64,000 nt of DNA. It comes from an uncultured Verrucomicrobia subdivision 3 bacterium. Its GTDB lineage: Bacteria; Verrucomicrobiota; Verrucomicrobiia; Limisphaerales; UBA11358. The translations under genes were made by a program, and so were the position numbers. Positions 1 to 64,000 of the stretch are shown one piece after another (within the stretch, counting starts at the first letter, position 1; each line of letters starts with the position of its first letter). The stretch is from NCBI GenBank assembly GCA_903850425.1, contig CAINLR010000017.1, positions 62,001-126,000 of the forward strand, read 5' to 3'. Below the pieces are notes generated by a model that worked only from the letters and a program-made list of their open reading frames with translations, was not told the origin of the DNA and did not search any database.

Positions 1-1
1 G

Positions 2-1786
2 AGCAACACCATTCTGAACATTGATAGCTGGCTGGCGATTGCGCGGGGCAATGGTAGTGTGGGCAATACCTCCAGCGTCACGCTCTATAACGCCAAAATG
101 AGATCCGGCGCTTTCTCAATGGGTTACGATGGTGGTCTGGCTGGCAATCTGGAAATGCCGTCCTTCACCTTCAATGGCAACTCCACCTTCACCAATAATG
201 GTGACTCTAACATCGGCGAAAGCACTGGCTCCACCGCGACCATGCTGCTGAAAAATACTTCCGCCTTCTATTCGCAAAATCGCGTTCACCTGGGCTGGCA
301 TTCTGGAGCCACTGCCTTTCTGACCCTCGCGGACTCCAGCACCATGATGGTCAACGCTTGGTTCTCGGTGGCCAACGAAGGCGGCACGGGCACGCTTACC
401 TTAAAGGATAACAGCAGCCTTTATGTGCTCCAAGACATGAACGTCACGGATGTGAATACCGGGAATGGTGAACTCGACGTTCAGAACAACGCCCAACTCA
501 TCTTCGGCAGTTGCTTCATCGGCAAAGGTGTCGGCAGTTCTGGCGTGGTGAACCAATCCGGCGGCGCGCTCATCGGCCGGGCCGATGGTAACGAAATGCA
601 CGTTGGTTTCCACGGTCAAGGCACTTACACCATGAGTGGCGGCAGTATCACATTGAACAATCATTGGTTCGTCGTCGGTCGTTATGCCGATGGCCCGGGC
701 GAGTTCAACCTAAACGGGGGCATCATCGTTCACAACACCACGGGCAAGCGCGTGCAAATCGGCGAGGACGGCACAGGCGTCCTCAACGTCAATAGCGGCT
801 CGCTCTCGACGATTGGCAACGAACTGGCCATCGGCCTCAATGCCAGTGGCAACGGCACGGTCAACCTCAACGGCGGTTCCATCACGGCCCGCCGCGTCAT
901 CGGCATCAATGGCGTCAGTGCGTTTAACTTCAACGGCGGTCTGTTGCGCGCCGGGCCCAACGCCCAGGCCGACTTCATGACCGGCATTGGCAACGCCTTG
1001 GTATTGGTCGGCGGCGCGAAAATTGATACCGACACCAACACGGTCAACGTTGCGCAATCCTTGCTGGATGGCGATGGCCTGGGCGGCGGTTTGACCAAGA
1101 CCGGTAACGGCACCCTGCGTTTGAATGGCGCCAATACTTACACGGGCACCACAACGGTCAGCGCCGGCACGCTCGGCGGCAACGGCACCATCGCCGGTCC
1201 CGTGATGATCGCGGCAGGGGCCACGTTCTCGCCCGGTTCCTCCATCGGCACGCTCACCATCAACAACACGTTGAGCCTCGCCGCCGGCAGCACGACGGTT
1301 TTGGAAGTCAATAATACGACCGCCACGAATGACTTCATAACCGGCACCAGCTTGGCCATCAACAACGGCGGCACTTTGGTGCTGAAAAACCTGAGCGGCG
1401 CACTGAAAGCGGGCGATTCATTCACGGTGTATGGTCCCGGAACCTACAGCGGTTCTTTCAGCAGCGTGGTTTCACAGACTCCCAATCAGTTGGTGACGTG
1501 GGATGTCGATCAGTTGAAAGCGGGTGGCAATGGTAAGATCACAGTCTTCACCGCCGTGGCCGCGCCCGTGACCCTCGCGCCGGTCGTGAGCGGTGGCAAA
1601 TTCAACCTCACCTGGCCCGCGAGCCAAATCGGCTGGCAATTGCAATCCCAAGTCGGCGCCGCGGCGGTGGGCCTGAGCACTAACTGGGTGGTGGTGCCCG
1701 GCTCGACGCTGACCAATCAGGTCAGCCTCCCGGTGGACAGCACGGAACCGACCGAGTTCTTCCGGTTGGTGTTTCCGGCCCAGTAA
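2..1786 (+). CDS. Autotransporter-associated beta-strand repeat surface protein (5'-truncated by window edge)
   Basis: The reading frame is open from base 2, so the real start lies upstream of the window; about 594 residues are visible. The sequence is rich in Gly, Asn, Thr and Ser, with repeated short units of the type N-x-G-x-G-T-x-x-L, as in right-handed beta-helix passengers. A typical autotransporter-associated repeat (PATR-like; G-L-T-K-T-G-N-G-T-L followed by N-T-Y-T-G-T-T) is encoded around 1084-1170. No beta-barrel translocator is present at the C-terminus. Instead the last ~65 residues form a small domain with two Trp residues that ends in F-F-R-L, also seen at the end of other secreted proteins in this window. 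Probably exported and surface exposed; the ligand or function is unknown. Transcription very likely stops at the hairpin at 1845-1873. Confidence 0.8.
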   Translation, partial: SNTILNIDSWLAIARGNGSVGNTSSVTLYNAKMRSGAFSMGYDGGLAGNLEMPSFTFNGNSTFTNNGDSNIGESTGSTATMLLKNTSAFYSQNRVHLGWHSGATAFLTLADSSTMMVNAWFSVANEGGTGTLTLKDNSSLYVLQDMNVTDVNTGNGELDVQNNAQLIFGSCFIGKGVGSSGVVNQSGGALIGRADGNEMHVGFHGQGTYTMSGGSITLNNHWFVVGRYADGPGEFNLNGGIIVHNTTGKRVQIGEDGTGVLNVNSGSLSTIGNELAIGLNASGNGTVNLNGGSITARRVIGINGVSAFNFNGGLLRAGPNAQADFMTGIGNALVLVGGAKIDTDTNTVNVAQSLLDGDGLGGGLTKTGNGTLRLNGANTYTGTTTVSAGTLGGNGTIAGPVMIAAGATFSPGSSIGTLTINNTLSLAAGSTTVLEVNNTTATNDFITGTSLAINNGGTLVLKNLSGALKAGDSFTVYGPGTYSGSFSSVVSQTPNQLVTWDVDQLKAGGNGKITVFTAVAAPVTLAPVVSGGKFNLTWPASQIGWQLQSQVGAAAVGLSTNWVVVPGSTLTNQVSLPVDSTEPTEFFRLVFPAQ

Positions 1787-1844
1787 CAAACTATTGGTGG
1801 CTGGCCTGATCCTGGTCACAATTGTTAATATGGATTGAGTTCAT

Positions 1845-1873
1845 GGGGTGCCTCGTTTGAGGCACCCCTTTTT
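1845..1873 (+). terminator. Rho-independent terminator after the beta-helix gene
   Basis: A perfect 10-bp stem (GGGGTGCCTC / GAGGCACCCC) with a GTTT loop is followed directly by five T residues. It lies about 60 nt after the stop codon of the upstream surface-protein gene and on the same strand. Confidence 0.9.
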
Positions 1874-2115
1874 CGCGGCCATGTTCGGCCGCAGCTAGGG
1901 CGACTCGGTGCGATAATTGTCCAGGCCGCTCAGCTCGCCAAGTCTGTAGTGTTGCTCAGTATTGTTTCGGCGTTCAGGCGGCATTTCGGATACAGCCGGC
2001 TGGCTCAACAGATTGGCTGTGGCCACCAGAATTGACTGGTTTTTTCGAACCTGAGACGTAGTTTTATAGGGAATCACCCTTGTCTAAATTTTGATTTGTC
2101 AGTGCGCATAAATTA
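1874..2115. other. Intergenic spacer upstream of the GH76 gene
   Basis: Together with the terminator this forms a 329-bp gap. Short open frames exist on both strands but show no recognisable protein character. The last 60 bp before the GH76 start are AT-rich and probably carry its promoter, but I could not pick out a convincing -35/-10 pair. Confidence 0.4.
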
Positions 2116-5100
2116 ATGAGCCTCCTTAAAAACTGGCTGGCCGGTTTGGTGGTTATGTTGACTGCCGGAGTTGCCACTGCGTTTACCGCGAGCGACGCCG
2201 ACACCATTTTTAGCTCCTATAACAATTCGTTTTATGCTGGCAGCGGCGGGAACAACTACTACAAGCTGAATACCGGCACCGGCACGGGTGCTGGCTGGTG
2301 GACCTTCGCGGAGGAAATTGAGATGGCGGAGGACTGCTACGATCGCACCGGTTCGGCCACCAACCTGGCCGTTGTGACCGCGCTCGGCAACGGATTTATC
2401 AGCAAAAACAATTCGGACTGGACGGGCAATGCCTACAACGATGATATTGCCTGGGGAGTCATCGCGTTTTCGCGGGCCTATCTGGCGACCGGCAACGCGA
2501 CGTTCCGCAACGTGGCGAAGGCTAATTTCGATGCCATGTATCGCCGGGCCTGGGACACTAACTTTACCGGCGGCGGCCTGTGGTGGAACACCTCCAAGGG
2601 AAGCAAGAACGCCTGCATCAGTGGGCCGGCGGCGGTGGCGGCGTGTTATCTCTATGGTATTTATGGCGACAGTTCCTATCTGAGCAAAGCCCAGGAGTGC
2701 TATGCCTGGGAGCGACGCGTGCTGTTTCAAAACAACAATGGTTCCATTTATGACAGTATCAGCACGACCAACGGAACCACCGCCTCAGGCACCAACACCT
2801 GGGCGTCCACCTATAATCAAGGCACTTTCATTGGCGCGGGGAACTTCCTCTATCGCGCCACCGGGCTTCCTTACTACTATCAGGACGCGATATTAGCGGC
2901 GCAATATTCCAAGAACAACCTTTCGTCCGCCGGGATATTCCCGGTCTATAACTCCGGCGACTTGGGTGGCTTCAATGGCATCCTCGCACGCTGGGTGGCG
3001 CGCATGGCCAGAGACCAAAGTCTCTGGTCAGCCTACGGTCCCTGGCTCACTACCAATGCGGACGCGGCTTGGAATGTTCGGAATACTAACAACCTGTCTT
3101 GGTATAATTGGACGGCCCCCACGCCGGCGGGAACCAATGTGCTCGACTCTTGGGATTGTTCTGACTCGGTGATCATCATGCAGGTTGGGTTGACGAACGC
3201 CGCCGACGCGCTGTTGATCAGTCCAGGAGTTGGTTTCGCCGCCGTGTCGCAACACTGGGTAGCCCCACCCAATCCAAAGAGTCTGAATCTCGTTCTGACC
3301 AATACGGGAGCCAGCGCAGTGAACTGGGCTCTGGGCAACACGTCCGCCTGGCTCAGTGTTTCCGCCAACTTTGGAATCCTGGCGGCCGGAGGCCCGGCGA
3401 CCAATGTGCTGGTGAGTCTAATTCCTTCCGCCACGGTCTATCTGTCGGCGGGTCGTTATTATACGAGCGTCTGGCTAACCAATCTGGCCAGTGGAGTGGT
3501 GCAAAGTCGGGCGTTCACGCTGGTGGTGGCCGACGGCAATATTCCCATTGCCCTGACCGGGTTCAATGCCGCCGTGCTGGCGCCGAACAGTGCCACGGCG
3601 GCCACGCCGAAAGCGACGGCATTCGACCTGCCCAATAACTATGGTTTTTATCAGGCGGGCTTGAACGGCAGCACGCGTGGCCTGCCGCCCGACGGGGTGT
3701 TCACCAGTCTGGTGGATGCCCAGACGGTATTTCAGTTTCAGCCTTACGGAAGCACCAATACCTTAGTCATGGGTTATACCTATCCCATCTCTGGGAACTT
3801 AACTCTCGCTTCGCCGCTAGCCTATAATTCCCTTGCCATCTTGGCAGGTTCGGCTAATGCCAATGGCGTGCTTGGCACGTTCGTGCTCAACTTTACCAAC
3901 GGCACCCAGAGCCAGGTTTTCAATTTCAATGCTCAAGACTGGTTCACCGCCACTACCAACGTGGCCATCCAGGGGATAGGCCGGCTGAAGTTGGGAGCGA
4001 GTTTCGGTGCGGAAGACAATGGGGCGAACAATCCCCACTTGTATCAGACCACCGTCAATCTTGCGGCGCAGGGCTTGAATCAGCAGCCGATTTCATCCAT
4101 TACCTTCACGCGGCCCGCCAGTCCCGGCGCACAGCAGAGTTGCGGCGTGTTCGCTGTCAGCGGCCTTCCCGCCTATCGTGAACCGTTCATCACCCAACCG
4201 CCCACCCCGACTAATCTCTATCGGTTTGCTGGCTCGTCTAACTCTTGGTCGGTGGTGGCCAATGCCGCGCCGCCGGTTAACTATTATTGGTGCCTGAACG
4301 GAACGACGATTCCGATCGCAACCAACGCCACCTGCCTGCTGACTAATCTGCAAATCGCCGACTCTGGTAACTACTCGGTGGTCGTGAGTAATGCCTTTGG
4401 GGTGGTCACCAGCAGCATTGCCTCGCTGACGGTCGTGGCGGCTAACTATCCCCTTAGCCAGGCAGTAATGACGGATCATGCCTTGGGCTATTGGCGGTTG
4501 GATGAAACGAATGGAACGATTGCGCACGACTATATGGCTGGCAACAACGGAACTTACTCCGCCAAAGTTCTCCTCGGCCAACTTGGCGACAAACTGGTGG
4601 ACATTCACACCGCCGCCCGCTTCGGCTATCTGGCGGCCAGCAATAGTTGCATAACCAACATCGCAGCAGATTTCGCCACTGCCAGCAACGGTTTTTTTTC
4701 GGTGGAAGCCTGGGTCAACGGCGGTTCGCAGACTACCGACGCCGGACTAATCACTAAAGGCTATGGGAGCGGCGGGGAACAGTTTAATCTGGATTGCGGC
4801 GGTAGCAGCCACGCGTTCCGGTTTTTTGTGCGGGATGCTGCCGGAGCGGCGCATGTGGCCAGCAGCAGCGTCGTTCCCAACAATCAATGGCATCATCTGG
4901 TTGGCGTTTGCGATGAAACCAATGGCGCGGTTCGACTGTATGTGGATGGCGTCAGTGCTGCCCAGGCCGCGATCACTCCTAACTCGGGAATTCTTAGTTC
5001 GACCTACTCGGTGAGCATCGGCTCACGACCGTCGGGAGCCTTCACGGCCTATGACAATCAGTTCGTTGGCTATATGGAAGAAGTGGCGATATACAGTTAT

Positions 5101-5628
5101 GCCTTGAGTTCAAGCCAAGTGCTAGCCCACTATCAGGCGGCGACCAATCGTCCGCCGGGCTTCCTTAGCAATCCCTTCACCGTCGCCAGCGCCAATGCCG
5201 GGCAGTTGTTTGCGGCAACTCTGGCCACCTATGCCAGCGATCCTAACGGTGACTCCATCACCTTTACCAAACTCAGTGGGCCGGCTTGGCTGAGTGTGGC
5301 GAGCAATGGTGGCTTGAGCGGCACTCCCGTCTCGGTCAATGTTGGCACGAATAGTTTCGTGATGCGCGCGACCGACCCCGGTGGATTATCCAGCACGGCA
5401 ACCATGAATCTAACCGTCATCGCGGCCCCGCCGATTGTTGTCAGCGCTGACTTACAGGCAAACGCGCTATTGCTGAACTGGACGGGCGGCATAGCCCCGT
5501 ATCAAGTGCAGTTGACGACTAACCTGATTCCGCTGGCCTGGCAAAACCTGGGGGTCCCCATCAATAGGAATAGCGTATCGGTTCCTTTGACCAACGAGGC
5601 GGCTTTTTATCGCGTCTTCGGCCAATGA
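2116..5628 (+). CDS. Secreted GH76-type glycanase with Ig-like and LamG modules
   Basis: 1170 residues with a signal peptide (about 1-22). Residues ~25-370 resemble glycoside hydrolase family 76 (endo-alpha-1,6-mannanases of the (alpha/alpha)6 fold). The evidence is a paired acidic motif Y-N-D-D-I-A-W-G, with Asp109-Asp110 at the position of the GH76 catalytic dyad, and a downstream Y-N-Q-G-T-F-I-G-A motif typical of the family. The rest is modular: a beta-rich stretch, an Ig-like domain (~685-778), a LamG/concanavalin-like domain (~785-1010), a cadherin/He_PIG-like domain (~1012-1108), and a short C-terminal domain ending A-F-Y-R-V-F. Inferred role: extracellular attack on alpha-mannan-like polymers, with the LamG and Ig modules for binding or spacing. 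Substrate specificity is not visible. The ATG at 2116 gives a clean signal peptide. Confidence 0.8.
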   Translation: MSLLKNWLAGLVVMLTAGVATAFTASDADTIFSSYNNSFYAGSGGNNYYKLNTGTGTGAGWWTFAEEIEMAEDCYDRTGSATNLAVVTALGNGFISKNNSDWTGNAYNDDIAWGVIAFSRAYLATGNATFRNVAKANFDAMYRRAWDTNFTGGGLWWNTSKGSKNACISGPAAVAACYLYGIYGDSSYLSKAQECYAWERRVLFQNNNGSIYDSISTTNGTTASGTNTWASTYNQGTFIGAGNFLYRATGLPYYYQDAILAAQYSKNNLSSAGIFPVYNSGDLGGFNGILARWVARMARDQSLWSAYGPWLTTNADAAWNVRNTNNLSWYNWTAPTPAGTNVLDSWDCSDSVIIMQVGLTNAADALLISPGVGFAAVSQHWVAPPNPKSLNLVLTNTGASAVNWALGNTSAWLSVSANFGILAAGGPATNVLVSLIPSATVYLSAGRYYTSVWLTNLASGVVQSRAFTLVVADGNIPIALTGFNAAVLAPNSATAATPKATAFDLPNNYGFYQAGLNGSTRGLPPDGVFTSLVDAQTVFQFQPYGSTNTLVMGYTYPISGNLTLASPLAYNSLAILAGSANANGVLGTFVLNFTNGTQSQVFNFNAQDWFTATTNVAIQGIGRLKLGASFGAEDNGANNPHLYQTTVNLAAQGLNQQPISSITFTRPASPGAQQSCGVFAVSGLPAYREPFITQPPTPTNLYRFAGSSNSWSVVANAAPPVNYYWCLNGTTIPIATNATCLLTNLQIADSGNYSVVVSNAFGVVTSSIASLTVVAANYPLSQAVMTDHALGYWRLDETNGTIAHDYMAGNNGTYSAKVLLGQLGDKLVDIHTAARFGYLAASNSCITNIAADFATASNGFFSVEAWVNGGSQTTDAGLITKGYGSGGEQFNLDCGGSSHAFRFFVRDAAGAAHVASSSVVPNNQWHHLVGVCDETNGAVRLYVDGVSAAQAAITPNSGILSSTYSVSIGSRPSGAFTAYDNQFVGYMEEVAIYSYALSSSQVLAHYQAATNRPPGFLSNPFTVASANAGQLFAATLATYASDPNGDSITFTKLSGPAWLSVASNGGLSGTPVSVNVGTNSFVMRATDPGGLSSTATMNLTVIAAPPIVVSADLQANALLLNWTGGIAPYQVQLTTNLIPLAWQNLGVPINRNSVSVPLTNEAAFYRVFGQ

Positions 5629-5839
5629 CCGGGTTTGTCGGTCGCTTCGGTGGCGCATCCTGACCCTCCCCGCGTAGCGCAGCAACCAGCTTTATCGCGG
5701 ATTTCCAAGCCGCCGATCGTGAAGAAACAAAGGCGAAGGCGGGACGCTGGCGCAGTAACTGGATAGCGTCAAAGTTCCAACCGGCTTACTTCACCGGGGT
5801 AAATTTGCAACTGGCTGGAAGGGCGGACGGGCGGGCTTG

Positions 5840-6031
5840 CTAGAATGAGACGGCGGCATCCTCTATTCCGGGGCCAGTCGAAGCTGGCGCTTTTGAACCC
5901 CGAAGATAAAGCGTCAGAAAGCACAAGCCGATGATCAGCGCAGCCGCTGACAGAATCAGCACGAACCGCCGGTAAGGATGTTTTCGGCGGCGACGGTGCG
6001 TTGAGGTTCTGGTTGGATCTCCCACACGCAA
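5840..6031 (-). CDS. Possible small single-pass membrane protein (doubtful)
   Basis: A 63-codon frame with an Arg/His-rich N-terminal segment (~8-22) followed by a clear hydrophobic helix (~23-44) and a short tail. This is the arrangement of a small inner-membrane protein with its N-terminus in the cytoplasm. There is no ATG: only TTG (6031) or GTG two codons later could start it, and an in-frame stop lies a few codons upstream. I do not recognise a family. It could equally be the 3' remnant of a decayed gene, since the neighbouring 6116-6343 segment is clearly decayed. Confidence 0.3.
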   Translation of the reverse strand: MRVGDPTRTSTHRRRRKHPYRRFVLILSAAALIIGLCFLTLYLRGSKAPASTGPGIEDAAVSF

Positions 6032-6115
6032 ACTTGTAAGGCCCGGCGGTTGTTTTTGTCAATGGAAAAACGGGGGCCGGCGAAACGCGCCCGGCGGCGT
6101 TGGCGCCAATCTGCG

Positions 6116-6343
6116 TCAGGGTTTCACCGTGATTTGCCGCACAAACTCATTGGGCTGGATATCAGCTGCCACTAGCAGACGGACATGGAGATTGACCTGC
6201 TCGAAGGTCACCTTGGCGATACCATGATGGGCGTCGAAGCCCTGCAACTCCATGCGTGGCGGGCCGATGGTGTTGGCCTAAAGGTTCCAGAGCCCGCAGT
6301 TCTTTACCACCACATGTTTCACCTGGCGTTATCAACGTCGAAT
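6116..6343 (-). pseudogene. 3' remnant of a decayed gene, possibly parallel beta-helix type
   Basis: On the minus strand, 54 codons (6119-6280) read cleanly into a TGA at 6116-6118 and look like real protein. They contain motifs such as G-P-P-R-M-E-L-Q-G-F-D-A and K-V-T-F-E-Q-V-N, ending in N-E-F-V-R-Q-I-T-V-K-P. This reminds me of the C-terminal end of right-handed parallel beta-helix (pectate-lyase/GH28-like) proteins, where V-T-F-E-N-V is a common rung. Immediately upstream the same frame has three stops (at 6278, 6305 and 6320), yet coding-like residues (N-C-G-L-W-N, V-D-N-A-R) continue between them. The most economical reading is a gene that lost its 5' part and is now decaying. The family assignment is tentative. 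Confidence 0.45.
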
Positions 6344-6441
6344 CGGACAGCCGGCAAAGCAGACTTGAACTGGCGACACGATCCGGGAATACTCCTGCCT
6401 CACCGGGATTCAAACTGATAATTCCGCTGAGCAAAGGAAGC

Positions 6442-9264
6442 ATGAAACTAACCACTGTTTTTCGTTCGATCATTCCGGCGGTGCTGGTCATGTTGCCGGG
6501 CGTGGCAGTTATCGCGCCCGCGCAAACGCTGTCCGCTCCGGCGCTGGTGAAAATCGCGCCGATACAATTTCGCCAGCGCACGCTCGCCAATGGGTTGACG
6601 GTCTTTGCCATTGAAAACCACCACAGCCCGACCGTGGCGATCCAAGTCTGGTATCACGTCGGCGGCAAGGATGATCCGGCGGGGCGTTCCGGGTTCGCGC
6701 ATCTGTTCGAGCACATGATGTTCAAATCCACGAAGAATCAAAAAAGTGAGAACTTTGACCGCCTCACCGAGGATGTGGGCGGCGCGAACAACGCCTTCAC
6801 GCGGGAAGATGCCACGGTCTATCACGAGACGGTTCCCTCCAACTATCTGGAGCCGCTGCTCTGGGCGGAGGCGGATCGCCTGGCGAACCTGAGTGTCAAC
6901 GACGCGAACTTTGTCTCGGAGCGCGCGGTGGTGGAAGAGGAATACCGTCAAAGTATTTTGTCGAAACCTTATGGCCGGCTGGAACTATTCGTGGATCAGA
7001 ATTCGTTTGTGGCGCACCCCTACAAACGTGGCGTCATCGGATCCATTGCCGATTTGGATTCGGCGACGATCGCTGACGTTAGGAAATTTCACGAAACCTA
7101 TTATCGGCCCGATAACGCGACGCTGATTGTCGCCGGAGACTTCGAGCCAAAACAGTTGGACGCCTGGGTGGACAAGTATTTCGGACGCATCGCCAAACCG
7201 GCCACGCCGATTCCCCGCGTCAAGGTGACCGAACCGGCGCGCACTGCCGAAGCCCGCTGCACCACGACCGGTCCGAATGTGCCGCTGCCCGCGACGGCCA
7301 TCACCTATCTGTTGCCCCCGCGCAAAAGCGACGATGCGGATGCGCTGCGAATCGCCGAGGTGATTTTGGGGCGCGGCGAATCCTCCCGGCTAAATCAATC
7401 GCTGGTTTACCACCAGCAAATTGCGGCGCAGGCCAGCGCGAGTGCCGATCTGCGGGACGACGCCGGGTTGTTCAACCTCACCATCATCACTGCGGGCGGA
7501 AAATCGGCGGCAGCCGCGGAGCAAGCCGCGCTGGCGGAATTGGGCAAACTCCAAACCGAACCCATCCCGGCGGCGGAACTCGCCAAAGCGCGGAACCTCC
7601 TGCTGGCGGATGTGCTGGGGGCGCGCGAAACCGCCGAAGGCCAGGCCTTCGCGCTGGGCGAAGCGTCCGTGAGCTTTGGCGACCCGGAACGCGTGAACAC
7701 CGACCTCACCCGCTTGCAGGCCGTGACGGCGGCCGAGGTGCAGCGCGTGGCGCAAAAATATTTCACGGCGGCAAACCGCGTGGTGATCCGCTACGAAAAC
7801 GGGGCGGAAGAGCAGGGCGGCCAAAGCCAGGCGACCAAGCCCGCCGCCCCGACGGCGGCGCCCGCGTTCACGCCGCTGGAAACGCCGCCCGCTCCGGCCG
7901 CACCGCGCGCGGTCGCTTTTCCGAAACCGGTGGAAAAGAAACTCGCCAACGGTGTCCGGGTCATTGTGGTTCCACGCCCCGGAACGGGATTGGTCAGCGT
8001 CTCGGCTTTGGTGCAGGCGGGCGGCGTCTTCGATCCGAATGGCGCGGCCGGCCTGGCTGATTTCACGGCGTCGTTGCTGACCCGCGGCACGAAAACCATG
8101 AGCGCGCCGGAGATTGCCGAAACCGTCGAAGCCCTGGGCGGCTCGCTTTCCGCAGCGGCCAGTTGGGACAGCGCCACGGTCGAATTGTCCTCCCTGTCAT
8201 CGCGGCTGGTTGCAACGCTGCCTGCCTTGGCGGAAGTCGTGCGCGCCCCGGCTTTTGCGGCGGAAGAGATTGAGCGGCTGCAAGCCGAAAATCTGGACAG
8301 CCTGGCGGTCTCGCTGCGTTCGCCGGGAACGCTGGCTCGCTTGACGGCGGCGCGCGTGGTCTTTGGTGACAGCGGCTATGGCCATTCCTTGAGCGGGACG
8401 CCGGAAACGGTCAAGGCCTTGACCGCAGCGCAAATTAATCTCTACTACCACGCCCGGTTCCAGCCGCAGAATACGGTGCTGGTGTTCGGTGGCGACATCA
8501 GCACGGACGACGCCTTCGCGCAAGCGGCGAAATATTTTGGCGATTGGAAATCATTGCGCATCGCCCCGCCGCCCGCACCGAAGCCGGCCGTTCCGCAAAA
8601 AGGCGGACGCGTGGTAGTGGTGGACAAACCGGACGCCGGCCAGGCCGCGGTGTTCGTCGCGCGCCCGACGATTCGTCGCGCGGACAAGAGTTACGCCACG
8701 GGTCGCCTCGCCAATCGCGTGCTGGGCGAAGATTTTTCCTCCCGGCTAAATCAGGAGGTGCGCATCAAACGCGGCTTGTCCTACGGTGCCAGCAGCAGTT
8801 TGGGGGCGCGCAAAGACGGCGGGATTTTCATGGCTTCCGCGCAGACTCGCAACGATGCTGCGCCGGAGGTGGCGAGCCTGCTGCAAACGGAGTTAACCCG
8901 CTTGGCGAACGCACCGGTCTCGGCGGCGGAACTGATCCCGCGTAAAGCTGCGCTCGCCGGCAATTATGCACGCGAATTGGAAACGGGTGCCGGGATGGTT
9001 GCGGCCGTCGCCTCGCTGGCGACCTATGACCTGCCGTTGTCTTCCTTGAACGACTATCTGCCACAAGTGCAAAAAGTCTCGGCCCGGCAGATTCAGGATT
9101 TTGCCGCGAAGCAACTTGGGGCCGGCGACGCCAGCATCATCATCGTCGGCGATGGCCGCCAGTTTTTGCCAGACCTGAAAAAGCGGTTCCCGAACGTGGA
9201 GGTGATCCCGATTGACCGGCTCGATTTGAACCAGGCGCGCTTGGTCAAACCGTCGTGGCCCTAG
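6442..9264 (+). CDS. Secreted/periplasmic M16 (insulinase-type) zinc peptidase, double domain
   Basis: I chose the ATG at 6442 because it follows AAAGGAAG and opens a good signal peptide (~1-27); the frame stays open upstream to 6256 but that part does not look like protein. The product is ~940 residues, made of two tandem M16 halves. The first half (~40-490) has the inverted zinc motif H-L-F-E-H at 87-91 and a downstream V-V-E-E-E-Y (165-167) that supplies the third zinc ligand. The second half (~495-940) has the same fold signatures but lacks H-x-x-E-H, so it is probably the inactive partner that closes the peptide chamber. A Pro/Ala-rich linker (~465-490) joins them. Fused active and inactive halves are known for pitrilysin-like enzymes. 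Likely degrades peptides in the periplasm. Confidence 0.92.
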   Translation: MKLTTVFRSIIPAVLVMLPGVAVIAPAQTLSAPALVKIAPIQFRQRTLANGLTVFAIENHHSPTVAIQVWYHVGGKDDPAGRSGFAHLFEHMMFKSTKNQKSENFDRLTEDVGGANNAFTREDATVYHETVPSNYLEPLLWAEADRLANLSVNDANFVSERAVVEEEYRQSILSKPYGRLELFVDQNSFVAHPYKRGVIGSIADLDSATIADVRKFHETYYRPDNATLIVAGDFEPKQLDAWVDKYFGRIAKPATPIPRVKVTEPARTAEARCTTTGPNVPLPATAITYLLPPRKSDDADALRIAEVILGRGESSRLNQSLVYHQQIAAQASASADLRDDAGLFNLTIITAGGKSAAAAEQAALAELGKLQTEPIPAAELAKARNLLLADVLGARETAEGQAFALGEASVSFGDPERVNTDLTRLQAVTAAEVQRVAQKYFTAANRVVIRYENGAEEQGGQSQATKPAAPTAAPAFTPLETPPAPAAPRAVAFPKPVEKKLANGVRVIVVPRPGTGLVSVSALVQAGGVFDPNGAAGLADFTASLLTRGTKTMSAPEIAETVEALGGSLSAAASWDSATVELSSLSSRLVATLPALAEVVRAPAFAAEEIERLQAENLDSLAVSLRSPGTLARLTAARVVFGDSGYGHSLSGTPETVKALTAAQINLYYHARFQPQNTVLVFGGDISTDDAFAQAAKYFGDWKSLRIAPPPAPKPAVPQKGGRVVVVDKPDAGQAAVFVARPTIRRADKSYATGRLANRVLGEDFSSRLNQEVRIKRGLSYGASSSLGARKDGGIFMASAQTRNDAAPEVASLLQTELTRLANAPVSAAELIPRKAALAGNYARELETGAGMVAAVASLATYDLPLSSLNDYLPQVQKVSARQIQDFAAKQLGAGDASIIIVGDGRQFLPDLKKRFPNVEVIPIDRLDLNQARLVKPSWP

Positions 9265-9376
9265 AACCGGAACGCCGCGCCCCGGCTCGGCTCATTGATG
9301 CTCACGATGGATCACAAGCCGAGCCCGTGCTCGGGGCACCGCTCGGGTTTGAGGGTTTCCATTGCGGGCCCGCCGC

Positions 9377-9412
9377 AAAAAAGAAAAAGGCACTCTGAAT
9401 AATCAGAGTGCC
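9377..9412 (-). terminator. Rho-independent terminator of the HU gene
   Basis: On the minus strand a perfect 10-bp stem (GGCACTCTGA / TCAGAGTGCC, loop of 4) is followed by a T-rich run (TTTTTCTTTTTT). It starts about 20 nt after the HU stop codon. Confidence 0.9.
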
Positions 9413-9431
9413 TTGGAAATGCGGGACGGAA

Positions 9432-9722
9432 TTATTTTTTGACGCCGAGGATCGCGTCCTTGGCCGCCTTGGCGACGCGGAACTTCACGACCTTCTTGGC
9501 CTTGATCTGGATGGTTTCGCCAGTGGCCGGGTTGCGGCCGACGCGGGCTTTGCGGTTCACCAGGACCAGCTTGCCGAGACCGGGGATGGTAAAGGAATCT
9601 TTCGCGTGCTTATAGGAGAGCGCCGCGATGTGCTCGAGGATCTCAGTCGCGGCTTTCTTGGTGATATTATTCTTCGTTGCGATTTCCGCAGCGATTTGTG
9701 ATTTGCTCAATGCTTTTGCCAT
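9432..9722 (-). CDS. HU/IHF-family DNA-binding protein
   Basis: A 96-residue basic protein matching the HU family in length and layout. The N-terminal helices (K-S-Q-I-A-A-E-I-A and T-K-K-A-A-T-E-I-L) form the dimer core. The beta-arm carries G-R-N-P-A-T-G-E-T-I-Q-I with the conserved Pro that intercalates into DNA. The ATG at 9722 starts with M-A-K-A-L-S-K, a normal HU N-terminus; longer frames upstream are not protein-like. It is a single-gene unit, with a strong terminator just downstream. Expected role: nucleoid compaction and DNA bending. Confidence 0.95.
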   Translation of the reverse strand: MAKALSKSQIAAEIATKNNITKKAATEILEHIAALSYKHAKDSFTIPGLGKLVLVNRKARVGRNPATGETIQIKAKKVVKFRVAKAAKDAILGVKK

Positions 9723-10084
9723 AATGTAGTCAATTGTTACGTTGGTTAACTGTCGTTGCCGGTCCATTAAAGCGGGTCGGAAATCAATCGCCAAGCGAAA
9801 ACCGTCGGTTTCGTGAATGAATTTGCGGTGTTCGGGTCTGGCACTCTCCCGCCCGGTTTTGGCCGACGGTAAAGTAATGCCGGTATTTTCTTGCTCCGGC
9901 GGCTGGTTCCGCGCCGCGATTGCCCGCCCCTGCGCGGGCCGCAACATTAACCAGCAGGATGGTAAAACCCTTGACCTGATTGGAGAAAGCAACCACCCCA
10001 GCCGGATTGGGCCGGCAATGGCCCCTCATTAATTTCAACGCACAGTCAAAATTTCCGGATGCTGAAGGCGGTTCCCCGAACGAT
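9723..10084. other. Intergenic gap upstream of HU
   Basis: A 362-bp stretch between HU (minus) and the 3' end of the DUF6263-like gene (minus). Short frames are present but none has protein character. It must contain the HU promoter, though I see no clear consensus pair. Confidence 0.4.
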
Positions 10085-11299
10085 TCATTGGCTTTGGATG
10101 CTTAGCTTCAGGTCCGTTTTCACGTCCATGACCTGTTTTTGCTGGCCGACGTTCATACCCATGTTGATGTCGGTTTTTTGGGCCAGCGTTGCCGCTGCGG
10201 GCATGATGTGGGCAAGGTCAAAGGTGCTGCTGCCGGTGCCGGTGCCGGTCATGTGGTTGAGGTCAACCTTCAAGCCGGGCATCGCCGGGCTCTGGATCTT
10301 CTGGTTGCTGGCGTTCTGGGTGACGGTGCTGCGGAGCGTGAGTCGGTTACCTTCGATGCTTACGAGTTCGTAGTGGCAGGTCTGGTCAATGGTCATGCCT
10401 TGTGACTTGATCTTGGTCTTAAATTCCCACGTTGCGTCCGGGCCGACGGCTTCTTCGGGCAGCGGGGTGGTGGCGCTGGCAAAAGCCTCTTTCATCTGAT
10501 CCATGGTCTGGCTCAACTGCGGGGCAACCGTGGCCGGCAAGTTCATTTCGACTCCCTTGACAATTCCATGGTCGGACATCCGGCCGGTGCCGGTCATTCC
10601 ACGCATGCCAGCGAACGAAGATTTCAGCGCGGCGGCGATGGCGGGCATCGTGTTCGTGTCGTCGGCCACGGTGGCATCGTTGTAAACCATCTGGTAAGTG
10701 ATTACCCCGTCGGCGGAAACATCCTTCACCGCCACGTCCAGGGTCAGCAGCATCGCCGGGAGTTTCATGCCGGGCATTTCATTGCCAGCCATCGCCGTGG
10801 TCACGGCCATCTCCAGAGACATGCGGATCGTCTGCTGATCGCCGACGGCCGGATGCAGGTGCAACACCGTGCGGGGCTCGTTGCCCGCACTGAGCAGTTT
10901 CACCGCCGCCTTGGGCGCCAGCGCCGTGCCCGCCTTGACGCTGCTGTTTTCAGCCGCAATGGCCCGCGCCGAGGTCGCGCCGACTTTTTCGGCCAGATAA
11001 TTCAGCCGGAAGGAAACGATCCGGCTGTTCCAGGTGGGATTCGCCCGCTGAAACTGGGCCAGTGCCACTTGGGCCTCCGCATATTTGGCGTGCGCCAGCG
11101 TGGTCTTGCCATCCGCGTTCAGCGCATCGGCCTGATCAATGATACCGTAAACCGTCAGATATTCCTCGTCCGGGCCTTCGGCGCGCGCCGCACACAACGT
11201 GAGCAGCAACATCAGCAGGGTCCAGCCGGCTGACCACTTGCGGTGGGTGAAAATGGTAATGCCGGAAGCGGCTGAAATCCTGTGATGCGGGTCGTTCAT
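10085..11299 (-). CDS. DUF6263-like exported protein
   Basis: The ATG at 11299 gives 404 residues. An N-terminal region of ~27 residues is followed by a hydrophobic stretch and an A-R-A cleavage-type site (~43), consistent with a long signal peptide. Residues ~45-105 form a helical segment with an alternating Ala/Leu pattern resembling a TPR-like bundle. Residues ~140-404 are beta-rich and Met/Thr-rich, with features I associate with DUF6263: a start of the type V-G-D-x-x-T-x-R-M, V-K-D-V-S-A-D-G-V-I-T-Y, and a late T-C-H-Y-E-L-V. A run of Thr-Gly repeats (~T-G-T-G-T-G) is encoded by a GGTGCC-type microsatellite near 10231. The function of the family is unknown; it is probably periplasmic or lipid-facing. 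Confidence 0.65.
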   Translation of the reverse strand: MNDPHHRISAASGITIFTHRKWSAGWTLLMLLLTLCAARAEGPDEEYLTVYGIIDQADALNADGKTTLAHAKYAEAQVALAQFQRANPTWNSRIVSFRLNYLAEKVGATSARAIAAENSSVKAGTALAPKAAVKLLSAGNEPRTVLHLHPAVGDQQTIRMSLEMAVTTAMAGNEMPGMKLPAMLLTLDVAVKDVSADGVITYQMVYNDATVADDTNTMPAIAAALKSSFAGMRGMTGTGRMSDHGIVKGVEMNLPATVAPQLSQTMDQMKEAFASATTPLPEEAVGPDATWEFKTKIKSQGMTIDQTCHYELVSIEGNRLTLRSTVTQNASNQKIQSPAMPGLKVDLNHMTGTGTGSSTFDLAHIMPAAATLAQKTDINMGMNVGQQKQVMDVKTDLKLSIQSQ

Positions 11300-11492
11300 G
11301 ACGCGCAAATTAGAGCGTGGTCGAAAAACGTCAAACAAAAATGCGCTGCCAAATTCGATCCGCAGTTTGCAATCCCAGGCAAGGCGGCCGCCGGAATTTT
11401 TCAATGGAAGTAATTCCATTAAACCGGCAGTGACCGCCCCGCCGAACGAATTGGCGTTTGCCACCCACAGCGCAAAACGGACCGGCAAGGCC

Positions 11493-11744
11493 CTACGCAC
11501 CGAAAGGCCGGGCTAAGCTGCGGCCCGGCGTGCTCGCAAACACCACCTCCGGCGCAAATAGTGAACACCATTCGCGGGCGTCGGCTTGGTCGGCAGCGGT
11601 GCCGCCGATGAGTTCGATTTTGCCGTTGAGCTTTTTTACGAGGCGGGCGGCCCCGAACGTGGCCATGGTTTCGCCGGTCATTTGGCCCAGCCAGAATGAA
11701 TTGATTAATTTCATGCGGCCAGTTTGGCGCGTGAGGTTGGACAT
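11493..11744 (-). CDS. Small conserved-looking hypothetical protein
   Basis: 83 residues from the ATG at 11744, or 73 from an in-frame ATG at 11714 that starts M-K-L-I-N-S-F-W-L-G-Q. The composition is that of a globular cytoplasmic protein and is better than the overlapping frames. It has a mixed helix/strand pattern (T-M-A-T-F-G-A-A-R-L-V-K-K-L-N-G-K-I-E-L) and an acidic patch after residue ~45. I recall similar ~60-80-residue proteins in Verrucomicrobiota but no named family. It lies head to head with the TIM-barrel gene at 11876, leaving about 130 bp for two promoters. Confidence 0.5.
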   Translation of the reverse strand: MSNLTRQTGRMKLINSFWLGQMTGETMATFGAARLVKKLNGKIELIGGTAADQADAREWCSLFAPEVVFASTPGRSLARPFGA

Positions 11745-11875
11745 CCGCAGTCCAAGGAACTAGAAATCGGAGGTGAGCCGCCGCGTCCAGATGCACCCAA
11801 GCCAGACGTGCCCGCCGAATTTAGCTGCCAGCAAAATCTCGCCAAGTGGTGTCCGCTCGGTTATCAAAGTCAGCC

Positions 11876-12841
11876 ATGAGCCTGAATCCCATGTCCCGCC
11901 GCCAAGCCCTGACCCAAACCAGCCTCTGGCTTGGCGCTGCCGTGACCGTAAATCAACTTGCCCCACCGGTGCGGGCAACCGAGGCGCAACCGACGGTGAA
12001 GACGCCGCGTCCGTTCTTATTTTCCTTGAACACGGCGACGATCCAGGGGCAAAAACTCGGCCTCGAAAAGCAGATTCAAATTGCCGGGGCAGCGGGCTAT
12101 GACGCCATCGAACCTTGGCTTTCGTCGATTGAAGATTATGTCAAGGCCGGCGGCAAACTGGCGGATTTGAAAAAGCAAATCGCCGACCTTGGCCTGACGG
12201 TCGAAAGTGCGATTGGATTTGCGGAATGGCTGGTTGATGACGATGCCCGACGTGCCAAGGGACTGGAGCGCGCCCGGCATGACATGGAACTCGTCGCGCA
12301 GCTCGGTGGCAAACGCATTGCCGCCCCGCCGGTGGGCGCAACGGAGGTCGCGAGCGTGGAGTTGGGCAAGGTTGCCGACCGTTACCGCGCGCTGCTGGAA
12401 ATTGGCGATCACTCCGGCGTCGTTCCCGAGTTGGAACTTTGGGGCTTTTCGAAAAGCATCGGCCACCTGTGGGAGTGTGTCGCCGTCGCCGTGCAATGCG
12501 GTCATCCGCGCGCATGTGTGCTGGCCGACATCTTCCATCTCTACAAAAGCGGCTCGGATTATCGCGGCTTGGCGCTCTTGAGCGGCACTGGGGCTCCGGT
12601 CATTCACCTGAATGACTATCCCGCCAATCCACCCCGGGAAAAAGTGGATGACAGCTACCGCACCTATCCCGGCGACGGCGTGAGCCCGCTGGGCGACATC
12701 TTGCGGCTGCTGCGCGAAACTGGCGGGTCCAGAGTCTTGTCGCTCGAAGTCTTCAACCGGACCTACTGGCAACAAGACGCGCTCGTCGTGGCCAGGACCG
12801 GCCTGGCGAAAATGAAACGCGTGGTGGCAACGTCCGAATGA
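11876..12841 (+). CDS. Sugar phosphate isomerase/epimerase-like TIM-barrel protein with Tat-type signal
   Basis: 321 residues from the ATG at 11876. The N-terminus has an S-R-R-Q-A-L motif followed by a hydrophobic segment and an A-x-A region, as in Tat export signals. The body resembles the xylose isomerase-like TIM barrel (AP endonuclease family 2). Features are: an early G-Y-D-A-I-E-P-W strand; E-L-E-L-W-G with a likely metal-binding Glu; C-V-L-A-D-I-F-H-L-Y-K with Asp and His; V-I-H-L-N-D-Y; and a late L-S-L-E-V-F-N with the last Glu. These acidic and His positions fit the family's divalent metal site. The substrate is unknown; such proteins are common in Verrucomicrobiota and Planctomycetes sugar loci. 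The stop codon lies inside a 17-bp tandem duplication. Confidence 0.85.
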   Translation: MSLNPMSRRQALTQTSLWLGAAVTVNQLAPPVRATEAQPTVKTPRPFLFSLNTATIQGQKLGLEKQIQIAGAAGYDAIEPWLSSIEDYVKAGGKLADLKKQIADLGLTVESAIGFAEWLVDDDARRAKGLERARHDMELVAQLGGKRIAAPPVGATEVASVELGKVADRYRALLEIGDHSGVVPELELWGFSKSIGHLWECVAVAVQCGHPRACVLADIFHLYKSGSDYRGLALLSGTGAPVIHLNDYPANPPREKVDDSYRTYPGDGVSPLGDILRLLRETGGSRVLSLEVFNRTYWQQDALVVARTGLAKMKRVVATSE

Positions 12842-12859
12842 AGGCAACGTCCGAATGAA
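12826..12859. repeat. 17-bp tandem duplication across a stop codon
   Basis: The unit GGCAACGTCCGAATGAA occurs twice back to back (12826-12842 and 12843-12859). The first copy contains the TGA stop (12839-12841) of the TIM-barrel gene, so the copy downstream is untranslated. A likely slippage product. Confidence 0.9.
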
Positions 12860-12911
12860 GGCGACGGCGGGGGATTGGAATTTTAGCCGTTGGCCTGTCA
12901 GCCCGATTTGG

Positions 12912-13664
12912 CTAGCCGCACCGATTCAACTCGTAATTCAAAAAGGAGAGACAAAAAATCGCGGCGGTTTCAACCCGGAGCGTCAAATTGCCAAGCGTGA
13001 TGGGCAGTGCGCCCGCCGCTTCAATGGCCGCCAGTTCTTCGAGCGTGAAATCGCCTTCCGGCCCGATCCACATCGCGGCGCTGCGGGGCATGTGTCCGTG
13101 CTGCGCTTCAAACTCACGCAACAGGTCGCGCGGATGGCGGCGTTCCGCTTGCAGCGAGCCGACAAGGATCAATTCAAATTTTTCCTGTCGCGCGAGGAAC
13201 TGGGCGAGCGTCAGCGGCGCTTCGACTTTCGGCCGCCAGGTTGCGCCGCATTGTTTGATGGCTTCGATGGCAACGTGCTGCCACTTCTCGCGCTTGGCTT
13301 CCGCGCCATCGCCGTCGAGCTGCGTCACCACGCGCTCGGATAAGATGGGCACGATTCGATGCGCGCCCAGTTCGACGGATTTCTGGATGATGCTCTCGAT
13401 GATTTTTCCCTTGGGCACGGCCTGCAAGAGCGTGAGGGCGCAGGGCAGGGGCGGGGTGGACTTCTTTTCCTTCACGGAGAGCGTGAGAGAATCCTTCGCA
13501 ATACTTTCAACCTCACAGAAAAATTCCGCGCCCGCGCCGTCGAGCACGGTGACGCGCTCGCCGCGTTTCAAGCGGAGAACATGCAGCGCGTGGTGCGCCT
13601 CACGGCCGTCCAGCCGCAGTGGATTGCCGGCGCAGCGTTCCGGCGGCAGATAAAAGCGGTGCAT
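12912..13664 (-). CDS. rsmE: 16S rRNA (uracil-1498-N3)-methyltransferase RsmE
   Basis: About 250 residues, normal for RsmE. The N-terminal PUA-like part starts M-H-R-F-Y and includes H-H-A-L-H-V-L-R and V-L-D-G-A-G. The SPOUT methyltransferase part has the deep-knot signatures I-G-P-E-G-D-F-T-L-E-E and I-T-L-G-N-L-T-L-R-V-E-T-A, and V-P-K-G-K-I-I-E-x-I-I-Q-K-S-V-E-L-G. It modifies U1498 of 16S rRNA using S-adenosylmethionine. An ATG three codons upstream (13673) is also possible; I prefer 13664 because family members start M-x-R-F. It lies 70 bp downstream of dnaJ on the same strand, so grpE-dnaJ-rsmE is a likely operon, as in other bacteria. Confidence 0.95.
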   Translation of the reverse strand: MHRFYLPPERCAGNPLRLDGREAHHALHVLRLKRGERVTVLDGAGAEFFCEVESIAKDSLTLSVKEKKSTPPLPCALTLLQAVPKGKIIESIIQKSVELGAHRIVPILSERVVTQLDGDGAEAKREKWQHVAIEAIKQCGATWRPKVEAPLTLAQFLARQEKFELILVGSLQAERRHPRDLLREFEAQHGHMPRSAAMWIGPEGDFTLEELAAIEAAGALPITLGNLTLRVETAAIFCLSFLNYELNRCG

Positions 13665-13734
13665 AAATTCCATGATGCGTGATCCGTGAACCGTGAGCAG
13701 AATAAATCACGTTTCCCGTTTCCCGCATCCGTCG

Positions 13735-14871
13735 TCACTTAAAAAACTTCTTTGCCTTCTCAAAAAATCCGGACGCGATGGGGGCCTGCTTCCCGTCGCA
13801 GAGCGCGGAAAACTCCGTGAGCTTGGCGCGCTGGGCACTGTCCAGATGCGTCGGCACTTCGATCAACACGCGCACATGCAGGTCGCCCTGGCCATAGCCT
13901 TGGAGGTTTTTCACGCCCTTGCCCTTGATGCGGAATGTCGTGGCCGGCTGCGTGCCAGCAGGAATTTTGATCGTCGCGCGGCCTTCGAGCGTGGGCACTT
14001 CCAGCTCCGTGCCCAAGGCTGCTTGCACGAAACTGATCGGGATTTCACAGATCAAATCGTCGCCGTCGCGGTGGAAAATTTCGTGTTCCTTCACGTGCAG
14101 CACGACGTAGAGGTCGCCCGGTGGCCCGCCGCGAAAACCAGCTTCGCCATTGCCGGAAGAACGCAGCCGCGAGCCGGCGTCCACCCCTGGCGGGATGCGC
14201 AGCTTGATCTTGGAGGCGGCCTGCCGTTTGCCGCTGCCGTGACAGGTCTTGCATGGTTTTTCCATGAGCCGGCCCGCGCCTTTGCAATGCGGGCACGTCT
14301 GCGCAATGCTGAAAATGCCGCGCGAAGTCAGCACCTGGCCGCGCCCGCCGCAGGTGACGCAGGTTTTCAATTTTGAACCCGCCTCCGCGCCCGAGCCGGA
14401 GCAAGGTTCGCACGTGTCGAGTTTGGTGACGGCAATTTCCTTCTCACAGCCGAGCGCCGCCTCTTCCAGCGAAACTTCCAGGTCGTAACGCAAATCATCG
14501 CCGCGCTGGGGCTGCGAGGGATCGGCCTGCTGGCCACCAAAAAGATTTTCAAAAATGCTGCCGCCGCCCGCACCGCCAAACACGTCGCGGAAAATATCGA
14601 AGGGGTCATGGAAGCCGCCGCCGCCCCGGCCGGCGCGCTGGCGCGGATCAAACGCCGCGTGGCCGAACTGATCGTAGGCCGAGCGTTTTTGCGGGTCGCT
14701 CAACGCCTCGTAAGCCTCGCCGAGTTCCTTGAATTTTTCCTCCGCCGCGTGGTCGCCCGGATTTTTGTCCGGGTGATATTTCACGGCCAGCTTGCGGTAG
14801 GATTTTTTGATGCCCTCCGCTGTCTCATCGCGGCTGACTTCCAGAACTTCGTAGTAATCGCGTTTAGCCAT
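13735..14871 (-). CDS. dnaJ: Chaperone DnaJ (Hsp40)
   Basis: 378 residues with the full class I layout. There is a J domain (1-70) with H-P-D at ~33-35, and a Gly/Phe-rich linker ([13 protein letters not shown]). The zinc-finger region has four C-x-x-C-x-G-x-G-type motifs ([32 protein letters not shown]). Beta-sandwich client-binding domains follow. It stimulates DnaK ATPase and delivers unfolded clients; dnaK itself is not in the window. The gene follows grpE by 72 bp, a spacer that contains a 3x TTAAAAA tandem repeat. Confidence 0.97.
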
Positions 14872-14877
14872 CTGAAA

Positions 14878-14898
14878 TTAAAAATTAAAAATTAAAAA
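14878..14898. repeat. Short tandem repeat, 3 x TTAAAAA
   Basis: Three perfect 7-bp units in the grpE-dnaJ spacer, seven bases upstream of the dnaJ start codon. This AT-rich block is where a ribosome-binding region would be expected. Confidence 0.85.
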
Positions 14899-14943
14899 TG
14901 CAAAATGGCCCGGACTCTATGCCGCGCCAAACCCCCGGTGATT

Positions 14944-15486
14944 TTAATTGGTTTCCACCACTGCCGGCGCTTTGGCGACGATGACGGTGGCGGGCCGCAG
15001 CAAACGTTCCTTTAATTTATAGCCTTTGCGCAACTGCTGGGCCACGTGGCCTTCAGGAACTTCGACGGTTTCCATTTGCGACACGGCTTCGTGCAGGTGT
15101 GGATCAAAGGGTAGGCCGGCGGCTTCGATCTCTTCGAGGCCGGTTTCGGTCAGGGCGGTTTTCAACTGTTGCTGGATCATGGTCACGCCGGTCGAGAGCG
15201 ATGCGAGCTTGTCGCCTTGCGCGGCCTGCGCGGCGGTGAGGGCCATTTCAAAATTGTCGAGCACCGGCAGCAGTTTTTGCAGCAGGGAGGCGTTGGCATA
15301 TTGGCCGGCCTCAATTTTCTCCCGCGCGGCGCGCTTCTTGAAATTGTCAAAATCGGCGGTCGTCCGCAGCAGGCGCTCCCAGTTCTCATCGGCCTTGGCG
15401 GCGCGCGTCTGGAGTTCGGCGATCTGCTCCGGCGTGGGCGCAGCGGCGGCTTCAGGCTGGGGCGTTTCAGCTTCGGGTTTGCTCAT
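14944..15486 (-). CDS. grpE: Nucleotide exchange factor GrpE
   Basis: 180 residues. An acidic Pro/Ala-rich N-terminal tail (~1-20) is followed by a long amphipathic helix (~20-80) that contains the family motif D-F-D-N-F-K-K-R, then the C-terminal beta-domain with F-D-P-H-L-H-E-A-V and V-x-x-Q-L-R-K-G-Y-K-L-K-E-R-L-L-R-P-A-x-V. It releases ADP from DnaK. First gene of the probable grpE-dnaJ-rsmE unit. I see no CIRCE-type inverted repeat upstream. Confidence 0.95.
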   Translation of the reverse strand: MSKPEAETPQPEAAAAPTPEQIAELQTRAAKADENWERLLRTTADFDNFKKRAAREKIEAGQYANASLLQKLLPVLDNFEMALTAAQAAQGDKLASLSTGVTMIQQQLKTALTETGLEEIEAAGLPFDPHLHEAVSQMETVEVPEGHVAQQLRKGYKLKERLLRPATVIVAKAPAVVETN

Positions 15487-15566
15487 AGTCTTTTTACCAA
15501 AAAAATTCAGGGCGGAAAAATAGCAGAAGCCCGCGCGCTCGGCAACGGGCGAGAATCACTGAAGCG

Positions 15567-15594
15567 CTTCAAATTTGCGATCGCAAATTTGAAG
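15567..15594. repeat. 28-bp perfect palindrome
   Basis: CTTCAAATTTGCGA followed directly by its reverse complement, in the 116-bp gap between the grpE start and the DUF2723 stop. The centre is GCGATCGC. There is no T-tract on either side, so it is not a standard terminator; it may be a protein-binding site, a repeat or a stem that protects mRNA 3' ends. Confidence 0.85.
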
Positions 15595-15602
15595 GCTTCC
15601 GG

Positions 15603-18600
15603 TCATTTGGCGGGCACCAGCTTCTGGAATTCCGGCAGGGCGCGGATGGCATTGAAGCGCTGGTCGGTGCGCGCCGTCGTGAGGAGGTCGGGGCCGGCAC
15701 CATTGGTGGCGTGCCGCTTGGCGTCCATCGCCAGCGCGGTTTTCAGATTCTGCAGCGCCAGCGGCGACTGGCCGGTGATGGCCTGCAGCGCCGCGAGGTC
15801 GTAAAGCGGTTCGGGTTTGTCCGGCGAGAGGGCAACCAGTTTTTTCAAGGCGATTTCGAGCTTGGCCAGGTTGCCCAACTGGGCAAAATAGTTGGCGACG
15901 GCGGCGGCATCCTGAAACTTGATGTCGGCGCTGTTGATGGCTTGATCCAGCAGTTCCACGGCGCGGTTGGTTTGCTGGAGCTGCATATAAGTGCCGCCGA
16001 GCATGATCAGATTTTGCACGTTGGCCGGGTTCGTTTTCGCCACGTTTTCCATCGCTTCCAACTGGCCGACAGCCTGGACGCGGCCCGCGTTGTCCGCTTT
16101 GAACTGCTTGAGCTGATTGATCAGGTTGGAGACTTGTTCGTTGTAGGGATCCAGTTTCTTGCAGGTTTCGGCGACGATGATGGCGTCATCGAACCGGCCG
16201 AATTGCAGGAGGAAATTCACATACCGGAACACGGCTTCCGGGCTGTAGGGACAGAACGCGAACGCCTGCTTGAAGGCAAAGTCGGTTTCGCGGACCAGCG
16301 CCGTCTGCGCGGCGGGCGTCTTCTGGCGGTATTCCGCCGGGCATTGGGCACCGAGGCGCCAGTAATACATTCCCGCCTGCGAACTGCGCAGTTTGGAAAA
16401 GGCTTTTTGCGCGTCGTCATCGCGGATAAAAGCGCGGTCGCCGGTGAAACCCTTGTAATTATTGCCGATATAAGTGCGTTCCGCGAAATCGGCGATTTCC
16501 TGCACCTTCGTGTCGTAGTCGATCCAGTTGCCACAGAGGCGCGTCGAAAACTTGGACCAGAATTCATGATCCAGTTTAAACACGTCATCGGACAATTCCG
16601 GCTGCGGCGTGCGGTTGATGTGCATGATGATGCCGAACGGGGTTTCGTAAGGATACATCCAGTCGAGCGGAAAACTTTCTTCAACGTAAAACTCGTTTGT
16701 GGGATTCTGGTCGAAGATGACTTTGCACAGCAGGCCATTGATCATCATGACGGCGACCTGGCCGGAGACCTGCACGCGGCCGTTTTGCACATGCACATCT
16801 TCGCCTTGCTTGAGCTGGCCGAGTTGCTCCCGGCGGGCCACGTCCTGGGTGTATTCTTCAAAACACTTTTGCGAATCCTCGGGCGAGGGGATGTAAATTT
16901 CGGCCGGCGGGTAAACCCCTTCGGCGCGGCGGCGGGTCTCAATCCGCAGGCCGTTGGCGGTGAAGGGACGGTCCAGCACGGTGAACGCCAAGTCGGCGAG
17001 GCCGTTCACGAGACCGTTGTCCGGGCCGAGCGGAATGCCGAGGACGTAGCGGATGAATTCGCGGAAGAACGGCGGATCAATCTGCTTGGACCGGTTGTAT
17101 TGCGAGCGGAGGTAATCCAGATAGGTGCCGTCGGCGAGCGCGTTTTGCGTGATGAGGTAGCAGTCGCGGCGGTTGAATTTCTGATCCTGTTCCGGCTGGC
17201 AATTAGACGGAATAAAACTGTCGCAGAAAATCGCGTAGGTCGGACAGAATCGGCCGGGGTCCGTGCCGCCGAACAAAATGGTGTTGCGCGCCATCTCAGG
17301 ATAAATGGTCTTCGCGTTAGCCGGATTTTTCAGCAGATCGGCGCGGAGCGTGTTGTCGTAGGTCAACTTGCCGGTCTTGGGATCGGTGAACGGCGGCGTG
17401 AACATGTCATGGCCAAACCAGTAGCCGAACCAGTGGTTGCGCTGCTCGCTCTTATACCAGTGCGACATGCCGGAATAGAGGGGCATGATGGTGAAAAGAC
17501 CCAGCAAAATCAGGACCGGCCCGCGCTTGCGATAGGCCAGCAAGGCGGCGATGAAGATCAGCGGCAGGGCGAGGAGAATCAGATTGGCGAACACGGGCAC
17601 GCCGTATTGGTCCTTGTCAAAAGCCTGTGCAATATAGCGAGGCACTTCGGAGTGGAGGATTTGGCCGGGTGAATTAATAAAAGCGACGATAAAGTTGCCG
17701 ACACTGAGCAAGGCGGCATGAACTGTTTCGGGATGCATCAACCGCAGCACAACAACGAATAAAACCAATCCGATCGGCAACCCCCAAGTAAACGCATTTT
17801 CAGCGAAGCTGTCGTTGAGAGACTTGATCCATCCACGCACTTTGACATATAGCGCCACTAAGAATACCAAACCGCAGCCAATTAAAATTCCCCATAGAAA
17901 AATATGCTCAGGTTTGAATCCGCCAGCAGGGCCGAAGTAAAGTTTTCCCGCTGCGTCCACAAGACAATACATTGAGAGCAACACGGCCACCGAAGCCCCC
18001 AGCAAACCCCAGCGGCGGAACACCTGATAATGCGTCGCCACAAAGGCCGCCAGCAGCGTCAGACCGTAGCCGATCATCAGCGCGAACAGGCCGTGCCCGG
18101 CCGTGAAAAACACCTTGTTCAAATCCGACGACGACCGATCCGGCGTCACCGCCAGCAGCAACGCCAGCAGCACGGAGACGCAAAAATAAATCGAAGTGAC
18201 CCCAATGATCCAAGAGCGCTCGCGGCGCTGCATTTTCAACAAAAAGAAGAAAGGCAGAATCCCGATGAACACGAACACCCAACTGAACGAGTCCGCCAAG
18301 CCTTCAAGCAGATACCAGAACTGGAAAGCAAAGCGCGAGGGGTTCTCGAAAAAGTTGGTGCTTTCCGCACTCCCGTATTGGCCGCGGCTCAACGCGTGGA
18401 AAAAGCCTTCGACCGTGCGCGGGTATCCCCATTGCATCGGTGGGCAACTCATGCCCGAGAGCGGCATGTAAAAATACATGGAGACGCCCAAAGTCCACAT
18501 CACGCCCATCAAGATGACGGATTTCCATTCCGTGGCAATCGCCTTGGTCTGGTTCATCAGCCAGAACGCGGCCGCCAAGGAAAAGAGCCCGACGGAGTGA

Positions 18601-19439
18601 AACAAAATCTTCTCAATGTCAGTCATGTTGTTCAGCGCGGGAATCTTGCCCGTGCCCAGGAGTAAAAGTCCGACGATGTAGAGGATGCTGTTCGTGGCAA
18701 ACAAATCGCGACCCAGGCGGGGCAAAGCGAAGGCCACCGCGATGTCCACGCCGATGGCGCTCAACAACAGTGTCTGGTGGATCGTCGCACACAGACCATA
18801 GAGGAACATGGCGAGGTAAAGATACCGGCGTTGCTGCGGCGCATACGTCCAGCGCATCAGACACGCCACGACCGCGAGCAGCCACGGCACCCCGAAAACC
18901 GAGATGCGGTTGATGACCACCGATTCGCTCCACATGAACACGTCGAAACCGAGCATCGTGCCCGCCACCAGACCGGACACCAGGCAGATGGAGTTCTCCC
19001 ACTGCTTGGGAATGTTTTTAATTTCCTCAATGCCTTCGATCAACATGCTGCTGCCGCGGGATACCATCAGCGCCAGGATGCCGCAGCCCATGGCGGCAGC
19101 GAAGGACTGGCCCACTTCCACGCGCCACGCCACGTTGCCGAACGGCACGATGACCGTCCAAAACCACGAGTAGATGGACCAGAACGGGTAGCCGGGCGGA
19201 TGCGGAATGCCCGCATAAAACGAGGCTGTGCAGAGTTCGCCGGAATCTTCCAGCGTCTGTTCCGGTGCCAGCGTGAAGAGATAAACGGCCCAAACCACGG
19301 CGAACGTGATGGCCATGGCCAGCCAGTCCACCGGCCGGCACATGGCCGGCACTTTGACCGGCGCGGCGGGCGCGGCGGTTTTGGGGTCCTTCGGTTTCGT
19401 CCCCGTGTCTTTGGCGTTGCTAGGTTTAGATTTTTCCAT
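15603..19439 (-). CDS. DUF2723 multi-pass membrane protein (glycosyltransferase-like) with C-terminal TPRs
   Basis: 1278 residues. A basic/Pro-rich cytoplasmic N-terminus (~1-38) precedes the first membrane helix. The DUF2723 signature follows: L-E-D-S-G-E-L and I-P-H-P-P-G-Y-P. It resembles the first loop of PMT/GT-C glycosyltransferases, where the acidic residue is catalytic. About 14-16 hydrophobic segments fill residues ~38-640. A large soluble region (~640-1060) follows, then TPR-like helical repeats (~1060-1278) with N-P-A-N-V-Q-N-L-I-M-L-G-type units. Family knowledge suggests transfer of sugars from lipid carriers to proteins or lipids; the substrate is unknown. It starts eight bases after the stop of the small membrane-protein gene, so it probably shares an mRNA with the sigma factor. 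Confidence 0.85.
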   Translation of the reverse strand: MEKSKPSNAKDTGTKPKDPKTAAPAAPVKVPAMCRPVDWLAMAITFAVVWAVYLFTLAPEQTLEDSGELCTASFYAGIPHPPGYPFWSIYSWFWTVIVPFGNVAWRVEVGQSFAAAMGCGILALMVSRGSSMLIEGIEEIKNIPKQWENSICLVSGLVAGTMLGFDVFMWSESVVINRISVFGVPWLLAVVACLMRWTYAPQQRRYLYLAMFLYGLCATIHQTLLLSAIGVDIAVAFALPRLGRDLFATNSILYIVGLLLLGTGKIPALNNMTDIEKILFHSVGLFSLAAAFWLMNQTKAIATEWKSVILMGVMWTLGVSMYFYMPLSGMSCPPMQWGYPRTVEGFFHALSRGQYGSAESTNFFENPSRFAFQFWYLLEGLADSFSWVFVFIGILPFFFLLKMQRRERSWIIGVTSIYFCVSVLLALLLAVTPDRSSSDLNKVFFTAGHGLFALMIGYGLTLLAAFVATHYQVFRRWGLLGASVAVLLSMYCLVDAAGKLYFGPAGGFKPEHIFLWGILIGCGLVFLVALYVKVRGWIKSLNDSFAENAFTWGLPIGLVLFVVVLRLMHPETVHAALLSVGNFIVAFINSPGQILHSEVPRYIAQAFDKDQYGVPVFANLILLALPLIFIAALLAYRKRGPVLILLGLFTIMPLYSGMSHWYKSEQRNHWFGYWFGHDMFTPPFTDPKTGKLTYDNTLRADLLKNPANAKTIYPEMARNTILFGGTDPGRFCPTYAIFCDSFIPSNCQPEQDQKFNRRDCYLITQNALADGTYLDYLRSQYNRSKQIDPPFFREFIRYVLGIPLGPDNGLVNGLADLAFTVLDRPFTANGLRIETRRRAEGVYPPAEIYIPSPEDSQKCFEEYTQDVARREQLGQLKQGEDVHVQNGRVQVSGQVAVMMINGLLCKVIFDQNPTNEFYVEESFPLDWMYPYETPFGIIMHINRTPQPELSDDVFKLDHEFWSKFSTRLCGNWIDYDTKVQEIADFAERTYIGNNYKGFTGDRAFIRDDDAQKAFSKLRSSQAGMYYWRLGAQCPAEYRQKTPAAQTALVRETDFAFKQAFAFCPYSPEAVFRYVNFLLQFGRFDDAIIVAETCKKLDPYNEQVSNLINQLKQFKADNAGRVQAVGQLEAMENVAKTNPANVQNLIMLGGTYMQLQQTNRAVELLDQAINSADIKFQDAAAVANYFAQLGNLAKLEIALKKLVALSPDKPEPLYDLAALQAITGQSPLALQNLKTALAMDAKRHATNGAGPDLLTTARTDQRFNAIRALPEFQKLVPAK

Positions 19440-19447
19440 TGTCTGCG

Positions 19448-19816
19448 TTAGTTGCTGAAATTGGTTGTCGGCGTAAAACCGATAATAGACTTGAAACTGC
19501 TATGGTTTGTCCAATCAAAAGTGACACCGGCCAGGTGGTTTTGCGCCGTCTGTTCCCCGCCCGACGCATAGTCCGCGTAGCTTTGATTGCTCAAAACCAG
19601 CGCCATCATCGGTTTGGGGCTGAGTCCGTCGCCGCCGTGGTTGAATGCGACCAACGTCAAGAGCGCGCAGGCCATGGCCGGAGCCAGACCGCCCCACAGC
19701 CATTTGACGGTTGGGATGGCATCGGCGGCGGAAAAAATCTTAGGCTTAAGTCCGGCTGCCGCCGGGCGCGGTTGCCAGGAACGCAATTGCTGCTCCGTCA
19801 CATTCAGTTCTTTCAT
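19448..19816 (-). CDS. Small membrane protein, candidate anti-sigma factor
   Basis: 122 residues from the ATG at 19816. The N-terminus (~1-35) is soluble (M-K-E-L-N-V-T-E-Q-Q-L), a single hydrophobic helix lies at ~40-58, and the C-terminus is polar and would face the periplasm. The first 71 bp overlap the 3' end of the sigma-factor gene in another frame. A one-helix protein encoded directly after and overlapping an ECF-type sigma gene is the usual position of an anti-sigma factor. I see no zinc-binding H-x3-C-x2-C motif, so the role is inferred from position only. Confidence 0.6.
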   Translation of the reverse strand: MKELNVTEQQLRSWQPRPAAAGLKPKIFSAADAIPTVKWLWGGLAPAMACALLTLVAFNHGGDGLSPKPMMALVLSNQSYADYASGGEQTAQNHLAGVTFDWTNHSSFKSIIGFTPTTNFSN

Positions 19817-20297
19817 AAACGACTCCTTCCAGTTTGACTTTGATCTTTTGCAGGCCATAACGGTAACGGCCTGCGGCCGTGTTGGGCGAAACTTCCAGCA
19901 GACCGCCAATTTCCTCAAAGGTGCAGCCGTGCCAGATTTTCAACACAATGACTTCGCGCTGCTCCACCGGCAGTTCCGCCAGGCAACCCATCGCGGCGCG
20001 TTCCGCCGGCGTCTCGTCGGTGGACTTTTCGAACCAGCGCAACGATTCCCATTCCCGCGTCAGCCGCCGCCAGAGGGTGCGCCGGTAATTCAGGGCGCGA
20101 TTCCGGAAACTCCGCACGCAATAATGTTCCGGTTTCGCGGGCGCACCGGCCATTTGCGTCAAGGCCACGAACGTCTCCTGCAAGACATCCTCCGCCTCGC
20201 CGTGGCCGAGGCCGAGCGCGCGGCCATACAAAACCAGCTCCGCCGCCTTCGCGTCGTAGAGCGTTTCGCTCCAGTGGATTTGACTGTTTTCAGCCAT
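19746..20297 (-). CDS. ECF-type sigma-70 family RNA polymerase sigma factor
   Basis: 183 residues with the two ECF domains. Region 2 (~20-90) has A-E-D-V-L-Q-E-T-F-V-A-L, and region 4 (~105-160) has L-P-V-E-Q-R-E-V-I-V-L-K followed by T-F-E-E-I-G-G-L-L-E-V-S-P-N-T helix-turn-helix and G-L-Q-K-I-K. The last ~20 residues are read from DNA that also encodes the start of the downstream small membrane protein. The unit sigma / membrane protein / DUF2723 suggests that the sigma factor controls envelope or glycosylation functions (inference). Confidence 0.9.
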   Translation of the reverse strand: MAENSQIHWSETLYDAKAAELVLYGRALGLGHGEAEDVLQETFVALTQMAGAPAKPEHYCVRSFRNRALNYRRTLWRRLTREWESLRWFEKSTDETPAERAAMGCLAELPVEQREVIVLKIWHGCTFEEIGGLLEVSPNTAAGRYRYGLQKIKVKLEGVVYERTECDGAAIAFLATAPGGSRT

Positions 20298-20411
20298 TGT
20301 TTCAACTCATAGACACCAGGCTGGCGGAATTTGTATAAATTATTTTAGGTTCCGCACGAGGTGTTTGTTTTGATTGGGGGGGAGCCGCAATTAGAACCCG
20401 CCACCAGCCGC

Positions 20412-21065
20412 TCAAATGGCCGAGCGGTTTTCGAGCGCGAACTGTAGCAGACTGTGGCTGCCGGTCAGTTGGAGTTTGGCGCAGATATTGGCCCGGTGGG
20501 CTTCGACCGTGCGGGGGCTGATGAACAGTTCGGCGGCAATTTCGCGGCTGGTTTTCTTTCCGGAAATGAGTTTGAGAATGCGGCGTTCGGCCTTGGTGAG
20601 CGCGTCGAGGCCAGGTTTTTCCGCCGTCAACGCTTCCGCCCGTTGGTGGCGATGGATCAGTTGGCCGGAGATCGCCGGACTTAAGTAAGGTTTTCCTTTG
20701 GCCACGCTCACGATGGCCTCGAGAATTTCTTCCGCCGCATTTTCCTTGAGCACAAAACCCAGCACACCGGAATCCAGGGCGCGGTCCACAATGGCTGCCT
20801 CCTTGTGCATGGTCAGGATGATCAGCCGGGTGGGGGTGCGTTTGCCTTGCAGTTGCTGGGCGATTTCCAGGCCGGTCAAATCCGGCAGATTCACATCCAG
20901 CACCGCGATGGCCGGCTTGGTTTCCAATATCAAATTCAAGGCCGTCCGGCCGTTGCCGGTTTCGCCGGTCAGCGCAAAACGGCCGTCGGCTTCAATCGCC
21001 TGCTTCAATCCGCTGCGAAACAGCGGATGATCATCCACAATGAGCACTCGGATTGGCCCGGACAT
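20412..21065 (-). CDS. NarL/LuxR-family response regulator
   Basis: 217 residues. The receiver domain (1-120) has Asp11-Asp12, the phosphoacceptor Asp57 (A-V-L-D-V-N-L-P-D), a conserved Thr in I-I-L-T-M-H and Lys106. The GerE/LuxR-type HTH (~150-215) has L-T-K-A-E-R-R-I-L-K-L-I, K-T-S-R-E-I-A-A-E-L-F-I-S and T-V-E-A-H-R-A-N-I. It is encoded 41 bp after the MASE1 kinase gene, on the same strand, and is its obvious partner. Targets are unknown. Confidence 0.95.
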   Translation of the reverse strand: MSGPIRVLIVDDHPLFRSGLKQAIEADGRFALTGETGNGRTALNLILETKPAIAVLDVNLPDLTGLEIAQQLQGKRTPTRLIILTMHKEAAIVDRALDSGVLGFVLKENAAEEILEAIVSVAKGKPYLSPAISGQLIHRHQRAEALTAEKPGLDALTKAERRILKLISGKKTSREIAAELFISPRTVEAHRANICAKLQLTGSHSLLQFALENRSAI

Positions 21066-21106
21066 AATGATAAGCTGCCATAAAACGCCGATTAAGTCAG
21101 CAGCAT

Positions 21107-23089
21107 TTATTCGGGCGGCGTGAACGGAATGGTCACCGCGATCAGCAAACCATGACCCGGTGAAGATTCCATTTTCAAAGTGCCGCCAAGGAAGCGCACC
21201 CGCTCGGCAATATTCTTCAGGCCCATGCCGCGGCCATTGCTGCCGGCGGCGGTTCGGTCAAAGCCGCAGCCATCATCCTGGATCAGCAGTTGCACCTCGC
21301 GGACATCGCGCTCCAGCCGGAGGCGCACGTTTTTGGCGCGGGAATGCTTGAGAATATTGTTCAGACTTTCCTGCACGATGCGGTAAAAATTGGTGGCGGC
21401 GGGGCCGGGAAAAAGGTCGTCCACCAATTCCAGGCGTCGGTCAAAGGTCATGCCACTGGCCTGGGCGGTGTTGGCCGCCAGCACTTCGAGCGCGCGGGTG
21501 AGGCCGAGGTGATCGAGTTGGTAGGGGTGCAAGTCGTAGGAAATCTGCCGCGCCTCGGCGATGGATTGGGAGGCCAGTTCACTGACGGCTTTGAGTTGCT
21601 CGCGCAATTCGGCGGACAACTTGCCATCCATCACGGCAAGTTGGGCGCGGTTTTTGATGAGCAATAAATTCTGGCCCAAGCTGTCGTGCAGTTCACCGGC
21701 GATACGCGTGCGCTCGGCCTCCTGCGCGGCGATGAGCTGCAAGGTGTATTCGGCGCGTGCCTGTTGTTCCCGCTCCATCGCCTGCTGGTGCTCGGCCTCG
21801 GCCCGCCTGCGTTCGGTGATGTCCCGGACAGCGGTCATGCGCACCATCCGTCCGCCGAACTGCACCATCCGGGCGCGGGCTTCCACATGGAACAGGGTTC
21901 CGTCCCGCCGCCGGCATTCATGTTCGTAAATCGCTTCCAGCCCTTGCTGGATGGCCGCCGCCACCAAGATCCGCGAACCGGGGGCGACGACTTCGACGAT
22001 TGGCTTGCCGATCATCTCGTCACGGGGGTAGCCGAACATTCTCAGGCCTTGATCGTTCATGTCCAAAATAATGCCTTGGTCACTGATGCTGACCCCTTCA
22101 AACGCCGCTTCGGTCAGACTGCGGTAACGGTTCTCGCTGTCGCGCAGCTTCGCCATGGCTTGGTCGCGTTCGGCGAGAATGATGGCCGGAATCAGTCCCA
22201 CAAACGCCGCCACCGCGAGAAAAACTTGCAGCGTCACCATGTAATTTTCGGAGACGAGCTCCGCCGTGGAAAGTTCTTGCGGATAATGCGTCGTAAAATA
22301 CGCCATCAGCACGGCCAGCCAGAAAACTGTCAGCGCCGCGCCGCGCACGCTAAAGCGCACCCCGGCCCACAACACAAAAATCAGCAGCGGCACTTTGGGT
22401 TTGTTCACGCCGCCGCCCACCGCCAAAAAATACCATGCCAACAAACTCATCCCACCAAACAGCGCGGCCACCTCGAGCCGGTTCACCAGCGAAAAGGATT
22501 TGATGCGCAAGCCGCTGGGATCGCCCAACCAGGCCAGCAGCAGGGGCGAAAAAACCAGCACGGCCATGGCGCTCCCGCTCCACCAGACAAACCAGGCGTG
22601 AAAAAAAGATGGGGTCAATCCAAACCCCTGCAAGGATGCCGCGCCCAGCGTTGCGCCGACCATCGCACTGACGAGGCCGGCCCAGCCCATCAATCCCAAA
22701 AATTGCCGCAAGCTGGTGAGTGTTGGCGTTTCCGCCACGAACCGGCGGACCAGCCACGCGCCGAAGACGGAGCGGACGACATTGCTAAAATAAAAAATCA
22801 GGATCAGCGCCGGCGGGGTCTGGGGATCACGGATGAGCTCAAACGCCACGCTCGCCGGCAAGACCGCCAGCGCGAGCCACAGCCAGTCGCGGGCGGGATG
22901 GAGCAGCAGGATGGCCACGAACCAGCCCGCCGGCAGCCAGAAGCTCACATGGGACGAGCCCGCCGGGGATAAAAAAACGCCCAGCCACGCGCACAGGAAA
23001 TAGCCGAGCGAAAAGAACACTACCCGCTGCCACCGGGGAAGCGCGGAGAGTCCTTCCGAAAAGAATGTTCGTGGGTTCGCGATATTCAT
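21107..23089 (-). CDS. MASE1-PAS sensor histidine kinase (NarX/UhpB type)
   Basis: 660 residues from the ATG at 23089; a longer frame reaches 23215 but the extra 42 residues are not protein-like. Residues ~20-305 form a MASE1 membrane sensor with about eight helices and the early G-V-F-L-S-P-A-G-S-S-H-V-S-F-W-L-P-A-G motif region. A PAS domain (~315-430) is followed by HisKA_3 with phosphoacceptor His468 (E-L-H-D-S-L-G-Q-N). The HATPase domain has an N-box (F-Y-R-I-V-Q-E-S-L-N-N), D-D-G-C-G-F-D and G-R-G-M-G-L-K-N-I-A-E-R. The kinase phosphorylates the NarL-type regulator downstream. The signal is unknown; MASE1 is a small-molecule or membrane-state sensor in other proteins. Confidence 0.93.
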   Translation of the reverse strand: MNIANPRTFFSEGLSALPRWQRVVFFSLGYFLCAWLGVFLSPAGSSHVSFWLPAGWFVAILLLHPARDWLWLALAVLPASVAFELIRDPQTPPALILIFYFSNVVRSVFGAWLVRRFVAETPTLTSLRQFLGLMGWAGLVSAMVGATLGAASLQGFGLTPSFFHAWFVWWSGSAMAVLVFSPLLLAWLGDPSGLRIKSFSLVNRLEVAALFGGMSLLAWYFLAVGGGVNKPKVPLLIFVLWAGVRFSVRGAALTVFWLAVLMAYFTTHYPQELSTAELVSENYMVTLQVFLAVAAFVGLIPAIILAERDQAMAKLRDSENRYRSLTEAAFEGVSISDQGIILDMNDQGLRMFGYPRDEMIGKPIVEVVAPGSRILVAAAIQQGLEAIYEHECRRRDGTLFHVEARARMVQFGGRMVRMTAVRDITERRRAEAEHQQAMEREQQARAEYTLQLIAAQEAERTRIAGELHDSLGQNLLLIKNRAQLAVMDGKLSAELREQLKAVSELASQSIAEARQISYDLHPYQLDHLGLTRALEVLAANTAQASGMTFDRRLELVDDLFPGPAATNFYRIVQESLNNILKHSRAKNVRLRLERDVREVQLLIQDDGCGFDRTAAGSNGRGMGLKNIAERVRFLGGTLKMESSPGHGLLIAVTIPFTPPE

Positions 23090-23550
23090 GACCAGAGCCA
23101 GGTCATTCGGTTCCGATGAAAAAACCTTGTCACGTCTGGCGGTTGAAGCAAGTTTTTTCGCGGCCTTCCCGCCAATGCCGGGCGCGGCGGAGCAGCCACC
23201 AAATCTTTGTGACACGGGTATCCCGTCGGTGTGTTTCTATCGGGTTGCCCCTGACTGGAACTCACGGGCGGGGCGCGCGTGCCACTACGCTGCGGATCGG
23301 GCCGTGGCACCGCGCTATGCCTTGGCCTTATAAATTTTCTGCCGGATGCGGAATTCCGGCGCAACTGGTTGGCGGCCGCACTGTTTTTGGCGGGCTCGTC
23401 CGGGAGAGCGGGCGGGTGGAAATTCCGCTGGAATTTTCTCGACACTTACCGCGTTTTGCCATTTGATAAGTCGTCAGTTCCGAAACTTATTTCCAACACG
23501 CAAGGCCGGAAAGCCAGGCTCGGGTTGGCATCCAACAAATCATCTTTTTT
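23090..23550. other. Divergent intergenic region between the MASE1 kinase and giant mosaic genes
   Basis: 461 bp between two divergently transcribed genes, so it should hold both promoters. For the plus-strand gene a TTGATA (23463-23468) and a poor TTATTT 18 bases later are the best I can offer. Short frames on both strands do not look like protein. No terminator and no repeat copy were seen. Confidence 0.35.
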
Positions 23551-26500
23551 ATGAAACGTATTCCGGCTTCCACCGTGGCCTCACTCATTCTTTTCCTGAC
23601 ACTGACGGCCACTCGCGCCAATCCCGTGCCGGCGCCTGCCGGTTTGGTGGGCTGGTGGAAAGGGGATGGCAATACGCTCGACACAGTGGCGACCAACAAC
23701 GGCGTGAATCAAAACGCCGGCTACACCGCCGGCGTGGTGGGCCAGGCCTTCGCGTTTGACCCGGAGAATCTTCCTTACGGCACTTACTCCGGCATTCAGA
23801 TCGCGGACCAACCGGCGTATGTGCTGACGAATTCGCTGACCATCGAAGGCTGGATTCGCCCCCGTGGCGATGGCTACAACATTTTCTTTCGGGGTGACCA
23901 TCGCGGTGGTTTGGACCCTTACTTTTTAGGCATGTCCTCCGCCAGCAATATCAGCCTGTGGATCACGGACGAAAGCGGCAATAGCGCGACCGTGGGCGCG
24001 CCGATTTCTTACAATATCTGGACCTATGTGGCCGCCACTTGGGACGGCAGTGCTAGCGCAATGAAGATTTATACCAACGGCGTGCAGGCGGCGCAGACCA
24101 CCACCAGCATTCGGCCATTCGGCGCGCTGCAACCCGACCAATCGCCCGGCATCGGCATCGGCAACGTGAATGATGGCGGCAACAATTTTCCATTCGTCGG
24201 CGATGTGGATGAACTTTCCCTGTATAACCGCGCGCTTACCGCGACGGAAATCCAAGGCATCTTCAACGCGGGCAGTTCCGGCAAATTCCTCACAAATAAT
24301 GTGACCGGCATCAGCACCAGCATTCCCGCAATCACACAAGTCAGTCCGACGTCCGGCGTCATTGGCACATTGGTTACTTTGACCGGAACCAACTTTAGTC
24401 CGAGCACTGCGAGCAATGTGGTTTATTTCGGTGCCGTGCGGGCGAGTGTTCTGACCGCCAGTCCAACCTGTCTAACAGTGAGCGTTCCGCCGGGCGCAAC
24501 TTACGGGCCAGTCACTGTCACCACCGGTGGACTCGTGGCGTATTCGAGCCAGCAATTTGAACCCACCTTCGTCGGCAATGGCGCGGCGGTTAATGCCGCC
24601 ACCTTTGCCCCGGGGACGAACATGAATGTGCCGGCCGCCATCACCACGGTGATTGCCGATCTGGACGGTGACGGCAAACCGGATCTGGTGACCGCCAACG
24701 TCTATGCCAACGCGATTTCCATTTACCAAAACGTCGGCATCAATGGCGTGCTCACCCCCGCTTCCTTCGCGGCACCCGTGGTGTTTGCCGTGGGCAGCGG
24801 CAGTGACGATCCCGTGGGTGTGGCCGTGGCGGACGTGGACGGCGACGGCAAACTGGACCTGGTGGTGCCGGATCGCAATAACAACCAACTCGCGATTTTC
24901 CGAAATATTTCCACCGGTGGTATGCTGACCACCAACTCTTTTGCCGCGCCGATATTCTTGGCGGTGGCGGGCGATCCGCGCTGGGTGGTGGTGCGGGATC
25001 TGGATGGGGACGGCCGGCCGGAACTGATCACCGCCAATGCCAGTGGCACCCTCTCGATCCTGCGCAACATCGGAACAGCTGGTTCCCTGACGACCAACTC
25101 CTTTGCCCCGCACCTGGACTTGATTCTGGCCGGCAGCTCCCAAAACCTGGCCGTGGGTGATTTGGATGGCGATGGCAAGCCGGACCTGGCCGTGGCCGAT
25201 AGCAGCGGGTTTATTTCACTATTTCGCAATCAGTGCACGCCCGGAAATATCAGTGCCAGCACGTTTGATGCGCGGGTGGATTTACCAGCCCAAAGCGGAT
25301 CGCTCAACGTAGTGATCGGCGACCTCGATGGTGACGGGCGGCCGGAACTCATCACCACCGCCTATCTGCCTCAGACCCTCTCCGTCTATCGCAACCTGGC
25401 CACGCCGGGTTCGCTGACGACTAATTCTTTTGCCGCGAGCGTGGACTATCCGCTGGCCGGCCGCGGTCACACGATTGCATTGGGCGACCTGAATGGCGAC
25501 GGCAAGCCGGACATCACCGAGGTAACGGAACTGGATAGCGTGATGTCCTTGTTCCAAAACATCGGCAGCGGCAGTTTCACCAACAGCTCCCTGGCCGCAC
25601 GCGTGGACTACGCCGCCGGGTGGAATGCCTGGGGCGTGGCGGTCGGCGACTTGGACGGCGATGGCCGGCCCGATGCCGTTTTTGGCAACGATTACGACAA
25701 TACGTTGACGCTTTACAAAAACGTCACGCCGTTCGGCGCGACCAATACCTGCACCCCTGCGCCGGCGGGATTGGTCGGTTGGTGGCGCGCGGAAAGCAAC
25801 GCCAACGACAGCGTGGGCGGCAACAACGGAACGCTGTCGGCGAGCGGGGCGGTCTATGCGCCGGGCTTGGTGGGGCAGGGCTTCCAGTTCGATGGCACCA
25901 ACGGTTATGTCGCCATTCCCGATGCCGACGCGCTGAAGCCGACGAGCGTGACCTGTGAGGCGTGGGTGTGGTTGGATCCCGCCTTGCCTGCCGGCCGTGG
26001 GGGCGAACAAATTGTGTTCAAGAAAAACACCTGGTCGGCCTGGTTTGAGGGTTACAGCCTGCTAAAACTTACCAAAGACAATGGTGACGGCACGGTTTCC
26101 GACTGCTTTCAGTTTACGGTCTCCCGCAACGGCAACCAAGTCTCCATTATTTCACAGACCATCGCGCAGCGCGGCGTGTGGTATCATGTGGCGGCCACTT
26201 ACGACGGGAACCAGTCCGTGCTTTACGTCAACGGCGTGGCGGAGGCCACGGCCACGCCGGGGTTCCCCTTGGATTATGACACGACGCCCATTTACATCGG
26301 CACCTCGGGCACGTGGCCCCCTTACTTGTCCATGTTTGGTGGCATCATTGACGAGGCGTCCATTTATAATCGCGCCCTGGCGAACAACGAAATCGCCGCC
26401 ATCTACAACGCCGGCAGTGCAGGTAAATGCCAACAACTGCTGGCTCCGGTGATCATCACGCAGCCGACGAATCAGTCCGTTCTCGCCGGCACCACGGTCA

Positions 26501-29500
26501 GTCTCAGCGCCGTCGCCAACGGGTCGCAACCGCTGAGCTACCAGTGGCTTTTCAATGGGACGAATCTCAACGGGGCCACCAGCCCGGCTTTGACGCTGAC
26601 CAATGTTCAAGCTGGGCAGGCAGGCACTTACGTCCTGCTGGTGACTAATAGCTTCGGCTCGGTCGCCAGTTCCAACGCCGTTTTGACGGTGGTGATGCCG
26701 CCCACACCGCCAACGATTGTTTACCAGACACCCAGCCAGGTCGTCTTACTGGGTAACCCCGCCACCTTCAGCGTGAACGTGAGCGGCAGTTCTCCCCTGA
26801 GTTACTCCTGGGAGCGCGACGGTGCCTGGATTGAAAATGCAACCAACTCCAGCTACACGCTGAGTTCCGCGCAATTGATGGATTCGGGCAGCAAGTTTAG
26901 TTGCCTGGTCACTAATCTCTACGGCCAGGCCAGCAGCACCAACGCCACGCTCAAGGTCATTGATACGATTGCGAATGACCTGTGCAGCGGAGCCATCGTC
27001 ATCACGAATGCCAGTTACACCAATGTCCAATCCACCCTCAAGGCCAGTTCGTTTGGCGATCCGGTGCCCGATTGCGTGCCGAACTTCGGTAATGGCGTCT
27101 GGTATCAATTCACCGCGCCGGCCGGCGGTTTGCTGACGGTGGATACGTTCGGCAGTGACTTTGACACCGGCCTGGCCATTTACACCGGCAGCTGTGATTC
27201 CCTGACCGAAGTGGCCTGCAATGATGACGCGGGTGGCATGACTTCGCTGATCACCATCCCAACGACGACAGGCGTAACGTATTCCTTTCTCATCGGTGGC
27301 TACAGCGCGCATTCCGGCAATCTCGTTTTCCACTTGAACCATCTGACGCCCCCGGTATTCGTGGTGCAGCCGACGAATCAATCCGTGGTGGTCAGCAGCA
27401 ATGCCAGCTTTCCGACGTTGGTCACCGGCGCGCAGCCGATCAGCTTCCAATGGTATTTCAACAACACGCTGCTGCTGGATGGCGGTCGCTTCAGCGGTTG
27501 CACAAATGCGACCTTGAACCTGGCCAGCATTGTCCGCGAGGACGCCGGCAGTTATCAGGTCGTGGCCTCAAATTACCTCGGCGTCACCACGAGTTCCGTG
27601 GCGGTGCTGACGCCCATCATTCTGCCGCCGGTCATTGAGCAGCAACCGGGCAACGTGCGCGTGCCTGCCGGTTCCAACGCCACGTTCTCCGTGACGGTGG
27701 CAGGAACGCCACCGTTCAACTTCCAATGGTTTGCGGGTGGAACGCCGCTGGTGGATGACGGGCGGATCGTCGGCGCGACCACGGCCAGCTTGAGTATTTC
27801 CAATCTCACCGCGGCCGATAACGGCAACTACGTCGTGGTGGTGAGCAATGAATCGGGCAGCGATACCAGTTACCCGGCGTCATTAGTCGTGCAAGTGCCA
27901 CCGAGTATGACTCTACCACCCATTGGCCGCTCTGTGCCGCCTGGACTACCGACTACTTTTAACGCGACCGCCTCGGGTAGTCCTTCGCCTAGTTATCAAT
28001 GGCAGTTGAATGGCACAAACATTCCCGGTGCCACGACTTCGAGCTATACCATTGCGGCAGTCGGAACTGACCAACTCGGCAGCTATCGGCTCGTAGCGAG
28101 CAACGAAGTCGGCCTCGCCACGAGCATCGGCGCGCAACTCACGTTTGGACCGGTCGCCGCGTGGGGCCGAAATGCTTCCAACGAATGTCTGCCGCCGCCA
28201 GGATTAAGCAATGTCGTCGGCTTGGCCGGCACCACGGGCGCTAGCTTTGCTGTGCGGACGGATGGAACTGTCGCCGCCTGGGGTTCAGGAAACGCCACCA
28301 ACCTTCCCGCCAGCGCGAGCAATGTCGTGGCGTTGGTGGCCTCTGGCTCCACTGGAAGTTTTGGGAATTATGCGTTGCGCGCGGACGGTCGGGTGGTTAG
28401 TTGGAATGGGACGTCCGCACCAAACTTGAGCAACATCGTCGCGATCGCCGTTGGAAATAATTTCGGCTACGCCTTGCGCGCCGAGGGAACCCTCACCAAC
28501 TGGGGCAACGTCCCGCTCCCGGGTTTTGCCCCCGGGCTAAATCAGATAACCGCTGTTGCCTGCGGATACAACAACCACGCGGTGGCGTTAAGGCGCGACG
28601 GCACGGTCGTCGTCTCGGGCAATGGCGCGGTGACCAATGTGCCCGCTTCCGTGACCAATGTGCTCGCAGTTGCCGCCGGCTACTCTTATGCAATGGCGTT
28701 GCGGGCCGATGGTAAGGTAATCGCGTGGGGCAGCGGCACGATCACCAACCTTCCAGCCAGCCTGACAAACATCGTCGCCATTTCTGGCGGGGGTTATAAT
28801 TCTGATAATTTCGCTTTGGCGATTCGTGCTGACGGCAAAGTCGTGACTTGGGGGGCCAATACTTATGGTGAGTCCACGCCGCCCGCCGCATTATCTAACT
28901 TGGTTTCCATCGCCGGCACCGCCACTCCTTATCACGATCTCGCGCTAGTCAACGACGGCAGCCCGGTCATCATTCATGCGCCCGTCGGTCTCACGGCTTA
29001 CACCGGACGCGACGTGGCGCTGCGCGGCGATGCCGTCGGAGCCCAACCGTTGAGCTATCAATGGTTGCTCAATGGCGTGAACATTCCTGACGCGACCAAT
29101 GCGAGCCTCGTTCTTCCTAACCTCCAGTTCGCCAGCGAGGGCAACTACCAGTTGTTCGTGAGTAACTCTATCAGCACAGCGTTGAGTCTGTCGGCACCGT
29201 TGACTGTTATCAGCAACAACTCACTGACGCTCCTGAGTCAGATCACGGCCTCGGCCACCAATGTGTATCAAGCCGGCAAGGTGACGTTCGGCGGCGCGAC
29301 GGTGCTGGGCAGCGGGCCGCTGCGCTATCAATGGTTCTACTCGACGACCAATAGGAATTACTCCGTCGTTCCCACCGCGACCAATGAGTCGCTGTCTTTG
29401 GACCCGGCGCTGGCAGTGCAATCGGGTTTCTACTACCTCGCGGTCAGCAACCAGTCATTCGGTCTGACCAGCGCGCCGGTGAATGTGCGCGTGCAATTCG

Positions 29501-31551
29501 CCAGGGCGTGGGGATTCCAAGCCGTCAGTAACCCGCCAGTCAATGTTACCAATGCCATCGCCATCGCGACGGGTGGCTATCAAAATTACTATGGACATTA
29601 TTTTGCGCTGGGCGCGGATGGAAAACTGACCTCGTGGGCGAACTATACCACTCGCTATGACGAAACCAATGTCGCGGCCTTGAGCAATTCCTTTGTCACC
29701 GCCATTGCGGCCAGTTCGCAGCACAGTCTGGCGCTCAAGTCGGACGGGACGGTTTATGTTTGGGGCTACGGTCTATCGGGGCAGACCAATCCGCCATCTG
29801 GTTTGAACAATGTCACCGCCATCGCTTGCGGCGGTTTTCACGATCTTGCTTTGAAGGCGGATGGCACGATCGCGGGCTGGGGCGCGACACTGCAATACAA
29901 TTACGGCCAGGCCACCAACAATGCCGCCGCCACCAATGTCGTTGCGATCGCCGCTGGCAATCAACACAGCCTGGTTTTGCGCGCCGACGGCAGCGTGGTC
30001 GCCTGGGGCTATGGTTCGGATGGCTCAACAACCATCCCACCCGCCGCCACCAACGTCATCGCTATTGCCGCCGGTTCCGGCTTCAGCGCGGCGCTGCGGG
30101 CGAATGGCACGGTCGTGCAATGGGGCACCGGCATCGCGCAGTATCCAACTCCGGTGGCATTGAGCAACGTGGTGGCGATTGCAGGTTCATCCACCCATTG
30201 CGCGGCTTTGAAGAGCGACGGCTCGGTGGTCACCTGGGGCTATGAATACACCGGCTTGGCGTCGAACAATCTGCCGGCTGATCTGGCCAACGTCTCCGCC
30301 ATCACGAGTGGTGGCGACCATGACTTCGCCTTGCTCGGCACCCGCGCTCCGGCGTTCACCATCCAGCCGTGGAACCGGACGATTCCCCTTACGACGACCA
30401 GTGTGTGGTTCGTCGGCAAATGCGCCGGTGTCCAACCCATCCGTTATCAATGGCGGCTCAACGGCACGAATCTGCCCAGTGCCACCAATGACATCCTGAA
30501 TGTTTTTGCCGCGCGAACCGTCCAGGGCCAGCCCATTCCGCTGCCGTCGGGCGTTTACCAACTCGTGGTCAGCAACGCCTACGGCATCGCGGTCAGCAAA
30601 CCCGCCAAACTCAGCGTGGTCATCCCGCTGGCCGACGCGCTGGATACGCCGACGAACACCAAGGACGGCACTGCGCTCTACAACTGGATCACCACCGGTA
30701 ATGCGCCCTGGTTCGGCGAGACTAATGTCACCCACGATGGCGTGGACGCCGCGCGCAGCGGCGGCATCGGCGCGTTGCAGGAAACGATTTTGCAAACGAC
30801 CGTCGGCACGAATTGGTCGGGTCGCTACACGTTCTGGTGGAAAGTTTCCTCAGAGCAGTTCTTCGACACGCTGGAATTCCGCGTGAACGGCGTTGTGCAG
30901 ACGAGTATTTCTGGCGAAGTGGACTGGCAGCAGGTGAGTGTTCCCGTCGCCGCCGGCACGAACCTATTGCAATGGCGCTATTCCAAAGACGCCTCCTACG
31001 ACGTCGGCCAGGACGCCGGCTGGGTGGATCAATTTGTGTATGTGCCCGACGCGCCCTTCATTCTGGTTCACCCCCAGCCCGCGATTCAGACCGTGAATCT
31101 GGGCGCGACGGTGTCCTGGTCCGTTTCGGCCACGGGCGCACCGCTGTTGCGCTACGTGTGGCGGCAGAACGGAACTATCGTCGGTGGCAACAGTTCCACG
31201 CTGACCCTGAACAATGTCAGCCGGGCACAAAATGGAACCTACTCGGTGACGGTCACCAATGCCGGCGGCAGCACCGTCAGCAGCGACGCGGTTTTGAAAG
31301 TGCTCGTGCCGCAAGTCCTGGGCACGCCGAAATTGCTGCCGGACGGAACCTTCCAACTGCTGTCCACCGATCCGAACGGCGGCTTGCTCTCCCCCGCCGA
31401 CCTGGCCAACTTTGAAGCTCAGGCCAGCACGAACTTGTTCAATTGGGTGACGCTGCCCAGTGCCTTGAGCCTGACGAATGGCGCGTTATTGTTGCAGGAT
31501 TCGGGACCGACCAATTATCCGGCGCGCTATTATCGCATCCTCGAACACTGA
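23551..31551 (+). CDS. Giant secreted mosaic protein: LamG, IPT, FG-GAP, Ig-like and RCC1-like modules
   Basis: 2666 residues with a signal peptide (~1-23). Modules in order, approximate: LamG (28-245); IPT/TIG (260-335); seven FG-GAP/VCBS units (350-725) each with D-x-D-G-D-G-(K/R)-P-(D/E)-L, a Ca-binding type; a second LamG (735-955); two Ig-like (965-1140); a pre-peptidase C-terminal-like domain (1140-1265); three Ig-like (1270-1530); an RCC1-like propeller (1530-1800) with (A/V)-L-(R/K)-x-D-G-x-V-x-x-W-G units; Ig-like (1805-1980); a second RCC1-like propeller (1985-2265); Ig-like (2265-2350); a jelly-roll-like domain (~2352-2500); Ig-like (2500-2585); and a C-terminal domain ending Y-Y-R-I-L. 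No enzyme domain is visible. Likely an adhesin or polysaccharide-binding scaffold outside the cell. It is monocistronic as far as can be seen. Confidence 0.9.
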   Translation: MKRIPASTVASLILFLTLTATRANPVPAPAGLVGWWKGDGNTLDTVATNNGVNQNAGYTAGVVGQAFAFDPENLPYGTYSGIQIADQPAYVLTNSLTIEGWIRPRGDGYNIFFRGDHRGGLDPYFLGMSSASNISLWITDESGNSATVGAPISYNIWTYVAATWDGSASAMKIYTNGVQAAQTTTSIRPFGALQPDQSPGIGIGNVNDGGNNFPFVGDVDELSLYNRALTATEIQGIFNAGSSGKFLTNNVTGISTSIPAITQVSPTSGVIGTLVTLTGTNFSPSTASNVVYFGAVRASVLTASPTCLTVSVPPGATYGPVTVTTGGLVAYSSQQFEPTFVGNGAAVNAATFAPGTNMNVPAAITTVIADLDGDGKPDLVTANVYANAISIYQNVGINGVLTPASFAAPVVFAVGSGSDDPVGVAVADVDGDGKLDLVVPDRNNNQLAIFRNISTGGMLTTNSFAAPIFLAVAGDPRWVVVRDLDGDGRPELITANASGTLSILRNIGTAGSLTTNSFAPHLDLILAGSSQNLAVGDLDGDGKPDLAVADSSGFISLFRNQCTPGNISASTFDARVDLPAQSGSLNVVIGDLDGDGRPELITTAYLPQTLSVYRNLATPGSLTTNSFAASVDYPLAGRGHTIALGDLNGDGKPDITEVTELDSVMSLFQNIGSGSFTNSSLAARVDYAAGWNAWGVAVGDLDGDGRPDAVFGNDYDNTLTLYKNVTPFGATNTCTPAPAGLVGWWRAESNANDSVGGNNGTLSASGAVYAPGLVGQGFQFDGTNGYVAIPDADALKPTSVTCEAWVWLDPALPAGRGGEQIVFKKNTWSAWFEGYSLLKLTKDNGDGTVSDCFQFTVSRNGNQVSIISQTIAQRGVWYHVAATYDGNQSVLYVNGVAEATATPGFPLDYDTTPIYIGTSGTWPPYLSMFGGIIDEASIYNRALANNEIAAIYNAGSAGKCQQLLAPVIITQPTNQSVLAGTTVSLSAVANGSQPLSYQWLFNGTNLNGATSPALTLTNVQAGQAGTYVLLVTNSFGSVASSNAVLTVVMPPTPPTIVYQTPSQVVLLGNPATFSVNVSGSSPLSYSWERDGAWIENATNSSYTLSSAQLMDSGSKFSCLVTNLYGQASSTNATLKVIDTIANDLCSGAIVITNASYTNVQSTLKASSFGDPVPDCVPNFGNGVWYQFTAPAGGLLTVDTFGSDFDTGLAIYTGSCDSLTEVACNDDAGGMTSLITIPTTTGVTYSFLIGGYSAHSGNLVFHLNHLTPPVFVVQPTNQSVVVSSNASFPTLVTGAQPISFQWYFNNTLLLDGGRFSGCTNATLNLASIVREDAGSYQVVASNYLGVTTSSVAVLTPIILPPVIEQQPGNVRVPAGSNATFSVTVAGTPPFNFQWFAGGTPLVDDGRIVGATTASLSISNLTAADNGNYVVVVSNESGSDTSYPASLVVQVPPSMTLPPIGRSVPPGLPTTFNATASGSPSPSYQWQLNGTNIPGATTSSYTIAAVGTDQLGSYRLVASNEVGLATSIGAQLTFGPVAAWGRNASNECLPPPGLSNVVGLAGTTGASFAVRTDGTVAAWGSGNATNLPASASNVVALVASGSTGSFGNYALRADGRVVSWNGTSAPNLSNIVAIAVGNNFGYALRAEGTLTNWGNVPLPGFAPGLNQITAVACGYNNHAVALRRDGTVVVSGNGAVTNVPASVTNVLAVAAGYSYAMALRADGKVIAWGSGTITNLPASLTNIVAISGGGYNSDNFALAIRADGKVVTWGANTYGESTPPAALSNLVSIAGTATPYHDLALVNDGSPVIIHAPVGLTAYTGRDVALRGDAVGAQPLSYQWLLNGVNIPDATNASLVLPNLQFASEGNYQLFVSNSISTALSLSAPLTVISNNSLTLLSQITASATNVYQAGKVTFGGATVLGSGPLRYQWFYSTTNRNYSVVPTATNESLSLDPALAVQSGFYYLAVSNQSFGLTSAPVNVRVQFARAWGFQAVSNPPVNVTNAIAIATGGYQNYYGHYFALGADGKLTSWANYTTRYDETNVAALSNSFVTAIAASSQHSLALKSDGTVYVWGYGLSGQTNPPSGLNNVTAIACGGFHDLALKADGTIAGWGATLQYNYGQATNNAAATNVVAIAAGNQHSLVLRADGSVVAWGYGSDGSTTIPPAATNVIAIAAGSGFSAALRANGTVVQWGTGIAQYPTPVALSNVVAIAGSSTHCAALKSDGSVVTWGYEYTGLASNNLPADLANVSAITSGGDHDFALLGTRAPAFTIQPWNRTIPLTTTSVWFVGKCAGVQPIRYQWRLNGTNLPSATNDILNVFAARTVQGQPIPLPSGVYQLVVSNAYGIAVSKPAKLSVVIPLADALDTPTNTKDGTALYNWITTGNAPWFGETNVTHDGVDAARSGGIGALQETILQTTVGTNWSGRYTFWWKVSSEQFFDTLEFRVNGVVQTSISGEVDWQQVSVPVAAGTNLLQWRYSKDASYDVGQDAGWVDQFVYVPDAPFILVHPQPAIQTVNLGATVSWSVSATGAPLLRYVWRQNGTIVGGNSSTLTLNNVSRAQNGTYSVTVTNAGGSTVSSDAVLKVLVPQVLGTPKLLPDGTFQLLSTDPNGGLLSPADLANFEAQASTNLFNWVTLPSALSLTNGALLLQDSGPTNYPARYYRILEH

Positions 31552-31728
31552 GGCCCCGACGACCACTCGTTGACGGTGAACTGGCTTTGGCTCTGGTTTA
31601 AAACGGCGGGCTCATTTTTGGTTAGCTCGCCAATGAGAAGTTTGGTAACTTAAGAGCATTAGCAAACGTCCGGCTAGACAATCGAGGCTGGCAACGAGAC
31701 TATGCACACACAACAACCACATAATCAT

Positions 31729-32277
31729 ATGAACAAAATCAAATCCCTCCTCTTGATCGCAGCGGTCATCGCCAGTGCCACGCCGTTGCTGGCGCAACAA
31801 AAACGGGTCAGCCCGCACGAAACCATCAGCGCGGTGATTGACGGCAGCCGGGTGACGGTCGTTTATGGTCGCCCATATTCCAAAGACCCCAAGAGCGGCG
31901 AGGTCCGCAAAATCTGGGGCGGTCTGGTGCCTTACGGCAAAGTCTGGCGCACGGGCGCGGATGAAGCCACCACGCTCACCACGCAGAAGCCCATCGTGAT
32001 TGGCGAGACCACGATCCCAGCCGGCGCTTACACGCTGTTCACCTTGCCGCAGGAAGACGGCTCGGCCAAGTTGATCTTCAACAAACAGCTCGGCCAATGG
32101 GGCACCCAATATGACGAGAAGCAGGATCTCGTGCGGATTGATTTGAAGAAAGAAGCGCTGGAAAAGCCGGCAGACCAACTGGTGCTGGCCGTTTCCAAAA
32201 ATCCGGCGGGCGGCGGCGTTTTGAAAATTTCATGGGAGAGCACCCAGTATTCAGCAGCGTTTACGGTGCAGAAATAA
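31729..32277 (+). CDS. DUF2911 family exported protein, copy 1
   Basis: 182 residues from the ATG at 31729, which opens directly onto a signal peptide (M-N-K-I-K-S-L-L-L); an ATG at 31702 would add nine His/Gln-rich residues. The DUF2911 core has V-x-Y-G-R-P, I-W-G-G-L-V-P-Y-G-K-V-W-R-T-G-A, P-A-G-A-Y-T-L-F-T-L-P, and the late N-K-Q-L-G-Q-W-G-T-Q-Y-D-E-K. The family is periplasmic and of unknown function. The next gene encodes a paralogue 18 bp downstream, so this is a tandem pair. Confidence 0.88.
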   Translation: MNKIKSLLLIAAVIASATPLLAQQKRVSPHETISAVIDGSRVTVVYGRPYSKDPKSGEVRKIWGGLVPYGKVWRTGADEATTLTTQKPIVIGETTIPAGAYTLFTLPQEDGSAKLIFNKQLGQWGTQYDEKQDLVRIDLKKEALEKPADQLVLAVSKNPAGGGVLKISWESTQYSAAFTVQK

Positions 32278-32295
32278 TTTCACCCCTTTCACTGC

Positions 32296-33138
32296 ATGAA
32301 CTCCAAAACATTCCGCTGGATTTCCACTTGCGCCTGTGGACTGATGCTGGCCACCAGCGCGCTGGCGGTTGACTTCCCAGCCGCAAGTCCTGCCTGCACG
32401 TTGAAACAGCGCGTCGGCCTGACGGACGTCGAGATCGTTTACTCGCGTCCCAGCATGAAGGACCGCCAGATTTTCGGCAACGTTGTCCCGTTTGGAGCGG
32501 TCTGGCGCACGGGCGCGAACGCCGCGACCAAGATCACCTTTAGCACGCCGGTGAAACTGAATGGCACGGACATCGCCGCCGGTGCTTACGCGCTCTACAC
32601 GATTCCCGGCGAAAATGAATGGACCATTATCCTCAACAAGGGCGTGGGGAAATCCGGCACCCAATACGACGAAAAGGAGGATGTCATTCGCTTTAAGACG
32701 ACGGCCATCAACTGGGATACGGCCATCGAGACGTTTACCATCGAGTTCAATCAGATTCGCGATGAGTCGGCGGTCATCAATCTGGTGTGGGAAAAAACTG
32801 TCGTCCCGATCAAGGTGGACCTGGATGTCACCGCCAAGCTGCTGCCGCAAATTGACGCGGCGATGGCGGCGGAGGGTGGCAACAAACCCTACTTTCAAGC
32901 GGCCGCGTTTTACTATGACCACGGCCAGGATTTGTCCAAGGCCAAGGAATGGGTCGAGGCAGCCGTCAAGCAACGCGAGGCGTATTACATCGTGCACCTA
33001 AAGGCAAAAATCCTCGCCAAACTTGGCGATAAGGAAGGGGCCATCGCCGCCGCCAACCGCTCCATGGTGCTGGCGAAGGAGAGCAGGGACAGCGCCTACG
33101 TCAAGTTGAACGAGGACCTGATCTCCAGCCTCAAGTGA
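32296..33138 (+). CDS. DUF2911 family exported protein, copy 2, with TPR-like tail
   Basis: 280 residues with a signal peptide (~1-24, ending A-L-A). The DUF2911 core (~25-190) repeats the landmarks of the upstream copy: Y-S-R-P-S, V-P-F-G-A-V-W-R-T-G-A-N, A-A-G-A-Y-A-L-Y-T-I-P and G-T-Q-Y-D-E-K. Unlike copy 1 it carries a helical C-terminal extension (~190-280) with Ala-rich TPR-like pairs. The stop codon overlaps the GTG start of the PIG-L gene (GTGA), so translation is probably coupled. First member of the four-gene overlapping chain. Confidence 0.88.
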   Translation: MNSKTFRWISTCACGLMLATSALAVDFPAASPACTLKQRVGLTDVEIVYSRPSMKDRQIFGNVVPFGAVWRTGANAATKITFSTPVKLNGTDIAAGAYALYTIPGENEWTIILNKGVGKSGTQYDEKEDVIRFKTTAINWDTAIETFTIEFNQIRDESAVINLVWEKTVVPIKVDLDVTAKLLPQIDAAMAAEGGNKPYFQAAAFYYDHGQDLSKAKEWVEAAVKQREAYYIVHLKAKILAKLGDKEGAIAAANRSMVLAKESRDSAYVKLNEDLISSLK

Positions 33139-35660
33139 ACATTCGGGCTGTTTCCGTTTCATTAGCACCGGGCTTCAGCCCGGTGAAACTGACCGCAAAC
33201 ATCAGAAACCGTTTCCACGGTTTTCTGGTGGCGCTGGTGCTTGCGGGCGCGGTCGCCCACGCCGAGCCACCAACCAACTCCGCGTCGGAAATGCTTCAGG
33301 AATTAAATGGTTTTCGCGAGTTGGGCAGCGTCCTTTATGTCGCCGCCCATCCCGACGATGAGAACACTCAGCTCATTACTTACCTCGCGCGCGGTCGCCA
33401 TTATCGCACCGCCTATCTTTCGCTCACGCGCGGCGACGGCGGGCAGAACGTGCTCGGCCCGGAATTCGGCGAACAGTTGGGCGTCATTCGCACGCAGGAA
33501 CTGCTGGCGGCGCGGCGGCTCGATGGCGGCCGACAATTTTTCACGCGCGCGATGGACTTCGGCTTTTCCAAGGACTATCTCGAAACTCTCAACATCTGGA
33601 ACAAGGACGAAGTTGTGTCGGATATCGTCCGCGTGATCCGCACGTTTCGGCCTGACGTGGTCATCACGCGCTTTTCACCCCAACCCAGCGGCACGCATGG
33701 CCATCACACGGCTTCCGCCGTGTTGGCGTTGGAGGCCTTCAAACTTGCCGGCGATGCCAAAGCCTTTCCCGAACAGCAATTGCCGACTTGGCAACCGAAA
33801 CGCATTTTGATGAACAGCCGTGGCGGCGAGAACGCGCTGCAAATCGAAGCCAACGGCACCGATCCGGTCCTCAACGAACCGTTCGGCGCCATCGCTGGGC
33901 GCAGCCGCTCGATGCACAAATCGCAAGGCTTCGGCAATTTCGGCGGCGGTCGTGGCGGCGCGCGGGCGGAATCGTTTCAACTGCTCGCTGGCGACCCGGC
34001 GACCAAGGACATTCTCGACGGCGTGGACACGACATGGAACCGCGTGCCGGGCGGCGTGGAAATTGGAAAACTCGCCGATGAAATTATTTCCCAGTTCAAT
34101 CCGCAAGACCCGTCGGCAATTGTTCCAGCGTTGTTGAAATTGAAAAGCAATTTGGCGGCGCTGAGGTCAACGGATTCCATCCTCATTGAGAAGGCGTCGC
34201 AACTGGATCGCATTCTGCAAAGTTGCGTTGGACTTTCAGTCCTGACCACCATCGCGAATTCCGAAGTGGTTCCTGGTGAAGAATTGAAATTGCACAGCAC
34301 TGCGATCGTGCGTGCGACCATTCCCGTGCGCTGGATCGGAACGCGCCATACAGCCCTCAAAGAAGAATTTACTTCGACCGCCGCGCTGAATTTGATCTCC
34401 GATCAACCTGCGAGTCGCGACGAAACCGTGCGGTTGCCGGCCACCACGCCGTTGAGCCAGCCTTACTGGCTGCGGCAAGAAAGCACGGCGGGCATGTTCC
34501 GCGTGGCCGACACGGCGCTGATTGGCCAGCCGGAAAATCCACCCGCATTTCCCCTTGAACAAGTTTTTGAAATCGGCGGCCAAACGCTGGTGATTCCCGA
34601 CGAACCCGTGCAAGCCGACACGGCCACGGCGAAAATTGAATCACGCCGCCGGCTCGAAGTGGTTCCGCCGGTGACGCTCCGCTTCGCCTCCGCAGTCAAT
34701 GTGTTTGCCCCGAACACCACGCGGAAGATCGAAGTTGAAATCACCGCCGCGCGCGCCAACTCTGCTGGCACGCTCACGCTAAATGCGCCCGCCGATTGGA
34801 AGATCACGCCCGCCACCAAATCCTTTGAGTTGGCTGGAGTCGGCGAAAAGAAGCAGTTTATCTTTACCGTTTCCGCGCCCGCAAAAACCAGCACGGCATC
34901 CATCAATGCCTCGGCGAAGATTGGCGACGCCACCTTTGGCACCCAGCGCATTGAGATTGCCTACAAACACATTCCCTTCCAATTGCTTCAACCTCCGGCG
35001 CGGATCAAATTGGTCAGCTTTAATCTGGCGATCCGTGGCAAGAACGTCGGCTATCTACCTGGTGCCGGCGACAGCGTGGCGGAGGCGATTTCGCAAATGG
35101 GCTACGAAGTCACGACGCTCACTGGCGCGGATCTCACGACGAACCGACTGATGGACTTTGACGCCTTGGTCATCGGCGTTCGCGCGTTCAATGTGCGCAC
35201 AGATCTCACGGCTCATTTGCCCGCGCTGTTGGCCTTTGTTGAAGCAGGCGGTAATCTCATCGAACAATACAACCGGCCCGGAAACGATTCTAAAACCGAT
35301 CAGTTTGGTCCTTACAACCTGCGCTTGTCGGGCGACCGGGTGACGGATGAAACAGCGACGATGACTTTTCTCGCGCCGGATCATCCGGTGTTGAACATGC
35401 CAAACAAGATCACGAGTGCGGATTTTGACGGCTGGGTGCAGGAGCGCGGCATCTATTTTCCCAATCAGTGGGATGATCACTTCACGCCCATTCTGGCGTG
35501 CAACGATCCGGGCGAAGCGCCGCTGAAAGGCAGTCTGCTCGTTGCCAAGTATGGCAAAGGCTATTTCGTTTATACCGGCCTGGTCTTTTTCCGGGAACTT
35601 CCCGCCGGCGTCCCGGGCGCTTATCGCTTGTTTGCGAATTTAATTTCCATCGGCAAATGA
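33135..35660 (+). CDS. Secreted PIG-L (LmbE-like) deacetylase fused to a GATase1/ThuA-like domain
   Basis: 841 residues from the GTG at 33135. A signal-like hydrophobic segment lies at ~28-43. The PIG-L domain (~60-300) has the zinc motif A-H-P-D-D-E (His72, Asp74, Asp75) and the later H-G-H-H (~190). The middle (~400-600) is beta-rich and NEW3-like. The C-terminal part (~610-841) resembles class I glutamine amidotransferase/ThuA-like domains (D-A-L-V-I-G-V-R-A-F-N; G-G-N-L-I-E-Q-Y-N), without a clear catalytic Cys. It probably removes N-acetyl groups from an extracellular or periplasmic amino sugar compound. The codons for residues ~8-29 coincide with a dispersed repeat, so the annotated start is uncertain. 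It is coupled to both neighbours by 4-nt overlaps. Confidence 0.85.
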   Translation: MNIRAVSVSLAPGFSPVKLTANIRNRFHGFLVALVLAGAVAHAEPPTNSASEMLQELNGFRELGSVLYVAAHPDDENTQLITYLARGRHYRTAYLSLTRGDGGQNVLGPEFGEQLGVIRTQELLAARRLDGGRQFFTRAMDFGFSKDYLETLNIWNKDEVVSDIVRVIRTFRPDVVITRFSPQPSGTHGHHTASAVLALEAFKLAGDAKAFPEQQLPTWQPKRILMNSRGGENALQIEANGTDPVLNEPFGAIAGRSRSMHKSQGFGNFGGGRGGARAESFQLLAGDPATKDILDGVDTTWNRVPGGVEIGKLADEIISQFNPQDPSAIVPALLKLKSNLAALRSTDSILIEKASQLDRILQSCVGLSVLTTIANSEVVPGEELKLHSTAIVRATIPVRWIGTRHTALKEEFTSTAALNLISDQPASRDETVRLPATTPLSQPYWLRQESTAGMFRVADTALIGQPENPPAFPLEQVFEIGGQTLVIPDEPVQADTATAKIESRRRLEVVPPVTLRFASAVNVFAPNTTRKIEVEITAARANSAGTLTLNAPADWKITPATKSFELAGVGEKKQFIFTVSAPAKTSTASINASAKIGDATFGTQRIEIAYKHIPFQLLQPPARIKLVSFNLAIRGKNVGYLPGAGDSVAEAISQMGYEVTTLTGADLTTNRLMDFDALVIGVRAFNVRTDLTAHLPALLAFVEAGGNLIEQYNRPGNDSKTDQFGPYNLRLSGDRVTDETATMTFLAPDHPVLNMPNKITSADFDGWVQERGIYFPNQWDDHFTPILACNDPGEAPLKGSLLVAKYGKGYFVYTGLVFFRELPAGVPGAYRLFANLISIGK
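33157..33220. repeat. Dispersed repeat copy inside the 5' end of the PIG-L gene
   Basis: The 29 bases at 33157-33185 (TTTCATTAGCACCGG, then CTTCAGCCCGGTG after one base) match the right end of the element at 50171-50199 (other strand) at 27 of 29 positions. Further similarity follows around 33206-33220 (AACCGTTTCCACGG against AGCCGTTTCAACGC). The core forms a CACCGGGC / GCCCGGTG hairpin. Confidence 0.75.
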
Positions 35661-35806
35661 ACTCGTTGCCGCCCGATCCGGTCACCGATGATAAAAGTCC
35701 CGGCGTGCCAGGCTTTCGCACCTGGCGCGGAGTTTATGTTTTTGTCTTCGCCGTTTTCGTTTTGGTGGTGGCCGTGCTCGCTGTTTTTTCGCGCTGGTTC
35801 GCATGA
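35657..35806 (+). CDS. 49-residue single-pass membrane peptide, candidate symporter accessory subunit
   Basis: The ATG overlaps the PIG-L stop (ATGA at 35657-35660) and its own TGA overlaps the ATG of the symporter gene (ATGA at 35803-35806), so it is held in place by two 4-nt overlaps. The product has a polar, Pro-rich cytoplasmic half (~1-24, ending R-T-W-R-G) and one strong hydrophobic helix (~25-46), then R-W-F-A. I do not recognise a family. Some SSS symporters are encoded with a small membrane partner just upstream (for example DUF485/YjcH with ActP, or YhdT with PanF). Those are longer and have two helices, so this would be a different type. Confidence 0.7.
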   Translation: MNSLPPDPVTDDKSPGVPGFRTWRGVYVFVFAVFVLVVAVLAVFSRWFA

Positions 35807-37527
35807 ACTCTCTCGACTGGATCGTGCTGCTGGTGACGATGGTGGGCATTGCGGCCTATGGCGCTTGGCATACGCGTCACACCAGCCAGCTTGATACTTA
35901 TCTCAAAGGCAGCAAGACCACGCGCTGGGGGACCATCGGTATTTCGGTGATGGCCACGCAGGCCAGCGCCATTACATTTCTCTCCATTCCGGGACAAGGT
36001 TTTGAAAGCGGCCTTGGTTTTGTGCAAAACTATTTCGGCCTGCCGCTCGCGCTCATAATTGTATGTGCCGTCTTTCTGCCGATCTACCGCAAGCTCGGCG
36101 TTTACACCGCTTACGAGTTTCTCGGCCAGCGTTTCGATGCCAAGACTCGCCTGCTCGGCGCGGGACTTTTTCTACTGCAACGCGGCCTCGCTGCGGGCGT
36201 CACGATTTATGCGCCGGCAATTATTCTGGCGACCGTGCTCGGCTGGCGGCTCGATTTGACGATCATCGGCACAGGCCTGCTGGTGATTATTTACACCGTC
36301 ACCGGTGGCAGCGAAGCGGTGAGTCTCACGCAAAAATGGCAGATGGGCGTCATTTTCGGTGGCATGATCACCGCGTTTTTCATCTTGCTCGCGCGACTCC
36401 CCGACGGCCTTGGTTTCGGCGGTGCCGCGCATCTTGCGGGCGCGATGGGCAAACTTCAGGCGGTGGATTTCTCACTTAATCCCGATAAGCGCTACACGCT
36501 CTGGACCGGTTTGCTCGGCGGAACTTTTCTGATGCTCTCCTATTTCGGCACCGATCAATCGCAAGTGCAACGCTATATCGGCGGGGCCGCACTGCGCGAA
36601 GGCCGGCTAGGCCTGATGTTTAATGCGCTGCTAAAAATTCCGATGCAGTTTTTCATCCTGCTGCTCGGCGCACTGCTATTTGTTTTTTACCAATTCCAAC
36701 CCGCGCCGGTTTTTTACAATCGCGTCGAATGGCAGCAACATGCGACCGGCTCGAATGCTGCGACCTTTCGCGCGCTTGAAGAGAGGAACGACACACTGCA
36801 CGCCGTGAAACAGGAAAAGATCCGCGCGTGGCTCGTGGCTCGCAATCGCGGCGACGCCATCGCCGAGCCGGTCGCGCGCTCCGCCATGCTGGCAGCACAG
36901 GCCGCGACCGAGACCCTCCACAACGAAGCCAAGGCTGCCTTGTCCGCCGCCGATCCGCTCGCGAAAACCAAAGATTCCGATTATGTCTTCATCGGTTTTA
37001 TTCTCGACCAATTGCCGCACGGCGTCATCGGCCTGCTCATCGCCGTGATGATCGCCGCCGCGCTCGGCTCGAAGGCGGGTGAACTCAATGCGCTTGGCAC
37101 CACCACGACCATTGACCTCTGGCGACATTTCCGACCGCTCGCCGCGCATGACGAGGCGCGCAATGTCCGCGCCGCGAAATGGTTCACCGCGCTGTGGGGA
37201 TTGGTGGCGATCGCATTCGCCCTGTTCGCGGGCTTCGCGGAAAACTTGATCGAAGCCATCAATATCATCGGCTCGATTTTTTATGGCGTCGTGCTGGGGA
37301 TTTTCCTTGCGGCCTTTTTTCTGAAACACGTCGGCGGCACGGCGGTATTCTGGGCGGCCGTTGCGGCGCAAGTAATCATCTTCGCCCTCTTTTTTCTACG
37401 GCATCGTTTTCCGATGCTCGATATTTCCTATCTCTGGTATAACCTCATTGGCTGTGCGGCGTGTGTGCTGTTGAGTCTGATGTTGCAAGCGTTGATTCCG
37501 GCACGAAGAATGAACCAAGAAACTTAA
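35803..37527 (+). CDS. Sodium:solute symporter (SSS family)
   Basis: 574 residues with about 13 hydrophobic segments. SSS landmarks: an early L-D-T-Y-L-K-G-S-K-T-T-R-W loop; the first core helix with T-Q-A-S-A-I-T-F-L-S-I-P-G; Y-E-F-L-G-Q-R-F; and the family signature G-T-D-Q-S-Q-V-Q-R-Y-I-G followed by R-L-G-L. A charged, Ala-rich soluble insertion (~300-390) sits between two helices. It takes up an organic solute with Na+; the solute is probably linked to the product of the PIG-L deacetylase encoded upstream (inference from overlapping genes). Its TAA stop lies inside the left end of a dispersed repeat, so the original C-terminus may have differed. Confidence 0.92.
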   Translation: MNSLDWIVLLVTMVGIAAYGAWHTRHTSQLDTYLKGSKTTRWGTIGISVMATQASAITFLSIPGQGFESGLGFVQNYFGLPLALIIVCAVFLPIYRKLGVYTAYEFLGQRFDAKTRLLGAGLFLLQRGLAAGVTIYAPAIILATVLGWRLDLTIIGTGLLVIIYTVTGGSEAVSLTQKWQMGVIFGGMITAFFILLARLPDGLGFGGAAHLAGAMGKLQAVDFSLNPDKRYTLWTGLLGGTFLMLSYFGTDQSQVQRYIGGAALREGRLGLMFNALLKIPMQFFILLLGALLFVFYQFQPAPVFYNRVEWQQHATGSNAATFRALEERNDTLHAVKQEKIRAWLVARNRGDAIAEPVARSAMLAAQAATETLHNEAKAALSAADPLAKTKDSDYVFIGFILDQLPHGVIGLLIAVMIAAALGSKAGELNALGTTTTIDLWRHFRPLAAHDEARNVRAAKWFTALWGLVAIAFALFAGFAENLIEAINIIGSIFYGVVLGIFLAAFFLKHVGGTAVFWAAVAAQVIIFALFFLRHRFPMLDISYLWYNLIGCAACVLLSLMLQALIPARRMNQET

Positions 37528-37685
37528 CCACGGATGGATATTGATAAACACGGATTAGGCAAAACGCCGCGGCCCAGCGAACGCGGAGAAATGCAGAGAG
37601 CAGAAATTTCTACGACTCTTTGCGACCTCTGCGCCTCTGCGTTTGGTTTTGTCATCCGTGCTCATCCGTGTCCATCCGTGGTTAA
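37524..37685. repeat. 162-bp intergenic repeat with 15-bp perfect terminal inverted repeats
   Basis: The left end TTAACCACGGATGGA (37524-37538) is the exact reverse complement of the right end (37671-37685). The interior has further ATCCGTG units (three in tandem near 37654-37680), CACGGAT near the left end, and a CTCTGCGCCTCTGCG block. I recall this as a widespread non-coding family in Verrucomicrobiota and related phyla. It is mobile-like in structure but encodes no protein. The left end supplies the symporter stop codon. Confidence 0.88.
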
Positions 37686-37709
37686 TGAAACCTTTCGAGC
37701 CACCAACCC

Positions 37710-38483
37710 ATGAGCAACGCACCGGTCATCTGTTTCGGCCAGCAACCCTGCGGTTTTTTCCCAAAACGATTTCTTGTCGCCAAATTTCAAACGGCCCGGC
37801 GCTTGCAAACCGAAATCGGCGGCGAAATTGTTTTCTTCCATCACGACAGCGACCACGACCCGCGCGAAACAAAAACCACCTTGCGCCATCGCAAGACGAA
37901 CGAGTCGGCGCACCTGAACTTTGCGTTCGCAAACAAAACCCAGCGCAAATTCTCACCGCTGTATTTGAAACAGATTCCCGCTGACTGGCAGGGCAAGACC
38001 GAGCTGCAGTTGCCCAATTACGTTGGTCATCCTTTGATTGAACTCTTCAAACAAGTTGCCGCCAAAAGCATCGCGGACTTTTGCCTGGAGATGTATCGCC
38101 ACATGGGTTTGCTGGACGGAATTCGCGTGGCGCGTTCGAGCGATCCAGAATTTCGGCGTGCCGCGTGCGACATCGCAGAGTTTTTCGTGGATGTGCCGTA
38201 TGAAAATGAAATTGTTCGCGCCCGTTTCACCGGAGACTCTTTTCAATTGCATGAAGGTGGAAATTCGTTTGTCACCCTGCCGCTGACTCCGTTCACCAAA
38301 GCGCAAATCAGTCCGACGCGCGATTCGCGGCTGCGTTGGATGCAATCCGTGCTGCATTGCACTCATTACATTGCTGGCGCGGGCGAGAAAGATTATCTTC
38401 GCCCCGAAGACGCGCCTGAAATAAAGATCATCAACCGCGACGCCATTGACCGATCCGATGAAGCCTACACCGAAATCGCCTGA
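37710..38483 (+). CDS. Compact BshC-like protein, candidate cysteine-adding enzyme of bacillithiol synthesis
   Basis: 257 residues. It keeps what I recognise as the core of BshC: an N-terminal G-Q-Q-P-C-G-F-F (10-17), like the G-Q-Q-A-G-L of Bacillus BshC; then F-F-H-H-D-S-D-H-D (42-50), like its G-E-D-H-D; a middle S-S-D-P-E; and a late Y-I-A-G-A-G-E-K-D-Y-L, like F-I-A-G-P-G-E-x-x-Y-W. Known BshC is about 540 residues, with an extra N-terminal segment and a long C-terminal coiled coil; both are absent here. It is the first gene of a bshC-like/bshB1/bshA operon and overlaps bshB1 by 26 bp. Expected role: adding cysteine to GlcN-malate to form bacillithiol. The motif match is by eye; the operon context makes it convincing. 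Confidence 0.7.
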   Translation: MSNAPVICFGQQPCGFFPKRFLVAKFQTARRLQTEIGGEIVFFHHDSDHDPRETKTTLRHRKTNESAHLNFAFANKTQRKFSPLYLKQIPADWQGKTELQLPNYVGHPLIELFKQVAAKSIADFCLEMYRHMGLLDGIRVARSSDPEFRRAACDIAEFFVDVPYENEIVRARFTGDSFQLHEGGNSFVTLPLTPFTKAQISPTRDSRLRWMQSVLHCTHYIAGAGEKDYLRPEDAPEIKIINRDAIDRSDEAYTEIA

Positions 38484-39192
38484 ACTTTCTCCGCTGCTCG
38501 CCTTCGGCGCGCATCCCGACGATCTCGAATTCGCGGTTGGCGCCGTGGTCGCTAAGGAAACCCTGGCCGGTCGCAAAGCCCACTTTGTCGTGTGTTCACG
38601 CGGCGAAGCTGGCACGCATGGAACGTCGAAGCAAAGAACTGCGGAAGCCAAGCAGGCAGCCAAACAGCTTGGCGCGACAATCGAATTTGTTGAACTCGAT
38701 GGCGATGCCCACTTGGAAGTCCGCGTTGCTCACGCCCTCAAGCTGGCGGAAATCCTGCGCCGGATCAAACCGAGCGCGATCCTCGCGCCGAGCTTAATCG
38801 AGAACCAGCATCCGGACCATTGGCGCTTGGGAACCATCGTTCGCGATGCCGCGCGGCTAGCGCGTTTTGGCGGGCTGAAAGAATTGCGCCAGCAGCCGCC
38901 GCATAAGGTCGAACAACTATTTTTCTACGCGGTGACGCCGGAAGCGGAACCACGCGACATTACGCCGGTGTTAATTGATGTTTCATCGCCAGAAATTATC
39001 GCCAAGTGGACGGCAGCGATGAGCGCTCATGCATCGCAAACGGCCGCGCGCCAATACGTCGAGCTGCAAGTCACGCGGGCACGCCTGCTCGGCTTGCGCG
39101 CAAACCTCGGACACGCCATCGCGCTTTATCCAAACGAACCGCTGGTGTTGGAATCGCTCGCGCAGGCGGGCAGGGGAGCCAGGCAATTCTGA
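38458..39192 (+). CDS. bshB1: Bacillithiol biosynthesis deacetylase BshB1 (PIG-L family)
   Basis: 244 residues from the ATG at 38458; a TTG four codons upstream is possible. PIG-L/LmbE zinc motif A-H-P-D-D (His19, Asp21, Asp22), V-C-S-R-G-E-A-G-T-H-G-T (a BshB1-type segment after the second strand), and E-N-Q-H-P-D-H-W-R-L-G with the later metal-binding His. It removes the acetyl group from GlcNAc-malate to give GlcN-malate. It overlaps the BshC-like gene and its TGA directly abuts the bshA ATG. Another PIG-L gene lies 3 kb upstream but is secreted and much larger. Confidence 0.88.
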   Translation: MKPTPKSPELSPLLAFGAHPDDLEFAVGAVVAKETLAGRKAHFVVCSRGEAGTHGTSKQRTAEAKQAAKQLGATIEFVELDGDAHLEVRVAHALKLAEILRRIKPSAILAPSLIENQHPDHWRLGTIVRDAARLARFGGLKELRQQPPHKVEQLFFYAVTPEAEPRDITPVLIDVSSPEIIAKWTAAMSAHASQTAARQYVELQVTRARLLGLRANLGHAIALYPNEPLVLESLAQAGRGARQF

Positions 39193-40332
39193 ATGGACTC
39201 CGCGCGTCCATTGAAGATTGGCATCACCTGCTATCCCTCCGTGGGCGGGAGCGGCATTCTCGCCTCAGCGCTTGGCGAGGAACTGGCGCAGCGCGGACAC
39301 GAAGTTCATTTCATCAGCTACGAACGTCCGTTCCGCATGCCCGCAAGTGCGCCGCGCCTGTTTTTTCATCCGGTTGTCATCAATGATTACGGCCTGTTCA
39401 AGTATCCTGATTACACGTTGCCGCTTTCAGTCAAGATGGCGGAAGTGAGCCGGGATCATCAGCTCGATATCCTTCACGTTCATTATGCCGTGCCCCATGC
39501 GACGGCCGCTATTTTAGCCCGCTCTATGCTGCCTCTGGAGCAGCAACCGCGTGTCGTCACCACGCTGCATGGGACGGACACAACCTTGCTCGGCGCGGAT
39601 CCGGGCTACGGACCGGCGATTCATCACGCCCTGACGCATTCAGATGCCGTGACGACGGTTTCCAATTTTCTGCAGCTGGAGACGCAGCGCGTGCTCGGCT
39701 TTGACGGGCCGATCGAGGTCATTCACAATTTTTTTGAACCGCGGCCGGCGCGGCGCTCGCGCGAGGAGGTGCGCCGCGAACTGGGGTTGCGCGACGAAGT
39801 GATGATTCTCCACGCCTCCAATCTGCGTCCCTTGAAACGAGTGGATCTGCTCCTTGAAACAGTTGCCCGCATCCGCCCGCGCGAGACGTTTAAGCTCGTG
39901 ATTCTCGCCGGCGGAAAGTTTGCGCCCTTCGCCGCTGATGTGCACCGCCTGGGCCTGGATGATCGAGTCATCGTGCGGGAAAACGTCTTGGACATTGAAG
40001 ATTATCTGCAAGCCGCCGATCTGGGATTATTCACGTCCGAAACGGAAAGCTTTTGTTTAAGCATCCTTGAAGCCATGTGTTTTGCCTGCCCCAGCGTTGC
40101 GACGCGCGTGGGCGGAATTCCCGAAGTCATCGAAGACAATGTGACTGGACGGCTCGTGCCTTTTGGGGATGCTGACCAACTGGCACGGGCTGCCAAGAAC
40201 TTGATTGAAGACGCCGCGCTCCGGGTGAAGCTTGGCCGCGCGGCCCAAGCCAGCGCCCGCGAACAGTTTTCGGCCGAGGTGATCGTGCCGCGCTACGAAG
40301 CCCTTTATCGTCGCGTCTGCCGCCAGGATTAG
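39193..40332 (+). CDS. bshA: N-acetyl-alpha-D-glucosaminyl L-malate synthase BshA
   Basis: 379 residues, GT4-type glycosyltransferase with two Rossmann domains. Diagnostic BshA features: [11 protein letters not shown] near the N-terminus; [25 protein letters not shown]; and T-L-H-G-T-D. The C-terminal domain has [14 protein letters not shown] and V-G-G-I-P-E-V-I, the E-x7-E nucleotide-sugar motif. It joins UDP-GlcNAc to L-malate, the first step of bacillithiol synthesis. It starts immediately after the bshB1 stop, so the operon order is bshC-like, bshB1, bshA. Confidence 0.93.
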
Positions 40333-40367
40333 CCGCATGAAAAACTGAGTTCCATCCGGCTTCCAAC

Positions 40368-40395
40368 TTGCCGCCGCCGCCTAAATTTCTATAAT
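40368..40395 (+). promoter_or_regulatory. Putative sigma-70 promoter of serS, leaderless
   Basis: TTGCCG (40368-40373), 16-bp spacer, perfect TATAAT (40390-40395). The GTG start is at 40402, six bases after the -10 box, so a normal start site would fall on or next to the start codon and give a leaderless mRNA. Confidence 0.45.
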
Positions 40396-40401
40396 TCACT
40401 T

Positions 40402-41703
40402 GTGCTCGACATCAAATTGATCCGCGAAAAAACTGACTTCGTCCGCGCCCGCCTGGCCACGCGCGGGGCCGGGGACGAAAGCAAGATTGACGAACTGCTC
40501 CAATTCGACGAACAACGCCGCAAAGCATTGGCCGAAGTTGAGACCCTAAAATCTTTGCGCAATCGCGTTTCCAAGGAAATCGGCGCGCTCATGGGGCAAA
40601 AGAAACTGGCCGAGGCTGAATCCAAAAAGACCGAGACGCGCGAGTTGGGTGATAAAATTTCCGCGCTCGAAAAGCAAGTGACTGAGAGCGAAGCGGCGCG
40701 CGACCGCTTGATGTTGCAATTGCCAAATCTGCCGCACGAGTCCGTGCCGCTGGGCAAAACGGCGGAAGACAATCCTGAAGTCCGCGCTCATGGCGCGAAG
40801 GCTACTTTTGATTTTAAGCCGAAGTCGCACGTGGAATTGTGCGAGTCGCTCAAGCTTGTGGATTTCGCGCGCGCGACGAAACTTTCCGGCAGCGGCTTCT
40901 TGCTCTACACCAATTGGGGCGCAAGGCTGGAACGCGCGTTGATTTCGTTCCTGCTCGATTTGCACATCACCCAGCATGACTACACCGAAGTGTCGCCGCC
41001 ACTCATGGTGGGCGAGCAGTGTCTCGTGGGCGTCGGCCAATTCCCAAAATTCAAGGATCAGTATTACGGCGTGGCTGAGGGCGATGATGCGAAAAATCTC
41101 GGCAAACTCTATTTGATTCCCACGGCGGAAACTCCCGTCGCCAACATTCATCGCGAGGAGATTTTGGCGGAGAAACAACTGCCGATTCGTTACTGCGCTT
41201 ACACGCCGTGCTTTCGCGGCGAGGCGGGGGCGGCGGGCGTCGGCACGCGCGGCATGATTCGCGTGCATCAGTTTGACAAAGTGGAGTTGATCAAAATCGT
41301 CAAGCCGGAGAACGGTTTCGCGGAGTTGGAAAAAATGGTCGGCAACGCGGAAAAGGTTTTGCAACTGCTCGGCCTGCACTATCGCGTCATCACGCTCTGC
41401 ACGGGCGACATGGGTTTTGGCAGCGCGAAGACTTATGACATCGAGGTCTGGGCACCAGGGCAGGGGAGTTATCTCGAAGTTTCGAGTTGCTCGAACTGTG
41501 AAGATTTTCAATCGCGCCGGATGAACCTGCGTTTCAAGACTGAGGCGGGTGAAAATAAATTTCCGCACATTCTCAACGGCAGCGGGACGGCGCTGGCGCG
41601 CTTGTTCGTGGCACTCCTCGAGACACATCAGCAGGCGGACGGTTCGGTGGCCATCCCTGCGCCGTTGCAGCCGTATTTGAAGACTGACCGGATCTCGGCG
41701 TAA
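40402..41703 (+). CDS. serS: Seryl-tRNA synthetase
   Basis: 433 residues, GTG start (M-L-D-I-K-L-I-R, a normal SerRS N-terminus). The N-terminal antiparallel coiled-coil arm (~30-110), rich in Lys, Glu and Ala, binds the tRNA-Ser variable arm. The class II catalytic core has motif 2 (C-F-R-G-E-A-G near F-D-K-V-E-L) and motif 3 (N-G-S-G-T-A-L-A-R). It charges tRNA-Ser, and through it tRNA-Sec if present. Six bases separate it from glgA, so the two are likely cotranscribed. Confidence 0.97.
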   Translation: MLDIKLIREKTDFVRARLATRGAGDESKIDELLQFDEQRRKALAEVETLKSLRNRVSKEIGALMGQKKLAEAESKKTETRELGDKISALEKQVTESEAARDRLMLQLPNLPHESVPLGKTAEDNPEVRAHGAKATFDFKPKSHVELCESLKLVDFARATKLSGSGFLLYTNWGARLERALISFLLDLHITQHDYTEVSPPLMVGEQCLVGVGQFPKFKDQYYGVAEGDDAKNLGKLYLIPTAETPVANIHREEILAEKQLPIRYCAYTPCFRGEAGAAGVGTRGMIRVHQFDKVELIKIVKPENGFAELEKMVGNAEKVLQLLGLHYRVITLCTGDMGFGSAKTYDIEVWAPGQGSYLEVSSCSNCEDFQSRRMNLRFKTEAGENKFPHILNGSGTALARLFVALLETHQQADGSVAIPAPLQPYLKTDRISA

Positions 41704-41709
41704 TTCAAA

Positions 41710-43155
41710 ATGAAAATCCTGCTCGCCAGCAGCGAAGTTTATCCGTTCTCCAAAACGGGCGGACTGGCCGACATGGTGGGATCGCTCGGGGTCGCGCTCG
41801 TCAATGCCGGTCAGGAGGCGCGCATCGTCACGCCGTTGTATCGCGGCCTGCGTGATAAATTTCCGCGCATGACGCGCGTCAACTGGAAGTTCGATCTGCC
41901 GATGGGCGAACGGCACGTCCAAGCGGACCTGTGGGAACTCGATCTGGATTCCGGCCTGAAAATTTATTTCGTGGATCAACCGGATTACTTCGACCGCGCG
42001 GGCATTTATCAGGAAGGCCAGTTCAGCTACGCGGACAATGCCGAGCGTTTCATATTTTTTTCCAAGTGCGTCGTGAATCTGGCGCGCTATTTGGCGTGGC
42101 GGCCCGACATCGTTCATCTTCACGACTGGCAGGTTGGACTGGTGCCGGCCTTGATCCAGCACCAACGTGACAGTGCCGGGTGGGGGAAGCCACCGCCGAC
42201 CTGCCTGACCATTCACAATCTCGCGTATCAGGGAACATTTCCAGCGGCGGTATATGCGCTGACAAACCTGCCGAAACTGTTTTTCCACACGGAAGGCGCG
42301 GAGTATTTCGGGATGTTGAATTGCCTCAAGGCGGGTATCGCTTTCGCCGACGTCATCACCACCGTCAGCCCGCGTTACGCGCGCGAAATCACCACCGAAG
42401 AACTCGGCTGTGGACTCGACGGCGTTTTGCGGCGCCGCCGCGCGCATCTGGTGGGCATTCTTAACGGCGTGGATTATCAGGAATGGAACCCGGCCAAAGA
42501 CCCGCATTTACCGGCTCCTTTTTCACTTTCGAAGTTGGCCGGAAAAAAGAAAAACAAAGCGGCGTTGCAAACCTTCGTCGCCCTGCCCGTCGCTGAAAAT
42601 ATCCCGCTCTACGGAACCATTTCGCGGCTGGCCGAACAAAAAGGCGTGGACATCCAACTCGCCGCGTTGGCCGAAATGTTGAATGCCGACATTCAATTCA
42701 TCCTCCTCGGCAGCGGTTCGGCAGAATACGAACTCGGCTACCGCGAACTCGCGCGCCGGTTTCCCGGCAAGATCGCCGTGCAATTCGGCTACAACGAATC
42801 GCTTGCGCATCAAATCGAGGCTGGCTGCGATTTTTTCCTGATGCCGTCCCGCTTTGAGCCGTGTGGGTTGAACCAGATGTATAGTCTGCGTTACGGCACG
42901 ATTCCGATCGTGCGCGCCACCGGCGGCCTCGACGACAGTGTCATTGACTACGGCGAACAGACTGACAAGGCAAATGGAATCAAATTTTACGAATACACCT
43001 CACGTGCGCTCGCCAAAGCGATTCGCAAATCATTGGCCATTTATCACCAGCCAGAATTGATCCGGCAATACCGGCGCAATGCCATGCGGGCCGATTTCTC
43101 TTGGGGCAAGACGGTGGACGAATATTTGGAAGCCTATCGCACCGTGATGCAATAG
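41710..43155 (+). CDS. glgA: Glycogen synthase GlgA (GT5)
   Basis: 481 residues. The N-terminal E-V-Y-P-F-S-K-T-G-G-L-A-D-M contains the ADP-glucose-binding K-x-G-G. Also H-L-H-D-W-Q-V-G-L, L-T-I-H-N-L-A-Y-Q-G and L-N-G-V-D-Y-Q-E-W-N-P. In the C-terminal domain, P-S-R-F-E-P-C-G-L-N-Q-M and the T-G-G-L-D-D-S-V loop complete the GT5 active site. It elongates alpha-1,4-glucan from ADP-glucose. Other glg genes are not in the window. Cotranscription with serS is suggested by the 6-bp gap. Confidence 0.95.
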   Translation: MKILLASSEVYPFSKTGGLADMVGSLGVALVNAGQEARIVTPLYRGLRDKFPRMTRVNWKFDLPMGERHVQADLWELDLDSGLKIYFVDQPDYFDRAGIYQEGQFSYADNAERFIFFSKCVVNLARYLAWRPDIVHLHDWQVGLVPALIQHQRDSAGWGKPPPTCLTIHNLAYQGTFPAAVYALTNLPKLFFHTEGAEYFGMLNCLKAGIAFADVITTVSPRYAREITTEELGCGLDGVLRRRRAHLVGILNGVDYQEWNPAKDPHLPAPFSLSKLAGKKKNKAALQTFVALPVAENIPLYGTISRLAEQKGVDIQLAALAEMLNADIQFILLGSGSAEYELGYRELARRFPGKIAVQFGYNESLAHQIEAGCDFFLMPSRFEPCGLNQMYSLRYGTIPIVRATGGLDDSVIDYGEQTDKANGIKFYEYTSRALAKAIRKSLAIYHQPELIRQYRRNAMRADFSWGKTVDEYLEAYRTVMQ

Positions 43156-43191
43156 ACCCAATCGAACTAAATATAACAAACATTGTGTGTC

Positions 43192-43197
43192 TATAAT
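43192..43197 (+). promoter_or_regulatory. Putative -10 box, leaderless start of the pseudopilin-like gene
   Basis: Perfect TATAAT six bases before the TTG start at 43204, in an AT-rich 48-bp gap after glgA. No good -35 hexamer was found. The geometry matches the serS promoter. Confidence 0.35.
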
Positions 43198-43203
43198 TAG
43201 AAA

Positions 43204-44097
43204 TTGAAAACATCCTCGCCGAGTTCCGCAGCCGCTTTTACGCTGATCGAGTTGCTGGTGGTTATTGCGATCATTGCCATTCTAGCCGCCTTGCTTTTGC
43301 CCGCCCTCAGCCGCGCCAAAGAGAAAGCCAATGCAATTTCTTGCATGAACAATAACAAACAACTGATTCTGGCCATCCACCTCTATGCCGGCGACAACAA
43401 TGATCTGTTGCCGCCGAACGGTGACGATGACAATGATGTTGATGGCGAACAGTATTGGATCAGCGGAAACATGCACAATTTGAACGAGGCTTGGAACGTG
43501 AAGGATTTGACTGATCCGCAGAACAACAAACTCGCGCCTTACACGGCTGGCCAAAAACCGGGAATCTACCGCTGCCCGGGCGACAAGAGCACGGTGAATA
43601 TCAGCGGCGTTGTCTTCCCTCGGATCCGCAGTTATTCGATGAATGCCGCCGTCGGCACTATCATCGGGCAAAATGTGAGCGCTGCCCCCAACGCCGCGCC
43701 CGTTTGGGGACCTTGGCTGGACGGCACAGGATACCACGTTGTCAATAAACCCTGGCACACTTACGGAAAACTCAGCACCGTTAGTTCTCCCGGACCTGCC
43801 ATGGTTTGGACGCTGGTGGATGAGGACGAATACAGCATCAGTCTGGCTTGCTTCAATGTCTCCATGAAAACCGAGCCGACCTCCATGATGAATTGGCCCG
43901 GCACCTATCACGGTTATTCTGCCAGTTTCTCATTTCTTGACGGTCATGCTGAGGTTCACAAATGGAAAGACGCCCGCACTAAAAACGCTGCCCACGTGCC
44001 CGGGGGCTCGCCCGCGATTGGCGGTCAGATCGTCGCTCAAGGCGGACCGGACAATCCTGACTTGATCTGGCTGCAAGCGCACACTTCCGCGCAATAA
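43204..44097 (+). CDS. Pseudopilin-like secreted protein with prepilin N-terminus (DUF1559-like)
   Basis: 297 residues, apparently with a TTG start. The N-terminus has the prepilin cleavage/methylation signature [24 protein letters not shown] preceded by a short charged leader. Next come S-R-A-K-E-K-A and a conserved C-M-N-N-N-K-Q-L, typical of the large Verrucomicrobiota/Planctomycetes pseudopilin family. Near the C-terminus [11 protein letters not shown] is the usual closing motif. Such proteins occur in many copies per genome. They are processed by a prepilin peptidase and may belong to a type II secretion-like or pilus system; the exact role is unknown. Confidence 0.88.
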
Positions 44098-44198
44098 TTT
44101 CCGGCTGCAAAATGCCGCCAACCGTCCCGCGTCCACTTGATCGTGCCAAGCTTGGAGGCCAGAGTGGCCCCTGCCCTGCCCTATCACTTGGCGGCAAC

Positions 44199-44354
44199 TC
44201 AATTATGAATTGAATCGTTGAAGTCACTTGCCGTCGAAACGAATGGTAGTGCGGCCTTAAATTCCGCAGCCACCAAATTCAAAGTGCCGTCGGTGGCGTA
44301 TTTCAGCGCCGTGTAATCCATACTGCCCGCAACTCCATCCGAATTACCGGCCAT
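44199..44354 (-). pseudogene. Orphan fragment of a beta-propeller repeat protein
   Basis: 51 codons from an ATG at 44354 to a TGA at 44199-44201. The start reads M-A-G-N-S-D-G and continues D-Y-T-A-L-K-Y-A-T-D-G-T-L, which looks like one blade of the SBBP-type beta-propeller repeats (V-T-G-x-S-x-G...D-Y-x-T-x-K-Y-x-x-x-G). The frame runs back into the end of clpB, and the ATG begins only eight bases after the clpB stop. A lone blade without a signal peptide is unlikely to be functional. It is more likely the 3' end of a lost gene, though a small expressed protein cannot be excluded. Confidence 0.4.
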
Positions 44355-44361
44355 GAAAACC

Positions 44362-46962
44362 CTATTTTCGGTGGAATACCAGCGCGCCGTCTTTCGCTGT
44401 AACCTTGATTTTGTCGCCCGGTTTGAATTCACCCGCCAGCAGCTTGGTTGCGAGCGGATCGAGCAGGTGCTCCTGGATCGCCCGCTTGAGCGGGCGGGCG
44501 CCGAACTGCGGATCGTAGCCTTCCTTCGCCAGAAAAGTTTTCGTGGCCTTGTCCACGTCGAGGACCAGATTCTGTTTGGCCAGACGGCTGTCCAATTGCG
44601 CCAGTTGGATGTCCACGATGCGCGTGAGTTCGTTTTCATCGAGGCTCTGAAAAATAATCGTGTCGTCCACGCGATTGAGGAATTCCGGGCGAAAATGCTT
44701 TTTCAACTCGGCCATGACCTTGTCTTCCATCGCCTGATGCGACGCCTTGTCGGTGTGGCCGTCCATGAAATATTCCTGGATGATCGGCGAACCGAGGTTG
44801 CTCGTCATGATGATGATGGTGTTCTTGAAATCCACCGTCCTCCCCTGCCCGTCTGTGAGCCGGCCATCATCGAGCACTTGCAGTAGCACGTTGAACACCT
44901 CACTGTGCGCCTTTTCAATCTCGTCGAACAAAATCACCGAATACGGTTTGCGCCGCACCGCCTCGCTCAATTGCCCGCCTTCCTCGTAGCCGACGTAGCC
45001 AGGCGGCGCGCCGATGAGTCGCGCGACGGTGTGCTTCTCCATGTATTCGCTCATATCGATCCGGATCATGGCGTTCTCATCGTCGAACAAAAACTCCGCG
45101 AGCGCGCGGGCCGTTTCCGTTTTGCCCACACCGGTCGGGCCGAGAAAAATGAACGAACCCACCGGCCGATTCGGATCTTGCAAGCCGCTGCGCGAACGAC
45201 GCACGGCATTAGAGACAGCGGTGATGGCCTGTTGCTGTCCAATGATGCGTAACTGCAAACACTCTTCCATCTTCAGCAATTTCTCGCGCTCGCCTTCGAG
45301 CATGCGCGACACGGGAATATGCGTCCACGCCGCCACGACTTGCGCGATATCCTCATCCGTCACTTCTTCCGTGAGCAAGCGGTTGCCCGCCGGCTTATCG
45401 CGCAACGCCTTTTCCGTCGCCGCGAGTTGCTTCTGCAAATCGGGCAGCCGGCCGTATTGAATCTGCGACGCGAGTTTCAGATCATTCTTGCGCTGCGCCT
45501 GTTCCAACTCGTTCTTCGCCTGCTCGATCTGGCTGTTCACGATGCTCACGGCGTTGATCGCGGCCTTTTCATTTTGCCACTGCGCTTTAAGACCACCGGA
45601 TTTTTCTTTCAGGTTCGCCAAATCTTTTTCCAGCTTCTTCAACCGCTCGCGCGACGCTTCATCGCGCTCTTTCTTCAAGGCGTTTTGCTCGATCTCCGAC
45701 TGCATGATCTGCCGTTCCAACTGGTCAATCTCCGTCGGCATCGAATCCAGTTCCATGCGCAGGCGCGAGGCCGCTTCGTCCACGAGATCAATCGCCTTGT
45801 CCGGCAAAAACCGGTCGGTGATGTAACGATGCGACAACGTCGCCGCCGCCACCAGCGCCGCGTCCTGGATGCGCACACCGTGATGCACTTCATAACGCTC
45901 TTTCAAGCCGCGCAAAATCGCGATGGTCGCCTCGACCGTCGGTTCGGCCACGAGCACCGGTTGGAAACGCCGCTCCAGCGCGGGGTCTTTCTCGATGTGC
46001 TTGCGATATTCATCCAGCGTCGTCGCGCCAACGCAACGCAGTTCGCCGCGCGCGAGCTGCGGTTTCATGATGTTCGCGGCATCGCTCGCGCCTTCCGCGG
46101 CGCCCGCGCCGACCAGCGTGTGCAACTCATCGATGAACAGAATGATTTTCCCTTCGCTCGCCGTGATTTCCTTGAGGAACGCCTTGAGCCGGTCTTCAAA
46201 TTCACCGCGATACTTTGCCCCGGCGATCATCGCGCTCAAATCCATCGCCACGAGCCGCTTGTTTTTAAGCGACTCCGGCACATCCCCGCTGACGATGCGT
46301 CGCGCTAAACCTTCGGCGATCGCCGTCTTGCCCACGCCCGGTTCGCCGATGAGCACCGGGTTGTTTTTCGTGCGCCGCATCAGCACCTGCATGACGCGGC
46401 GGATTTCCTCGTCGCGGCCAATCACCGGATCAATCTTCCCCTGCCGCGCCATCGCCGTGAGATCGCGACCATATTTTTCCAGCGCTTGAAATTTCCCTTC
46501 CGGCGCTTGATCCGTCACACGCTGATTGCCGCGTAATTCCATTAGCGCCTTGAGCACCGCGTCACGTTTCAGACCGTGGGCGGAAAATATTTTCTTGAGC
46601 GACGTGCTCGCCTCATCCAGCAGACCGAGCAGCAGATGTTCGGTGCTGACGTAATCATCCTTGAGCTTGCCCGCCTCGGACTGCGCGGCCTCGAGTGCCT
46701 TTTGCAAATCGCGCCCGGCATACGGCTCTGCGCCACCTTGGATCTTATGCCGCCGCGCGAGCTCCTTTTCCAAATCCGGCTGAAGTTTGGCGGGCGGCAC
46801 ACCGATGCGCACCAGCAATTCCGGCACAAGACTCTCGCTCTGGGCAAGCAGTGCGCGCAGCAGGTGCTCGCCATCCATTTCCTGGTGCGAATGCTCCCGC
46901 GCGATGCGTTGCGCGTCCTGAAGAGCCTCCTGCGATTTCAAAGTAAGCTTGTCGAGATGCAT
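44362..46962 (-). CDS. clpB: ATP-dependent disaggregase ClpB (Hsp104)
   Basis: 866 residues, full length. Clp N domain (1-145) with L-T-L-K-S-Q-E-A-L. First AAA+ module with Walker A G-E-P-G-V-G-K-T and Walker B I-L-F-I-D-E-L-H. Coiled-coil middle domain (~400-530, Glu/Lys/Gln-rich), the hallmark of ClpB over ClpA/C. Second AAA+ with G-P-T-G-V-G-K-T and [10 protein letters not shown]. It resolves protein aggregates together with DnaK/DnaJ/GrpE, of which two are encoded in this window. A promoter-like pair lies just upstream. Confidence 0.97.
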
Positions 46963-47294
46963 AGCTAATAAATAGAAGGAATGCGCGGCACGTCAAGTCA
47001 GGGAAAGACCGTATTGTCGCCGAAGGGCATATGTGAAGCTTACACAAGGTCGGGCGAGGTGCCCAGAGAACCGCACAGACTCTTGACACGCATTCCGCGA
47101 ATTAACGCGAAAGCAACCTCGGCAAAGGCGTTAGCCGCGCACCGCCAATACGGCATTCACATCCACCTGCGCCCGCTCGACCTCGCTGAGGCGTTGGTCG
47201 CGGGTTTGGCGCGCCGCTGTCTCGCCCTACAGATGCCTCTTGCTTTTTACACGCAGAAGTAAAGTATTCCCCAGAACCAAACCAAAGAAAAGCT
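46963..47294. other. Divergent intergenic region clpB / VOC gene
   Basis: 332 bp with the putative clpB promoter at its left end. A minus-strand run of 31 codons near 47140-47235 has weak protein-like character but no start. Nothing else was recognised. Confidence 0.4.
46969..46996 (-). promoter_or_regulatory. Putative clpB promoter
   Basis: On the minus strand TTGACG (46996-46991), 16-bp spacer, TATTTA (46974-46969), then six bases to the ATG. The -10 match is poor, but the distance to the start codon matches the serS and pseudopilin genes. No heat-shock operator was recognised. Confidence 0.35.
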
Positions 47295-47765
47295 ATGACC
47301 AAATCCATACCCAGCGGATTTAATTCCCTCACGCCCCACATCGTCGTCACGGACGGCGCCGCAGCCCTTGAGTTTTACAAACAAGCTTTTGGCGCGCAGG
47401 AAACAATGCGGCTCATGACGCCGGATGGCAAAAATGTGATGCACGCCCAAATGACGATCGGCAACTCCATGCTCATGCTGGGCTGCGAATTGCCGCCGCA
47501 CTGCCTGGCACCCAAAAATCGCGGCGGCACCAGTGTTTTCCTGCACCTTTATCTGGAGGATGCCGATGCCGCTTTCGATCGCGCAGTGAAAGCCGGTTGC
47601 ACGGTGATGATGCCCGTCTCGGATACCTTCTGGGGCGACCGCTACGGCGTGGTCGTAGATCCGTCCGGCCATCAATGGTCCCTGGCCACGCACAAACAAG
47701 ACCTCACGCACGACCAACTCGTCGCCAATGCCAGAGCTTTCCGCGCCAAAATGGAAGATAAGTAA
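47295..47765 (+). CDS. VOC-superfamily (PhnB/glyoxalase-like) protein
   Basis: 156 residues with two beta-alpha-beta-beta-beta modules. It begins with L-T-P-H-I-V-V-x-D-G-A-A-A-L-E-F-Y-K-Q-A-F-G-A, the usual opening of PhnB-like VOC proteins. Then come H-A-Q-M-T-I-G-N-S-M-L-M-L, the second module with L-Y-L-E-D-A-D-A-A-F, and W-G-D-R-Y-G-V-V-V-D-P-S-G-H-Q-W. His and acidic residues at the strand ends could bind metal, but the substrate is not predictable. It is a single gene, convergent with the SpoU methyltransferase. Confidence 0.92.
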   Translation: MTKSIPSGFNSLTPHIVVTDGAAALEFYKQAFGAQETMRLMTPDGKNVMHAQMTIGNSMLMLGCELPPHCLAPKNRGGTSVFLHLYLEDADAAFDRAVKAGCTVMMPVSDTFWGDRYGVVVDPSGHQWSLATHKQDLTHDQLVANARAFRAKMEDK

Positions 47766-47929
47766 TTGGGGGAGCTGCCGGCGCAGTCAAATTTGCGCTC
47801 GCGTATTTGGCGTGGTTCGCCGTTGAAATCAGTTTTCGGTTTGCCCCACCACTTCCGTGTTCATTGGTGATTGTCTGCGGCCAGCTTTTCAAATCTGCTT
47901 TGGCGAACGCGGCGGCAGTTGCTCCATTC

Positions 47930-48748
47930 TCATCCGCGCTGCCTGGTTGCTTCGTATAGAAACACCGCCGTCGCCGTGGCCACGTTCAGCGAATTCATGT
48001 GCGAGGGCATCGGAATTTCCACCATCTCATCGCATGCGGCCAGCGCGGCAGGCGTGAGGCCGGGACCTTCCGCGCCAAAGACCAGACAGCAATCGCCGCG
48101 CAAATCAGCCTTTGACAGTTTCAGTGCGTCAGGCCGGGGATGGGCTGCGAGGCAACGCACGCCCCGCGCCCGCAACGCGCGCAATGCGTCCACCAGCTTG
48201 TCCACGCGCACCAGCGGTTGCTCAAAGATGGTGCCCATGGAACCAGCCACCGCCCGCCGTTGAAACGGACTCCCACACGTCTCCCCCACAATCAGAAAAT
48301 GCGCGCCGAACGCCGCACAGTTTCGCACCACCGCGCCGAGATTTTCCGCGCTGGCAATGCCCTCGACCGCGGCGAGCAGCCGTGGACGTGGGGCATTATT
48401 CAGCAACGTTTCCAAATCCGGCAGCGGCGGAATTTTCGCCACGGCCAGCGCGCCTTGGTGCATCACATAGCCGGTGATGGTTTCCAGCACCTTGGGTTCG
48501 GCGATGTAAATGGGGAGTTCCATTTCCGTCCGTGCGCGCAGTTGCAGCTCCAGTTTTTCCAGCCACGCCGGCGTGAGCAACGCCGAGACGACGGTGTAAC
48601 GACTGGCCAACAGGCGTTTGACCGTTTTGATGTTAGCTGCCACCAACACGCCGGCGCGCTCGTGTTCTTCAACGCGTTTGAGCGTCAGATACAGCGCCAG
48701 TTCCGGCGCGTCGAGCGATTGAACAGATTGGATATGCAGCGTTGCCAC
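47930..48748 (-). CDS. SpoU/TrmH-family RNA 2'-O-methyltransferase
   Basis: 272 residues. An N-terminal RNA-binding-like part (~1-105) is followed by the SPOUT domain with all three SpoU motifs: N-L-G-A-V-V-R-N-C-A-A-F-G (motif 1); F-G-A-E-G-P-G-L-T (motif 2); I-P-M-P-S-H-M-N-S-L-N-V-A-T-A-T-A (motif 3). It transfers methyl from S-adenosylmethionine to a ribose 2'-OH in rRNA or tRNA. Which nucleotide cannot be told from sequence. An internal F-Q-R-R-A-V-A-G-S-M-G follows the usual S-x-x-A-x-x-A-S-x-G position. Confidence 0.92.
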   Translation of the reverse strand: MATLHIQSVQSLDAPELALYLTLKRVEEHERAGVLVAANIKTVKRLLASRYTVVSALLTPAWLEKLELQLRARTEMELPIYIAEPKVLETITGYVMHQGALAVAKIPPLPDLETLLNNAPRPRLLAAVEGIASAENLGAVVRNCAAFGAHFLIVGETCGSPFQRRAVAGSMGTIFEQPLVRVDKLVDALRALRARGVRCLAAHPRPDALKLSKADLRGDCCLVFGAEGPGLTPAALAACDEMVEIPMPSHMNSLNVATATAVFLYEATRQRG

Positions 48749-48983
48749 CGGAGCATTAAAGCGTGCCGTCGCAGCGATGAAAAGCGCGGAGAGGTTGAGG
48801 GCTCAAAAACGAAATGCCGCCTTCGGCACATTCCAAGGCGCTGGCGCGTCCAGTATGCTCTTGCCAAATCGGACTGCCCCAGGCTGCCAGCGGCAATCGT
48901 GGCGGCGCGAGGACGCGACCGAAGGAAATTCACAGTTCAGCGGAACCCGCCTCGTTCGCTGAAGCGGCCGCCTTCCTTTTCCC

Positions 48984-49004
48984 CATCGGTGCCCATCCGT
49001 GGTT
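48984..49004. repeat. Remnant of the 37.5-kb type repeat
   Basis: These 21 bases match 37663-37683 at 19 positions (CATCSGTGYCCATCCGTGGTT). Only the end of the element is recognisable. It lies next to the 3' end of the AraC gene, in a 273-bp gap (48749-49021) where no gene was seen. Confidence 0.55.
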
Positions 49005-49021
49005 GCACAGCCTAGATGCAG

Positions 49022-50005
49022 CTACCGAGATTTTTGCGCCGGCGTCTTGAGCGGATACAATCCCGGGCAGCAGCCGAAGGTCTCGTGGAAGGCCGCGCTG
49101 AAATGGCTCAAGCTGGCATAACCCACTTCGAGCGCGGCTTCGGTGACGTTGAATTCGCCGGCGCGTAACAGTTCGGCCGCGCGTTCCATGCGGAGCTGGC
49201 GGAGATGTTGCGTGATGGTCTGGCCGGTCTGCGCGGAAAAAATTCGGCTCAGATAAAAATGGCTGCACCCGATTTTCTTGCCGAGTTCCTCCAGCGGCGG
49301 CGGTTCGGCCAGGTTTTGTTTCAGCAGAAAGATGACTTGCTCCACGCGCTCCTGCGCAAGCCGTTGCTGCCGGGTGCAGAACATTTCCGCATCTGCGGGC
49401 GGCTGGATAAAGAACGTCAGCGCGAGTTCCAGCGCCTTGCATTGAAACCAAAGCGGCTGCGCGCTGGCATAGACGGGCGGCTGGCGCAGGGTGGCGATGA
49501 GCTGCTGCTGGCTGGCGGAGAGTCGAACGGTCGCGCCCGAAACCTGTTCGCATGGACAGTTCTCCATTGCCGCCCGCACAACCGGATGCAGGGTTGCCTC
49601 GGCGCCTGCGAGATGTTTCGCGAGAAACGGGCAGGAAAATTCCACGGTCAGAAAACGATGCTGCTGGTTCGCACAACGCCGCGCGGTGAGCGGTTCGGTT
49701 TGGCGATGATAAAACCCCGCCGTGTTGGGCGCGAAGTCGGTGCGCCGTTCCTGTCCTTCCACGAAGCCTTCGCCCTCTAGGTTCAGGCAGAGTTCCACGC
49801 AGCCCGGATGAAAACTCGCGGCCCAGTCAAGGTCTCGCTTGGCGAAAAAGTCGTGCCACTCCACACTGAACCCAGCGCCGCGAAAACTGCCGAACAACGG
49901 CTGCCAGCCGCTCCCCACGTCGCGCCACGCGCCCGCTTCAGAAAATGGCGCGGTCTGGGGACGGTCGGTTTGGATGGCAGCATTCAGCAGGCGACACGAT
50001 GACAT
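49022..50005 (-). CDS. AraC-family transcriptional regulator
   Basis: 327 residues. The N-terminal half (~1-215) is a ligand-binding domain of beta-rich cupin-like character (V-E-L-C-L-N-L-E-G-E-G). The C-terminal ~100 residues hold the double helix-turn-helix of AraC. The first has L-E-E-L-G-K-K-I-G-C-S-H-F-Y-L-S-R-I-F. The second has V-T-E-A-A-L-E-V-G-Y-A-S-L-S-H-F-S-A-A-F-H-E-T-F-G, followed by C-P-G-L-Y. Target genes are unknown. It is surrounded by repeats, with no obvious regulated neighbour. Confidence 0.94.
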   Translation of the reverse strand: MSSCRLLNAAIQTDRPQTAPFSEAGAWRDVGSGWQPLFGSFRGAGFSVEWHDFFAKRDLDWAASFHPGCVELCLNLEGEGFVEGQERRTDFAPNTAGFYHRQTEPLTARRCANQQHRFLTVEFSCPFLAKHLAGAEATLHPVVRAAMENCPCEQVSGATVRLSASQQQLIATLRQPPVYASAQPLWFQCKALELALTFFIQPPADAEMFCTRQQRLAQERVEQVIFLLKQNLAEPPPLEELGKKIGCSHFYLSRIFSAQTGQTITQHLRQLRMERAAELLRAGEFNVTEAALEVGYASLSHFSAAFHETFGCCPGLYPLKTPAQKSR

Positions 50006-50442
50006 AAAGTTGCAGGGCGTATTTTCAAAAATCCATCGGGCCAGCTATTGTCTCATCAGCACCGGGCTTCGGCCCGGTGACGTGGGCAATGCCGGTCTCG
50101 GTAGCCGCTTCAGCGGCTTTCAGCGGTTCGGAAAAGGCGTTGAAACGGCTCGCCCGACGACGAGGACCGCACACCGCGCTGAAGTCCGGTGCTAATGAAA
50201 TGCGTGGCGGAAATGTAAAATCCATACCGGACGGCTAACGCCCTGCTTTCCAAAGGAATTTTCGCAACAAATGGCTGCTAGTCAAGGCTACTCTGCCACT
50301 GCCTGAAGCTACTCGTTTACCACCCATTCCGACTCGGTTACTGAAGGATTCACTGAAGGTCTTTGGCCCTTAATTTCAAGAAAAGTAATTGAGGCCACGT
50401 CCACCCAAGGAGATTGCTCCTTAGCCAATGCTGCCATGGGAT
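50006..50442. other. Intergenic gap upstream of the AraC gene
   Basis: 437 bp between two minus-strand genes. It contains the 149-bp inverted-repeat element (50051-50199) and a small hairpin AAGGAG/CTCCTT (50407-50422) without a T-tract, about 20 bases beyond the end of the giant-protein operon. No gene was seen. Confidence 0.5.
50051..50199. repeat. 149-bp element with ~29-bp imperfect terminal inverted repeats
   Basis: The left end (50051-50079) and the reverse complement of the right end (50171-50199) share about 23 of 29 bases, centred on AGCACCGG and CGGTG. The interior has further short stems (GCCGCTTCAGCGGC). A partial copy lies at 33157-33220. No ORF. REP/MITE-like in structure. Confidence 0.75.
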
Positions 50443-53400
50443 TCATCTCCAGATAAGGCGGAAAAATTCCTGCGGCAAGGAGAGATTCTGGCGAAATTCA
50501 AACTGGCCCTTTTCATTCACGTCGGTGGGACTTAACGGTGACCAGATGACTGGCGGAATTAGGCTTGTGGCCGACTCCAAGGTGTAACCGACGTAGTTCG
50601 TGGACCACGCCACGACGCTTTGGCCGGAGTCGAGTTTCAATGAAAGTTTTGGCTGCAAGGGTTGGATGATGATCGTGCCGGGATATTGCAGGCGGAAAAA
50701 TTTCGTTGCCGCCAGCGCGGTTTTCGCTTCGTGATATTCATAGTAGCCGCCGTTTTTGAAATACGGACCGGTGATGGCAGTCCAATCACTATTCGTATCG
50801 AGGCTTGCGGTAGCCTGCAGACTGAAGCCCTGATAATTCGTGCTCCAATAGACGACGATGGCGTTCTCGTCCGAACGGATAAACAATCCCGGTTTCGCAA
50901 TGCTGGGCGCGGGCGCGACAATGACCGAGCCGGCAAAATCAATCGGATCGCCCGCGGTCGTCGGCAATAGTTTAGCCGGACAGTCGCAATGTTGTCCGTC
51001 AAGTGTGAGCGGAATTTTCCAGAGTCCGTTGGTGCCGTATATCGAGCCGGCGCCCAGCAGACAATTTCCGGTCGGTGCCCAAATCGCGCCGTATAAAAAG
51101 CCGTCGCTCACATTGGTAAACGCGGTGATCTGCGCGAGGGCCGAGCCGTCGGCATTAATCGTGTAGAGATCGGCCAGTCCGTTGTTGGCGTAAAAATTAT
51201 TCAGGTAACAAAATGAAAGCCGCACGCCAGCCGGCGACCACGCGGGCCAGCGCGAGTTGATTGCCGTTGCGCCCAAGTGTTGCGCCAGACCACCGCTCGC
51301 GGCAGCGACATCAATACCGCTGCCGTAGTTGAAGCTCGAATTGTAAAAGGCGATGCGGCCATCCACTGGATTTATGGCCGGAGCAAAACTATAACAGTCA
51401 TTCGTCAGCGGAAAAATTGCGGGCGCATTGGACAACGGAACTTCCCAAAACTTGCAGTTGTAGTCTAACAGTAAATCCGGCGGACTGGCCGCATCCCAGT
51501 CGTAGCCGACAATCGCGGCATTGTTGGTAAAGATTTTTCGTTCGAGACCAGTGGATAAATCACGCAGCCAGAGATCGCCGCCACTGACGCCAAAGACATT
51601 GGTGCCACGCATGAAGGCAAGATAGCGACCATCGTGCGAGACCCGCGGCCGCGCGCCGGTAGTGATGTAAGTGTCGCCGCTCCCATCAAGATTGATCGCC
51701 CAGAGCGCGCCGCCCGTGGCATTTTTGCGACCGTAGAAAATGGTGCCCTGTTGCGCCAACGTCACGTCGCCATTGCTGCCAGGATTCGCTGAAATAGTGT
51801 TCGTCACATTGAAACCATTGGTCAAATTCAAGGTGATCGCGGCGGCGATGGTGCTGGCGAAAGAAAAATTTGCGGTGAGCAGACGTGAGCGGAGACTCGC
51901 AGCGCCGTAGCCGTAATAATCCACCGCCGCATCGTTGGTCAGCGGAAACGTGGCCGAGAATAAATGCCAGGTATCCGCTGCGCCTACGCGATAAAAAACC
52001 GTGCCTCCCGACGCCACGGTGCTGAACGAAACCTGGATTGGCGCGCTATAAAAACCCGGCGGCGGCGAAATGGTGATGGTCGTTGGTTCGGCTGGACGCG
52101 GCGACGCATAGCTGAAAACGGAGATGCCGTCGGCGACTTGATTGGGCAAACCAAAGTTAGCACCCGCCGGCGGCGGGCCGAGATTATTGGTCGTGAAACT
52201 ACCGAGACCAGTTCCGCTGCCGCTGTCGACTTCCTTCAAAACGGAAAACGCGGCGGGCAGTCCGCTGACTTGATCGCTCCAGTCCGGCGCGGTGAGCGAT
52301 GAGATAAAACCCGCGTCCCGATTGACGAATGGTTCAGTTTGAAACAGCCAGACATTCGCGCGCGTGGCGCGAGAAGAAACGGCGGGCAACGTGGACGCAC
52401 TGAGCTGCGAAAAACTGGTGCCGTCAAAACTCATCACTTGCGCGTGAGTGGAAGCTGCTGCGCCCGCAGCGGCATCGAGCAAAACAAACTGCCCGTTCTC
52501 GAGCGGCACGATGCCGGTGAGAACATTGTTCGAGCTGGCACGTCCGTTGCCATAGATCGGGCCAGCGACAACATTGCTCCCAGAAAAAGTTATCGCCTGC
52601 ACGCCACCAGAAAACTCCGCGAGAAAAGTTCCGCTCGTTGCTGGCGGTAAATAAAAAATCCGCTGCACGGCGCTGGTCAAAGTGACGGTGACATTGGTTC
52701 CGAATTGAAAGCCGCTGGAATTAGTAATGAGCGCGCCCACGGTGAAATTGGAAACGCCCGGTTGGTAAAAGGCAAAGCGCGGAAATATTTCGCCATTGAA
52801 ATTTCCAAAAGTGTAATCGCTGCCGCTCGACAGGTTCGTGCAAGAAATTAAAATTCCGCCGGGGCTGTTGGTGAATTGTAAAATGTCAAAACGGTCGGCG
52901 TTGGTGCCACGCACCAATCCGGCGGCGAAACTCGGGACATTGGCTGGGTTTAGCGCCAGCGCATTGCCACGCTCAAACGCACCGTCTTCATTGAACTGCG
53001 CTGGGGTGAACGGTGTGATGGCAAAACCGTTGAAAACTTGAATGCGTTCCAATTGCTCGAGGTCATTTTGATTTCGCGAAGTGGCGACGAGCAAATTCGT
53101 TGGTGCGGCCACCGCTGCGCCGAGCGGATTGTCGAGCGTGACCAACGTGTGCGGCCCGATGCCCAACGGGGCCATGACCGCCGGCGTGCCAGCGCTGTTG
53201 GTGTTGGCTAGGCTGATGAGATTGATTCGGTTGAGGTTGGCGGAGGTCACGGCCAGCGCGTAGGCATTGTTAGTTAAAAATTTTCCGACCGCCGCGCTGG
53301 AAACGTTTTCAACACCAGAAACGAGCGGTGCAGACCACGAAAGATTCCCAGCGAGATCGAGAAGACCGAGGCGGACGTTGCCGGTGACTTTATCCAAAAC

Positions 53401-53565
53401 GAGCATATCGGGCGAGCCGTTGTTATTGAAATCGCCGGAGGTTAAAATTTCCATGCCGGTGTCATAAACAAAAGCCGTGGCGGCGTTGATGCCCGCTGGC
53501 GCAAAAGCGACGACACAAATCACCACGGTGAAACTCTGGCGCAAAAATTGAAAAAGAATTTTCAT
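50443..53565 (-). CDS. Secreted propeller protein, third gene of the giant-protein operon
   Basis: 1040 residues with a signal peptide (~1-28). The N-terminal half (~30-460) looks like repeated beta-blades with VCBS-type D-F-N-N-N-G-S-P-D-M near the start. A chitobiase/beta-hexosaminidase C-terminal-like domain follows (~488-555; T-I-S-P-P-P-G-F-Y and T-V-F-Y-R-V). Then a TolB/WD40-like propeller (~570-900) with G-S-G-D-T-Y-I-T, R-V-S-H-D-G-R-Y-L-A-F-M and W-S-P-A-G-V-R-L-S-F. The C-terminus has two copies of the short Trp-containing domain ending F-F-R-L (F-F-R-L-Q-Y-P and F-F-R-L-I-W-R). The start is 11 bp after the stop of the 1212-residue gene, so it is in the same operon. Function unknown. 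Confidence 0.82.
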   Translation of the reverse strand: MKILFQFLRQSFTVVICVVAFAPAGINAATAFVYDTGMEILTSGDFNNNGSPDMLVLDKVTGNVRLGLLDLAGNLSWSAPLVSGVENVSSAAVGKFLTNNAYALAVTSANLNRINLISLANTNSAGTPAVMAPLGIGPHTLVTLDNPLGAAVAAPTNLLVATSRNQNDLEQLERIQVFNGFAITPFTPAQFNEDGAFERGNALALNPANVPSFAAGLVRGTNADRFDILQFTNSPGGILISCTNLSSGSDYTFGNFNGEIFPRFAFYQPGVSNFTVGALITNSSGFQFGTNVTVTLTSAVQRIFYLPPATSGTFLAEFSGGVQAITFSGSNVVAGPIYGNGRASSNNVLTGIVPLENGQFVLLDAAAGAAASTHAQVMSFDGTSFSQLSASTLPAVSSRATRANVWLFQTEPFVNRDAGFISSLTAPDWSDQVSGLPAAFSVLKEVDSGSGTGLGSFTTNNLGPPPAGANFGLPNQVADGISVFSYASPRPAEPTTITISPPPGFYSAPIQVSFSTVASGGTVFYRVGAADTWHLFSATFPLTNDAAVDYYGYGAASLRSRLLTANFSFASTIAAAITLNLTNGFNVTNTISANPGSNGDVTLAQQGTIFYGRKNATGGALWAINLDGSGDTYITTGARPRVSHDGRYLAFMRGTNVFGVSGGDLWLRDLSTGLERKIFTNNAAIVGYDWDAASPPDLLLDYNCKFWEVPLSNAPAIFPLTNDCYSFAPAINPVDGRIAFYNSSFNYGSGIDVAAASGGLAQHLGATAINSRWPAWSPAGVRLSFCYLNNFYANNGLADLYTINADGSALAQITAFTNVSDGFLYGAIWAPTGNCLLGAGSIYGTNGLWKIPLTLDGQHCDCPAKLLPTTAGDPIDFAGSVIVAPAPSIAKPGLFIRSDENAIVVYWSTNYQGFSLQATASLDTNSDWTAITGPYFKNGGYYEYHEAKTALAATKFFRLQYPGTIIIQPLQPKLSLKLDSGQSVVAWSTNYVGYTLESATSLIPPVIWSPLSPTDVNEKGQFEFRQNLSLPQEFFRLIWR

Positions 53566-53576
53566 GGCGCGTGCGT

Positions 53577-56500
53577 TTAGTTCGGTGGAATGGTGACGGT
53601 GCCGGCATCAATGGTTTCCGCGACCTCGTGCTTGGTGTTGAAACGGACAACGTAGTAATGATACGCTGCACCAATGCTGACGGGCTGCTGGTCGCGAACG
53701 TAGAGGCTGTAGAACGGGGCGTGATTCCCGGAAGCTTGAAGAAAATATTGGATGCCCGACGCGATGAGCAGATCTGGAACGATGACGAGATTTGCGTATT
53801 TCTTCACGGTAGAAATAGGGAAAGACAGGAATGTAAAAGGTATGTGCTCAATTTCCGGCGACACTTGGAGCAATGCGCCGGACGCTTTTGGAAATGCCTC
53901 ATTGGTCATTTGCTGGCGATAAACCACGATGGGCAGAAGCGGCTCGCCATTCCGATCCGGCGAGGAAGAGTTGCGGCGGAAAGTCAACAGCCCCGGATCG
54001 TCCTGCGAATTTGCGTTGGTTGCTGAGGCGGCAAATCCGTTCGCCACAAATTCGAAGAAGTTGGTTGAGCCGACGGTCACAAAATTAGTCACGCCACCGT
54101 TGCCATTTAGACTGTTGGTGAGCCCGCTTAAAAAACCAATGCGGATGCCCACGGGATAGCGCGTATCAAGTGCGGTTACTGGATAATCTGTATAGTAGCG
54201 CAGGATCACCGCCGCCACGCGGTAATTGGTGCTGCCATTGTCATCATCGAAATGCGTGACCGATGGCAGTGGCCGCTCGGGCCACGGCACGGTCATGATG
54301 TTGGTGTTACTAATTTTCCAAGTGAATGTTTGCGGTTCGGAATTGGCGTAGGCTTTGTCCCGGTCGTCCACAGCGGCAACCGTGATGGTATAGGTGCCGC
54401 CGGCGGCAACATCCGCCGTAAGCGAGAATTGCGGGCCAGGGCCAAAATCCGGGCCGATAGGTGGAGTGAGTTGAGCCTCATCAAATATGAGGAATCGCAA
54501 TCTATTGGCGAGCAAACCGGCGAAGGTAGTTTTGGGATCGTAGGAAAGTAATCGAACCAGTCTTGAACCGGATAGTCCGCTGGGTTGGCCGCTACTATTC
54601 TGGTCGTCGCGATGGATCTTGATTTCGAAACGATGGACGCCGGCGACGGGACAAAACCAGTTCATCAAAACTTGCGGATGATTCGTATCGCCGATGGCTT
54701 TCAGTTCCGCGAGCACCGGGCGCGGCAAGGTGGCGGGCTTCGCATATTCGCAACCAAGGAGAGCGAGGGGACTGCCGTTGCCATGTTCATCCAACAACTG
54801 AACGTAGTAGCAGAGATGCGCCGCGCTTGGCGGCATGGTGTCATCGGGGATCACGATGGAACGACTTGGATTTGCCGAGTCAAATGTGATGTTGCCCTGC
54901 GCGACGAGCGAGGGCGGGCCGTCATCGGCGCGGCGGTATAGCCGATATTCGCGCGAGCGATAGGTGGGGCGAAAACGAACGATGATCGGCGCCACGGCTC
55001 CGTTGCCAGCACCGCGCGTGATGTGTTGATCGCAGCCAGCGCTGTTCGGCAAGTTGATGACGCAGCCACGATAGGTCTGCATCGGTCCGAGCAAGCACGA
55101 TGGATAGGAAACCCAGTAAGTGTTATTCGTATCCGGCCACGCCACGCCGACGTCGGTCCAAACAGAATTTGACAACACCTCGATCATGCGCGGATAGCCG
55201 GCGTATCCATCATTATTGAATTGCAGGCCAAGGGTGCCGTCGGGATACGGCGTCACCTTGCTCGCCTGCGTGCAAGTGTCAATGTTGCCATTCAACGCGT
55301 GCAGCAACGGGTCTGCCGAGTCCAACGCCGTCAGCAAAATTTCGCCACTGTAAAAAACAATCTCCTGTTGCGTGCCGGGAGCGACGGCTGTGGTGAAATA
55401 ATTTATCGCCGGTGACGAAACATTGTCGGAGTAGTCGCCGACGGTGCAGACGACCGGCACAACAGGGTTGTTTCCCACCGGCACGGCAACATCCACGGAA
55501 ACCGAGTCGCCGTCGGGCGGAAATTCCACTGGGCCGATAGCATTGCTGGAAGTGTCGGACACCAGGCTGAATTGCACCCAGGCGACCACAGGATCGCGCC
55601 GCTGACAGGTCAAGCGATAACTCCACATCGCGCCATTGGTGTTGGCGGGACGGCTGAGCGTGTTAAAATTTTGAAACATCACCACCGGCGTGCCGCAACT
55701 GCCGAGCACTTCGCCCGAGGCTGCTTGCGGCCCTTCGCGCTCGCGCAACACGCCCCACGCCGGCGCACTCTGCGGCGAGAACAACGGTCCACACATGGAC
55801 TGACTCACGGCGCGCACGGTAAACCAATAATTACTTACGCTCGGAGCCGTCGGCAGGTTGGTGCCGTTATCCACAAAAACATTCAGATTGGTGCCTGCAA
55901 GTTGCGCGACCACGCCGATGCGATGGTTGAGCGGCGTGGCATCACTCGTCAATGCCATGGTCGGATTATCCCAACGGTAGATCCAATAAGCCGTGACGTT
56001 GTCGTTGGTATCAATGTTTTGGGTCCAACTTAATTGCAGGCGCGGGACGTTGGTGGTTCCGCCATTGAAGGGAACGGCCTGCAAAATATTTTTTACCTTC
56101 AAACCAGTCGGCGCATCGGGCGGTAGATGTCGGCAAGCAGTTGCCAATGTGCCCGCAGAAACAAGGCCGTCTCGACCAAGCAAATCGCGGGCAGTGATAA
56201 AATAATAATACTGCGCGCCATCAACAAACATCGGCATGCCGAATTTGCGACCGTTGTCATCCACGAAGAAAAATGTGGAGGCGTCGGTGGGATCGTCAGG
56301 CGCGTTGGCCGCAAAATCTTTCGTCGCCATGACCGGCGCGTCATTCGCCAGCGTGGCGTTGGTATAAAGTTGCGCGAGCGTGGCCGGCGGCGTGACGTTG
56401 AAATTATTTTGCTCCGCCGTTGCTTTGTCCATGCGCCAGACATTGAAGCCGAAGTTGAGCAGCGCGAGGCGGCGCAATTCCGGCGGCGTTCCCCAGCGCA

Positions 56501-57215
56501 AATAAATTTTGATGCGCTCAGCGGGATTGTTCGTGCCGTCGCGAAATGACATTCCCGCCGATTGCAGTTGAAACGGATAACCGGGCGCGGGCAACACCAC
56601 CGGACTTCCGGGCACGACGGTGACGCGGCCGATAACATCGCCTGCACTTCCATCAGCGAGATTCACTTCACGAATTTCATAAGTTGTCACGGAACTGATG
56701 ACCTCGCTGAACGCCTGGCCGTCGCACAGCAAAATGCCGGGATGATTTCGCCCCAGAAAATCCAGCGTGTCGCGCAATCCTGGATCGGTGTTGGCCAGCT
56801 GCAGCGCGGTGGACATTTTTTGCGCGAGCGGCAGGCTAGCCGCACCGGGAATTTTTCGCAGCACCACGTTCAGCGCATTGCTCAACGAAGTCAGGTCGTC
56901 GCGCAACGCCACCGACTGATCAAGCAGTGGACTGATCTCGGCGGTAGACGTGTGCAAAACCATTTTACCACGCAACGTGAACGCGCCCGCGTTGGTGGCA
57001 AAACCAGTTTTTCCAAAAACAGCAAACTGCTTTCCGGCCAATAACGGCGGGGCTTCCGAACCGATCGCCAGATAGGACAGACTTTGCGCGTTGGTGTTTT
57101 GAATGGTCGTGCCGACGGCGAAGACAAGATTGCTCAACCCCGTTTGCGCGGACGCGGCGGCGCTGCCCGCGAGCCACGCGGCGGCCAGAACTGAAAATAT
57201 TTTTTTACGGTGCAT
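53577..57215 (-). CDS. Large secreted hypothetical protein with FN3-like modules, second gene of the operon
   Basis: 1212 residues, signal peptide ~1-24 (A-S-A-Q). The N-terminal region (~25-360) has a helical segment around residues 90-140 (D-D-L-T-S-L-S-N-A-L-N) amid beta-rich sequence. From ~363 there are fibronectin III-like modules (P-P-D-A-P-T-G-L-K-V then L-Q-L-S-W-T-Q, and Y-W-I-Y-R-W). Later parts repeat the pattern Y-R-L-Y-R-R and hold several Cys pairs. There is no recognisable enzyme. Its ATG overlaps the TGA of the 2089-residue gene by one base. It lacks the F-F-R-L-type ending found in its neighbour. Confidence 0.8.
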   Translation of the reverse strand: MHRKKIFSVLAAAWLAGSAAASAQTGLSNLVFAVGTTIQNTNAQSLSYLAIGSEAPPLLAGKQFAVFGKTGFATNAGAFTLRGKMVLHTSTAEISPLLDQSVALRDDLTSLSNALNVVLRKIPGAASLPLAQKMSTALQLANTDPGLRDTLDFLGRNHPGILLCDGQAFSEVISSVTTYEIREVNLADGSAGDVIGRVTVVPGSPVVLPAPGYPFQLQSAGMSFRDGTNNPAERIKIYLRWGTPPELRRLALLNFGFNVWRMDKATAEQNNFNVTPPATLAQLYTNATLANDAPVMATKDFAANAPDDPTDASTFFFVDDNGRKFGMPMFVDGAQYYYFITARDLLGRDGLVSAGTLATACRHLPPDAPTGLKVKNILQAVPFNGGTTNVPRLQLSWTQNIDTNDNVTAYWIYRWDNPTMALTSDATPLNHRIGVVAQLAGTNLNVFVDNGTNLPTAPSVSNYWFTVRAVSQSMCGPLFSPQSAPAWGVLREREGPQAASGEVLGSCGTPVVMFQNFNTLSRPANTNGAMWSYRLTCQRRDPVVAWVQFSLVSDTSSNAIGPVEFPPDGDSVSVDVAVPVGNNPVVPVVCTVGDYSDNVSSPAINYFTTAVAPGTQQEIVFYSGEILLTALDSADPLLHALNGNIDTCTQASKVTPYPDGTLGLQFNNDGYAGYPRMIEVLSNSVWTDVGVAWPDTNNTYWVSYPSCLLGPMQTYRGCVINLPNSAGCDQHITRGAGNGAVAPIIVRFRPTYRSREYRLYRRADDGPPSLVAQGNITFDSANPSRSIVIPDDTMPPSAAHLCYYVQLLDEHGNGSPLALLGCEYAKPATLPRPVLAELKAIGDTNHPQVLMNWFCPVAGVHRFEIKIHRDDQNSSGQPSGLSGSRLVRLLSYDPKTTFAGLLANRLRFLIFDEAQLTPPIGPDFGPGPQFSLTADVAAGGTYTITVAAVDDRDKAYANSEPQTFTWKISNTNIMTVPWPERPLPSVTHFDDDNGSTNYRVAAVILRYYTDYPVTALDTRYPVGIRIGFLSGLTNSLNGNGGVTNFVTVGSTNFFEFVANGFAASATNANSQDDPGLLTFRRNSSSPDRNGEPLLPIVVYRQQMTNEAFPKASGALLQVSPEIEHIPFTFLSFPISTVKKYANLVIVPDLLIASGIQYFLQASGNHAPFYSLYVRDQQPVSIGAAYHYYVVRFNTKHEVAETIDAGTVTIPPN

Positions 57216-60200
57216 CAGTAGTCGAGGTAGTAGTCAACGCCGCCTTCCTTCAAGATGCCTTTGATGGTGATCGTCTCACATTTCTTGACGGAGAAAGGAT
57301 CTATGCCGACCTCGGCGCAGGCATCACCCGAGCCGGTCAATTCCAAATGAAAGCCGGCCGCATCCTTGGTCACAACCCCAGTGAGCGACTGGCCGAAACT
57401 GCCGCTGACGAGGCAGAGCAGGGAGAAGTCAATCTCGCGCCGCTCCCAATGGCCGAAGTTCGCGGACGACGGCCCGCCGAGAAAAAAATTCACGAACGTA
57501 ATGCGCGCGTCGGCGTTGAGCAGACAACTGGAATGCCCGAACAGCAAATCGGACAGGGAAATGCCGCCGCCAATCTTGGTGTAAAAGCCGCGGAACCCGG
57601 AAAGGTCGCCGATGATCGCCGGGGCGTTCGTGTCCACAAATAAAATTGGATCGAGCGAACAGGACTGGCCGCCGAAAATTCCCGCGTTGAGATTGAGCGG
57701 GATCGGTCCGATGAAAATGACAACCGAGGCGGCACCGGCATAATAATTATCGTAGTTGCCGATGGCAAAGGTCGCGCCCAATTTTCGCAGCGAGAAACCT
57801 TCAAAGTCCGCCTTGCCTTCCAGCTCCATCAAGCCGCCGACGCCCGTGGGCACGCCGCGATCCATCGTCCAGCGCGCATTCGCGGTCAGCGTGATGCCAG
57901 TGGTTTTCACGCCCGGCCAGTCGAGCGGCACTTTGTTGGCGCCGAGAATAATTTCTGCGGCCGAATCGCCGCCCGGCGAACACGCGAGCGCGCCGGATTG
58001 CGAATCCATGCTTTTGATTTCGATATAGGCGTTGTAACGCATCGCGTCGGGCATTTTGATTTCCAAGTCCGCATCGAGATGGATCATTTCCAACGTGTCG
58101 CCATTGAACTTCGGCTGGCCGCGCAGCTTGGCGGTGGCAAGTGTTTTCTGCAACTGCCCGATGCCCTTCATCGTCGAATAGACTTTATCGCCCGTGCCCG
58201 CGATGTAATCTTCAATTGCCGAGCGCACGACGCGGTTGATCTTGTCCGTCAGCAAACACAACAACTGGTTCAGCACAAAATCGTCGTCGCCGAGAAACTG
58301 CTTAAACTTCGTTTGATAATCGCCGGTCAATTGCGAGTGGAGAAACGCATCTTTCAAACGATTGCGCATATTGGTGCGCGCCGCCGCCGGGTTCGCGGTG
58401 AAATAATCCCCCGCCGCCGTCAGTTGCCCGGCGAGCGAGTTCGACACGTTCAGAAACGCCTGCTGCTCAAACAAAGAGATGTTCGCCGTTTCATTCGTGA
58501 TGCTGTTCAGCGCGTCCACAATCGGGCCGGTGGCGGAACTGATGGCGTTGTGCGCGTCCGCTAATTGCGATTGCAAATCTTTCAAGTCGCTTTCCACCGA
58601 ATCAAAATCCGATTCATAATCGGCGAGCTGGTCGTTGATAAAACCATCGAGATCACCCGCCTGATCTTCGGTGACGGTTTGCAAGATGTCCGGCTGCTGT
58701 TCCATCAATTTTTCGACGATGCTACGAACGACATGACGGTTGCCGCTCGAATCTTTTTCCATGATGCGCAACAGCAACGCCACCGTGTTCGTCACATCGG
58801 TAAAGGTCCCGTCAATTTTCCCAATGACACTGTTGATGTCATTCGCTGTGCCATTGATTTTGCGGATGGCCGTCAGAAATTGCGCGTTGGCGTTGTTGAA
58901 CGTCACTTGCAGATTCGTCAATACCGACGCGGGATTATTCGTTTGCAACGCGACGAGGTTCGCGACGAGGTTGCTGGAAACGTCGCCGAGCGCGCCGTCC
59001 AAAATCGAACCAAAAAATCCGCTAGGGTCCGGGTTCAATACGCCTTGCACACTTTGCAAACCTTTGGTGATGCCGGTGGCGTCGGCCGCGCCGTGCAGCT
59101 CCTGGAAAATCGCGTTGGAAATGGAATTGAACGGCCCATCCACCGTCTCGTTGATGAAATCCAGTTGCTTGATGTGCGGCAGCGCTAGATTCAAATCCTG
59201 GTTGAAATCAAAATCCACCTTGCTCGCAGAAAGCTCTTTCAACTTGCTGCCCACATCGAGAATCGGCAGCGACAGAGTGCCAGAATTAAAACCTGAAAAC
59301 CGACGCAACACCGGACTCCACGACAGTGGATAATCGAAGAATGCGATATTCTTCCAGTTACATTGGGCGCGCGGATGATACATTTCCGTGCTGGAGTTGA
59401 GATAATTGGAAAGCGTGATGCCGCGCGGCCAACCGTCGCCGTTCGTGTCGAATTTAGCGGTGTTAAAATAATTTTGACCACCGACGGTCCATCCACGATC
59501 CGGCGGAACGCCGCCTTTATCCAGCAGCCAGCCGCCGGCGATGGCGATGTAGGCGTCGTTGTAATTGGTGCCCTTCGGCGTGACTTGCAGCTGCGCTTTA
59601 AAATCCTGAAAGAACGGCACGCGAATTCTACCAGCGATGTTGAAGAACCCCGCGTCAGGATGAAACGGCGTTTCCCAATTATTAAAGTAACCTTCGCTGC
59701 CAACGGAAACGACATATCGATTTGTTTCCGAACCTTGCAGCGAAAGTGTATGCGGCAATGGAAAGCGCGAATCCGTGCCGAGCACATTGTCGGCTACGGT
59801 GGAAAGATTTCCGTTGGTGCGGAAACCAAGTGTGCCGTGCATCGCGTTCGTAATGAATGGCAGGCTCAATTCAACACCGAGCACGAGCGTGCGATCCGCC
59901 GTGCTGCATTGCTCGGTCGCCTTGGGTTTGAATTGGATGCTTTGCGGCGTGAAATTTGCATTCCAATAATTCAGATGTTTGATGCCCGTGCCCGCAGGCA
60001 ATTGCGCCGAACCGAGCCCGCCGCTGCAAACAAATTTTATCCGCTCGAAACCAATTGAGAAGCCCGCCGGCTGATCGGGAAATTTGATGCCGCCATCGGT
60101 GCGCGACTCCCAATTATCACTGTCGAGATACGACAGGCCGTAGGTGGAGAAGTTGAAGGCGTAACCATACAGCGCAAAATTTGTCGGGAAACTCGCCGCC

Positions 60201-63200
60201 TCCAAGATGCCGCTCACGCCGCCGTTGCGAGCGTAGAATTTGGCGCGAGAAGTCAGCGGATAGGGACCGGTCGGCACATTCGCGAGGTAACTGCTCGCCT
60301 GCACGGGCGCACGGAGATTCAGACCGGAGTAATTGGCAAAACCATCCAAGTAACTATTCATGCCGTAGCGTTCGAGATAATTTGGATTCGAGTCGTCGCC
60401 CCAGCCGGTGAATAACATGACGACGGCGCGCTGCGAATTAGCCAATGTGGTCTGATCGCCGCGCAGAAAATTTCCCGCCATTTCGTAAACGCCATTCGTC
60501 ACGAACGAAGTTTGTTGCGCAAAAATTCCGCTGCCGTTGTAACCCCACCTGAGTTGCACGCCCGTCTCGCCATGCGCGTTCGATGGCGATGAAACCGGAC
60601 CGTAGCCGAGTAAACCGCCGTCGGGCGTGAAGGCCAGTTGACCGCCGGGCGGAGCCAAGTTGACTAATTGCAATCCCGCGGTTGCGCCGCTGCAATTGGT
60701 ATCGGCACAATCGCCCGAGTAAAGCAGCGGCACCGTGGTTCCGCTCAATGCCAGCGAGCTGTTGCTCGTCACCAGACTATTTTCCAGCGTGAACAAGCCG
60801 GCGCTCGTTTGGATTTCGCTACCAGGTTGATTGTCGGTGTATGGAAAGTGCGGCCGCAGTTCGGGCGGTTGCAAGTTGATGCCGCCGTTCACTTGCGCAA
60901 AACCATTTGCGTCCGCCGTCACGATGAACCCCGGCGATGGGGAGGTTTGCGCGCCGCGAAAATACGCGTCGTTAGAAATGCGCTTGGCAGTGTTCGTGTC
61001 CGCCAAGAAAAATTGGTTCGCGGTCAAAACATCGTCTTCAAACTGGCGGACGAATTGAATTCCGGCTCCCGGCAAGACAAGCTGTCCGTCATAAACGCGC
61101 CAGGAAAAAGCCGTGGTCGTGATCCAGCACGGCAAGGTTTCGGCACTGAACGTCAGCGGAACTGCGGGTTGCACCAGCACGTTCGTCTGCGGGCGCAGCG
61201 ACGCATCAAGCAAGGCTAAAAACGGAAGCGTGTTGACCGTGAGCCGGGTGCCAGGCGTGTTCTGGCGAACGCTGAAACCGATGGGCAGGTTCAAAGTCAA
61301 AATGGCCGAGGCCCCGTTGGTTCCGAGCGAAATGGCAGTGCGTTGAAACGAAATATTTTGAATGGTGTCCGTGTCGTTCGCCGAACCGGTCGCATTGACA
61401 CTGCCGCTTTTTAAGGTGCAGTCGCCGTTGACGGCGAGCGAAACCGGTAGGGTTGTGCCGTTGCCAAAAGTGTAACTGGTTCCGGGAATGAATCCGGCGT
61501 TGGCGCTGATGGCAAGCGAGCAATCCAGATGATCGCCAGCGACGATGTTGGTGACAACGGGCGTGGAATCAAGGTTGGTGAACAAGGTCAGCAGCGGGCC
61601 GCAAAAAAGGTTCCCATCAAAATGCAGCAAGCGAATCGGCCCGCTGCTGTTGGTGAAATCGCCGGTGAACGCGCCGCCGTTTTCGTTGTGCGACAGCACC
61701 GCGCTGAACTGATGCAGGTTGTTGATGGAATCCAACTGCACGCCATTTGGCTCCGCCGATAAAGTGTTCGTTGAACTCAGCCAGCCGTTCGCCGCGCCCG
61801 CGATGCGGCCACTCGCGGCGAGATAGGAGCCGATGGTGGTGGTGAAACCATCTTCACTTTGCTTCAGCGGAATGTCAGTAGCGCCGGGCGAGGTCTGCAA
61901 ACCATAGTCCAGCAAGGTTGCAACCGTTTCAGCCGCCGGTGCCGTGCCGTAATCGTAAAATCTTGTGAGCGTGACGCTGGCATTTGCGGTGAAGGCCGAC
62001 TGCGCGAGACTGCCGGCGATGGCGAACGGGCGATTCAAGTTGGCGCTGTTGAGTGCGGCCAGCAGATGCGTTGAACCGTCGCCGAGATAGGCGGTGGAAT
62101 TCGTCCACGAGACGCCGCCTGAAAGCGCGCCGGTATGCGCGTTGGTTGTTGAGTCGAAAGTTTTGGTGCCGACGCCCTCATCCAATTTCCAATAGCCAAC
62201 GAGATTCGCTTCGTTGCCAAGGTGCGGCAGATTTTTTTGCGCCGCAATTTCAGCACCGGTCAACGCGCGGCTCCATAACATGACTTCGTCCACGTCGCCG
62301 ATCAGCGGATAACCGTTGGGCAGCGCGCCGAGCGTCACCGGCGCAGTCGAGGTCATGGGTCCGGCCGGACCGGCCCAATTGCTCGAAACCATGAGGCTGC
62401 CATCGAGAAAAATTTTTCCACCGGTAGCGTCCACAACCAACGCGGCGTGATGCCAGCCGCCGTCCGCAACGAGCGGACTGGCCGTGCCTTCCATCGCAAA
62501 ATTATTGTGGATACCGATGTCGCCGTTGCGATAAAAAAAACCGCGCAACTGGCCGCTTTGCACGACCAGCGCCCAGCCGTTGAAACTGGAATCGATGTAT
62601 TTGGCGGCGATGAGCTGGAGGCCGGCGAAGTTAGTCGGCGTGCGAAACCAAGCGGTGGCGGTGAACGGATAAGGGTTCAAGTCCGGCGCGTTGGTGATGG
62701 TGACAATGCCGGTGGTGCCCGCGAACTTCACACAGTTGGTCGCGACCATGCTCAAATCCAGCGGCGCGCCCGATGGCACCCAAGTCGGTGAGTTGAGCAG
62801 CGTGGCGATGAAACCGTGATTGCTGGAATCAGCCGCCGTCACCGAGCCGGCGCCGTCGTTGAATTTCCAGTAGCCGAGCAAACCATCTTCGCCGCCGCGC
62901 AACTGGCGATGCTTGAGATAATTGACTTCGCTGCTTGTCAGTCCGCGAGACCATAAAGTCACTTCGTCCAAATCACCCTTCAGCCAATAGGCACCGGTGG
63001 ATAAGCCACCGAAGGTCAGCGGCACCGAGGTGGTCATTGCGCCAGCGATCCCGTGCCAGTTTGTGGAAACCACGAGGTTGCCATCGAGAAAAAGTTTTCC
63101 GCCGGTGAAGTCCACGGACAACGCGGCATGATGCCAGAGGCCGTCCACGATACTGGTTCCCGAATACGCATCAATCGCCCAGGTGTTTTGGTCGCGATAG

Positions 63201-63484
63201 AAATAACCGTGCAGCTGGCCGTTTTGCACCACCATCGCCCAACCGTTGTAGGTGCTGTCACCGTATTTGGCGACGATGACTTGGACGCCGCCGTTATTGG
63301 TCTCACAACGGAACCAAGCCGTTACCGTCATGGGATAAGTGTCAAGTGCTGGGTTGTTCAGAACACTCGCAGAGCTGCCCGCGCCGTTGAAGCGCAAGGC
63401 CGTGCCTGGCAGCGCCAACGCAGAAGATGCCATTCCCCAGCATAACCACAGCCAACCGAGGCGGCGAAATACGATCAGGTTCAT
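57215..63484 (-). CDS. Giant secreted LamG protein with a helical central domain, first gene of the operon
   Basis: 2089 residues with a signal peptide (~1-24, A-L-A). Two tandem LamG/concanavalin-like domains (~25-215 and ~245-455) share the same opening (A-L-R-F-N-G / C-V-K-F-A-G), G-L-L-G-Y-W-K-F-N-D-G-A-G and D-E-V-(T/M)-L-W-S-R-(G/A)-L-T. A long beta-rich region (~460-1410) follows. Next is a helix-rich, coiled-coil-like section (~1415-1780) full of Asp, Leu, Gln and Asn (S-D-L-K-D-L-Q-S-Q-L-A-D-A-H-N). The beta-rich C-terminus (~1780-2089) has a Gly-rich segment and ends D-Y-Y-L-D-Y. I do not recognise the central or C-terminal domains. The start codon opens a good signal peptide and there is a 500-bp gap upstream. 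Confidence 0.85.
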   Translation of the reverse strand: MNLIVFRRLGWLWLCWGMASSALALPGTALRFNGAGSSASVLNNPALDTYPMTVTAWFRCETNNGGVQVIVAKYGDSTYNGWAMVVQNGQLHGYFYRDQNTWAIDAYSGTSIVDGLWHHAALSVDFTGGKLFLDGNLVVSTNWHGIAGAMTTSVPLTFGGLSTGAYWLKGDLDEVTLWSRGLTSSEVNYLKHRQLRGGEDGLLGYWKFNDGAGSVTAADSSNHGFIATLLNSPTWVPSGAPLDLSMVATNCVKFAGTTGIVTITNAPDLNPYPFTATAWFRTPTNFAGLQLIAAKYIDSSFNGWALVVQSGQLRGFFYRNGDIGIHNNFAMEGTASPLVADGGWHHAALVVDATGGKIFLDGSLMVSSNWAGPAGPMTSTAPVTLGALPNGYPLIGDVDEVMLWSRALTGAEIAAQKNLPHLGNEANLVGYWKLDEGVGTKTFDSTTNAHTGALSGGVSWTNSTAYLGDGSTHLLAALNSANLNRPFAIAGSLAQSAFTANASVTLTRFYDYGTAPAAETVATLLDYGLQTSPGATDIPLKQSEDGFTTTIGSYLAASGRIAGAANGWLSSTNTLSAEPNGVQLDSINNLHQFSAVLSHNENGGAFTGDFTNSSGPIRLLHFDGNLFCGPLLTLFTNLDSTPVVTNIVAGDHLDCSLAISANAGFIPGTSYTFGNGTTLPVSLAVNGDCTLKSGSVNATGSANDTDTIQNISFQRTAISLGTNGASAILTLNLPIGFSVRQNTPGTRLTVNTLPFLALLDASLRPQTNVLVQPAVPLTFSAETLPCWITTTAFSWRVYDGQLVLPGAGIQFVRQFEDDVLTANQFFLADTNTAKRISNDAYFRGAQTSPSPGFIVTADANGFAQVNGGINLQPPELRPHFPYTDNQPGSEIQTSAGLFTLENSLVTSNSSLALSGTTVPLLYSGDCADTNCSGATAGLQLVNLAPPGGQLAFTPDGGLLGYGPVSSPSNAHGETGVQLRWGYNGSGIFAQQTSFVTNGVYEMAGNFLRGDQTTLANSQRAVVMLFTGWGDDSNPNYLERYGMNSYLDGFANYSGLNLRAPVQASSYLANVPTGPYPLTSRAKFYARNGGVSGILEAASFPTNFALYGYAFNFSTYGLSYLDSDNWESRTDGGIKFPDQPAGFSIGFERIKFVCSGGLGSAQLPAGTGIKHLNYWNANFTPQSIQFKPKATEQCSTADRTLVLGVELSLPFITNAMHGTLGFRTNGNLSTVADNVLGTDSRFPLPHTLSLQGSETNRYVVSVGSEGYFNNWETPFHPDAGFFNIAGRIRVPFFQDFKAQLQVTPKGTNYNDAYIAIAGGWLLDKGGVPPDRGWTVGGQNYFNTAKFDTNGDGWPRGITLSNYLNSSTEMYHPRAQCNWKNIAFFDYPLSWSPVLRRFSGFNSGTLSLPILDVGSKLKELSASKVDFDFNQDLNLALPHIKQLDFINETVDGPFNSISNAIFQELHGAADATGITKGLQSVQGVLNPDPSGFFGSILDGALGDVSSNLVANLVALQTNNPASVLTNLQVTFNNANAQFLTAIRKINGTANDINSVIGKIDGTFTDVTNTVALLLRIMEKDSSGNRHVVRSIVEKLMEQQPDILQTVTEDQAGDLDGFINDQLADYESDFDSVESDLKDLQSQLADAHNAISSATGPIVDALNSITNETANISLFEQQAFLNVSNSLAGQLTAAGDYFTANPAAARTNMRNRLKDAFLHSQLTGDYQTKFKQFLGDDDFVLNQLLCLLTDKINRVVRSAIEDYIAGTGDKVYSTMKGIGQLQKTLATAKLRGQPKFNGDTLEMIHLDADLEIKMPDAMRYNAYIEIKSMDSQSGALACSPGGDSAAEIILGANKVPLDWPGVKTTGITLTANARWTMDRGVPTGVGGLMELEGKADFEGFSLRKLGATFAIGNYDNYYAGAASVVIFIGPIPLNLNAGIFGGQSCSLDPILFVDTNAPAIIGDLSGFRGFYTKIGGGISLSDLLFGHSSCLLNADARITFVNFFLGGPSSANFGHWERREIDFSLLCLVSGSFGQSLTGVVTKDAAGFHLELTGSGDACAEVGIDPFSVKKCETITIKGILKEGGVDYYLDY

Positions 63485-64000
63485 GGTGTTATCAGTTACG
63501 GCCAGAAGCCGCAGGGCTACTTACTTAATGTATTAGAAGCAGTTTTAGGTTTGAATTACAAGTGTTTTTGAATCATCTGACATCAAGGCCTTTCATCCAG
63601 CGAACATTCCGTTGAACTTCGCAATGCGCGTAGCATTGATGTCCGCATGTGGGTGTCAGCCAGATTCGCCGGGACGGTGGCGAATCGAATGCGAAGTATG
63701 GCGGCAGCCAAATGGAGAACCGTTGGTCTTCTGCGGCGCGCGCAAAGTCATCAGTCTCGAACGCCAGGTGCGCATTGCCGCCGGCGCAATCGTTTTTGTC
63801 GGCGTGCGGCTCGCGCATTTTTTAGAGGCGCGTTTTATCTGGCTTTCGGGTCTTGTGAGCACCGGCTTGGTGGTTGCCGGCATCACGGATTTTTGCGGCA
63901 TGGGTCTGCTGCTGGCCAAAATGCCGTGGAATCGGCGATAACTTGTTTGCGAAACAGCCCTGACTTCCAGCCGGCTTTATTTACTACCCAGCAAATACGA
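63485..64000. other. Upstream region of the giant-protein operon
   Basis: 516 bp. The first ~120 bp (63485-63605) are AT-rich and should hold the operon promoter on the minus strand; no convincing hexamers were found. The rest is occupied by a truncated rhodanese/DUF2892 gene on the plus strand, and the last ~60 bases show nothing. Confidence 0.4.
63612..63941 (+). pseudogene. Truncated rhodanese-DUF2892 membrane protein gene
   Basis: 109 codons from a TTG. The C-terminal ~65 residues are a clear DUF2892/YgaP-type membrane hairpin: I-S-L-E-R-Q-V-R-I-A-A-G, two hydrophobic helices, then G-I-T-D-F-C-G-M-G-L-L-L-A and P-W-N-R. In intact homologues this domain follows a rhodanese domain with a catalytic Cys. 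Here only E-V-W-R-Q-P and F-C-G-A-R-K-V match the last residues of such a domain. The segment before is not rhodanese-like, and an in-frame TGA closes the frame at 63552. I read it as a gene that lost its 5' part. It could be expressed as a DUF2892-only protein, since stand-alone versions exist. Confidence 0.55.

Follow-up and report, generated by a model that had tools for sequence, protein, structure and literature searches.

A 49-residue single-helix peptide as a candidate accessory subunit of an SSS symporter encoded with bacillithiol-type genes in Verrucomicrobiota

Introduction

Small membrane proteins encoded directly before an SSS symporter gene are known from the pairs YjcH (DUF485)-ActP and YhdT (DUF997)-PanF, in which the small partner has two helices and is longer than the 49-residue peptide described here. 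The gene order is that of the locus studied here, but the peptide matches neither DUF485 nor DUF997. Single-helix proteins of this size class include MgtS and MgtU. In human SGLT complexes the single helix is that of MAP17, which has an N-out orientation. For SGLT2 (SLC5A2), an SSS-family transporter, MAP17 (PDZK1IP1) is described as an accessory subunit that places its helix on TM13 and greatly raises transporter activity upon co-expression (PMC10803289); a single-helix SSS subunit is thus already known structurally. According to PMC10710835, proteins of the MgtS, MgtU and AcrZ type (28-49 residues, AcrZ with one helix) bind a P-type, PitA or RND transporter, unlike the peptide with its proposed SSS partner, and family scans gave no sequence relation between these proteins and the peptide.

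The peptide is encoded in the window, by which we mean the whole stretch of 64,000 nucleotides that was analysed and to which all positions refer. It has one predicted helix, and its gene is paired with that of an SSS symporter; the predicted fold of the window's symporter matches SGLT2-MAP17 entries. In contrast to MAP17, the peptide is predicted by the positive-inside rule to be N-in and C-out, and it has no Pfam relation to that protein: neither MAP17 nor DUF485, DUF997 or DUF4212 was matched at E ≤0.1 by the window peptide, the 25 members of peptide alignment A2 or the 26 of alignment A5. No convincing Pfam or NCBIfam family was found with the window copy or with alignments of its relatives.

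Organization of the gene cluster

The sequence-only reading of this DNA had described four genes joined by three 4-nt overlaps. These are present, as GTGA at 33135-33138 (DUF2911/PIG-L), ATGA at 35657-35660 (PIG-L/peptide) and ATGA at 35803-35806 (peptide/SSS), and the operon runs on past the symporter gene into a BshC-like gene, bshB1 and bshA, a part that was absent from that reading (Table 1). Peptide and SSS genes overlap by 4 nt in 141 of 206 loci, PIG-L and peptide genes in 68 of the 149 loci with PIG-L upstream; both junctions are better conserved than the DUF2911/PIG-L junction, for which such an overlap is possible in only 15 of 44 relatives. The fixed stoichiometry that had been read into the overlaps does not follow from them. 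Whereas a spacer separates the symporter and BshC-like genes in the window, they overlap or sit ≤6 nt apart in 39 of 48 relatives.

Table 1. Features of the operon in the window.
Feature	Position	Strand	Remarks
DUF2911 protein, 191 aa	31702..32277	+	Pfam PF11138, 146.8 bits; likely exported (signal peptide by eye)
DUF2911 protein with TPR-like tail, 280 aa	32296..33138	+	Pfam PF11138, 181.8 bits; likely exported (by eye)
PIG-L family hydrolase, 841 aa	33135..35660	+	PF02585, 62.7 bits (cut-off 28.2); likely exported (by eye)
Single-span membrane peptide, 49 aa	35657..35806	+	Proposed accessory subunit of the symporter
SSS (SLC5-type) sodium symporter, 574 aa	35803..37527	+	PF00474 (SSF), 114.1 bits (cut-off 22.8)
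Spacer with CATCCGTG repeats, SSS to BshC-like gene	37528..37709		
Half-size BshC-like protein, 257 aa	37710..38483	+	Candidate missing third enzyme of bacillithiol-type synthesis
BshB1-like deacetylase, 248 aa	38446..39192	+	Best NCBIfam match TIGR04001, 127.5 bits, below cut-off (182.5)
BshA, N-acetylglucosaminyl L-malate synthase	39193..40332	+	TIGR03999 equivalog, 401.4 bits (cut-off 273.7)

A PF11138-type DUF2911 protein like that of the 191-residue gene was matched in 54 of 80 SSS loci; the TPR matches in the 280-residue protein are all below the Pfam cut-offs. Doubt attaches to the GTG at which the PIG-L frame begins: a palindrome (33168-33183) spans its first codons, the likely signal peptide (by eye) starts later, and an alternative in-frame GTG, perhaps the true start, is found at 33183. 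The nearest NCBIfam models for the 841-residue PIG-L protein are Mca (TIGR03446, 43.5 bits against a cut-off of 277.15) and BshB1 (TIGR04001, 31.9 against 182.5); both scores are far below the equivalog cut-offs and do not support its identification as an Mca or BshB thiol amidase or deacetylase.

Distribution of the peptide

The usual pattern of the peptide is W-x3-Y followed by one helix, in the window copy a single predicted span at about residues 26-44. From the tryptophan to the C-terminus there are 27 residues in 144 of 180 distinct cores, and lysine and arginine are commoner before the helix in 156 of the 180 and never fewer there. A motif search that demanded the tryptophan and an aromatic residue at W+4 found such a frame with a membrane helix ahead of the symporter start in 206 of the 218 loci scanned, as compared to 38 of 2818 control windows of similar size elsewhere in the same loci; this rules out a chance open reading frame, and the 49-residue peptide is a real gene. 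The scan covered 218 of 221 loci, since L082, L127 and L132 begin inside the symporter. The 12 loci without the motif comprise L068, where the peptide is nonetheless present, L077 (contig end), L191, L206, L207 and L215 with a divergent peptide, L211, L217, L218 and L221 with an unlinked one, and L160 and L202, where none was found.

Counted over distinct loci, the peptide lies just upstream of the symporter in 188 of 194 evaluable cases (195 distinct symporter N-termini minus L077), about 15 kb away in four, and was not found in two. The same was seen in the separate sets. It lies within about 210 nt upstream of the symporter in 31 of 31 loci (window copy included), picked from 54 for having a symporter with its upstream gene; the 23 others were excluded because the symporter was unmatched in the stretch (L001, L002, L021-L025) or unmatched (L038-L045, L047-L054). 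It occupies the same upstream position in 76 of 80 named loci; in the other four, the symporter is preceded by fewer than 60 bases. A further 92 loci, mainly from Bacteroidota, have it there in 86 cases, of which three were recognized by eye only. A peptide search of 288 genomes gave 42 with a match at E ≤0.1, of which 13 (own genome included) reached E ≤1e-4; among the 29 with weaker matches only G315 (L046) has the symporter, and the others were taken as chance. The subfamily and its peptide occur in Verrucomicrobiota, Planctomycetota, Obscuribacterales and Bacteroidota.

The peptide is not strictly obligatory, since none was found in the genomes of L160 and L202, where the symporter is present and one of the two has a weak match with an internal stop (E 0.022). 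A PIG-L gene directly before an SSS gene with no peptide found, the arrangement that the sequence-only reading had regarded as refuting its proposal, does exist in these two loci, but it is rare. No natural fusion of peptide and symporter was noticed on inspection of the collected loci.

Selection and unlinked copies

A first, broader estimate of dN/dS (2031 pairs, median 0.57, 1809 pairs below 1) was replaced by one on close pairs because synonymous sites were near saturation. The close pairs (67, not independent of each other, from 48 loci; pS 0.525) gave a dN/dS of 0.128 and the next divergence band 0.211, which points to purifying selection on the peptide. In the four genomes where about 15 kb lie between peptide and symporter (L211, L217, L218, L221), the peptide is kept (E 7e-17 to 6e-16), with pooled pS of 0.224 and pN of 0.032; this persistence under selection supports an accessory subunit acting in trans. 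In the two separated loci that were examined, the moved peptide adjoins a gene for a transporter of another family on the opposite strand, Na_sulph_symp in the one tested with Pfam, and because of this neighbor its partner there could be something other than the SSS protein.

The bsh genes

The AlphaFold2 model of the 257-residue protein (pLDDT 94.2) has BshC of Bacillus subtilis (4wbd) as its sole Foldseek PDB match at E ≤0.001 (E 5.4e-10, TM 0.62 on the query). Judged from this model, the protein has the BshC fold, with a resemblance in the core, whereas it differs from 4wbd in length (257 versus 540 residues; 13% identity, rmsd 6.4) and matches no Pfam or NCBIfam family, BshC PF10079 being unmatched up to E 10. 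It is a candidate for the ligase that adds cysteine to GlcN-malate in bacillithiol-type synthesis, and as a whole the operon has the look of a short route to a protective thiol.

A search of 40 genomes, the organism's own and those of 39 relatives, gave no canonical BshC. Of 288 genomes of the phylum, 18 have the symporter, 17 the BshC-like protein and two canonical BshC; each of the 18 symporter genomes has either the BshC-like protein or canonical BshC, G184 the latter on a different contig, and in G104 BshC is present and the symporter unmatched. The co-occurrence has a Fisher p of about 1e-27, a value that ignores phylogeny and linkage. Since all 18 symporter genomes carry some BshC, a tie of the symporter system to a bacillithiol-like thiol is suggested, for which we see about an even chance. 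Most loci of the type seen in the window have the bsh genes linked to the peptide-symporter pair. In Bacteroidota, BshC is present in 242 of 247 genomes irrespective of the symporter, so that co-occurrence is uninformative there, and beside the pair the window's bsh genes were unmatched except in L138, a Pelagicoccus genome.

According to a 2018 paper (PMC6282198), Verrucomicrobiota and Planctomycetota are without a documented or predicted low-molecular-weight thiol; besides this source, the titles and abstract openings among the matches listed held nothing on bacillithiol in these groups. The linked BshC-like gene gives a testable handle on which thiol they use.

Proposed function and alternatives

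We consider the peptide to be probably an accessory subunit of the SSS symporter, as the sequence-only reading had suggested; its presence in nearly all symporter relatives that could be judged, the purifying selection and its retention when unlinked speak for this. We infer physical binding, an effect on transport, and the substrate, direction and PIG-L role given here. The peptide would be made beside the symporter, mostly through overlapping genes, would work in trans, and would pack its one helix onto the symporter in the inner membrane, where it may help to fold or stabilize the symporter or share in transport. In the window, the symporter would belong to a bacillithiol-type thiol operon: the DUF2911 and PIG-L proteins would be exported and do their work in the periplasm, import of a thiol-related compound (for instance bacillithiol itself or one of its conjugates or breakdown products) would be the task of the symporter-peptide unit, and the cytoplasmic steps would fall to BshA, BshB1 and the half-size BshC-like enzyme.

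The peptide could also be a small regulator or protector that governs turnover of the symporter by binding to it, as MgtS and MgtU do with magnesium transporters, and takes no part in the transport cycle. The conservation pattern fits this equally well, and small proteins that bind and stabilize transporters are known (PMC10710835), but the near-universal pairing, mostly in one operon, suggests a constant part; the separation of the two readings is not clean, and we regard a regulator as rather unlikely. That the frame is a mere leader, handing ribosomes to the symporter start with irrelevant amino acids, would agree with the frequent 4-nt overlap at that start; it is very unlikely in view of the amino acid conservation with a dN/dS of 0.13 and of peptides that stay intact and selected far from the symporter. 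The overlap with the upstream PIG-L gene would likewise fit a peptide that anchors the hydrolase in the membrane or is otherwise its partner, a reading that is highly improbable because the pair is kept without upstream PIG-L: DUF2911 precedes the peptide in L036, L037, L099 and L110, and L204-L228 (25 loci) have no same-strand PIG-L match upstream and an adjacent peptide in 21. The peptide thus goes with the symporter and not with PIG-L. In view of the same loci, the earlier idea that PIG-L makes the transported compound is not supported as a general rule, and that it feeds the symporter at all seems unlikely.

As to the cargo, the bsh genes may be neighbors of the symporter only by inheritance of the cluster, the substrate being a nutrient unrelated to thiols, for example a carboxylate or an amino sugar. 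The Bacteroidota loci, some of which have other neighbors, are in line with this, and so are the substrates of relatives of known structure (sialic acid, iodide, vitamins, monocarboxylates or sugars); the consistent presence of BshC in symporter genomes and the tight spacing of the SSS and BshC-like genes argue against it. We give it a somewhat less than even chance. More tentative, and on the whole doubtful, is the comprehensive proposal that these peptides, 33 to about 90 residues long, form a new family of one-helix subunits for one SSS subfamily in all four groups, and that in the first three they belong to a thiol operon not described before, with a half-size BshC in place of the canonical enzyme and a symporter of two parts that retrieves the thiol or conjugates of it. 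If it were true, Verrucomicrobiota and Planctomycetota would have a bacillithiol-like thiol together with a dedicated importer.

A widespread bacterial pair would offer a simple system for probing the role of such helices. A peptide this short and without a family model is probably easily overlooked in annotation, and if it is, expressing the symporter alone could fail. The literature matches listed contained no description of such a peptide in titles or abstract openings, and no publication was found that links PIG-L and a solute symporter in an operon.

The symporter

The window protein belongs to the SSS/SLC5 family by its PF00474 score over the cut-off and its predicted LeuT-type fold. Among plasmid records the symporter was unmatched at E 1e-60. 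A covariation analysis of 183 peptide-symporter pairs (Neff 135) yielded no more than scattered signals. The nearest folds to the AlphaFold2 model (pLDDT 82.8) in Foldseek are SiaT, NIS, SGLT2-MAP17 and SMCT1, and the protein has a helical insert at about residues 299-392, which we place between TM7 and TM8.

Peptide gene and operon layout

The three 4-nt gene overlaps reported in the sequence-only reading are literally present at the junctions linking the DUF2911, PIG-L, 49-residue peptide and SSS symporter genes. The DUF2911/PIG-L overlap is the least secure of these, since the palindrome CCGGGCTTCAGCCCGG (33168-33183) falls within the first codons of PIG-L, an in-frame GTG at 33183 directly precedes a plausible signal peptide (judged by eye), and the overlap found in the window is possible in only 15 of 44 relatives. 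A copy of the palindrome with one mismatch lies at 50062-50077; for the window as a whole, chance predicts about 0.01 occurrences. Upstream of the operon, positions 23551-31551 hold a 2666-aa reading frame, by eye a large and likely secreted repeat protein. The four genes described earlier as joined by overlaps are all there, but the list was incomplete: the operon continues after the symporter into a gene for a 257-aa protein, a BshB1-like gene and bshA.

Features of the operon and of the rearranged loci
Feature	Position	Strand	Remarks
DUF2911 gene	31702-32277	+	
DUF2911 gene with TPR-like tail	32296-33138	+	
PIG-L hydrolase gene	33135-35660	+	
49-aa peptide gene	35657-35806	+	
SSS symporter gene	35803-37527	+	
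257-aa half-size BshC-like gene	37710-38483	+	without family model; beside bshB1 and bshA
ca. 15-kb block between peptide and symporter	L256 1-19701 and L257 1-19701		Pfam in L256, rest by eye

Occurrence and conservation of the peptide

The peptide, a genuine small protein of wide distribution that belongs to no named family, is most likely a partner of the symporter. The window copy matched no Pfam or NCBIfam family, and of the 25 and 26 relatives aligned, a few each gave one stray match (best E 0.01). An equivalent peptide is encoded no more than about 210 nt upstream of the symporter in 31 of 31 chosen loci, window copy included, which were reached via PIG-L and peptide searches in relatives and each contain the symporter and an upstream gene. 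When the search started from the symporter alignment, the peptide was found in 76 of 80 loci from named genomes; in the other four, the sequence ahead of the symporter is shorter than 60 bases. By record title these loci include Verrucomicrobiota, Phycisphaerae (L116, L120), Obscuribacterales (L129, L134), Fulvivirga (L125) and a further Bacteroidota genome (L131). The symporter occurs in 95 of 247 genomes drawn from the phylum of Fulvivirga, and the peptide is directly upstream in 86 of the 92 loci L137-L228, three of which are from genomes already in the named set; three of the 86 peptides (L206, L207, L215) are divergent and were identified by eye alone. Removal of duplicates left 195 distinct symporter N-termini, 194 of them evaluable, with the peptide directly upstream in 188, unlinked in four and not found in two.

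Seven loci (L075, L078, L084, L104, L123, L124, L127) titled Akkermansia, Rokuibacteriota, Cyanobacteria, Gamma- or Alphaproteobacteria encode symporters 59-73% identical to that of the window; errors of binning or naming may account for some of these contigs. A second, weak peptide match in the window's own genome (L002; E 0.6, one internal stop, no adjoining symporter match) was taken for chance.

The shared core consists of W-x3-Y followed by a single hydrophobic helix. Among 180 distinct cores, retrieved with a pattern demanding W plus an aromatic residue at W+4, the distance from W to the C-terminal end is exactly 27 residues in 144, and V occupies position W+7 in 151. Of 2818 control windows, which are of about the same size and were taken elsewhere in the same loci, 38 contain the pattern. 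A 4-nt overlap joins peptide stop and symporter start in 141 of the 206 loci. The predicted topology is N-in, C-out because lysine and arginine are in excess before the helix (156 cores, with equal counts in 24). The peptide is under constraint, weaker than that on the symporter: in close pairs (67 pairs, 48 loci) dN/dS is 0.128 for the core versus 0.031 for symporter residues 1-280, at synonymous pS values of 0.525 and 0.584, respectively.

Pairing with the symporter and exceptions

The peptide-symporter pairing does not require PIG-L. The gene preceding the peptide encodes DUF2911 in L036, L037, L099 and L110, and no same-strand PIG-L match was found upstream in any of the 25 loci L204-L228, 21 of which have the peptide in place. 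The arrangement named beforehand as refuting a symporter subunit, adjacent PIG-L and SSS genes lacking the peptide, is seen in 2 of 194 loci (L160, L202), where no peptide was found apart from a weak match with an internal stop in one.

Four Bacteroidota genomes from the draw, those of L211, L217, L218 and L221, appeared to be counter-examples, having no peptide directly before the symporter; a genome search placed it some 15 kb upstream, with both genes sharing contig and strand (E 6e-16 or better). In the two of them read through (L256, L257), a block of genes, nearly all on the opposite strand, separates the symporter from the peptide and a 219-aa gene (Pfam assignment in L256: WbqC); in the relative L216 a similar 219-aa gene, peptide and symporter are consecutive, without the block. 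Pfam assigns to the block in L256 a Na_sulph_symp transporter, a PcRGLX-like protein, PIG-L and a protein of the glucosamine-6-phosphate isomerase family; sigma factor and outer-membrane-type genes were recognized by eye. If the peptide were a leader merely coupling translation, decay would be expected in the moved copies, whereas the four together show a pN of 0.032 against a pS of 0.224. No SSS gene was found within 1.5 kb on either side of them, but the adjoining gene, on the opposite strand, encodes a transporter of another family (Na_sulph_symp by Pfam, L256), so the moved peptide may have a new partner there. The proposal of a conserved gene for a symporter subunit is probably right, given its frequency beside the symporter, its constraint and its persistence when unlinked. 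The fixed stoichiometry and the supply of the substrate by PIG-L that were put forward with it are so far hypotheses.

The closest solved relatives of the symporter by sequence are SMVT, SMCT1, NIS, SiaT and the SGLTs, and its AlphaFold2 model (pLDDT 82.8) matches the folds of SiaT, NIS, SGLT2-MAP17 and SMCT1. A mostly helical stretch, residues 299-392, is 91-101 residues long in 63 of 63 aligned symporters. We place it between TM7 and TM8, which we take to be a periplasmic loop by SGLT topology; the stretch is probably periplasmic and, as a conjecture, faces the exported proteins. Peptide-symporter covariation (183 pairs, Neff 135) gave scattered signals only. The peptide is known in kind, as small accessory subunits are, and as a family is new within the searches made. 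It resembles MAP17 of SGLT2-MAP17 in arrangement but not in sequence; in that complex, the one helix of MAP17 touches TM13 of SGLT2, the activity of which is greatly enhanced by co-expression (PMC10803289).

Bacillithiol-type genes and proposed function

The half-size BshC-like protein may be of greater importance than the peptide. Searches with its sequence gave no match in Pfam, NCBIfam or PDB; for its model (pLDDT 94.2) the sole structure match with E ≤0.001 is BshC of B. subtilis (E 5.4e-10, 13% identity). A search for canonical BshC in 40 genomes (the window's own and 39 relatives, several incomplete) found none. In the 80 named loci, many of which end early, the 257-aa gene, BshB1 and BshA are matched in 69, 60 and 62, and in the 53 with at least 4.5 kb beyond the symporter in 48, 46 and 48, respectively; the five of these 53 that lack the 257-aa gene are L071, L074, L079, L115 and L125. 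In 39 of the 48 loci that have it, this gene overlaps the symporter gene or lies at most 6 nt from it (starts extrapolated from alignments). In the window they are separated by a spacer (37528-37709) with CATCCGTG repeats (37653-37680), whereas in most relatives the two genes overlap or nearly abut.

Among 288 genomes assigned to Verrucomicrobiota by their named relatives, 18 have the symporter, 17 half-size BshC and two canonical BshC (G104, G184). All 18 symporter genomes carry one or other BshC form, and all carry the peptide (14 from the chosen-loci set, three by eye, one further); G104 has canonical BshC and no symporter. The association has a Fisher p of about 1e-27, a value that treats genomes of common descent and the genes of a single linked operon as independent observations. 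In the Bacteroidota draw BshC is too common to be informative on such a link: it is present in 242 of 247 genomes, and none of the five without it is among the 95 with the symporter. A 2018 paper describes a low-molecular-weight thiol as neither documented nor predicted for Verrucomicrobia and Planctomycetes (PMC6282198); full-text searches, judged by title or abstract start, listed no later literature on bacillithiol in these groups.

In the working that we propose, the exported DUF2911 and PIG-L proteins (signal peptides by eye) would act in the periplasm, the symporter and its one-helix subunit would import a compound together with Na+, and in the cytoplasm BshA, BshB1 and the BshC-like enzyme would produce a bacillithiol-like thiol. 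What is imported could be this thiol, a conjugate or a product of its breakdown. The peptide as subunit is the best supported step; which substrate is carried, and what PIG-L contributes, is guesswork. The nearest NCBIfam model to the PIG-L protein is Mca, with a score far under the Mca cut-off.
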